Shown: in pieces, positions 1 to 29,639 of the stretch
How the letters are laid out: each line of letters begins with the position of its first letter
How positions within the stretch are numbered: position 1 is the first letter of the stretch
Virus record (IMG/VR): IMGVR_UViG_3300030329_003825
Span: 1 to 29,639 of that record
DNA: 29,639 bases
From: a virus
Reading direction: 5' to 3' (one strand)
Translations under genes and position numbers: made by a program
The notes under the pieces: generated by a model
Told to the model about the DNA's origin: nothing
Database searches by the model: none
The model's input: only the letters and a program-made list of their open reading frames with translations

Positions 1-3
1 TAA

Positions 4-132
4 ATGAATCAAGATAAGAAAGATTTAATAAAAGTAATACTTGGTGTCATTGCTATATTTAGTATATTTATTTTTAGTGCTTGTGATGGTGGATGGTCTA
101 TTGGTGGTTTAGATATACCTGAGAAATCGTGA
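4..132 (+). CDS. Small predicted lipoprotein (42 aa)
   Basis: A 42-residue ORF has a lysine-containing N-terminus, a hydrophobic stretch (about residues 9-25) and a lipobox-like F-S-A-C ending at Cys27, followed by a short hydrophilic tail. This is the layout of a lipoprotein signal peptide with a very small mature part. Its stop overlaps the GTG start of the next gene. Lying at the head of a putative lysis module, it could be compared with outer-membrane spanins (Rz1). However, Asp follows the acylated Cys, which in enterobacteria favours retention in the inner membrane, and there is no proline-rich tail. The spanin reading is therefore weak. Upstream sequence is outside the window. Confidence 0.55.
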   Translation: MNQDKKDLIKVILGVIAIFSIFIFSACDGGWSIGGLDIPEKS

Positions 133-461
133 GTGAAACAAGCAAACCTAAGACGGCAAGAAGTTATAGAGCTACGGTGGTGGGAGATAACACTGTTGTT
201 TCTATTAATCTCAAATGGGCTGGGCAGGTGCTTATACTTGTCGCTGGACTTGTGTACTCGTACTTACAAATTGAAAACAGAATTGGAGAACTTGAACGCA
301 GAGTACAGGATGCTGATACCAACATTGAAGAGCTTGTCAGTAAACATATAATAGAAGAAGAAGCAAAGATAGCACAAATGCAACAAGAATTAGACTGGTA
401 TGAAAAAGAATTAAATCTAAACCCATTAAGTTGGGGTAAGAAGAAAAGAAAGAAGAAATGA
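129..461 (+). CDS. Membrane-anchored coiled-coil protein (110 aa), spanin- or holin-like
   Basis: The GTG start overlaps the stop of the lipoprotein gene (GTGA). The protein has a hydrophilic N-terminus, one predicted membrane span at about residues 28-47 (WAGQVLILVAGLVYSYL) and then a heptad-rich, charged coiled coil to about residue 95. It ends in a very basic tail (KKKRKKK). A single span followed by a long coiled coil is seen in inner-membrane spanins and in XhlA/BhlA-type phage membrane proteins. No family is recognised with certainty. It is the first of five such proteins in a row, which supports a membrane or lysis role. Confidence 0.6.
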   Translation: MSETSKPKTARSYRATVVGDNTVVSINLKWAGQVLILVAGLVYSYLQIENRIGELERRVQDADTNIEELVSKHIIEEEAKIAQMQQELDWYEKELNLNPLSWGKKKRKKK

Positions 462-724
462 CTTCTGATGTTATAACATTAGTACAAGAATTAGGATTCC
501 CAGTTGCTATTAGTATTGGGTTAGCTTTTGCTTTATATAGTGTAGTAAGATTTATTTTAAAAGAAAAAGTAGAAGATACTTTAAAAAGATTTGATGAAAA
601 GCACGAAAACTTACAGCATAGAATGGATATTATTATGGATGAGCTTGGTAAGTTAAAAAAGTGGAACGCAGAAATTAAATCTGATTTAAAAGTTTATATT
701 GATTTAACAATGAGAAAAAAATAA
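458..724 (+). CDS. Small membrane coiled-coil protein (88 aa), holin-like
   Basis: The ATG start overlaps the upstream stop (ATGA). A hydrophobic segment at about residues 12-33 (FPVAISIGLAFALYSVVRF) follows a short N-terminus. The rest is a charged amphipathic helix or coiled coil ending in RKK. Size and layout match BhlA/UviB-like phage holins, which have a short N-terminus, one span and a coiled coil, but no diagnostic motif is present. The context between a lipoprotein and a lysozyme-like gene favours lysis. The function remains inferred. Confidence 0.55.
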   Translation: MTSDVITLVQELGFPVAISIGLAFALYSVVRFILKEKVEDTLKRFDEKHENLQHRMDIIMDELGKLKKWNAEIKSDLKVYIDLTMRKK

Positions 725-822
725 TGCCAATGCCTTTTAGATGTATAGAATGTAATAAACCTATTCAGCAGGCATTGCGTGGAGTTTGTGATGAATGTAG
801 AATAGAAGAGGAAGAAGAATGA
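724..822 (+). CDS. Mini zinc-ribbon protein (32 aa)
   Basis: A tiny ORF is joined to its neighbours on both sides: its ATG overlaps the upstream TAA (TAATG) and its TGA overlaps the next ATG. It encodes two CxxC knuckles (CIEC and CDEC) about 12 residues apart, the pattern of a treble-clef or zinc-ribbon fold, and then an all-acidic tail (EEEEE). Precise fit into the operon and the paired cysteines support a real gene. Why a zinc ribbon sits inside a block of membrane proteins is unclear. Function unknown. Confidence 0.6.
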   Translation: MPMPFRCIECNKPIQQALRGVCDECRIEEEEE

Positions 823-1145
823 GCGAACTTGCGGAAATATGGGTGCAGCTTGGATCAGCAGGATTTCTTGCTGTTGGGTTTGGTTACTTGCTATTAAACC
901 TTATAAATAGTCAAAAAGAACAAACAGATGATTTAGAATCAATACGCTCTGATTTAAGTAAAATGAGTGCAGAATTAAGTAATACGCAAAGTATAAGTAT
1001 TAAATTGATTGATTCTATTAATGCATTTAAAGAGCATATGAACGACAAAATTGACCGAAAATTTGACAGGCAAGATGAAAATTTAGAAGATTTAAGTAAA
1101 AGCATTGCTTATTTACAAGGTAAGAACAACGGTGGTACAAAGTGA
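819..1145 (+). CDS. Membrane coiled-coil protein (108 aa), holin-like
   Basis: The start overlaps the zinc-ribbon stop. A predicted membrane span at about residues 11-30 (SAGFLAVGFGYLLLNLI) is followed by about 70 residues of heptad-patterned coiled coil rich in Ser, Asp and Lys. The layout resembles BhlA/UviB holins and other small phage membrane proteins. It is the second N-terminal-anchor protein of the cassette. No sequence-specific family motif is visible, so holin, antiholin or a scaffold for lysis proteins are all possible. Confidence 0.55.
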   Translation: MSELAEIWVQLGSAGFLAVGFGYLLLNLINSQKEQTDDLESIRSDLSKMSAELSNTQSISIKLIDSINAFKEHMNDKIDRKFDRQDENLEDLSKSIAYLQGKNNGGTK

Positions 1146-1378
1146 AGCTTAACACCAATATATCAGTAGAAAACGTCATTACAGTCATTGTATTAATTGC
1201 ATCTATGACACTTGCTTTTGGATTTATGAAAGCAGATGTCAATGCAATAAAAAAAGAATTAGAAATGAAAATTGATACGCGTGCTTATAACGCGGATAGA
1301 AATTTGCTAACCTACAAACTGGATGTCATTATGGAAGACATTGCAGAAATAAAACAGATGTTAAAGGAAAGGAAATAG
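1142..1378 (+). CDS. Membrane coiled-coil protein (78 aa)
   Basis: The GTG start overlaps the preceding stop (GTGA). One predicted span at about residues 10-28 (VITVIVLIASMTLAFGFM) is followed by a charged helix with heptad spacing and a Lys/Arg end (LKERK). It is a shorter version of the layout of the flanking genes. Function is inferred only from location and topology. Confidence 0.55.
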   Translation: MKLNTNISVENVITVIVLIASMTLAFGFMKADVNAIKKELEMKIDTRAYNADRNLLTYKLDVIMEDIAEIKQMLKERK

Positions 1379-1379
1379 C

Positions 1380-1613
1380 ATGGATTGGTTAAATTGGGAA
1401 AATGCAGCATACCTAATTGCAATTATACTTGGTGGTATGGTAACAATGGTTGGTACAAAATGGAGAATGATTCTTAGAGAAATGAAAGAAGTCGCGGAAA
1501 CATATCATGCAGCAAAAAAAGACGGTAAGGTCACCAAAGAAGAAGAGCAAAAAATTGCTAAAGAATGCATGGATGTTTTATCACAAGCAATTAAAATGGT
1601 TTGGAAATTTTAA
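1380..1613 (+). CDS. Small membrane protein (77 aa), holin-like
   Basis: The ATG lies two bases after the previous stop, with AAAGGAAAGG just upstream as ribosome binding site. The span at about residues 9-26 (AYLIAIILGGMVTMVGTKW) is followed by a soluble, Lys/Glu-rich helical domain ending in VWKF. It immediately precedes the lysozyme-like gene. That makes it the best-placed holin candidate of the cassette, although the family is not recognised. Four other membrane proteins in the same cluster compete for that role. Confidence 0.55.
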   Translation: MDWLNWENAAYLIAIILGGMVTMVGTKWRMILREMKEVAETYHAAKKDGKVTKEEEQKIAKECMDVLSQAIKMVWKF

Positions 1614-2096
1614 GTGGTAAATAAAAAACAAATGCTTAGTCTCATTAGTGAGACATTACAAGAGATAGGTTTGCATAGTGAAGATGCAGTATCTCTTGTA
1701 TATAATACTGGTCTTGTAGAATCAAAATACGAGTATTTATATCAAAAAGGTGGTTCTCATGTGGCTCGCGGTTTTTTTCAATGTGAGCCACATAATGCAG
1801 TAGATATATGCAAAAACTATCTTGCTTATCGAGATGAATTAATGCGTGAAGTAGCTAGTGCTTGTATGATAGACTGGCGATATTTTACTAGTCCGAATGA
1901 AGATGCTTGGCGAATTATATTAACTTATAACATAAAAGCACAGATTGCTATGTGTAGGTTGCATTGGCGTAGAGTACCTAAGAAATTACCTAAAACAATA
2001 AAAGGTCAAGCAGAGCAATGGAAACAGTATTACAATACTGCACGTGGCAAAGGCACTGTAGACCATTTCATTAAATTAGTAGAAGCATATGGATAG
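1614..2096 (+). CDS. Putative endolysin, lysozyme/transglycosylase-like (160 aa)
   Basis: The start is the GTG directly after the upstream stop; an in-frame ATG 18 bases on is an alternative. The segment TGLVESKYEYL near residue 35 resembles the catalytic-Glu motif (ES) of soluble lytic transglycosylases. GFFQCEPHNAVDI (about residues 53-65) resembles their G-x-x-Q-x-P region. A helical C-terminus with AEQWKQYYNTARGKGT follows. No signal peptide is seen, so export would need a holin. The assignment to murein hydrolysis rests on these weak motifs plus adjacency to the membrane-protein cassette. Confidence 0.55.
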   Translation: MVNKKQMLSLISETLQEIGLHSEDAVSLVYNTGLVESKYEYLYQKGGSHVARGFFQCEPHNAVDICKNYLAYRDELMREVASACMIDWRYFTSPNEDAWRIILTYNIKAQIAMCRLHWRRVPKKLPKTIKGQAEQWKQYYNTARGKGTVDHFIKLVEAYG

Positions 2097-2280
2097 TGAA
2101 ATACAAAAAATCGAAAACATTATTGAAGTGATGTGCAGGTTAAAAGAATTAGAAAAAGAATTGCGCCGTGATTATAATGCACATGGTGAGATATTTTCTT
2201 TAATTCTTGCTTTAATATCAACAGCAGAGATACCAAACATTACATTGCTTCCTAGCATAGAAGATATGGGTATAGCATGA
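2089..2280 (+). CDS. Hypothetical protein (63 aa)
   Basis: The gene overlaps the end of the endolysin-like gene by 8 bases and the next gene by ATGA. The product begins with an acidic helical segment containing heptads (EIQKIENIIEVMCRLKELEKEL) split by short breaks, then a more hydrophobic segment with ILALISTAEIP. It may be a small coiled-coil partner. No family is recognised and the role is unknown. Confidence 0.5.
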   Translation: MDSEIQKIENIIEVMCRLKELEKELRRDYNAHGEIFSLILALISTAEIPNITLLPSIEDMGIA

Positions 2281-3260
2281 GCAGTTTATATACAGCATTT
2301 TGTAATAACACGACAGATTTGCAAAGTGTAGTAAGTGATATTGACAAATACGATCGCAAGCGCGTACTAGCGCCAAATTTTACTACGACTGACACAACAA
2401 ACTTATACCAGTTAAACAATACAGGACATATATCTCAGTTGTACAGAGATGGCATAGAAATGACTGCTGTTACGGATAGTCCTAATGCTGACAATGAATA
2501 TAATTATTCTAGCAGTACAGACTCATTTCAATTTTTCTTAGCATCTAGCTCTGTTTCTGCGTTAAATAGCGCAGTATTTGAAGCAGGTCAAGATTGGGAT
2601 GCTTTAAAAACAACTGTATGCAAAGAACAAGCAGATTTAATGAGGTCCTACTTAGATAGGCCAATATATAAGCGTGCAAATACCACATACCAAGGCGCAA
2701 GCGGACGCAATTATGACTTTATTATCGTCCGTATCAATGCTATCCTTGCTTGCGCCGACCTGGTGAGAAGTCACGACCCTGAAAAAGCAGACGCGATTGA
2801 AGCAATGGCTATTAGTCCGGATGGCGATGGTCTGCTAGATAAGTTAAAGCGCCGTGAATATGTAATGTCTAATGAAACATCGTTTGCTTCAGAAAAAGGC
2901 ATTATACAAGAAGTCAGTTTAAATAATTCAACTACTGGCTATTTAGAAGATATTAAGTTACATGGGCCGCCTGGTGTGGATTATGATGAGGTTCGGGTCG
3001 TGATTTCTACCGGTGGTACTTTTGCATTAGGCACAGAAAGTCCAGTTAAATACGATGTATACGTAAAAGATAGCACTGGATTGCGTATGAATAAAATTAT
3101 TGATGCACAGCAAGTAAATGGTGATTATCAACCACTTGCCTACAATGCGCGTATAAGATTTCAGGCTGGTGTATATGTGGCGTCAGATGAATGGTCCGTC
3201 ATATTTCAAAGTGATGAAATACCAGTCGGTCAAGTAAAATCCGGGCAAATCTATAGATAA
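2277..3260 (+). CDS. Putative structural protein of the connector region (327 aa)
   Basis: A 327-residue soluble protein starts at an ATGA overlap. The N-terminal half is alpha-helical, with a segment around RPIYKR and IIVRINAILACADLV typical of helical adaptor proteins. The C-terminal half looks beta-rich (VRVVISTGGTFALG, YDVYVKDST, WSVIFQSDEIP). It precedes a tail-completion-like gene and the major tail protein, where phages of this type place head-tail adaptors. I did not recognise a named family. The structural role is inferred from position, size and absence of enzyme motifs. Confidence 0.5.
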   Translation: MSSLYTAFCNNTTDLQSVVSDIDKYDRKRVLAPNFTTTDTTNLYQLNNTGHISQLYRDGIEMTAVTDSPNADNEYNYSSSTDSFQFFLASSSVSALNSAVFEAGQDWDALKTTVCKEQADLMRSYLDRPIYKRANTTYQGASGRNYDFIIVRINAILACADLVRSHDPEKADAIEAMAISPDGDGLLDKLKRREYVMSNETSFASEKGIIQEVSLNNSTTGYLEDIKLHGPPGVDYDEVRVVISTGGTFALGTESPVKYDVYVKDSTGLRMNKIIDAQQVNGDYQPLAYNARIRFQAGVYVASDEWSVIFQSDEIPVGQVKSGQIYR

Positions 3261-3271
3261 GGAGAATCACT

Positions 3272-3370
3272 ATGCCAATGGGTAAAGGATATGGAAAAAT
3301 GAGCAAAAAGAAAAAGAAGCTCAAAAGAAAAAGTGTAAAAAAGCGCAAGATGTCATCTAAGCGCCGTTAA
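3272..3370 (+). CDS. Tiny highly basic protein (32 aa)
   Basis: A good ribosome binding site (AAGGAG, 7 bases ahead) precedes an ATG opening 32 codons, of which about half are Lys or Arg. After a glycine-rich start (MPMGKGYGKM) the rest is nearly pure Lys/Arg/Ser. Such a peptide would bind nucleic acid or an acidic surface. It sits between two connector-region genes, so it may be a minor virion protein touching packaged DNA. That role is inference. Its ribosome site, clean spacing and stop just before the next gene support translation. Confidence 0.6.
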   Translation: MPMGKGYGKMSKKKKKLKRKSVKKRKMSSKRR

Positions 3371-3375
3371 TATAG

Positions 3376-3804
3376 ATGGCAATTTCTTATGAAAATGTCA
3401 TTTACGATCGAGTTATTGATAGTTTATCTAGTATTATTGCTAATGAATTCTCAATACCGATTTATTATGATGCCCATGAGGGTAATCAAAGTTTTTTGAT
3501 AACGCCAGTAAGTGATGAACTTGATGAACTTTTAACTAGTGGACAAACTAGAAACGTAGAAGTCAGCATTAGTTATGAATTATCAAGATCAGGAAACTAT
3601 ACAAAAAATAGTGTTAGTCAAATAAGTAACATTGCTGAAAGATTAAAAAGATTATTGTATAATAATAAAGTATACGAAGTGAGTGGAAATAATAAGTATT
3701 TTAATGGCAGTGTAGAAAGCATTGTTTATGAAAGAGATGAAGATAATGATGAGCTTTTACGAGCTGTTACTTCATTTACATGTCAAACTTTGGAGTTAGT
3801 ATGA
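3376..3804 (+). CDS. Putative tail completion/terminator protein (142 aa)
   Basis: A 142-residue protein of mixed alpha/beta composition: an N-terminal helix (YENVIYDRVIDSLSSII), then strands with a central helix (ISNIAERLKRLLY) and a C-terminal strand (RAVTSFTCQTLEL). Size, secondary-structure order and position, two genes before the major tail protein, match the tail-terminator or tail-completion genes of long-tailed phages (lambda gpU / HK97 gp10-like slot). Sequence identity to those families cannot be judged by eye, so this is a positional call. Confidence 0.45.
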   Translation: MAISYENVIYDRVIDSLSSIIANEFSIPIYYDAHEGNQSFLITPVSDELDELLTSGQTRNVEVSISYELSRSGNYTKNSVSQISNIAERLKRLLYNNKVYEVSGNNKYFNGSVESIVYERDEDNDELLRAVTSFTCQTLELV

Positions 3805-3980
3805 AATATAAAGCAAAAGAATCTTATAAGAGCTTGGATGCCGCAGACAGTTTTTTAGGACTTGGTATGGCCTCAAAACATATTTGGTTGATTGAGGGTC
3901 AAGAAATAGAATATAATGGCAAGATGCCAAAAGCTATGAGTAAGCATTTAGAAGAAGTTAAAAGTAAGGAGCAGAAATAA
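3801..3980 (+). CDS. Hypothetical protein (59 aa)
   Basis: I chose the ATG at 3801 because it overlaps the preceding stop (ATGA) and has GGAG six bases ahead. An upstream in-frame ATG at 3780 would add seven residues inside the preceding gene. The product is basic, with IWLIEGQEIEYNGKMP in the middle and a Lys/Glu-rich end. It lies directly before the major tail protein, overlapping it by one base. Small genes in this slot are often minor connector or regulatory proteins. No family recognised. Confidence 0.55.
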   Translation: MKYKAKESYKSLDAADSFLGLGMASKHIWLIEGQEIEYNGKMPKAMSKHLEEVKSKEQK

Positions 3981-5002
3981 TGGCTAAAAGCGCAACATTT
4001 CAAGTTAAAAATAATACCAATGTCTATATTGGTACAGAAGCAACAATGGGTACAGCCGCTGTTGCAGGAGCAGCTTTGGTTGAATTGCCTGCTACTGATT
4101 ACAGTTTTACAGAGTTAGGAGCTGGTGGTCAGACATTAAATGCTGCACCGTTTAGAGTAGGCGGTGGACTGACGCAGAGTGATGATATGGTTAAAGCACA
4201 AAGGCATGATCGTATGTATGAAGTTTCAGTTACGTTTATGTGTACAGATGCTGCAACAAAAAGAGCATTATTAAACTTATATGAAGATGGTGCGGTAGGT
4301 GGAAATTTATCTGTATTGATTGGTTCAATGCCTACAACGATGGTTTTTAAGCATAATACTAGCAATGCCATACCAGTATCATTGATTTTTAGAGATTTAT
4401 CACATGATGCAGATAATGACATGGTATTTAAAAGTTGCATGTGTACTTCTTTAAGTTTTGCTGGTGGTATTGGAGATAACGGTGGAATCGTGATGTGTAC
4501 AGCTACGTTTATAACAGCATATAAGCCAACAGCTAACACTGACCTGGCTTATTCTAGCATCACAGCAGTTTCTGCACAACAAACAATGTTTAACATGCAT
4601 GATATAACTGCAAGTAGCGCAACTCCAAGCGGTGGCAGTGCAGAAGATTTACTTCTTTATGGTTTTGAATTAAATATTTCTAGATCTGTAACGAGAATTG
4701 GTTTTGATGGAAGTGATTTCAATCCAATGGGTTATGCTCTTGGTGGTTATGAAGTGACTGGTAGTCTTACTGCAAAACGTGATGGCGAATCTGTAACAGC
4801 CATAGCAGAGGGTAATACTCCATTTGGATTAGACATAGATACTGGAGTATATCAAATATTAGCGCCAACATGCTTAATTGATGCAGCGTCGATTAGCTTT
4901 GATGAGGATGGTTTTAAGCAAGTCATACCATTTAGAGCAGTATACACTGGCGCAACTACAAGCACGATCTTTTCATTTGCTGGAACGGCTAGTGATAGTT
5001 AA
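3980..5002 (+). CDS. Major tail tube protein (340 aa)
   Basis: A 340-residue protein starts at a TAATG overlap. It begins with the alanine/threonine-rich opening common to tail-tube proteins (NNTNVYIGTEATMGTAA), then long alternating strands (YEVSVTFMCTD, VSLIFRDLS, GGYEVTGSLTAKRDG). There are no enzyme motifs and no signal peptide. It is followed by a two-part chaperone with a frameshift site and by the tape measure, the canonical order major tail - G/GT - tape measure. That order is the strongest support. It should be the abundant subunit of the tail tube. Confidence 0.75.
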   Translation: MAKSATFQVKNNTNVYIGTEATMGTAAVAGAALVELPATDYSFTELGAGGQTLNAAPFRVGGGLTQSDDMVKAQRHDRMYEVSVTFMCTDAATKRALLNLYEDGAVGGNLSVLIGSMPTTMVFKHNTSNAIPVSLIFRDLSHDADNDMVFKSCMCTSLSFAGGIGDNGGIVMCTATFITAYKPTANTDLAYSSITAVSAQQTMFNMHDITASSATPSGGSAEDLLLYGFELNISRSVTRIGFDGSDFNPMGYALGGYEVTGSLTAKRDGESVTAIAEGNTPFGLDIDTGVYQILAPTCLIDAASISFDEDGFKQVIPFRAVYTGATTSTIFSFAGTASDS

Positions 5003-5031
5003 ACCTGGGTTAATACAAATAGTGGGGTTGT

Positions 5032-5298
5032 ATGACCGTAAAAACAGAACATGGGGATTTTGAGTGCCGTGAATTAACATTCAAAGAAAGAAGATCATTA
5101 CATAGATTAGAAATTAACATACTGCATAAAGATGGTTCGGTTAATTTAGATAAATATTATGATGTAATGGAGTGGATAATGCGCTTTGCATTTGAGGATG
5201 CAGAAAAAGCGTTAGGTCACTTAGACGACAATCAGATAGATACAGTGTTGAGTGAAATATATACAAGGTATAAGAATCCATCTAAAAAAAAGAATTAA
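5032..5298 (+). CDS. Tail assembly chaperone, upstream frame (gpG-like, 88 aa)
   Basis: A short acidic/basic helical protein lies between the major tail and tape measure genes, with GGGG ahead of its ATG. It ends in PSKKKN, and its last codons contain the heptanucleotide A AAA AAG in the right phase for -1 slippage. The normal product stops at 5298; a minority should continue into the downstream frame. In lambda-like phages gpG and the gpG-T fusion bind the tape measure and prevent its aggregation during tail assembly. The family call rests on position and the frameshift signal rather than on sequence identity. Confidence 0.75.
   Translation: MTVKTEHGDFECRELTFKERRSLHRLEINILHKDGSVNLDKYYDVMEWIMRFAFEDAEKALGHLDDNQIDTVLSEIYTRYKNPSKKKN
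5286..5292 (+). other. -1 ribosomal frameshift slippery site A AAA AAG
   Basis: Codons ending the upstream chaperone frame read TCT AAA AAA AAG AAT TAA. The last seven bases before AAT form X XXY YYZ (A AAA AAG), one of the most efficient bacterial -1 slippery heptamers. After slippage the next codon is GAA at 5292, and the frame runs without a stop through 5690. The site is 4 to 6 bases ahead of the zero-frame stop, which may aid pausing. No strong downstream pseudoknot was worked out. Confidence 0.85.
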
Positions 5299-5312
5299 AA
5301 GCACGCGTTGCG

Positions 5313-5690
5313 ATGTGGATGAATTATCATAATGTGAAATCACGTGAGTTAGTTTTTCCATATCGCGCGAAATCGCCCACATTAAAAAAATCTATTTTAT
5401 ACACTAAAGAAGAGTTATGGAATGAGATTGATCGCGTGCTTGCAGAAGACCACACTGGTCAATTTACAACAGGGCAACAATTATATTTTAATATGCTACA
5501 TTGTGCAGATTCAACTTTCTTTTATGACGTAGATATTATTATGTTGTTAGAGGAATATCTTGTACATAAGAGATTTGACATACCTCTATATACATCACTA
5601 GACGAAGCACCATATGAACGTATGTCGCTTTTTAGCGCTATTGATGAAGAGTATTTAGCAATTCAACAAATGGAAAAAGATGGCAGCTGA
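5313..5690 (+). CDS. Tail assembly chaperone, downstream frame (gpT-like extension)
   Basis: The first ATG in this frame has no ribosome binding site ahead of it, but the frame is open back to the slippery site (5292: E-L-K-A-R-V-A-M). The likely product is a fusion joining 5032-5292 to 5292-5690, 219 residues in all, ending 11 bases inside the tape measure gene. The extension is acidic and aromatic (DSTFFYDVDIIMLLEEYLV). By analogy with lambda gpGT it would contact tail-tube subunits while the G part binds the tape measure. Confidence 0.7.
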   Translation: MWMNYHNVKSRELVFPYRAKSPTLKKSILYTKEELWNEIDRVLAEDHTGQFTTGQQLYFNMLHCADSTFFYDVDIIMLLEEYLVHKRFDIPLYTSLDEAPYERMSLFSAIDEEYLAIQQMEKDGS

Positions 5691-7659
5691 AAAATTTATA
5701 ATTGAAATACGAACTAAGGGTTTTGCACAAGCCAACAAATCTTTAGATAAAGTAGCAAAATCATCAAGGGCTTTTGCAAGAGAGGCAAATAAGGGTAGTG
5801 GTGCAGCGGCAACATTTAGAGCCAGCATGTCAAGACTGCGTAATAGTTTATTATTATATGGTTTTGCTATAGCAACAATTATTCAGTCTACAAGAAAATT
5901 TGTTCAAGCATCAACAGGTTTTGAAGACGTTAAAACACGATTAGTCGGACTAATGGGTTCTGTTGAAAGAGCAGAGCGAGCATTTAAAACATTTAATAAT
6001 GTTGCTGCAACTACTCCATTTAATTTATTAGACGTAGTAGAAGCTGGTGCGCAATTAAAAGCATTTGGTGCTGATGCTGAAGCATTAATTAAACCAATTA
6101 CAGATTTAGCTGCGCATATGAACACAACTGCTGTAGAAGCGGCAAATTCATTTGGTCGTGCTTTTGCTGCTGGAGCAGGAGCAGCAGACATATTACGAGA
6201 AAAAGGCGTATTAAATACAGTTAAATCATTTAATAAAATTGATGATATTACAAAAACCACTTTACCGGAATTTCGCGAAGCATTAATAGAGACATTAGTT
6301 AATCCTGCTGCTGGTATCGAGGGTGCAACAGATAGAATGTCAAAAACATTTACTGGTGCATTTAGTAATATGATGGACGCAGTAACAAGACTTGCGGCAA
6401 ATATTGGTAATACATTTATGCCTGCTTTAAAAGACGCTGTTGTAGGTCTTGGTGATTTAGCAAGTGAAGCAGATAGGTTTTTAACATTTGTAAAAAATGG
6501 TAGAGCTAATTTTGATGTTTTTGGACAATCTATTGAGGATTTTGGTTTAAAAATTGAAACACTTACAATAAAGCAATTAGAAGCAGAGCTTGCCACAATA
6601 AATAAACAGATGGCAGATTCTAAAAAACCAATTGAACAAGCTACTGAATCAGCAGCTCATTTTGTTAATGGATTTGCTATAATGGGTGTAGAAACTCAAA
6701 AAAACAATAAAGCAATACAAACATTGCAAGAAACTTATGGATCACTCAATGGCCAAATTAATTTAGGAAATGGTATTACTTTAAATTTTACTGATGCTTT
6801 AGATGATGTAAATAAAGTATCGCAAGATTTTAACACTACTCAAGTCGCAACAAATGTCAATGCACAAGTCTTTGCAGAAAGAATTGCTGCAATAAATGCA
6901 GAACTTGAGCGCAGAAAAAATCTTAACCCTGATTTAGAAAATGCACAAAAAACTTTTAGTGAATTATTAGAGAAAACAGATTTAGCGCAATTAAAAGAAA
7001 TTGAAACTCTTAGAACACTTATTGAAACACATAGAGAAGAAATAGGAACAAATGAAGAAGTAATGGCAGTTTTAACCATGTTGCAAGAAAAATATGATCA
7101 ATTGACTGGTGCTACTAAAAAAGCAAAAGAAGAAGCCAAAGCAAATAAATTAGCAAAAAAAGAAGAAGAAGATCAATTGTTGCGCACAGCAGCAGCAACT
7201 ACTGCAATAGCATCAGGATTACAACAAATGTTTGACAAAAGCATGAATGCTGAAGATAAAATGAAGGCATTGCTAAGAACGCTAGGTCAATTAATTACCA
7301 TTGCTGCTCCAGGTGGTGCTGGCGCACTTGGTGGATCACTGTTGCAAGCTTTTACTGGCTTTATTGGTCATACTGGTGGATTAATTGGTAATAATGGCAT
7401 ACAACGCTTTGCTACCGGTGGTATGGTTCAAGGTCAGGATAATGTACCAATACTTGCACAATCAGGTGAATTTATTATGCAACGCAGCGCAGTTAATAGT
7501 ATAGGCTTGCAAAACTTAGCGCAGATGAATCAAACCGGTCAGCCATCAGGTGGCCTTACTATTAACATTGCAGGTGATATGGTTGGTGATGAGGATCATG
7601 TAAGAACAAAAGTATTACCTGCTATTAAAGAAGAATTAAGGCGTGAAGCTAACGCATAA
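5680..7659 (+). CDS. Tail tape measure protein (659 aa)
   Basis: A long Ala/Thr/Lys-rich, mostly helical protein. It opens with a beta segment (KFIIEIRTKGF), has a hydrophobic stretch near residues 55-70 (SLLLYGFAIATIIQS) and long coiled coils between about 290 and 500. A Gly/Ala-rich hydrophobic C-terminal region follows, with the ending shared by many tape measures (DNVPILAQSGEFIMQ then RSAVNSIGLQNL). Tape length sets tail length; at about 0.15 nm per residue this implies a tail near 100 nm, i.e. a siphovirus. Position after the frameshifted chaperone supports the call. Confidence 0.85.
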   Translation: MAAEKFIIEIRTKGFAQANKSLDKVAKSSRAFAREANKGSGAAATFRASMSRLRNSLLLYGFAIATIIQSTRKFVQASTGFEDVKTRLVGLMGSVERAERAFKTFNNVAATTPFNLLDVVEAGAQLKAFGADAEALIKPITDLAAHMNTTAVEAANSFGRAFAAGAGAADILREKGVLNTVKSFNKIDDITKTTLPEFREALIETLVNPAAGIEGATDRMSKTFTGAFSNMMDAVTRLAANIGNTFMPALKDAVVGLGDLASEADRFLTFVKNGRANFDVFGQSIEDFGLKIETLTIKQLEAELATINKQMADSKKPIEQATESAAHFVNGFAIMGVETQKNNKAIQTLQETYGSLNGQINLGNGITLNFTDALDDVNKVSQDFNTTQVATNVNAQVFAERIAAINAELERRKNLNPDLENAQKTFSELLEKTDLAQLKEIETLRTLIETHREEIGTNEEVMAVLTMLQEKYDQLTGATKKAKEEAKANKLAKKEEEDQLLRTAAATTAIASGLQQMFDKSMNAEDKMKALLRTLGQLITIAAPGGAGALGGSLLQAFTGFIGHTGGLIGNNGIQRFATGGMVQGQDNVPILAQSGEFIMQRSAVNSIGLQNLAQMNQTGQPSGGLTINIAGDMVGDEDHVRTKVLPAIKEELRREANA

Positions 7660-7662
7660 ATT

Positions 7663-9771
7663 ATGGCATTATCTTTTCATGCAAACTTTACAAACTCTCT
7701 CAAGCGTAACAATGATATATTCCCATTGGTGCAGATTGGTGGCAGTTCAACTATATATTTATCTACTAGAGATGTAACAGTAGACTCGCAGGCATATGAT
7801 GGTAGGCTCTTAAATGCTCCTGGAATTACTTCTAGTATTGATTTAAGAAACAGAACAAGTCGCACAAATAATATCACTATACGCATAGCAAATAACGGCT
7901 ATGATGCTACTTTTGCGCAAAGAACCAACAAAGCAGTTACTATTTATTTTGCAACCAATGGCACAACATCTGCTATTGGTCAGTGTTTAAAAGTATTTAC
8001 AGGTCGTGTTGTTGGCATTAGTAAATTAACAGATAAAGAAATTGCGGTGAACTGTGAAGATTATGCATCTTGGAGATATAATAAGATATTAACAGAACAA
8101 GTGGGAAGTGCCACTGGATATAATATGCCAGGAACAAAAATGTTTTTACCATTAAGCTATGGTGGTTTCACAGAAAACACTTCTACAGAATCTAGTACTG
8201 GACTTTGCGAAAGTAAAAAACTGCGACCAGTAAAGTTTATTACACATGATAGAGATTATTTATACTACAATGAGGGTATTAATGCACAAGGTGGCAGGCC
8301 ACATCTTTATGTTGATGGTATTGATAAATTTGTGCCAATAGAAGAAGCACAATCAGGCACACTTGATAAATTTGGCACAAATAATATACGAGTAAATAAT
8401 TCTGACAATCCAGGCTCGGATAATGATTATTTTAGACATTCAGTAAAGTTGTATCCTAACACAGTAGCCGGAGCAGCAGATGATCCAAGCAGTATTAGTG
8501 CAACTATAGCGGATATTACTAATGCATTAGATGAAACTAGTAGCGTTGTTAGTGTTAGTGCCGTGTCAGGTAGCACGCCTTATGTTGGTGCATTTGGTGA
8601 AATGTCAGGCACATTGCTAGGCACTATTAAATCAGTGAGGGCATGTATCAAGGGTGAAAGTACACAAGGAGCATTAGTGTCATGTTGGATTAAAGCAGGT
8701 GATGGCGATACTATTTTAGATGCTGCCGTCACAACTGGTAATGGATTTTCATCTTCAAGTGGAGCTGCTAATTTAGCGGACGGTACTATTTTGACTTTTA
8801 GTAAGGATGTCACATCAGTTTGGGATATGGGTGTTAATCTTAATGGTGTTATTTTTGGTTTTTATCAGCGGTCAACAAGCGGTACAGAAACATTAAAAAT
8901 AACAGAGATGTATTTAGAATTTACAACATACATACCCATTGACACCAATAATGGTAAAGCTAAAAACCAAGAAATGCCTGAGATACTATACATTGGCGCT
9001 GACGGTACAACTTTAGATGGATATGATAATATTACTGATCATGGCCCAACTGAAGTGCATGAAAATATATTAAAAAACTTTGGGCCTGGAGCAAGTTTTA
9101 TTGATACTTCAACACAAGGTACAGTTGAGGGTGAATTTGATCCTGATGGTTTAGTGCGATGCACTATTGACGATCCTGAAATGACTGTACAGGATGCATT
9201 AAATAAATTGCAAAAAGAAGCTGGTTTTATATCCTATGTGCGACCTAGTGATGGTAAAGTGTATTATTTACTCGAAGATGCTGGTGATAAATCATCTGAT
9301 CCTGGAATAGAAGCTGTATTAACCACTGCTATGTACCGTAATCCTGTATTTGGCACAATACCATTATCGCAAATGCTTTGGAAAGTGACATATAATTATG
9401 ATAAGCATCCTGCAAAAGGAACGTATTTAACTGGATCGACTACCCAAGACACAACAACAAAAGGCACTTATGATTTTGGCGATAATGATGGTGTGGCAAC
9501 ATTTAATTTAGATTGGGTTAATGAAACAAGAGGGCCGGTCAATTTAATTAATTTATTTAAATACCAGCGCATGACTGCGCAATGCGAGATATTAGACCCA
9601 GCTAAGTGGACATTAGAAATTGGGGATGTCATTACTTTTAGCGATCCACCAGCAGATTTTAGATTGCGTGATAGTAGTGCGGCATATACTGACTATCAGT
9701 TTCGTATTACTGAGACAACCAGGACAGTCAACTCTTTAAAAATTAAAGCAATGGAAGTGTATAAAGCGTAA
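7663..9771 (+). CDS. Tail-tip / baseplate hub-like protein (702 aa)
   Basis: The first large gene after the tape measure. The N-terminal 150 residues are beta-rich (FPLVQIGGSSTIYLSTRDV, KVFTGRVVGISKLTDKEIAVNCEDYASW), like tail proteins that define segments of the host-contact structure. A middle region (about 300-430) resembles an inserted jelly-roll-like domain. The C-terminal third (MTVQDALNKLQKEAGFISYVRPSDGKVYYL) resembles hub-type domains. By gene order it should be the distal tail or hub component. The exact family is not certain. Confidence 0.6.
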   Translation: MALSFHANFTNSLKRNNDIFPLVQIGGSSTIYLSTRDVTVDSQAYDGRLLNAPGITSSIDLRNRTSRTNNITIRIANNGYDATFAQRTNKAVTIYFATNGTTSAIGQCLKVFTGRVVGISKLTDKEIAVNCEDYASWRYNKILTEQVGSATGYNMPGTKMFLPLSYGGFTENTSTESSTGLCESKKLRPVKFITHDRDYLYYNEGINAQGGRPHLYVDGIDKFVPIEEAQSGTLDKFGTNNIRVNNSDNPGSDNDYFRHSVKLYPNTVAGAADDPSSISATIADITNALDETSSVVSVSAVSGSTPYVGAFGEMSGTLLGTIKSVRACIKGESTQGALVSCWIKAGDGDTILDAAVTTGNGFSSSSGAANLADGTILTFSKDVTSVWDMGVNLNGVIFGFYQRSTSGTETLKITEMYLEFTTYIPIDTNNGKAKNQEMPEILYIGADGTTLDGYDNITDHGPTEVHENILKNFGPGASFIDTSTQGTVEGEFDPDGLVRCTIDDPEMTVQDALNKLQKEAGFISYVRPSDGKVYYLLEDAGDKSSDPGIEAVLTTAMYRNPVFGTIPLSQMLWKVTYNYDKHPAKGTYLTGSTTQDTTTKGTYDFGDNDGVATFNLDWVNETRGPVNLINLFKYQRMTAQCEILDPAKWTLEIGDVITFSDPPADFRLRDSSAAYTDYQFRITETTRTVNSLKIKAMEVYKA

Positions 9772-10559
9772 TGGCACATAAGTTATTATTTGATAATGTA
9801 AGTACACGTAGCGCTACTCTTAACGATGGTTTAGTGGTAGAAAACACAGAAACAGAGGTTTTTGCCTTTTCTGATGCTACAAGCATTACAAATGAAAGTC
9901 GAGTTATTGATAGAAATTTTACCAATGCAATAAGTTCATTTGGCACTGGTACACAATCAGGAACTGATTTTCCTGAAAATGATGCATTGCAATTTGATTT
10001 TGGCAGTGCTAAAACAATTGATTTTGTAGCATTATATTTTAATGCTGCTGAAACAGATAGTATTAGGATACATTATGATGACGCTGCAAGTGGCAATACT
10101 ACAGAATTTAATGCTTTTACTGACAATTATGCAGTTGGTTGGAATATTAGAACATTTACTTCAACATCTGCAAGATATTGGATTGTGGAAGCTGCATCAG
10201 GCACAGTAGATGGTATTACAGAAATATTTTTTGGTTCTGCGTTAGAATTGCCTGTAGATGGCGCTGGAATTAAAATAGAAAAGCCATATAATTCTTTTAT
10301 TAGTAGTACTTATAACAATACTGAGTTTTCTAACAAAATTGATACAGAATTAAGAACATGGACACTACCATTGCCAATTGTAACAGAGTCAGATAAAACT
10401 GACCTTGAACTGTTATTATCTGATTATAATAATCTATATACTTTTGTATATTATGATGATAGTAATTATCATACAGTTAGGCTTGCCAAACCACTAACAT
10501 TTAGGCAAGTTGCGACGAATACATATTCAACAAGTGTAACATTGCAGGAAAGTGAATAA
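9771..10559 (+). CDS. Tail protein with discoidin-like domain, copy 1 (262 aa)
   Basis: Starts at a TAATG overlap. The N-terminal 160 residues look like a beta-sandwich of the carbohydrate-binding/discoidin type (DALQFDFGS, DFVALYFNAAETDSIRIHYDD, ARYWIVEA). The C-terminal part (about 170-262) is a different beta domain (TFVYYDDSNYHTVRLAKPLTF). The downstream gene has the same two-part layout with clearly related motifs, so the pair arose by duplication. Being last in the tail module they are candidates for tail-tip decoration or receptor contact. That function is inferred. Confidence 0.6.
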   Translation: MAHKLLFDNVSTRSATLNDGLVVENTETEVFAFSDATSITNESRVIDRNFTNAISSFGTGTQSGTDFPENDALQFDFGSAKTIDFVALYFNAAETDSIRIHYDDAASGNTTEFNAFTDNYAVGWNIRTFTSTSARYWIVEAASGTVDGITEIFFGSALELPVDGAGIKIEKPYNSFISSTYNNTEFSNKIDTELRTWTLPLPIVTESDKTDLELLLSDYNNLYTFVYYDDSNYHTVRLAKPLTFRQVATNTYSTSVTLQESE

Positions 10560-11317
10560 TGGCAGCTACAATTTACTATGATAAAAATGGTTTTTATGAT
10601 GCCAGCGTTGCAGCAGGTACGATTAATAGTAGCAACGTATTCGCTGCCAGCAGTTCTATTACAAACCCGGAATATATTTCAGATGAGGGCATTGACAACG
10701 CAATGACAAATGTGGCCAATGAGGATGCAGTTCAATTTACATTCTCTACTGGGGTGACAAATAATTTTGTAGCGTTGTACTTTACATCTGCAATGACTGA
10801 AACTATTGCACTGCATTATGACAATGCAAGTAGCGGTGCAGCAGCAGCTACATTAACTATAACTAATGATTTTAGCGCAGGGTGGAATGTATCTGAATTT
10901 ACCTTACCAGCTCCATTTCAATATTGGCTAATTAAGGCACATGGTACAGTAGCAGGCTTATCAGAAGCATTAATTGGATCAAAATTAGCTTTACCACTAG
11001 AGCCAAGTGCTACCGTTGTAACAAATCATAAATTTGGCACAGAAGAAATAAAAGCTTACGGTGCAAATAGATATTACATTGAAAAGCATAATAGCTATAA
11101 AATTTTAAATGTTAGTTTTGATTATATGACTGATGGAAATAAAACAACAATGCTAAGTTTCTCTAATACAGTCACAGACCGCAAACCTTTTATCTATAGT
11201 GAAGATGGAACAACCGGGCCATTTCATTGGGTTAGATTAATTAGGCCATTAACATTTAAAATGGTTTTGCCTAACATATGGTCATGCCAAATGGTAATGA
11301 GAGAACTTATTGCTTAA
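10559..11317 (+). CDS. Tail protein with discoidin-like domain, copy 2 (252 aa)
   Basis: A paralogue of the gene before it: both contain a D-A-x-Q-F-x-F-S motif, FVALYF, a short HYD-N/D-A-S-G motif, YW-I/L-x-A and a final W/T-V-R-L-x-P-L-T-F segment at similar positions. Overall identity looks modest, so the copies have diverged. It starts at TAATG overlapping copy 1. Its stop lies inside the convergent integrase gene (11 shared bases), leaving no space for a terminator. Likely an accessory tail-tip protein. Confidence 0.6.
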   Translation: MAATIYYDKNGFYDASVAAGTINSSNVFAASSSITNPEYISDEGIDNAMTNVANEDAVQFTFSTGVTNNFVALYFTSAMTETIALHYDNASSGAAAATLTITNDFSAGWNVSEFTLPAPFQYWLIKAHGTVAGLSEALIGSKLALPLEPSATVVTNHKFGTEEIKAYGANRYYIEKHNSYKILNVSFDYMTDGNKTTMLSFSNTVTDRKPFIYSEDGTTGPFHWVRLIRPLTFKMVLPNIWSCQMVMRELIA

Positions 11318-12413
11318 TAATTTTATCTAAAGCATTAAATGCGCTATTATTGTTTTGGCGCTGTTCTTCTAATGTAACACCAGCATAATGATTATCTACA
11401 ACCTCAATAGATTTATCACCAATACTATGCCCTGCTTTACTTGCATCTTTTGTTTCTTTTCTAACTAATTGTGCTTTCATTCTACGCAGATCGTGACATG
11501 TAAAATTAATACCTACTATAATGCTAATTTCTTTTATAATAGCATTTAAATCTTTATAGTTCATATCCAATGGTCTATCTGCGCCAGTTCTAAATCTTTT
11601 TTTCAATATAGATATTGCACTAGGATGTACCGAAACAGTTTCTCTTGTTTTACGGCGTTTTTGCAATAATAGCATTGTATTGTTAATAAAATCTATATGC
11701 TCCCAATGCAATTCTTTATATGGTTTACGACTATTATGTCCAATTAATTCATTTGCTCTAACACCAGTAATTGCAAATAAATAGGCAATGTCTTTTTGTT
11801 CTGTAGATAAATATGAATTATGAAATAAATGCTTAATCTCTTCATTTGTCCATACTTTATATTCTAACGGTTTTAGTTCATGTTTTTTATAGCGATCGCT
11901 TTTGCGCATAACGCGTTTAGTTACATATTCTTCTTCATAGGCCCAATTAAATATGTGTAGCAAATCACGCATATAGCTGTCTATGCCTCTTCTTGATCTA
12001 TGATGCTTATATTCCATAACATGTTTATATATAGTCCATCCAGTCACATTGACACCAAGTACTTTTTCTGATGTTTTGCGTAATGTTGATGCAATAGTAT
12101 CTCCTGGAAATACTTTTTTACAACTGTTCATTACAACTTTATATTTAGCAATAGTATCTATATTAGTTAACGTGCTTAAAACATTATTAGTAAATGCAAT
12201 AAATATTTCATCTATAGTCTTTTGTGGCTCTTCATTATATAATAATGCACGCCAGTTCATGCTGTTTTTTGCATATAGCTCTACGGTTTGCCAGTGGCCC
12301 AATGCAATAACAGCTTGCTCTTTTGTTTGAAAGTACTTTTGCTTACGTTGATTATCTCGTGGATCAACATAACTAACTCTGTAACTTTTATTTGGTTTAT
12401 CTAAACTTGCCAT
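11307..12413 (-). CDS. int: Tyrosine-family integrase (368 aa)
   Basis: The start is the ATG at 12413, which has AGAGG six bases ahead; an ATG further upstream adds 11 residues without a clear site. The N-terminus is a short arm-type domain (YRVSYVDPRDNQRKQKYF), then a core-binding domain. The catalytic domain has Arg in TGVRANEL (about 219), Lys in LLLQKRRK, HDLRR (about 306), His in GHSIGDK and Tyr in NHYAG (about 343). All catalytic residues are present, so it should be active. It integrates and with a partner excises the phage. No excisionase was recognised. Confidence 0.9.
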   Translation of the reverse strand: MASLDKPNKSYRVSYVDPRDNQRKQKYFQTKEQAVIALGHWQTVELYAKNSMNWRALLYNEEPQKTIDEIFIAFTNNVLSTLTNIDTIAKYKVVMNSCKKVFPGDTIASTLRKTSEKVLGVNVTGWTIYKHVMEYKHHRSRRGIDSYMRDLLHIFNWAYEEEYVTKRVMRKSDRYKKHELKPLEYKVWTNEEIKHLFHNSYLSTEQKDIAYLFAITGVRANELIGHNSRKPYKELHWEHIDFINNTMLLLQKRRKTRETVSVHPSAISILKKRFRTGADRPLDMNYKDLNAIIKEISIIVGINFTCHDLRRMKAQLVRKETKDASKAGHSIGDKSIEVVDNHYAGVTLEEQRQNNNSAFNALDKIIKQ

Positions 12414-12513
12414 TTTAACCTCTCTGTTGTGCATTAATATACACATTTGTGAACAAAAAACAAAATAATACTTGCAAAGTAAAAAGTGTTCACATTAAGT
12501 TTCATCTACGTTT
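12414..12513 (+). promoter_or_regulatory. Divergent control region with two inverted TGTGAACA operator-like sites
   Basis: The 100 bases between the integrase (leftward) and the HTH gene (rightward) carry TGTGAACA at 12448-12455 and its reverse complement at 12487-12494. A leftward promoter can be proposed with TGAACA, 16 bases and TATTAT, which would place one operator over its -35 box. A rightward promoter (TTGCAA, 17 bases, TTAAGT) is weaker. The arrangement is what a CI/Cro-like regulator would use to switch both directions. The promoter hexamers are my guesses; the repeated motif is plainly visible. Confidence 0.55.
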
Positions 12514-12720
12514 ATGGAACAAACACATACCAAAGTAAAATTTCGCGATTTGTTATCTCAAAATAAAATATCGCAACGCAGACTCAGCGCACTTGTCGGC
12601 ATTAGTCCGGCACTCCTTACTATGATGCTAAAAGGCGAGAGAACATTTCAGTATAGACACCGCGATAACATTGCGAGAATATTTAATGTTCAAGAAGATA
12701 GCATCATTTGGAATGAATAA
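12514..12720 (+). CDS. Cro/CI-type helix-turn-helix regulator (68 aa)
   Basis: A single XRE-type HTH domain fills this small protein: ISQRRLSALVGISPALLTMMLKG is the recognisable helix-turn-helix (about residues 20-42), and the helical tail ends in DSIIWNE. There is no peptidase or dimerisation domain. It lies just right of the operator-like repeats and opens the rightward operon, so a Cro-like or short repressor role is natural. It is the only clear XRE regulator in the window. Whether it keeps lysogeny or promotes lysis is not decidable here. Confidence 0.8.
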   Translation: MEQTHTKVKFRDLLSQNKISQRRLSALVGISPALLTMMLKGERTFQYRHRDNIARIFNVQEDSIIWNE

Positions 12721-12722
12721 TT

Positions 12723-12811
12723 TAGGGCGGTATCCTTCTTGTTGGCATGGTGACTTGATACATCATCATGTTTTGATTCTAACCTCTCAGTTGAATCCTC
12801 TTACCGCCCTA
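12723..12811 (+). ncRNA. Candidate structured RNA, three-way junction closed by a 10-bp stem
   Basis: Perfect inverted repeat TAGGGCGGTA (12723-12732) / TACCGCCCTA (12802-12811). Inside are two further helices. The first is CATGGTGA/TCATCATG (12746-12753 with 12763-12770, loop of 9, one G-U pair, extendable by two more G-U). The second is GATTC-AAC/GTT-GAATC (12775-12783 with 12790-12797, one bulged T, loop of 6). The G-U pairs work only on the plus strand. The element begins two bases after the regulator's stop codon, and its last base is the A of the next gene's ATG. Function unknown. Confidence 0.5.
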
Positions 12812-13059
12812 TGATTTTTCGTATCGCAATATCCGACGATCAACAGCAAATAGAATTTGCACAAAAAATACGTGCTTTATTTGCAAACAATAAAATTAAA
12901 AACACAACCTATGAGCCACAAAATGCAGATATTGGTGTAGTTGCCCATCAGGTAATTAATAAAAAATTATTAGGTCAAATTGTAGGCTTAATACAAAGAA
13001 GTGGTTATGAAATCACATTAATCGATAATAAAAATAAGGAAGCTAAATATGTCAAATAG
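12811..13059 (+). CDS. Hypothetical protein (82 aa)
   Basis: A small alpha/beta protein (IFRIAISDD, ADIGVVAHQVINKKLLGQIVGL, YEITLIDN). The ATG has no ribosome binding site and its A is the last base of the 10-bp stem described just upstream. Translation may depend on that structure or on coupling with the HTH gene. The gene overlaps the SSB gene by 11 bases and carries the SSB ribosome binding site (AAGGAAG). No family recognised. Confidence 0.6.
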   Translation: MIFRIAISDDQQQIEFAQKIRALFANNKIKNTTYEPQNADIGVVAHQVINKKLLGQIVGLIQRSGYEITLIDNKNKEAKYVK

Positions 13060-13582
13060 TTTAAGTGGTATTAATATACCTACTAGCGAATCAAGTGGTT
13101 TGTTTATGAAAAAACTGGAGCAAGGTGAAAATACAATACGCATTCTTACATCACCAATTGATGGATACGTATGGTGGCCTGAAGATGATAACAAGCCGCA
13201 ACGTGTTAAAGAACCAAAGGATATACCAACTGGCGTAAAAGATGCAAAGTATTTTTGGTTTCTTACCATTGGTATTAATGGCGAGGTTAAGTTTTTGGAA
13301 ATAAAACAAAGAACCATACAAAATCAAATTGCGGCTTTGTCTAATAACACACAATGGGGCGAAGTAAAAGATTATGATATAACTATTACAAGATCAGGTC
13401 AGGATTTAGAAACACAATATACTGTTGTGCCTAATCCCAAATCTGATGTAAGTACAGATGTGGCAGGTGAGTGGAATAAGATGAAAGCGCGTTATAAGCC
13501 TGAAAATCTCTTCACAAATGGATCTCCGCTAGAGGCCGGTGAAGAAGTTGCGCAAGATAATGATGAGGAACTGCCATTTTGA
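13049..13582 (+). CDS. ssb: Single-stranded DNA-binding protein (177 aa)
   Basis: The N-terminal half has the look of phage OB-fold SSBs (KLEQGENTIRILTSPIDGYVWW, then FWFLTIGINGEVKFLEIKQ with clustered aromatics). The C-terminus is the hallmark acidic tip ending in DNDEELPF, comparable to the DDDIPF tail that recruits replication partners. A good AAGGAAG site precedes the ATG. It is followed at once by a resolvase-like nuclease and lies upstream of the primase-helicase, as expected for a replication protein. Start is well supported. Confidence 0.8.
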   Translation: MSNSLSGINIPTSESSGLFMKKLEQGENTIRILTSPIDGYVWWPEDDNKPQRVKEPKDIPTGVKDAKYFWFLTIGINGEVKFLEIKQRTIQNQIAALSNNTQWGEVKDYDITITRSGQDLETQYTVVPNPKSDVSTDVAGEWNKMKARYKPENLFTNGSPLEAGEEVAQDNDEELPF

Positions 13583-13881
13583 ACGTAGCTAAAAAAGGCT
13601 ACCGAGGCGAAGTCGAGGTCAAAGAATTACTCTCTGACCTCGGCTTTGATGCCGAACGTAGTTGGGGTAGTGATGGCCGTGCTTTTGGCCTTGCTAGTGA
13701 TATAGATATAAAAGCAACACGAGATGATTTAGAATTACACGTGCAGGTGAAACGTCGCAAAAAAATTGCAAGTTATTTAGAATTTAAAAATGCAAACTTA
13801 GTCGCTGTTAGGCAAGATCGCGGTAAGTGGGTATTTATAATGAGCGAGGAAATGTTCAAAGATGTGCTTCGCGTGGAATAA
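13579..13881 (+). CDS. Hjc-like PD-(D/E)XK nuclease, putative Holliday junction resolvase (100 aa)
   Basis: Starts with TTG in a TTGA overlap with the SSB stop. The order GYRGEVEVKELLSDLGF, then SDIDIK, then VQVKRR is the PD-(D/E)XK pattern: helix Glu, Asp (about 40) and Q-x-K (about 56-58; Gln in place of Glu). The conserved G-x-x-x-E helix, the RS-x-GSDGRA segment and the short length match archaeal/phage Hjc-type resolvases. It would cut recombination or replication junctions before packaging. Sequence pattern is clear; the exact substrate is inferred. Confidence 0.7.
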   Translation: MNVAKKGYRGEVEVKELLSDLGFDAERSWGSDGRAFGLASDIDIKATRDDLELHVQVKRRKKIASYLEFKNANLVAVRQDRGKWVFIMSEEMFKDVLRVE

Positions 13882-13890
13882 ACATTTAAA

Positions 13891-13957
13891 ATCCGAGGAC
13901 AAAAGACTGAATACGAAAGAAGAGTCTGACAAAAAGTTGGCGAACTCGTCCTCGGAT
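13891..13957 (+). ncRNA. Candidate structured element A, 67 nt with a perfect 10-bp stem
   Basis: ATCCGAGGAC (13891-13900) pairs perfectly with GTCCTCGGAT (13948-13957) around a 47-base interior. The interior contains AGACT/AGTCT and AGTT-GGCG-AACT as possible helices. It starts ten bases after the preceding stop codon, in the only large gap of this operon. A second element with identical dimensions follows five bases later. There is no U-run, so it is not a standard terminator. RNA or DNA function is open; plus-strand RNA is assumed from operon direction. Confidence 0.45.
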
Positions 13958-13962
13958 AATAC

Positions 13963-14029
13963 TCCGGCATCAAAAGGCTTGATAATTCACACCCAGGTTG
14001 GCGTAGGCGGTAAGCTGCCTGATGCCGGA
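13963..14029 (+). ncRNA. Candidate structured element B, 67 nt with a perfect 10-bp stem
   Basis: TCCGGCATCA (13963-13972) pairs perfectly with TGATGCCGGA (14020-14029), again around 47 bases. An inner helix GCTT/AAGC and a small CCA/TGG hairpin can be drawn. Like element A it contains GTTGGCG. The 3' arm ends nine bases before the next ATG and includes the GGA of the probable ribosome binding site. It could therefore hide the start site of the zinc-ribbon gene at 14038. Same size as its neighbour, different stem sequence. Confidence 0.45.
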
Positions 14030-14037
14030 AAGTAATT

Positions 14038-14184
14038 ATGAATTGTTGGCATTGTTCAAATGAACTTATATGGGGCGGTGACCACGACAATGAGGAAGAA
14101 ACTGGTATGATTACAAATTTAAGTTGTCCGGACGACAGTTGCCAAGCTACCGTCCTGGTTTTTTTAGATTACAAAGAAAAATAA
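14038..14184 (+). CDS. Zinc-ribbon miniprotein (48 aa)
   Basis: A short acidic protein with CWHC near the N-terminus and CPDDSC about 25 residues later, a typical four-cysteine zinc-ribbon arrangement. A WGGDH motif and an acidic linker (NEEETG) lie between them. Similar small proteins with WGGDH are common in phages, but their job is not known to me. The gene follows the two hairpin elements, ends in TAA and abuts the next ATG. Translation probably uses GGAAAG, part of which is inside the upstream stem. Confidence 0.65.
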   Translation: MNCWHCSNELIWGGDHDNEEETGMITNLSCPDDSCQATVLVFLDYKEK

Positions 14185-14358
14185 ATGACAGCTAAACAAA
14201 AAATGATAGCAATTGTTGGCAAGGCCATTGTAGATGAATTAGAACAATACGCAGATAAACAACCTAACCTTGCTAGTGAAACAGCACGATTTGAAATAAT
14301 GACTAATATTATGGATCGAGTTATCAAAGTTATAGATGATCCGGAGTTTAAATCTTGA
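14185..14358 (+). CDS. Hypothetical helical protein (57 aa)
   Basis: The ATG starts directly after the previous stop and the gene ends in a TTGA overlap with the next. The product is predicted mostly helical (AIVGKAIVDELEQYADK, then FEIMTNIMDRVIKVIDD), without cysteines or membrane spans. A ribosome site (AAAGAAA) is weak, suggesting coupling to the upstream gene. No family recognised; it is supported by tight fit into the operon. Confidence 0.55.
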   Translation: MTAKQKMIAIVGKAIVDELEQYADKQPNLASETARFEIMTNIMDRVIKVIDDPEFKS

Positions 14359-14780
14359 ACAATAAAGAATTTATAGAATTTAGAGACAAATTTGTTGCGG
14401 AAGCGTTAGATCTTAGTGATGCTAAATCTATAGAGTACACTATATCTAATGTAGACAAACATTATAATTTTAAACATGTTGCAGATAGATTAGGCATAAC
14501 ACCACAACAAGCTATGATGGTTTATGTATTAAAACATATAGATGCTATATGTAATGACGCAAAAACTGGTAAGCAGGCCAGTGATGAAACTGTGCGGAGC
14601 AGATGTCAGGATATAATGAATTATGCCATACTATACGCCTCTTTAGAACATACCAAAGGTAAAACAAATGATAATAACATTAAACGAAATGGAACAAGTA
14701 TTAGCAAAAAAAGTCGGGATACAACGCCACAAACAGAACCTAGCAAATGGAACGAACTCAGACGCAGTAGCAAAACCTGA
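14355..14780 (+). CDS. Hypothetical protein (141 aa)
   Basis: Starts with TTG overlapping the stop of the previous gene. It contains an N-terminal helical domain (about residues 1-90) with YTISNVDKHYNFKHVADRL and GITPQQAMMVYVLKHIDAI, which may hold a helix-turn-helix-like turn. A low-complexity basic tail (SKKSRDTTPQTEPSKWNELRRSSKT) overlaps the following nuclease gene by 113 bases in another frame. The tail may be a by-product of that overlap. Similar helical domains occur in phage early genes, but I cannot name a function. Confidence 0.55.
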   Translation: MNNKEFIEFRDKFVAEALDLSDAKSIEYTISNVDKHYNFKHVADRLGITPQQAMMVYVLKHIDAICNDAKTGKQASDETVRSRCQDIMNYAILYASLEHTKGKTNDNNIKRNGTSISKKSRDTTPQTEPSKWNELRRSSKT

Positions 14781-15144
14781 AAATGATATTAATGGATTTG
14801 CTGGCGAACTTGCTGTTGCTCGCGTAATCAATTCCTATCCTGATTTATCTATTGGGCCACACAGACGTGGTTACGATTTAAAGATGCGTGGTAAGCGCGG
14901 CGAAGATATTCGCATTGATGTAAAGACGACCAAACATAATCCTGGTTATTTAATTGCTAAAAAATGGCGCGAAGTGTCTGACTGTGATATGTATGTTTTG
15001 GTAAGTGGCAGAATGCCGCGTTATCAAATTATGGGATGGGTGTGGTCAATTGAATTAATCAATCCAAGTAATTTATCTGATATGGGATATGGTGAACATT
15101 ATCATATGGAACATGCACAACTCAGGGTATGGAAAATTGCATAG
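14668..15144 (+). CDS. PD-(D/E)XK nuclease-like protein (158 aa)
   Basis: The ATG has AAAGG seven bases ahead. Residues about 40-110 contain GFAGELAVARVI, GYDLKM and IRIDVKTTKH: a helix Glu, an Asp, and D-x-K of the PD-(D/E)XK fold. It then runs through YVLVSGRMPRYQIMGWVW, typical of the strands closing such folds. A short N-terminal helix (MEQVLAKKVGIQRHKQNLANG) precedes it. It resembles phage-encoded endonuclease-like proteins of unknown substrate. It is the second of four such folds in this operon. Confidence 0.65.
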   Translation: MIITLNEMEQVLAKKVGIQRHKQNLANGTNSDAVAKPENDINGFAGELAVARVINSYPDLSIGPHRRGYDLKMRGKRGEDIRIDVKTTKHNPGYLIAKKWREVSDCDMYVLVSGRMPRYQIMGWVWSIELINPSNLSDMGYGEHYHMEHAQLRVWKIA

Positions 15145-15523
15145 TCAAAATGTGGGTACTATCGGAGAATTAGCCGTGCGCCAGGAATTATTAAGACAAG
15201 GATATAAGGTATACTTGCCGGAAGTAGATATTGAGCATGTAGACTTATTAGTAGAAGTAGAAAATGGTGCTTTTAAACGTGTGCAGGTGAAAACAATTAC
15301 AAAGCTGACCACTGCTACTGCGATGCAGGTTAGATGTGTAAAATACGTTAATAGCGGACGTGTAGATGTCATAGCAGTGTATTTTGTACCGAAAAAGATA
15401 TGCGCATTTGTGCCATATAATAATGAGAAAATGATTAGTCTTGCTATTACGACTGCAAAGAATAATCAAAGATCAAAAAGACAATGGTTTTATCAATATG
15501 AGCGATTCCCGGAGTTTAGTTAA
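15113..15523 (+). CDS. PD-(D/E)XK endonuclease-like protein (136 aa)
   Basis: The ATG at 15113 (with GGAA five bases ahead) overlaps the previous gene by 32 bases; a GTG at 15152 is an alternative. The order GTIGELAVRQELLRQGYKVYLP, then DIEHVDLLVEVE, then RVQVKT gives Glu, Asp and Q-x-K of the nuclease fold, as in intron-type PDDEXK endonucleases and resolvase-like proteins. The C-terminal part includes VDVIAVYFVPKKICAFVPY. Probably a DNA-cutting or DNA-binding enzyme of recombination; the substrate is unknown. Confidence 0.65.
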   Translation: MHNSGYGKLHSQNVGTIGELAVRQELLRQGYKVYLPEVDIEHVDLLVEVENGAFKRVQVKTITKLTTATAMQVRCVKYVNSGRVDVIAVYFVPKKICAFVPYNNEKMISLAITTAKNNQRSKRQWFYQYERFPEFS

Positions 15524-16301
15524 TTTAAAAGTAATATCACTTGGTCTTGGTGTACAGTCAACAGCAATGTACATGATGAGTTCTTTAGGATATATAGAAA
15601 GAGCAGATCATGCAGTGTTTGCTGACCCTGGTGCAGAATTACCTATGACTTATAAAATATTAGAATATTTAAAAGACTGGGGCAAATACAATAATGGCAT
15701 TCCTATACATGTTAATGCTGAAAAAAACTTATACAAAGATTTATTAAATCAAACAAATAGTACAGGTCAGCGTTTTGCAAGCATACCTGCATTTAGTGAA
15801 AATGGTGGCATGATACGTAGGCAATGTACAAAAGAATATAAAATTGATCCGGTTATAAAAGAGATAAGAAAACTATATGGATTAAAACCAAGAAAGCGCA
15901 TGCCTATGACTCAAGTGTGGCTTGGTATTAGTATGGATGAGATTGAACGAATGAAAGTATCACAGCTACCACGCATTGAATATTATTATCCATTAATAGA
16001 AGAACGCATGTCTCGCAGTGAGTGTATATCATTTTTTAAAGACCGCAATTTTCCTGTGCCGCCAAAATCATCCTGTGTTTTTTGTCCGTACCACAGCAAT
16101 AAGAATTGGAAAGAATTAAAAGAAAAGTTGCCTGATGAATTTGCAAAAGCTGTTAAAATAGATGAAGCAATTCGTGATAGCAGTAAAAAAGGTGTTAAAG
16201 AACCAATTTATCTGCATCGCTCCTGCACACCACTTGAGCGTGTAGATTTTGGTGACCAGTTAGAAATGTTTATGTGTGAAGAAGGTTTTTGCGGATTATG
16301 A
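15498..16301 (+). CDS. PAPS-reductase-like (PP-loop) protein (267 aa)
   Basis: VISLGLGVQSTAMYMMSSLG near the N-terminus is a PP-loop (S-x-G-x-[DQ]-S) as in PAPS reductase/adenine-nucleotide alpha-hydrolases. VFADPGAELP follows, and later RRQCTKEYKI and SCVFCPYHSNKNW, both typical of the phage members. C-terminal cysteines (RSC and CEEGFC) may bind a metal or Fe-S cluster. The ATG at 15498 is inside the previous gene; further upstream starts lack support. These proteins activate a substrate with ATP; whether sulfate reduction, nucleic-acid sulfur modification or another reaction is meant here is unknown. Confidence 0.75.
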   Translation: MSDSRSLVNLKVISLGLGVQSTAMYMMSSLGYIERADHAVFADPGAELPMTYKILEYLKDWGKYNNGIPIHVNAEKNLYKDLLNQTNSTGQRFASIPAFSENGGMIRRQCTKEYKIDPVIKEIRKLYGLKPRKRMPMTQVWLGISMDEIERMKVSQLPRIEYYYPLIEERMSRSECISFFKDRNFPVPPKSSCVFCPYHSNKNWKELKEKLPDEFAKAVKIDEAIRDSSKKGVKEPIYLHRSCTPLERVDFGDQLEMFMCEEGFCGL

Positions 16302-16507
16302 ACCACTACGCAGGAAGCATATCATTTGACAATGACCAAGGTGAGTGGGAAGACTGGATCGTGACGGCAATGGATTATAAAACATTGGTTGAAAAAATGA
16401 TTAGAGCCAAATCTATGCGCAAGAATGCAGAAGTGCATTTTGCAGTGCTAAAAATGGGTAAAAAAGAATTTGACATAACAGAAAAGGTGAGAAGTGAATG
16501 CCAATAA
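16298..16507 (+). CDS. Hypothetical protein (69 aa)
   Basis: Chosen start is the ATGA overlap at 16298; an upstream TTG is possible but unneeded. The product is a small acidic-to-basic protein: NHYAGSISFDNDQGEWEDW, then a helix DYKTLVEKMIRAKSMRK and a strand VHFAVLKMGKKEF. No known motif. Its end overlaps the starts of two ORFs in other frames (16494 and 16498). Confidence 0.55.
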   Translation: MNHYAGSISFDNDQGEWEDWIVTAMDYKTLVEKMIRAKSMRKNAEVHFAVLKMGKKEFDITEKVRSECQ

Positions 16508-16769
16508 CAAAACATCACAAGAAAAAATACCCGAACTCAGAATGGGTGCGGAGAAGAAACATACGTCGGGCAGCACAACGCCTAGCTTCAAAACTAGATA
16601 CATCCGACATTGCGGTGGATACGCTGGATTCCACGAAAAACTTGGAAGAAGTGCATTCTTCATCAGTGAAACCGAAACAAAAAGGCTTGTGGCAAAGAAG
16701 CATGGGCGCAATAAAGCGTGCTTTTGCGGGTCAGAGAGGAAGCTAAAGAAATGTTGCCTAATTGGGTAA
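16494..16769 (+). CDS. SEC-C zinc-binding motif protein (91 aa)
   Basis: GTG start overlapping the previous gene by 14 bases. The C-terminal 22 residues, GRNKACFCGSERKLKKCC, form a clear SEC-C motif (C-x-C-x8-C-C), a zinc-binding end known from SecA and many other proteins. The preceding segment (TRYIRHCGGYAGFHEKLGRSAFF) is unusual. An ORF in the +1 frame covers nearly the whole gene (16498-16746). The SEC-C motif makes this frame the better supported of the two, although both may be used. Function unknown; zinc-mediated protein or nucleic-acid contact is plausible. Confidence 0.6.
   Translation: MNANNKTSQEKIPELRMGAEKKHTSGSTTPSFKTRYIRHCGGYAGFHEKLGRSAFFISETETKRLVAKKHGRNKACFCGSERKLKKCCLIG
16498..16746 (+). 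CDS. Overlapping-frame basic protein (82 aa), possibly real
   Basis: This ATG frame lies almost entirely inside the SEC-C gene. It has its own start with AAGGTGAG 8-10 bases ahead. It opens with a plausible basic leader (MPITKHHKKKYPNSEWVRRR) that looks like the start of small phage DNA-associated proteins, while the second half is Ser/Lys-rich and unremarkable. Uninterrupted openness of two frames over about 250 bases in AT-rich DNA is unlikely by chance but does not prove translation. Either frame could be the conserved one. Confidence 0.35.
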   Translation: MPITKHHKKKYPNSEWVRRRNIRRAAQRLASKLDTSDIAVDTLDSTKNLEEVHSSSVKPKQKGLWQRSMGAIKRAFAGQRGS

Positions 16770-17017
16770 TCCGAGATAAAACAATTAAAGAACTATATGA
16801 GGGTAGGGTAAATTCTATCAAAGAAAAACGAGGTAGAAAGCTGCGAGTAGATAAGTTAATTAAAGCATGCCCAGTATGCAAAAGAACTTATGAGTCAGTT
16901 AATCCTAATAAGAATTGCGGAAAATCTATTATGTATTATAAGGTAGGTCACATACCTACATATGGTAAGAAAAAAGTAACTTGTAAAGAATGTGAGGGTA
17001 ATAATGGGAAAATTTGA
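16751..17017 (+). CDS. Zinc-ribbon protein (88 aa)
   Basis: The ATG at 16751 has AGAGGA about ten bases ahead; an upstream GTG frame is less likely. After a helical basic N-terminus (KTIKELYEGRVNSIKEKRGRK) the protein has CPVC (about residues 40-43), another Cys in NCGK and a final CKEC pair: a treble-clef-like zinc-binding set. GHIPTYGKKKVTC resembles nuclease-adjacent HNH/zinc-ribbon segments, but no catalytic HNH residues are present. It overlaps the next gene by 14 bases. Function unknown, nucleic-acid binding likely. Confidence 0.6.
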   Translation: MLPNWVIRDKTIKELYEGRVNSIKEKRGRKLRVDKLIKACPVCKRTYESVNPNKNCGKSIMYYKVGHIPTYGKKKVTCKECEGNNGKI

Positions 17018-17657
17018 TTTGCACGGCGCTAAATATATTAATAAAGATGGCAAGAGAGTGCCAAGCGTTACAACAATTATTAGTCAACAATTAGGCTGGA
17101 ATAAGCAGGCTTTAATTGGCTGGACTAAACGTATGATGCTTGGTGGCCAGGATAGTGATAAAGTATTAGATGAAGCTTCACAAATTGGCACATTATTGCA
17201 TCTATTAATTGAAGCGCATCAACAAGGGTTTGATGTAGATACAAAGGACTTCAGTTATAACCAGGAAAAAGCTGCGATGAAAGCTTATGCAGGTTATTTA
17301 GAGTGGTATCAAAAGAAAAACTTTAAGTCACTTAAAAATGAAGTGGTGCTAGTTAATGAAGAACTTCAAGTAGGTGGCACAATAGATAGTATTGGTAAAA
17401 TGGGTGACGATCTTGTTGTAGTAGATTGGAAAACAAGTAAATATTTATATGCAGAAAACAAACTACAGCTTGCTGCTTACACGTATATGTTTGAACAAGC
17501 GCAACCAAAGGCTAATGTAGCGTATGGGCTTGTGATGCGTTTTGGTAAAGATGACGGCAAATTTCATCAGCACGTTGTCAAGAGAGAGAAATTAGAAACC
17601 GGGATTGAAATATTTAAAGCGTTAATAAAGATCTCGCAACTTAAATCACAGCTTTGA
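17004..17657 (+). CDS. RecB/Cas4-like PD-(D/E)XK exonuclease (217 aa)
   Basis: ATG at 17004 with GAGGG ahead; a GTG 12 bases upstream is an alternative. Motifs in order: PSVTTII near the N-terminus, then G-x-LLHLLIEAH (His), NEVVLV, VGGTIDSIG (Asp), VVVDWKTSK (D-x-K) and LQLAAYTYMF (Q-x-x-x-Y). This is the Cas4/RecB-nuclease signature without a cysteine Fe-S cluster. It is followed by the primase-helicase at a TTGA overlap. Such phage enzymes act in recombination or DNA end processing. Confidence 0.8.
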   Translation: MGKFDLHGAKYINKDGKRVPSVTTIISQQLGWNKQALIGWTKRMMLGGQDSDKVLDEASQIGTLLHLLIEAHQQGFDVDTKDFSYNQEKAAMKAYAGYLEWYQKKNFKSLKNEVVLVNEELQVGGTIDSIGKMGDDLVVVDWKTSKYLYAENKLQLAAYTYMFEQAQPKANVAYGLVMRFGKDDGKFHQHVVKREKLETGIEIFKALIKISQLKSQL

Positions 17658-19513
17658 TCCGGCCGTCAGAGATTTTCTCTGAGATAAACTCAGTTGGAAA
17701 TCGTGCGCGTTGTCCAAGGTGCGGTGATGGCAAAAAAAATTATCCGGTACAAATTGAGCCGGATCACGCTTTTTGTCACCGCTGCAATCATACCTGGTGG
17801 TTTGAAGATAATAAAAAATATGATCTTGTTGCTAAACCGCCAAAAGTAAAAGAACCATTATATATTAAAAGTAATGGTGCAGTAAAAGAGTCCGATTACA
17901 CTACTCACCGCGCTAATTTTCTTGAGCATAGTGACTTTGTCATAAAAAAATTATCATTACCCTGGAATAAACATTGCCTAAAAGAACGATATGGTATTGG
18001 CGTACGAAACAATCAAGATGAGATGCAATTGGTATTTCGCATCAACAATCATCATATTAAAAGACATAAAGGCCAGCAATTTGGTAATGCAGAGTGTAAA
18101 ATATACCCGGATATCGCAAATATAGACCCGAAAGGCACGCTACTTATTTGTGAGGGTGAAAAAGATGCCGTTAGTGCAGGATGTTATGGATTCCCGGCCA
18201 TTTCATTCACTTCAGGTGCTAACGGCATCCCTAAAGATCTAACCATCCTGGATGAATATAAAAATATAGTCATATGTTACGACAATGATGAAAGTGGTAA
18301 AAAAGGTGCAAAAAAACTTGCAAATGCATTGTTTAATATTGACAGACAAATAAAGATATTAACTTTGCCTGACGAAATGGACATTACAGATTATTTTGTT
18401 GCAGGCTTTACAGCAGACGATTTACTACAATTAATTGATGCCAGTAAAATATTTGGTGAAAGTCCGGTAGATCTTGGTGGTGACCCGGTATATGGAGTAT
18501 TGGATTTTATTGACACGTTTAAAGACGAAGTCAAATATATTTGTGACGAAATATTATTAGAAGATGGCCGCACTAGTGTTGCCGGCGGTACAAACGTAGG
18601 CAAATCACTATTTGCACTACAATTTGCTTTGTGCGTGTCAATGGGAGTGCCATTTATGCATTTTCAAGTACCATTGCCAAGACGTGTATTATTAGTGCAA
18701 TTTGAAATGATGGATGCTATGATGACGCAGCGTATCACCTCTATGATGAACGCATTGCTAGATAAATACCCTGACCGCAAATATATTATGGCGCAAAACC
18801 TGGATATTATTAGTGCGGATCAAAAACAATTGTTTGAAGACTCATATAAAAGTATTGAGGGTAACCTAAAAGCTGCAAAAAAACCCTATGACGTATTAAT
18901 TATAGACAATTTGTACACTAGTACTGCCGTAGACACGGTGAAAAATGACCAGCTGCGCAATTTATTAGAGACAATACAAACGCTAAAAGAAAAATATAAA
19001 CTTGCCGTTATGGTTGTTGCACATCATAAAAAGATGGCCGAAAAACAAATACCGCTAGACTCATCAATGGTTTTTGGCGGTTCATTTTACTCATTTTGGC
19101 TGGATAACTTGATACAACTTGCTAGTACTTTTAATGAAAAGCTAAAAGTGATGAAGATTACAAAGACCAGGACTAATAGCGAATTTCACAATGTGCCGCT
19201 AGGTATTAAATTAATGGATGGCGAAAATCGCTTACATTATGAGTACTTACAACCACTTCCAAAAGGTGAAATATTTTGGTATAAAGAACGTGAGGAAACT
19301 AGCGAGGATCGTGTTTTAGATAATCTTAATACAATGGGTGACAACTTTACGTATGACGATATGGCAAAAAGTTTGAAGTTAACGCTTAATATTACTAGTA
19401 GCGCAAGTGTTAGTGCCTGGCTTAAAAAATTATTAAAACAGCAAAGAATTATTAAGATTGAACGCGGAATTTATGCGAAAAATAAGACAGATATTGAAAA
19501 TATGTTAGATTAA
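17654..19513 (+). CDS. Primase-helicase, TOPRIM plus RecA-like ATPase (619 aa)
   Basis: TTG start in a TTGA overlap. Zinc finger C20-x2-C23 and C41-x2-C44 (CPRCG, CHRC), as in phage primases. TOPRIM domain: LLICEGEKDAVSAG (about 163-176) and ICYDNDESGKKG (about 207-218). Then a RepA/RecA-like ATPase with Walker A GGTNVGKS (about 310-318) and Walker B VLIIDNL (about 413), plus MVVAHHKK. The end (about 555-619) looks like a winged helix (YDDMAKSL, SAWLKKLLKQQRIIKIERGIY). It would unwind DNA and lay down primers. The palindromic repeats right after it suggest a nearby origin. Confidence 0.85.
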   Translation: MIRPSEIFSEINSVGNRARCPRCGDGKKNYPVQIEPDHAFCHRCNHTWWFEDNKKYDLVAKPPKVKEPLYIKSNGAVKESDYTTHRANFLEHSDFVIKKLSLPWNKHCLKERYGIGVRNNQDEMQLVFRINNHHIKRHKGQQFGNAECKIYPDIANIDPKGTLLICEGEKDAVSAGCYGFPAISFTSGANGIPKDLTILDEYKNIVICYDNDESGKKGAKKLANALFNIDRQIKILTLPDEMDITDYFVAGFTADDLLQLIDASKIFGESPVDLGGDPVYGVLDFIDTFKDEVKYICDEILLEDGRTSVAGGTNVGKSLFALQFALCVSMGVPFMHFQVPLPRRVLLVQFEMMDAMMTQRITSMMNALLDKYPDRKYIMAQNLDIISADQKQLFEDSYKSIEGNLKAAKKPYDVLIIDNLYTSTAVDTVKNDQLRNLLETIQTLKEKYKLAVMVVAHHKKMAEKQIPLDSSMVFGGSFYSFWLDNLIQLASTFNEKLKVMKITKTRTNSEFHNVPLGIKLMDGENRLHYEYLQPLPKGEIFWYKEREETSEDRVLDNLNTMGDNFTYDDMAKSLKLTLNITSSASVSAWLKKLLKQQRIIKIERGIYAKNKTDIENMLD

Positions 19514-19600
19514 CCGACACGCAGGAAAACTAAAGAAACTAAAGTAGTGTAAACACTTACTTTACTTACTTTACTTACTTTAGGTTTATTTAGTGTCGGT
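19513..19600 (+). repeat. Iteron-like palindromic region, possible replication origin
   Basis: An 88-base region just after the primase stop. ACCGACAC (19513-19520) pairs with GTGTCGGT (19593-19600). Between them AAACTAAAG is repeated twice in tandem (19527-19544) and CTTACTTTA three times in tandem (19556-19582). The second set is an imperfect inverse of the first, centred on AGTGTAAACACT. AT-rich, directly repeated 9-mers near a primase-helicase fit a theta-type origin or regulator array. A role as attenuator or operator is equally open. Confidence 0.5.
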
Positions 19601-19607
19601 GTGAACA
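19548..19607 (+). promoter_or_regulatory. Two TGTRAACA operator-like sites before the gene at 19613
   Basis: TGTAAACA (19548-19555, centre of the palindrome) and TGTGAACA (19600-19607, abutting the outer inverted repeat) match the motif found at the integrase/regulator control region and in the 23423-23738 region. Both lie upstream of the small gene at 19613. Their presence suggests that the phage repressor also acts here. Binding is inferred from motif identity only. Confidence 0.45.
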
Positions 19608-19612
19608 CTTTT

Positions 19613-19825
19613 ATGCAAAAAATGGATTTTATATACAAATGTCATTTATCGGATCAAGTTGATCAAACTTGTATTTTTGCAAAGCCGGTAAAAGATACAA
19701 TTTATTGTAAGGCAATTGGAAATTGGTGGAAAAATTGGGATGTCAAATTGTTAGACAAATGTTTTAAAAAAATGAAAGCCAGGGATAGATTATTGTGGCG
19801 CAATAGATTATTAAAAAAACCCTGA
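19613..19825 (+). CDS. Hypothetical protein (70 aa)
   Basis: A small, basic protein with three cysteines (KCHLS, TCIFAK, YCKAI), two tryptophan pairs (NWWKNW) and a Lys/Arg-rich end (RDRLLWRNRLLKKP). A GTG start at 19601 would run over the operator-like site; the ATG at 19613 is preferred, though without a clear ribosome binding site. It is the last rightward gene before the bidirectional terminator. Function unknown. Confidence 0.5.
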   Translation: MQKMDFIYKCHLSDQVDQTCIFAKPVKDTIYCKAIGNWWKNWDVKLLDKCFKKMKARDRLLWRNRLLKKP

Positions 19826-19881
19826 CCATAATAATATTAAAATGGGTGTGCTGCACAAACTAATACAATGTTATTGCAAAC

Positions 19882-19915
19882 AAAAAAAAAGCCGCATTGC
19901 TGCGGCTCTTCTTTT
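19882..19915 (+). terminator. Bidirectional intrinsic terminator
   Basis: GCCGCA (19891-19896), loop TTGC, TGCGGC (19901-19906): a six-base GC-rich hairpin flanked by nine A on the left and TCTTCTTTT on the right. Read leftward it has a perfect run of U after the stem; read rightward the U-tract is interrupted. It sits between the last rightward gene and the last leftward gene, and serves both convergent operons. Confidence 0.85.
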
Positions 19916-19924
19916 ATGGGGATG

Positions 19925-20218
19925 CTAATCATCATAATTATCTAAATTTGTAGCATTGTAGTAATTTTCATTTTTTTGATCATCCCATACGTTTTCGCGA
20001 GTGTGTGTTTGTTTTATTCTACCTTTTGCAGAACTTATATTTGCACTTGCATCAAACATATCTGTAATTGCGCCTAATCTAATATATTGTAAATTAAACT
20101 CAGCTTCGTATAAATCAGTTTTAAAGTCATCAACTGCTTTGATTAACTTCTTTTGTTGCCTGGCCAGGTATTGTATGTCCTGATCTTTTTGTGTTTTTGT
20201 TTTCTTTTTTATAGCCAT
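19925..20218 (-). CDS. Hypothetical helical protein (97 aa), last of the leftward operon
   Basis: Ribosome site AAAGGAAA precedes the ATG. The product opens with a basic stretch (MAIKKKTKTQKDQD), continues in long helices (IQYLARQQKKLIKAVDDFKTDLYEAEF) and ends acidic (NATNLDNYDD). It is coiled-coil-like without catalytic motifs. As the last leftward gene it is followed by the terminator at 19882-19915. No family is recognised. Confidence 0.6.
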   Translation of the reverse strand: MAIKKKTKTQKDQDIQYLARQQKKLIKAVDDFKTDLYEAEFNLQYIRLGAITDMFDASANISSAKGRIKQTHTRENVWDDQKNENYYNATNLDNYDD

Positions 20219-20236
20219 TGCTATTTCCTTTCTTGT

Positions 20237-20383
20237 TTATTTTATAACTTTGCCACACTTAGAACACATATTATCTTTAAGTTCTGAATAATCAAAATAG
20301 CTATCACATTCTGAGCAAATACTATCTTTTATCATATCTAAAGCCTCAATGTCTGCTAGTGCTGATTGTTTTTTAATATCCAA
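20237..20383 (-). CDS. Zinc-ribbon miniprotein (48 aa)
   Basis: The start I prefer is a TTG at 20383, with AGAGGCAG eight bases ahead; a longer form would begin at an ATG at 20431 and overlap the upstream gene by 59 bases. A short helix (ALADIEALDMIKDS) precedes CSECDSYFDYSELKDNMCSKCG. The four cysteines (C-x2-C, C-x2-C, 13 residues apart) are a typical zinc ribbon. Probably DNA- or protein-binding. Start choice is uncertain. Confidence 0.55.
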   Translation of the reverse strand: MDIKKQSALADIEALDMIKDSICSECDSYFDYSELKDNMCSKCGKVIK

Positions 20384-20582
20384 AATCTGCCTCTGCTTTC
20401 TCTTTGTCTTGTTCCCATATCCATAATTCATTGTCGTGGAGAGAGTATGGATATTCTAATTCAATTTCCCCACTTTCAATATCATCTATTTCATCATCAA
20501 TTAAGTTTATTCTTATTGCACCTATTGAACCAGGATCAGGTAAGTTTTTTGGTTCATTGTTTAATAATTCATCTACTTTCAT
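20373..20582 (-). CDS. Hypothetical acidic protein (69 aa)
   Basis: Strong ribosome site (AGGGGAG) ahead of the ATG, which overlaps the stop of the upstream gene (ATGA). The product is very acidic (IDDEIDDIESGEIELEYP and WIWEQDKEKAEADFGY), with a short segment of strands. Acidic small phage proteins often mimic DNA or bind DNA-binding enzymes, but nothing in the sequence proves this. Function unknown. Confidence 0.6.
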   Translation of the reverse strand: MKVDELLNNEPKNLPDPGSIGAIRINLIDDEIDDIESGEIELEYPYSLHDNELWIWEQDKEKAEADFGY

Positions 20583-20746
20583 TTTATCTCCCCTATTTTA
20601 AAGTAATCACATAACACATCTGTTATTATGTCTTGCAGATCAAGTTCTGTAGTATCATCTGTATCTGTACAATCCTTTATTATTTCTTTTTCAACCATTT
20701 TATCAACACATCTAATTGATAAATCTATTATAGTTTGTTTGTCCAT
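20579..20746 (-). CDS. Hypothetical protein (55 aa)
   Basis: ATG preceded by GGAAGGAAATTAA; the gene ends in an ATGA overlap with the next leftward gene. The product starts with a helix (QTIIDLSIRCVDKMVEKEI), has a Thr/Asp-rich middle (DCTDTDDTTELD) and a second helix (QDIITDVLCDYFKIG). Short, acidic, no motif. Presence of a ribosome site and exact operon spacing support a gene. Confidence 0.55.
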   Translation of the reverse strand: MDKQTIIDLSIRCVDKMVEKEIIKDCTDTDDTTELDLQDIITDVLCDYFKIGEIK

Positions 20747-20881
20747 TTAATTTCCTTCCTTGTTTTGTAATTCAGTAAGTTTATTATTGAAAACTTCTTG
20801 CATTAATTCCCAATCATACACTTTAGTTCCATCGTCTTGCAGATGGTAATGCAATGGTATTTCTATTGTCTCTTTTTTCAT
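20747..20881 (-). CDS. Hypothetical protein (44 aa)
   Basis: Preceded by GGAAGGAAAGTAAA. The product (KKETIEIPLHYHLQDD then TKVYDWELMQEVFNNKLTELQN) is a short strand plus helix with an acid/base mixed surface. Its last codons carry the ribosome site of the next gene and the stop directly abuts its ATG. No family recognised. The 117 bases upstream of it hold no convincing gene, only a 21-codon hydrophobic frame lacking a ribosome site. Confidence 0.5.
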   Translation of the reverse strand: MKKETIEIPLHYHLQDDGTKVYDWELMQEVFNNKLTELQNKEGN

Positions 20882-20998
20882 TTTACTTTCCTTCCTTATT
20901 TGTTAATTATTCAGCGCATAGATATAAAATCCAGCATATAAATAATATTAAAATGGAATAAAAAAAATCTACCCATCCTAAATTATTTACATAGGTAA

Positions 20999-21259
20999 TT
21001 AAAAGCATTTATATACCTGGCTAAAGTTTTCTATTTTTTCTTTTGCTAATGAAAATAAAATTGCATCTAGATCATTGCGCAATAAAGATAAATGATGCGG
21101 CATTGTATGAAAAAATTCCTGGAGCTGCTTAATATTATTATAAGCTTCTTTTAATCCCCAATGCTTTAAATAAAATGCCAAAACTAGCCGCGCTTCTGTA
21201 TGATTATTAAAACGCGTAAGCTCTTTTAATTCTTGTAATTGTTTTTTGTTTAGTTTCAT
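20999..21259 (-). CDS. Hypothetical helical protein (86 aa)
   Basis: GGAG lies five bases ahead of the ATG, which overlaps the stop of the upstream gene by one base. The sequence is all helix: KKQLQELKELTRFNNHTEARLVLA, then LKEAYNNIKQLQEFFHTM and LRNDLDAILFSLAKEKIENF. It may be a small helical-bundle regulator. No family recognised. Confidence 0.55.
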   Translation of the reverse strand: MKLNKKQLQELKELTRFNNHTEARLVLAFYLKHWGLKEAYNNIKQLQEFFHTMPHHLSLLRNDLDAILFSLAKEKIENFSQVYKCF

Positions 21260-21648
21260 TATAACTCCATAATTACATTTATTAACATATGTATTGCTTT
21301 ATGCCTATTTTTATGATCTGCTTTATCGTCTATATCACAAGACTGCAACAAATTAAAATAATAATCTTTTGCGCCGTCAGTTTCAGGTATAAATTTGCTA
21401 ATTAACAAATAATGATCTGATAGGCTAGATGGTAAAATAAACCAAGTTATATCCTGGCGCGGATCGGATACATTACCCCAAAGCATAGAACCTTCATTAA
21501 TATGAGATTCTATAATTTCTATGTGTTGATCAGATAATGGATTGTCATTGTCAATTTTATAACCCCAGCGCCAACTATTACCCTGATAAATAATATTATT
21601 AATTTTATGTAATTTGTATTTTTTATTATTAATGATTATAGTTTTCAT
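21259..21648 (-). CDS. Hypothetical protein (129 aa)
   Basis: Ribosome site GGAAGGC ahead of the ATG. The product has a basic beta-rich start (TIIINNKKYKLHKI), a Trp-rich segment (GNSWRWGYKI), DPRQDITWFILPSSLSDHYLLIS in the middle and a helical end with a His/Lys stretch (KADHKNRHKAIHM). The gene overlaps the upstream one by 20 bases. No known motif; role unknown. Confidence 0.55.
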   Translation of the reverse strand: MKTIIINNKKYKLHKINNIIYQGNSWRWGYKIDNDNPLSDQHIEIIESHINEGSMLWGNVSDPRQDITWFILPSSLSDHYLLISKFIPETDGAKDYYFNLLQSCDIDDKADHKNRHKAIHMLINVIMEL

Positions 21649-22024
21649 TTGTCTTGCCTTCCTTAATTTGATTAAATAAATCTAAATTGCTTTTTATAAT
21701 GCTTAGCAATTCGCAATAGTGCATAGTTTCAAATATTAAATAATTTTGATTTAAATCTAGGGTGTAAGTATTAAATTGCTCTTCATCAATATTATTATGT
21801 TTGCTCGTTGGCATAAATACCTTAAATATTATTTGATTGTTTTTAAATTGCTTTTCGTTGTTTTCGTTGCTCATTATGTAACTTGGTGCGAGATCATTTG
21901 GCCACGTGCTATTATAAAATCCAAGCTCTTCAAATATTAAATTAGTGCGCTTTTTTTGATATTCTTTAGAATGCGGCCAACGTGTTTTGGTCCATTCAAA
22001 ATATTCTTTAGTATGATATTTCAT
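21629..22024 (-). CDS. Hypothetical protein (131 aa)
   Basis: AGAGGAAC precedes the ATG, which overlaps the stop of the upstream gene (TAATG). The sequence has a basic N-terminus with HTKEYFEWTKTRWPHSKEYQKK, a Trp/Asp segment (YNSTWPNDLAPSY) and a helical end (CELLSIIKSNLDLFNQI). The Asn/Lys richness follows the AT-rich DNA. No recognised motif; may be a phage early protein. Confidence 0.55.
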   Translation of the reverse strand: MKYHTKEYFEWTKTRWPHSKEYQKKRTNLIFEELGFYNSTWPNDLAPSYIMSNENNEKQFKNNQIIFKVFMPTSKHNNIDEEQFNTYTLDLNQNYLIFETMHYCELLSIIKSNLDLFNQIKEGKTNENYNH

Positions 22025-22146
22025 TATTTTTGTTCCTCTTGTTGTTTCATTATTAAAGTATTTTTGTATTGGTTGCGCTCTTGTTTGACGTTGTATAACC
22101 TAACATAAAGCGCAATTATTATAATGATTAAAATAATACTATCCAT
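22024..22146 (-). CDS. Small single-span membrane protein (40 aa)
   Basis: A tiny ORF starts after GGTTAAAAA and ends at a TAATG overlap. Residues 3-16 (SIILIIIIIALYV) form one membrane span near the N-terminus, followed by a basic cytoplasmic-type tail (KQERNQYKNT). Such minimal membrane peptides occur in phage early operons and may affect host membrane proteins. That role is inference. The shared leader with neighbours supports translation. Confidence 0.5.
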   Translation of the reverse strand: MDSIILIIIIIALYVRLYNVKQERNQYKNTLIMKQQEEQK

Positions 22147-22149
22147 TTT

Positions 22150-22329
22150 TTAACCTCTTTTTTTTATTGCTTCAATACGTGCATTTTTTAACATTTGATT
22201 AGCTTTATCATAACCCCAAAAACTAGCTAATTCATAATAAATACGTTCTACTTCGCTTTTATCTTTGGCGCTCCAATTATTTAAACCCTTATTAAATAAA
22301 TCAATATATTTGTCTATCAATGTTTTCAT
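22150..22329 (-). CDS. Hypothetical helical protein (59 aa)
   Basis: Leader GGAAGGTTAAAAA ahead of the ATG. The product has helical segments (LIDKYIDLFNKGLNNWSAK, KSEVERIYYELASFWGYDK, ANQMLKNARIEAIKKRG) and a basic end. It is soluble, with no cysteines. It may form a small helical bundle. Function unknown. Confidence 0.5.
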   Translation of the reverse strand: MKTLIDKYIDLFNKGLNNWSAKDKSEVERIYYELASFWGYDKANQMLKNARIEAIKKRG

Positions 22330-22445
22330 TTTTTAACCTTCCTAAATATCCAGGCCGGCAAAAATGTTACCGGCCTTAATGCTGCTAATACAATTATTTT
22401 TGCTGTTAGATTAATTATATTTATGATCATTTTAATATAGTTCAT
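22326..22445 (-). CDS. Small hydrophobic membrane protein (39 aa)
   Basis: Leader GGAAGGCTAAAAA; the stop overlaps the next ATG (ATGA). Nearly the whole chain is hydrophobic (MIINIINLTAKIIVLAAL, then VTFLPAWIF) with a basic end (RKVKK), consistent with one or two short membrane spans. The C-terminal codons contain a strong inverted repeat, AGGCCGG / CCGGCCT (22352-22358 and 22370-22376, loop of 11), which also lies just ahead of the next ribosome site. The DNA hairpin is GC-rich in an AT-rich block and may have its own function. Confidence 0.45.
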   Translation of the reverse strand: MNYIKMIINIINLTAKIIVLAALRPVTFLPAWIFRKVKK

Positions 22446-22465
22446 TTTTTAGCCTTCCTTTTTTG

Positions 22466-22597
22466 TTAATTTAAAAAACTTATATCTTGATTATGTTTTT
22501 GCATTGTTTTAATTGCTTGCTCTTTAGTCATATTAAAACGCTTAATCAAATAGTGATATAATTCTAGATTGTTTATTTGTTTGTTTTTATCTTTCAT
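22466..22597 (-). CDS. Hypothetical protein (43 aa)
   Basis: Leader GAGGTTAAAAA. Helical, basic short protein (KNKQINNLELYHYLIKRFNM, then KEQAIKTMQKHNQD) with heptad-like spacing, ending ISFLN. No motif. About 20 bases separate it from the next leader, the largest gap in this part of the operon. Support comes from leader identity and coding fit. Confidence 0.45.
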   Translation of the reverse strand: MKDKNKQINNLELYHYLIKRFNMTKEQAIKTMQKHNQDISFLN

Positions 22598-22600
22598 TTT

Positions 22601-22726
22601 TTAACCTCTTTTTTTTAAGTTTTTAAAATATGTACCATTTAAAACCGCTCTAACTACCGGCGGCGCGTTTGCCATTACACGTTTTTTTGCGTCGTAAATT
22701 TCTGTTGGTTTTAGTTTTGTTTTCAT
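22601..22726 (-). CDS. Hypothetical basic protein (41 aa)
   Basis: Leader GGAAGGCTAAAAA. Basic throughout (MKTKLKPTEIYDAKKRVM), a Pro/Val middle (ANAPPVVRAVLNG) and a Lys/Arg-rich end (FKNLKKRG). Codons are noticeably more GC-rich than in the genes to its left, and more like the large gene upstream. Function unknown; nucleic-acid contact is conceivable. Confidence 0.45.
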   Translation of the reverse strand: MKTKLKPTEIYDAKKRVMANAPPVVRAVLNGTYFKNLKKRG

Positions 22727-22729
22727 TTT

Positions 22730-23422
22730 TTAGCCTTCCTTGTTTAATTGATTATTTACACGTTTTTTCATTGTGCCGTGTGCTGGAAAATATACAATTG
22801 ATTTCCGAGTACTTACGGCGCACAATTTACACGTTGCGCAATCTATTTTTACATTGTCCATTGTTGCCGGACACTGAACAAAAGTTTTACCGCCTTTTTT
22901 AAACGTGCCGGACGTGTCACTTGTTGCCACTGATACAACAGGCGCTATGTTTTTATTTGCTAATTTTACCGCGTGTTCCGGATCATTGCCGGATAAATTC
23001 ACAACAAACCCGGCCTTGTTCATTGCCTTAATAATAATGCCGTTGCCGTTTTTTGTTGGGTCATAATGAGTATATGTAAAACCGCGCTTGCCTTTATTTG
23101 CTGCCGTTAATTGTTCGCAGCCGTCGCCGTCTAAGTGTTCGCCGTTGCCGGGTAGATCCCCGGCCTGATTATGCCGCCAAAGCTGCCCAGTTTTTAAGTT
23201 ACGTATCTTATCCAGGAATTGCGCAAAGCTGCCGCCGCGCTCGCCGCTTGTTACTTTCATCCAATGTAATTTCAGTGGCCCGGCTTCCGCATAGCAACCG
23301 CCTTCATTGGCATTGTTAAACGGGCAATCATTCGGACACGTTACCGCGCTTGTTGTGCTTACCGGAATTGGGCCGACTTTTTTATTGCTGCTTTTTTCTG
23401 TTAAATGAAAATTGTATTTCAT
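22730..23422 (-). CDS. Cysteine-rich phage protein (230 aa), possible Fe-S/metal enzyme
   Basis: First gene of the leftward operon, with a strong AGGGG site. Near the N-terminus it has TCPNDCPFN and GGCYAEAGP, a compact group of three cysteines typical of metal-binding phage proteins (related in style to Gp37/Gp68- and GP88-type families). A C-terminal cluster follows (KIDCATCKLCAV). Between them are RHNQAGDLPG, FTYTHYDP and VVNLSGNDPEHA, with alternating strands and helices. An iron-sulfur or radical-SAM-like enzyme is conceivable but the canonical C-x3-C-x2-C is not present. Codon use is much more GC-rich than the rest. Confidence 0.6.
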   Translation of the reverse strand: MKYNFHLTEKSSNKKVGPIPVSTTSAVTCPNDCPFNNANEGGCYAEAGPLKLHWMKVTSGERGGSFAQFLDKIRNLKTGQLWRHNQAGDLPGNGEHLDGDGCEQLTAANKGKRGFTYTHYDPTKNGNGIIIKAMNKAGFVVNLSGNDPEHAVKLANKNIAPVVSVATSDTSGTFKKGGKTFVQCPATMDNVKIDCATCKLCAVSTRKSIVYFPAHGTMKKRVNNQLNKEG

Positions 23423-23738
23423 TGTTAACCCCTCAGTTATTTGTTAATTGATACACTTGAATTTATTGAATAGTTTTTGATATTCCTAGTAATTTTGTGA
23501 ACAATATTTATAAAGTAATTCCAGGATAGACTAAAACAAAATAGCAGCCGGACGGCCGCGCGCTCAATTGTTTTATATTGTTATTTGTTGTTGTTTGCCG
23601 TCTATGAGATACGGGTTATAAATCCGCATTTGATCTTATTTATGCGGTACAACAAGGCGCGGCGCTGCGCCTATACGAAGTCACTCCCTAAAAATTTTTT
23701 TTCTTTTTGTGAACACTCTGCACTGTTTACATTCAGGC
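23423..23738 (+). promoter_or_regulatory. Divergent control region of the leftward and late operons
   Basis: These 316 bases hold no convincing gene. They carry TGTGAACA at 23496-23503 and 23708-23715 and TGTTTACA (its inverted variant) at 23724-23731. A GC-rich stretch sits at about 23545-23563, then hairpins CCGCAT/ATGCGG around 23622-23645 and AGGCGC-GGCGCT-GCGCCT around 23654-23672. An AT-rich tract leads to the rightward start. Promoter hexamers are not clear enough to name. Location between two head-to-head operons implies promoters in both directions. Confidence 0.55.
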
Positions 23739-24059
23739 ATGAGTTGGGTCGAGCTGACAGACGAAGATGCGGAAAGATTAGTCAGAGCCGCGACAAGAGC
23801 AGATGACTATGCTATGAAAATGGCAATATTCCAAAGTGCATTTATTGCGCCTGAGTTCAGATGGTTGCAAACATCTGCACATGATTTGTACGATCAGCTA
23901 TCACCGCGTGAAAGAGAAGTATTTAATATGCGTATAAAACAGCACACATTTCCAATTATTGCTGATGCCCTGGGCATAAGCGAAAGCAGTGCAAAGACCT
24001 ACTGGCTCAGAACGATGGCAAAGTGCAGTAAGCTTTTTATGTCGTCGAATGACGTATAA
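23739..24059 (+). CDS. LuxR/sigma-r4-type HTH protein (106 aa)
   Basis: ATG at 23739 chosen; a GTG at 23709 would lie on the operator-like site. The C-terminal half (about 50-100) reads LSPREREVFNMRIKQHTFPIIADALGISESSAKTYWLRTMAKCSKLF, a good GerE/sigma-region-4-like helix-turn-helix. The N-terminal half (LTDEDAERLVRAATRADDYAMKMA) is a helical region. It is the first gene of the late (packaging and head) operon, so it may activate late transcription or assist terminase. Both are inferences from position. Confidence 0.7.
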   Translation: MSWVELTDEDAERLVRAATRADDYAMKMAIFQSAFIAPEFRWLQTSAHDLYDQLSPREREVFNMRIKQHTFPIIADALGISESSAKTYWLRTMAKCSKLFMSSNDV

Positions 24060-24063
24060 GTGT

Positions 24064-24468
24064 ATGGCAAAACCACATAATAAAGTTGATATACCACCTG
24101 AAAAAGTTACAATGTTAGCTAGTTTTGGCTGCACGTATACTGAAATAGGTAAATATTTTGCTGTAAACGAAGCGGTAATACGTAAGCGTTTTAAAGCAGA
24201 ATTTGAGCAAGGAAAGCAAGAAATGAAGTTAACTTTGCGACAATTGCAGTGGAAGCATGCCGAGCAAGGCAACACGGCATTGCTCATATTCTTAGGCAAG
24301 AATTATCTGAATCAAACAGACAAAAGCCAAGTCGATATGTCCGGCAACCTGGAAACAGTGCTAAAAGAAGTGGGGTTTCAAGGTAACCCAATGGATGATC
24401 AAGCAGATAGTCAACAAAGAGAAATTGTGGAAGCTGGTGGGATACCAACCGACTCCGCAACAGCTTAA
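24064..24468 (+). CDS. terS: Small terminase subunit (134 aa)
   Basis: ATG at 24064 chosen; an upstream ATG at 23989 lies inside the previous gene. The N-terminal HTH (VTMLASFGCTYTEIGKYFAVNEAVIRKRF) is typical of TerS DNA-binding domains and is followed by helices with QLQWKHAEQGNTALLIFLGKNYL, found in many small terminases. The C-terminus is acidic. The gene overlaps the large terminase by 74 bases. It should recognise phage DNA and recruit the motor. Confidence 0.75.
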   Translation: MAKPHNKVDIPPEKVTMLASFGCTYTEIGKYFAVNEAVIRKRFKAEFEQGKQEMKLTLRQLQWKHAEQGNTALLIFLGKNYLNQTDKSQVDMSGNLETVLKEVGFQGNPMDDQADSQQREIVEAGGIPTDSATA

Positions 24469-25705
24469 TATACATTCAAGCAAAAAGCGTTTTCGTATCA
24501 ATTGCCAAGGCAGGCGCTCCGGCAAGTCTTACTCAGCAGCATACGAAATACTTCCTTGGCTTTTAACGCCAAACACACGTGGCTGGATCGTATCACCAAG
24601 CTACAACCTATCGCAAAAGATTGCGCGTATCATAAAAGAAGACATCATGGTTAAGCTTAAATTGCCAATTGAGAACAAGAAAGAGGTCAATGGTGATCTG
24701 TATTACATTAAACTTGCTGGATTAAACTCGGAGCTGTCAGTAAAATCAGCGGACTCACCTGAATCCTTGATTGGTGAGGGAGTGGATTATCTAGTAATTG
24801 ATGAAGCTGCAGCACTGCCAAACAAATTGATATGGGAGCAGTATCTCAGGCCAACGCTATCGGACCGTCAGGGTTGGTGCTTAATGGTATCAACGCCAAG
24901 AGGTTTTAACTGGTGGCATAAGTTGTGGGAGCGCGGTAAAGACCCAAAGTATCCTGACTGGGATAGTTGGCAACATCCTAGTAGTCAATCGCCATTTTTC
25001 AAAGATAACATAGAAGATTTAAAAAAGGAACTGACAAATGAAACTTATCTCCAAGAATATGAAAGTCAATTTACCTCATTTTCCGGCAAAGTCTACCCAT
25101 TTGACGCCGGCGTTCATGTACAAAAAGACTGTAAATACAATCCCAGCTTGCCAGCATACTGTTCAATCGACTTCGGTTTCCGCAAGCCTGCCGTTGTCTT
25201 CGCTAACATCGACTTTAAGTCAAAAGGATTACCAACTATTTATCAATTTGACGAAATAGCAATGGTAGAAAACATTAAAACAGAAGACCTTGCTGAAATG
25301 GTACGTAAAAAGCCATATCACATTACTGCTTATTTTGGTGATCCGGCAGGTGGTGGTAGAAATAGCCAGTCAGGTATGAGCGATATTCAAATTTTTTGGC
25401 GCAAAGGCATGCGTGTACGCTTTCGCAAAGATGCAATGACCAGGAATGTGGTCAATGGCGTATCTCATATGCGTAGATGGTTTGAAGATGCTAATGGGGA
25501 TAGTCACTTTTATGTGTCAAATAAATGTAAAGGTAGTATTGCTAGTTATGAAAACTACCGCTATCCTGAGAATAAAGCAGACCAATCTGTTAAGGAAGAG
25601 CCACTAAAAGATGGCGTTTTCGATCACATCCCGGATGCAATGCGGTATATGATTGTAAACTTATTTCCTATTAAACAGAGAATGGCCGGCGTAATAGATT
25701 GGTAA
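24395..25705 (+). CDS. terL: Large terminase subunit (436 aa)
   Basis: Walker A GRRSGKS (residues 39-45), Walker B YLVIDEAA (about 131-138) and the coupling segment MVSTPRG make up the ATPase. The nuclease half has acidic residues at SIDFGF (about 260), FGDPAGG (about 316) and FDHIPDAMRY (about 413). Length and motif order fit complete TerL proteins. It pumps DNA into the prohead and cuts it. The start has AAGG ahead and lies within TerS. Confidence 0.9.
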   Translation: MIKQIVNKEKLWKLVGYQPTPQQLNIHSSKKRFRINCQGRRSGKSYSAAYEILPWLLTPNTRGWIVSPSYNLSQKIARIIKEDIMVKLKLPIENKKEVNGDLYYIKLAGLNSELSVKSADSPESLIGEGVDYLVIDEAAALPNKLIWEQYLRPTLSDRQGWCLMVSTPRGFNWWHKLWERGKDPKYPDWDSWQHPSSQSPFFKDNIEDLKKELTNETYLQEYESQFTSFSGKVYPFDAGVHVQKDCKYNPSLPAYCSIDFGFRKPAVVFANIDFKSKGLPTIYQFDEIAMVENIKTEDLAEMVRKKPYHITAYFGDPAGGGRNSQSGMSDIQIFWRKGMRVRFRKDAMTRNVVNGVSHMRRWFEDANGDSHFYVSNKCKGSIASYENYRYPENKADQSVKEEPLKDGVFDHIPDAMRYMIVNLFPIKQRMAGVIDW

Positions 25706-25711
25706 ACATAT

Positions 25712-27067
25712 ATGGTAACAATTCCTGATTTATCGCAGAGTGCGGTAGCAGAATCACTAAAAGAAAAATTAAGATATATCGAAGATGAACGCGTACGTGA
25801 ACGCGATTATCTTATGGATTGGTACGAGGGTATCAATATTGATGATTATATTGCGCAGTATTTTTCAAAAGAAACACTGCGTCAAGCTCCATTGGTTAAT
25901 AGTAACATTACTGGAAGAGTCTGCGCTGTACGTAGTATGACCTATAAGCGCCCCCCTAGAATGCGCGCTTCGGATTCTTACCTTGCCTCCATAAACGTCC
26001 ACAGTCTAAACTCGCAGCGCAGACAGCTTGAGCGGCTGACATTTTTGCTTGGAAGTATGGCATTTCGCTCTAAGTGGTGTGAAATGGAGCAAGAGGTAAA
26101 ATATGAAATCTTATCTCATTTTACACCAATTTTTCTTGCTGGAGATAGCAGAGAGCAGCCGATTGGCGTGTGTTATCCAATTGAATATCAGGGCAATAGT
26201 AGAGTAGATACTCCACTGCATGCAGTGTGGACTGAGTCTCGCCCAGGATACCAAGGTGAGCATTATTTGTTAGATGAGCATGGTAAAAAGATCAGCGTCA
26301 ATGATGGAGATATTAATCCATATGGGGTGATGCCTGTATCTTTTTGCCATCGCTATCCACCTATTAGAGATTTTAATAGCGTAAAAAACGCAATGGATGT
26401 TGCGCAGGCTGATCTCGCGCTAAATGTAGCATTATTTGAGCTTGAGATTGCAGTTCGTTATGGCGCAATGGGAATTAAGTTTGTTGCCGGCGTTGATGAT
26501 GCAAGCAGGATTCAAATTGGTACAGATAAGATTTTATATTTACCTGAAGGCGCAAACTTTGGTGTTACCAATAGTGGTGGCTCATTGACTGAGATTGTAG
26601 ATGCTACGAGATTTTTTGTTGAGTCAACATTGAACAACAACCATATACGTGCCAAATTTGCACGCGATGACTCAGGAAATGCGCCAAGTGCAGCTAGTTT
26701 ATCTATTTTAGAGATGGAAGCTCGCGATATTACGACTGGCGAAAAAGAAGATACCTGGCGTCCTTGGGAACAAAAACGCTACAAGATCGATAGAGAAATA
26801 CTTCGTGTAGAAGCAGGCATAGATGTCGGTGAAGATTACAGTGTAGACTTTCTCGAACCGAATTATGCTCTCACACCTGACACGGAGATTGCATTGTGGA
26901 GTTGGCGTTTTGAGCAAGGCTTGGCATCAAAGCAGGATTATTTTGATTATATGAATCCTGATGCTAGTCCGGAGCAACGTGCAGAGTTTCAGGCTCAACA
27001 GGAGCAAGCAGATCAAGAAGACCAACCAGTCAATCGCTTACTAAATAGACTACAAAATGCCAATTGA
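25712..27067 (+). CDS. Portal protein (451 aa)
   Basis: Follows TerL by six bases. The sequence begins with a helical region (KEKLRYIEDERVRERDYLMDWY) and has portal-like features: VNSNITGRVCAVRSMTYKRPP, PVSFCHRYPPIRDFNSVKNAMDVAQADLALNVAL, then helical stem/crown segments and a Gln/Glu-rich C-terminus. Size and location between terminase and MuF-like genes support the call. It forms the ring through which DNA enters and leaves. Confidence 0.8.
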   Translation: MVTIPDLSQSAVAESLKEKLRYIEDERVRERDYLMDWYEGINIDDYIAQYFSKETLRQAPLVNSNITGRVCAVRSMTYKRPPRMRASDSYLASINVHSLNSQRRQLERLTFLLGSMAFRSKWCEMEQEVKYEILSHFTPIFLAGDSREQPIGVCYPIEYQGNSRVDTPLHAVWTESRPGYQGEHYLLDEHGKKISVNDGDINPYGVMPVSFCHRYPPIRDFNSVKNAMDVAQADLALNVALFELEIAVRYGAMGIKFVAGVDDASRIQIGTDKILYLPEGANFGVTNSGGSLTEIVDATRFFVESTLNNNHIRAKFARDDSGNAPSAASLSILEMEARDITTGEKEDTWRPWEQKRYKIDREILRVEAGIDVGEDYSVDFLEPNYALTPDTEIALWSWRFEQGLASKQDYFDYMNPDASPEQRAEFQAQQEQADQEDQPVNRLLNRLQNAN

Positions 27068-27719
27068 TGAAGCTCTAGAATCATATTTAGCTAGTTTAAA
27101 CCAAGCCGAAGACCAGTTTCTTGATGATGTAGAAAATCTACAACAAGAGGGTCTTTCTACAGAAGAAATATTACTTTTTATTGCAGCACTAGATATATCA
27201 ACATATTTTATTGATGATTTGCAAGTATCGAAAGGTATTGGTGCATATATGGCAGCAAGCGATTCTATTTTAGATAATTTACCGTTTTTTGGTACAACAT
27301 CAGAGTCAAAATTGTTAGCACTTAGAAATATACAGCAAACTATGATTTTAAATCTATCAAATGACATTGCATCTAAAGTACAGGTTACGATAGCGCAAGG
27401 AGTTGCAAATAATTTATCAAAATCAGAAATAAAAGGATTAATGGCTGGTGTTGTGGGTGGATCAAGGCCGGACGCAGTTATAACAACAATGCTTGCTACC
27501 TATGAGCAAAGTGTTATTGCTACAATGGCTGAAGATTTACCGGATAATACTGAATGGGAATATATAGGCCCACGCGATGAAAAAAATCGTCCTGTGTGCA
27601 GAGAATATTTAAACCGATCGCCACTAACAAAAAATGAAATTACATCTATTAAATCAGATGGATTCATATTTAGAGGTGGTTGGCGATGCCGTCATCAATG
27701 GAATGTAGTGAGTAAATAA
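27057..27719 (+). CDS. MuF-like minor head protein (220 aa)
   Basis: Overlaps the portal gene by 11 bases. A helical N-terminus (LESYLASLNQAEDQFLDDVENL) leads to a C-terminal block with YIGPRDEKNRPVCREYL and GGWRCRHQW, the recognisable end of Mu gpF/SPP1 gp7-like proteins. It usually binds the portal and is injected or involved in head morphogenesis. Order after the portal is canonical. Confidence 0.75.
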   Translation: MPIDEALESYLASLNQAEDQFLDDVENLQQEGLSTEEILLFIAALDISTYFIDDLQVSKGIGAYMAASDSILDNLPFFGTTSESKLLALRNIQQTMILNLSNDIASKVQVTIAQGVANNLSKSEIKGLMAGVVGGSRPDAVITTMLATYEQSVIATMAEDLPDNTEWEYIGPRDEKNRPVCREYLNRSPLTKNEITSIKSDGFIFRGGWRCRHQWNVVSK

Positions 27720-28264
27720 TGGCAGAACCAACTTTCGCACCATTTTCATTAGGTCAAATAAAAAGCAAACTTGGTAGGCAGCCACGATCAGCAACACTTG
27801 TTCCAAGCTTGTTACGTGGTTTATTAAAATTTAAAAATGAAGATTTAAAGAAATTTGCTGAAAAAATTCGTGATACTCATATCAATCAGATAAAAAAAGG
27901 TATTGATGCATTTGGAAGTCAATTTAAACCATATTCAGCGCGTTATCGGCGCATGAAAGGTAATCGCATGTTTCCAAATCAAGTAAGTGCGCAAATTGCA
28001 CCACCAAACCTAACATTAACTGGTAAGATGTTGAAAAAATTTAATGTTATTAAAACAAGTACTAGTAGCGAAGTGTCAATTGAATATGGTATTAAAAGCA
28101 GTGCAGAAGGTCGTAAATTAGCAGAGAATAATGAGACTCGTGTCATCGCTGGAAGTAATAGAGTAGGGCCAATGGTTCAAGATGAAGTTGTAAATATGTT
28201 TGCTGAAAATGTACAAAAAAACTTAAAAAAGATTTCACGCCAACGATTAAACATCGAAATGTGA
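27719..28264 (+). CDS. Phage virion morphogenesis protein, Mu gpG-like (181 aa)
   Basis: Starts at a TAATG overlap. Helical N-terminus, then a middle with FGSQFKPYSARYRRMKG and PNLTLTGKMLKKF, the W/F-P-x-S-x-x-Y...TG-x-M pattern of the phage virion morphogenesis (Mu gpG / P2 gpS) family. A helical basic C-terminus follows. It probably works in head-tail joining or tail completion; in this phage it sits in the head cluster ahead of the scaffold. The family call is by motif resemblance. Confidence 0.65.
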   Translation: MAEPTFAPFSLGQIKSKLGRQPRSATLVPSLLRGLLKFKNEDLKKFAEKIRDTHINQIKKGIDAFGSQFKPYSARYRRMKGNRMFPNQVSAQIAPPNLTLTGKMLKKFNVIKTSTSSEVSIEYGIKSSAEGRKLAENNETRVIAGSNRVGPMVQDEVVNMFAENVQKNLKKISRQRLNIEM

Positions 28265-28279
28265 TGAAAAGGAGACAGT

Positions 28280-28852
28280 ATGTCTGAAGATAATGTGCAG
28301 AGCGCACCTGGTGACAAACCATATGTCGAGCGACCACCAGTAGAAAAAGCAGTTGCTACAGAGGCGGTGGCCAAAGAAACACAGGATCAACCAGCTAACC
28401 CGGAAGTTGGAGATTTGATCGCAGAGTCAAAGAAGTATCGGGCAAGAAGTCAAAAAGCAGAAGCAGAACTTGCAGATTTGCAAAAGAAACTGGAAGCACA
28501 ACGGACGAAAGAGTTAGAGGCCAAAAAAGAATGGCAAACTCTTGCGGAAGAGCGTGCTGCTAGGATCGCGGAGCTTGAACCTGTCGTGGAACGAGCAATG
28601 AAAGAAGAAGCAGATATGCGAGAGCAAATACTTGCTGACTTTAGTGTAGAAGACCGTGAGACATTTGGAGACTTGCCTATGGCAAAGCTTCGTGCTCTGC
28701 ATGGTAAAATTGTTCAACAGCCGAAGATACCAATTGCCAATAATCCTGCTGTACCAGCAAATGAAGTACAAGAAGACTGGACACAGATGAGTGATAAAGA
28801 TAGAAAGAAAAATTGGAGCAAGATTATTGAGCGGTATCAGAGAGCTAAATAA
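28280..28852 (+). CDS. Head scaffold protein (190 aa)
   Basis: AAAAGGAG precedes the ATG. The chain is Pro/Glu/Ala-rich at the N-terminus and then a long coiled coil (KAEAELADLQKKLEAQRTK, KEWQTLAEERAARIAELE). A shorter charged C-terminal region ends DRKKNWSKIIERYQ and probably contacts the capsid protein. Position directly before the major capsid gene is standard for scaffolds. No protease motif is seen, so a separate or internal protease is not evident. Confidence 0.8.
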   Translation: MSEDNVQSAPGDKPYVERPPVEKAVATEAVAKETQDQPANPEVGDLIAESKKYRARSQKAEAELADLQKKLEAQRTKELEAKKEWQTLAEERAARIAELEPVVERAMKEEADMREQILADFSVEDRETFGDLPMAKLRALHGKIVQQPKIPIANNPAVPANEVQEDWTQMSDKDRKKNWSKIIERYQRAK

Positions 28853-28864
28853 TAAGGAGCTATA

Positions 28865-29639
28865 ATGGCTTATACCGCTTTTAGTGGTGACGCAACCCAA
28901 GGAACAGGATCGCATCTTGATGTTTTTATTCCTGAACTGTGGGCAGATGGCGTTTACCGTTATTTTGAAAAGAACCTAGTGTTTAAACCATTTTTTGATG
29001 ACTACTCAAGCCTAGTACAAGGACGTGGAGATACTCTACATATTCCTACTGTGCAAGAGGTTGCTAGTGCAGATAAAAGTGCAAACGCTGGTGTTGCTTA
29101 CTCAGTTAATACAGAAACCGACATTGATCTTTCAATTGATCAGCATAAATATGCTGCAAAGCTATTTGAAGATATTGCAATGATACAGTCAAACGAGCAA
29201 TTGTTTGATAAGTATGCTCAGTCTATGGCATATGCGCTTGCAAAAGCAGTTGATACAAAGATTGAAGCTTTGCTTCAAACGCTTGGAACAACTCAAGCTC
29301 TTGCTGCTGACAATAGCATGAGTAACGCTGATGTTGAAACAGCAATTGGAACATTGTTATCTAATGATATTCCAAAAGAAGAGTGTGCATTCTTTGTGAA
29401 TCCACTTATCTATGCTGACTTACTAAACTCTAAAGCCTTTGTTACAAATAACTCAGGTGCTGGAGTTGGTTTTGGTAATGATAATCCAGTGATGCGCACT
29501 GGTGAAGTAGGTATGCTTTTTGGCATTCCAGTTTTCACTAGTTCTTTAATTCCTACTACTACAAGTACAGGAATTGAAGCTGGTTATTTAGTACACAAAT
29601 CAGCTATTGCAGTTGCTGTTCAGCAGGACATTAGGGTAC
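28865..29639 (+). CDS. Major capsid protein, HK97-like (cut at window end)
   Basis: Strong site AAGGAG with the ATG nine bases later. 258 codons are visible and the gene is open at the window end. The N-terminus (AYTAFSGDATQGTGSHLDVFIPELWADGVYRYFEKN) and the body (DTLHIPTVQEVASAD, ECAFFVNPLIYADLL, GEVGMLFGIPVFTSS, AVAVQQDIRV) match the HK97-fold capsid proteins of siphophages. These usually end about 40-90 residues beyond this point. It is the last gene shown; the missing end is probably just beyond the window. Confidence 0.85.
   Translation, partial: MAYTAFSGDATQGTGSHLDVFIPELWADGVYRYFEKNLVFKPFFDDYSSLVQGRGDTLHIPTVQEVASADKSANAGVAYSVNTETDIDLSIDQHKYAAKLFEDIAMIQSNEQLFDKYAQSMAYALAKAVDTKIEALLQTLGTTQALAADNSMSNADVETAIGTLLSNDIPKEECAFFVNPLIYADLLNSKAFVTNNSGAGVGFGNDNPVMRTGEVGMLFGIPVFTSSLIPTTTSTGIEAGYLVHKSAIAVAVQQDIRV

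Follow-up and report, generated by a model that had tools for sequence, protein, structure and literature searches.

Paired hairpins within a small open reading frame as candidate cis-acting RNA elements in the early transcript of uncultured marine phages

Our comparisons strongly support the view that two hairpins lying side by side in a 29,639-nt stretch of viral DNA (IMG/VR record IMGVR_UViG_3300030329_003825, the whole of which we call the window) have been selected as nucleic acid, and they lead us to a reading whose chances we regard as evenly balanced, namely that both are RNA elements which a group of uncultured marine phages conserves on the sense strand of its early (DNA-replication) transcript and which act in cis at a gene junction. 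Element 2 comprises a closing stem of free sequence (P1), AAA, a 5' strand pairing with the loop of an inner hairpin (P3), the sequence UUGGC and then P3 itself, which abuts the 3' strand of P1, while element 1 is a partner hairpin carrying GGUUGGC. Both are embedded in coding sequence, in the window a 57-codon ORF, and would work in cis on the mRNA at the gene junction, where ribosome entry at the following gene is the step most likely to be gated. The features concerned are:

13579..13881, plus strand, upstream gene for a Hjc/RusA-like Holliday junction resolvase (Pfam Hjc, 8e-5; PHROG 244, 1.2e-5)
13862..14035, plus strand, small ORF of 57 aa (MCFAWNK...TQVGVGGKLPDAGK), which hosts both elements and starts within the 3' end of the resolvase-like gene
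13891..13957, plus strand, element 1 hairpin with stem ATCCGAGGAC (13891-13900) / GTCCTCGGAT (13948-13957)
13935..13946, plus strand, inner hairpin of element 1, AGUU-GGCG-AACU, enclosing the shared GTTGGCG (13936-13942)
13963..14029, plus strand, element 2, a pseudoknotted motif with P1 TCCGGCATCA (13963-13972) / TGATGCCGGA (14020-14029)
13976..13980, plus strand, GGCUU, the 5' half of the pseudoknot, which follows P1 and AAA immediately and pairs with 14012-14016
13998..14002, plus strand, core UUGGC, conserved across clades in any reading frame
14005..14020, plus strand, P3 hairpin AGGC-(GGUAAGCU)-GCCU, whose loop holds the 3' strand of the pseudoknot (14012-14016)
14038..14184, plus strand, small zinc-ribbon-like gene next downstream, whose place is taken by other genes in most relatives

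The geometry that a first-pass annotation had read from the window stands: both stems are perfect and 10 bp long, each with a 47-nt interior, and a spacer of five nt separates them. GTTGGCG does occur in both interiors and is meaningful, GGUUGGC/UUGGC being the core that both element types conserve. Inverted repeats such as these (arms of at least 10 bp with at least 5 G+C, loop of at most 70 nt) are commoner in the window than chance, with four present as opposed to 0-2 in each of 20 first-order Markov sequences, and the stem pair folds with a z-score of -5.2, none of 200 shuffles being as stable. Another perfect inverted repeat, of 11 bp (18164-18174 / 18219-18229, GATGCCGTTAG, loop 44), is found within the primase/helicase gene. 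That the equal dimensions argue for selection is a point we had to give up: since loop 1 measures 44, 47 or 50 nt among relatives, the equal stem-loop sizes are a coincidence. Loop 2 is constant in length within the window's clade. The inner hairpin of element 1, with stems that vary, is predicted for nearly every relative, and its TTGGC is invariant across the window's clade.

Selection on structure as such, which had likewise been proposed, is strongly supported by covariation in 16 close relatives and in a wider motif of 34 copies. The close set (16 distinct sequences) joins loci that were located with the resolvase gene as an anchor to copies of the motif. Both stems are kept throughout this set, with 99.3% of stem cells paired (98.6% in the stem of element 1, where three pairs changed on both sides) as against 28-50% in slid controls. 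Changes on both sides affect five pairs in 13 cells, and 0 of 500 shuffles were as good, bearing in mind that the sequences are related and the shuffles ignore kinship. Some compensations alter the encoded peptide at both positions: CCGAGG/CCTCGG to CCAAGG/CCTTGG in stem 1 exchanges Glu for Lys along with Ser for Leu, GAGGAC/GTCCTC to GAGAAC/GTTCTC exchanges Asp for Asn along with Ser for Phe, and TCCGGC/GCCGGA to TGCGGC/GCCGCA in stem 2 exchanges Pro for Ala along with Gly for Ala. In addition, 19 of 30 conserved codons in the ORF are synonymously invariant, whereas the neighbouring resolvase gene has 14 such codons out of 83 (p = 4.5e-6, Fisher test), including nine consecutive frozen codons over TQVGVGGKL, and synonymous shuffles put the joint chance of both stems at ~0.002 or less per sequence.

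The stems do not fill an uncoded interval, nor is theirs the only sizeable gap of the early operon, as had been assumed. The 57-codon ORF at 13862-14035 spans the interval, its stop ending two bases ahead of the ATG at 14038, and 12721-12810 is also non-coding, with a conserved stem of its own. Because this frame is uninterrupted in each of the 16 distinct close relatives (against 2-12 stops in either of the other sense frames), changes length by multiples of 3, is detached from the resolvase gene and equipped with its own ATG at one locus (L010), and retains the MCF..NK start with synonymous differences at two more distant ones (L195, L249), a small protein is, judging from sequence, probably made from it. 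This protein matched nothing in Pfam or PHROGs, had no tblastn match in cultured phages and found no relative among the bacterial genomes searched. The open frame and the synonymous changes around MCF..NK would suit the idea that the stems merely result from conservation of a small protein and have no RNA role; complementarity, however, is not imposed by protein selection, and with amino acids changing on both sides so as to restore pairing, with synonymous sites frozen and with frames that differ between clades, this idea is to our minds scarcely credible. Translation of the interval into a conserved protein, which the first-pass annotation had set against an RNA role, does describe the close clade, but in distant phages the RNA outlasts the ORF. 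Conservation by the peptide alone is at odds with a core whose frame varies across clades and with the excess of synonymous invariance.

Beyond the close clade, a resolvase profile search yielded 56 additional, more distant loci with the same kind of hairpins at the resolvase 3' end and with copies of element 2 a further 2-3 kb down, between a zinc-ribbon gene and a DNA-cytosine methyltransferase gene. The RNA motif that precedes the latter gene stays intact at two loci where the gene itself is cut short (L252) or missing (L260). From several phage clades, 34 distinct copies were aligned with MAFFT, that is blind to structure (alignment A5). Overall, 96.6% of cells are paired and covariation amounts to 0.686 versus 0.215 in shuffles that ignore kinship, and the worry over relatedness of the sequences is reduced by several clades having unrelated P1 sequences. 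P1 is paired in 100% of cells with 8/8 pairs changed on both sides, P3 in 98.5% (outer pair AU/UA/UG/GU, inner pair CG/UA/UG) and the pseudoknot, which joins the bases just after P1 to the P3 loop, in 88%. Across clades the pseudoknot covaries through up to five pair types, with C-G/U-A/U-G at one pair and G-C/U-A/U-G/A-U/C-G at another. Since the frame in which the UUGGC core is read changes from clade to clade, and since no open frame at all crosses three of the copies, it is the RNA, and not a peptide, that is conserved.

A covariance model of element 2 (R1) matches the window at 13964-14028 with 65.7 bits and finds the motif in 23 of 28 phage records, mostly as one strong copy, two of the 23 having a weak second match (E 0.1-0.2). 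It also detects copies outside its building set, for instance in the record of L023 (3e-7), where element 2 sits just behind the apparent end of a methyltransferase gene, with a hairpin resembling element 1 and containing GGTTGGCG next to it on the downstream side; the two tandem units are thereby swapped in order and placed at a different genome site, and a weak R1 match (17.5 bits) is seen at the resolvase end of this record too. The GGUUGGC partner hairpin accompanies element 2 in four clades; it precedes element 2 in the window's clade, L247 and L249 (descriptor) and in L195 (by inspection), and many relatives have the pseudoknot element alone. In the group L197-L246, the C-terminal tail of the resolvase (gene 3' end) contains a covarying hairpin of 9-12 bp with a strongly conserved 47-51 nt interior (AGAAACCCAT...ATGGCGTGTCTAATGATCGTGATAGTC); this hairpin may have diverged from one of our elements or may belong to a third class of RNA. 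These tail hairpins and the element 1 family were assessed by descriptor and by eye rather than with a calibrated model. The motif is always located in the replication operon, but its junctions and neighbour genes vary. None was found in the cultured phages searched, the motif pattern gave 10 matches in bacterial genomes with 0 backed by the R1 model, and the exact 15-mer GGTTGGCGTAGGCGG returned from viral contigs, among the matches listed and beyond known copies, only unrelated contigs free of the hairpin.

Wobble pairs bear on which strand matters. Read on the sense strand, they are G.U in 36 cases and the reverse (A.C) in one, which indicates that the motif acts as a sense-strand RNA, as part of the mRNA. 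Near-identical phages differ directly behind the element (L002/L003, L014/L018 and L222/L224 are identical or nearly so up to it and then carry different genes), which makes the element junctions hot spots of gene turnover. Such exact swapping, seen in L002/L003 and L014/L018, and the junction resolvase encoded next door might point to a DNA-level site, be it a cruciform, a single-strand replication origin or a gene-cassette recombination site. Phage gene junctions in general see frequent gene turnover, though, and with the wobble asymmetry of 36 to 1 and with copies on the sense strand only, we hold a DNA-level site to be very unlikely. Cruciform and integron-type sites were considered and set aside. 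Equally slim are, in our opinion, the prospects of a trans-acting RNA, a piece of the transcript that would act at a distance from its own genes by binding a protein or RNA of the host or the phage: the loose tie to neighbours and the single strong copy that most records have would be in keeping with it, yet the motif is embedded in coding sequence and adjoins start codons.

This proximity to start codons brings us back to action in cis. An ATG that opens a frame of at least 40 codons lies no more than 30 nt from the element end in 28 of 31 copies, compared to 22% of random positions, albeit any feature placed at a gene junction is to some extent bound to be this close. In clades other than the window's, the codon that follows P3 directly is mostly ATG, GTG or TTG, lies inside P1 and is in frame with the next gene, which is a methyltransferase, a different gene (L203) or yet another (L247-L250). 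It is because of this arrangement, found in several clades, that we propose start-codon gating, in which P1 would sequester the start codon and the pseudoknot would serve as a switch on translation. Translation control as the main role is where we lean, tentatively and with somewhat less than even confidence. In the window's clade gating is less obvious, since P3 is followed there by TGA or CGA and several of the downstream genes possess a separate ribosome site that lies past the stem; as the ORF is kept open there, ribosomes would moreover melt the structure. The specific suggestion that the second stem controls the zinc-ribbon gene at 14038 fails as a general rule, this gene following the elements in only 2 of 16 distinct relatives with at least five other genes in its place, so control of that gene alone was rejected; what is left of it is looser, in that a start codon of one gene or another is almost always to be found within 30 nt of the motif. 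That the genes behind the motif do not form one family is odd for a specific regulator and leaves room for roles independent of the gene, such as antitermination or processing.

A gene-independent role in the early transcript (antitermination, processing, stability) is possible, and we entertain it with clear reserve. The element would then bind RNA polymerase or a factor for processivity or mark the polycistronic mRNA for cutting or protection, and confinement to the sense strand of the replication operon, usually as one strong copy per record and amid varied junctions and neighbours, would agree with this. The tandem stem-loop pair also recalls the put RNA of phage HK022, which suppresses termination by binding the zinc-binding domain of beta'. 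The put RNA is ~70 nt long, consists of two stem-loops in the phage early transcript just downstream of early promoters, where it acts in cis without a dedicated protein, and has a published structure in which two stems form a V and a triple helix is present (PMC9378689). Our elements are two stem-loops in an early phage operon as well, but they measure ~139 nt in all, many relatives have the pseudoknot element alone, and one of the two is a pseudoknot that P1 encloses, with UUGGC as its core, situated at gene junctions. Against a put-like function, the sole good sense-strand terminator-like site in 12200-24400 lies at 19890-19907, near the operon end, so there would be little to read through, and in some clades the motif sits a long way from the start of the operon. 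Whatever weight is not taken up by translation control or a gene-independent role goes to other roles. An intrinsic terminator was dismissed, as a T run is absent after either stem and neither is among the terminator-scan sites, and so was a tRNA or tmRNA, ARAGORN detecting none in the window.

The earlier impression that no known family is involved holds against Rfam 15: at gathering thresholds no family, whether riboswitch, ribozyme or phage RNA, matched the window, and at relaxed ones nothing credible emerged from five relatives (E up to 5) or from 12650-14100 (E up to 10). A size of ~65-75 nt, a pseudoknot and free P1 sequence combined with a fixed core are typical of small ribozymes. Element 2, being compact (~65-75 nt) and pseudoknotted, with a closing stem of free sequence and a conserved unpaired core, resembles twister, pistol, hatchet and others in this respect and might thus be envisaged to cut the polycistronic mRNA at the gene junction, but it differs from them in giving no covariance-model match (no Rfam ribozyme at E up to 5-10), and cleavage would disrupt ORFs that are kept open, so we judge self-cleavage improbable. 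STAXI is a single pseudoknot repeated two or three times in tandem, often with UUCG loops (PMC2864571). It is similar in being a pseudoknot, often tandem, near genes for SSB or DNA handling and with RNA favoured over DNA (PMC2864571), whereas our tandem units are unlike each other and UUCG loops are absent; with one strong R1 copy per matching record and with element 1 not an R1 match, membership of STAXI was rejected. The manA and wcaG motifs are orphan structured RNAs of marine phages in likely 5' regions of genes (PMC2864571), a likeness in kind, their structures, going by the description, being different, and no family in the Rfam set searched matches our elements. That element 2 might represent a new functional RNA class with an activity of its own (a self-cleaving ribozyme or a factor-independent antitermination RNA) at marine-phage gene junctions, paired with element 1 as a second class, is a bolder proposal, which we regard as doubtful.

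A further structure, element 0 (12723-12811), is non-coding and situated between a Cro-like gene and the gene at 12811. It folds into a three-way junction with an inner hairpin, and its closing stem, GGGCGGT/ACCGCCC, ends at the ATG. The relatives examined conserve element 0 and show covarying stem pairs (GGGGCGAC/GTCGCCCC, GGGCAGTGC/GCACTGCCC, GGGTAGCGTC/GACGCTACCC); it had no match in Rfam. Its loop, CCUCUC in the window clade and CUCUCUCU in the L197 clade, is complementary to the purine-rich ribosome sites (GAGAGG and GGAGAGAG) ahead of genes in the same clades and, going by this match, is a possible anti-Shine-Dalgarno mimic.

Taken as a whole, our analysis contributes a structured RNA motif unmatched in Rfam 15, whose covariation support includes the pseudoknot. 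Hidden within coding sequence, it lies outside the reach of searches limited to non-coding gaps. Elements 0, 1 and 2 suggest that several such RNAs reside in one early operon of these uncultured phages, and RNA control of phage replication genes would be directly testable with short synthetic constructs.
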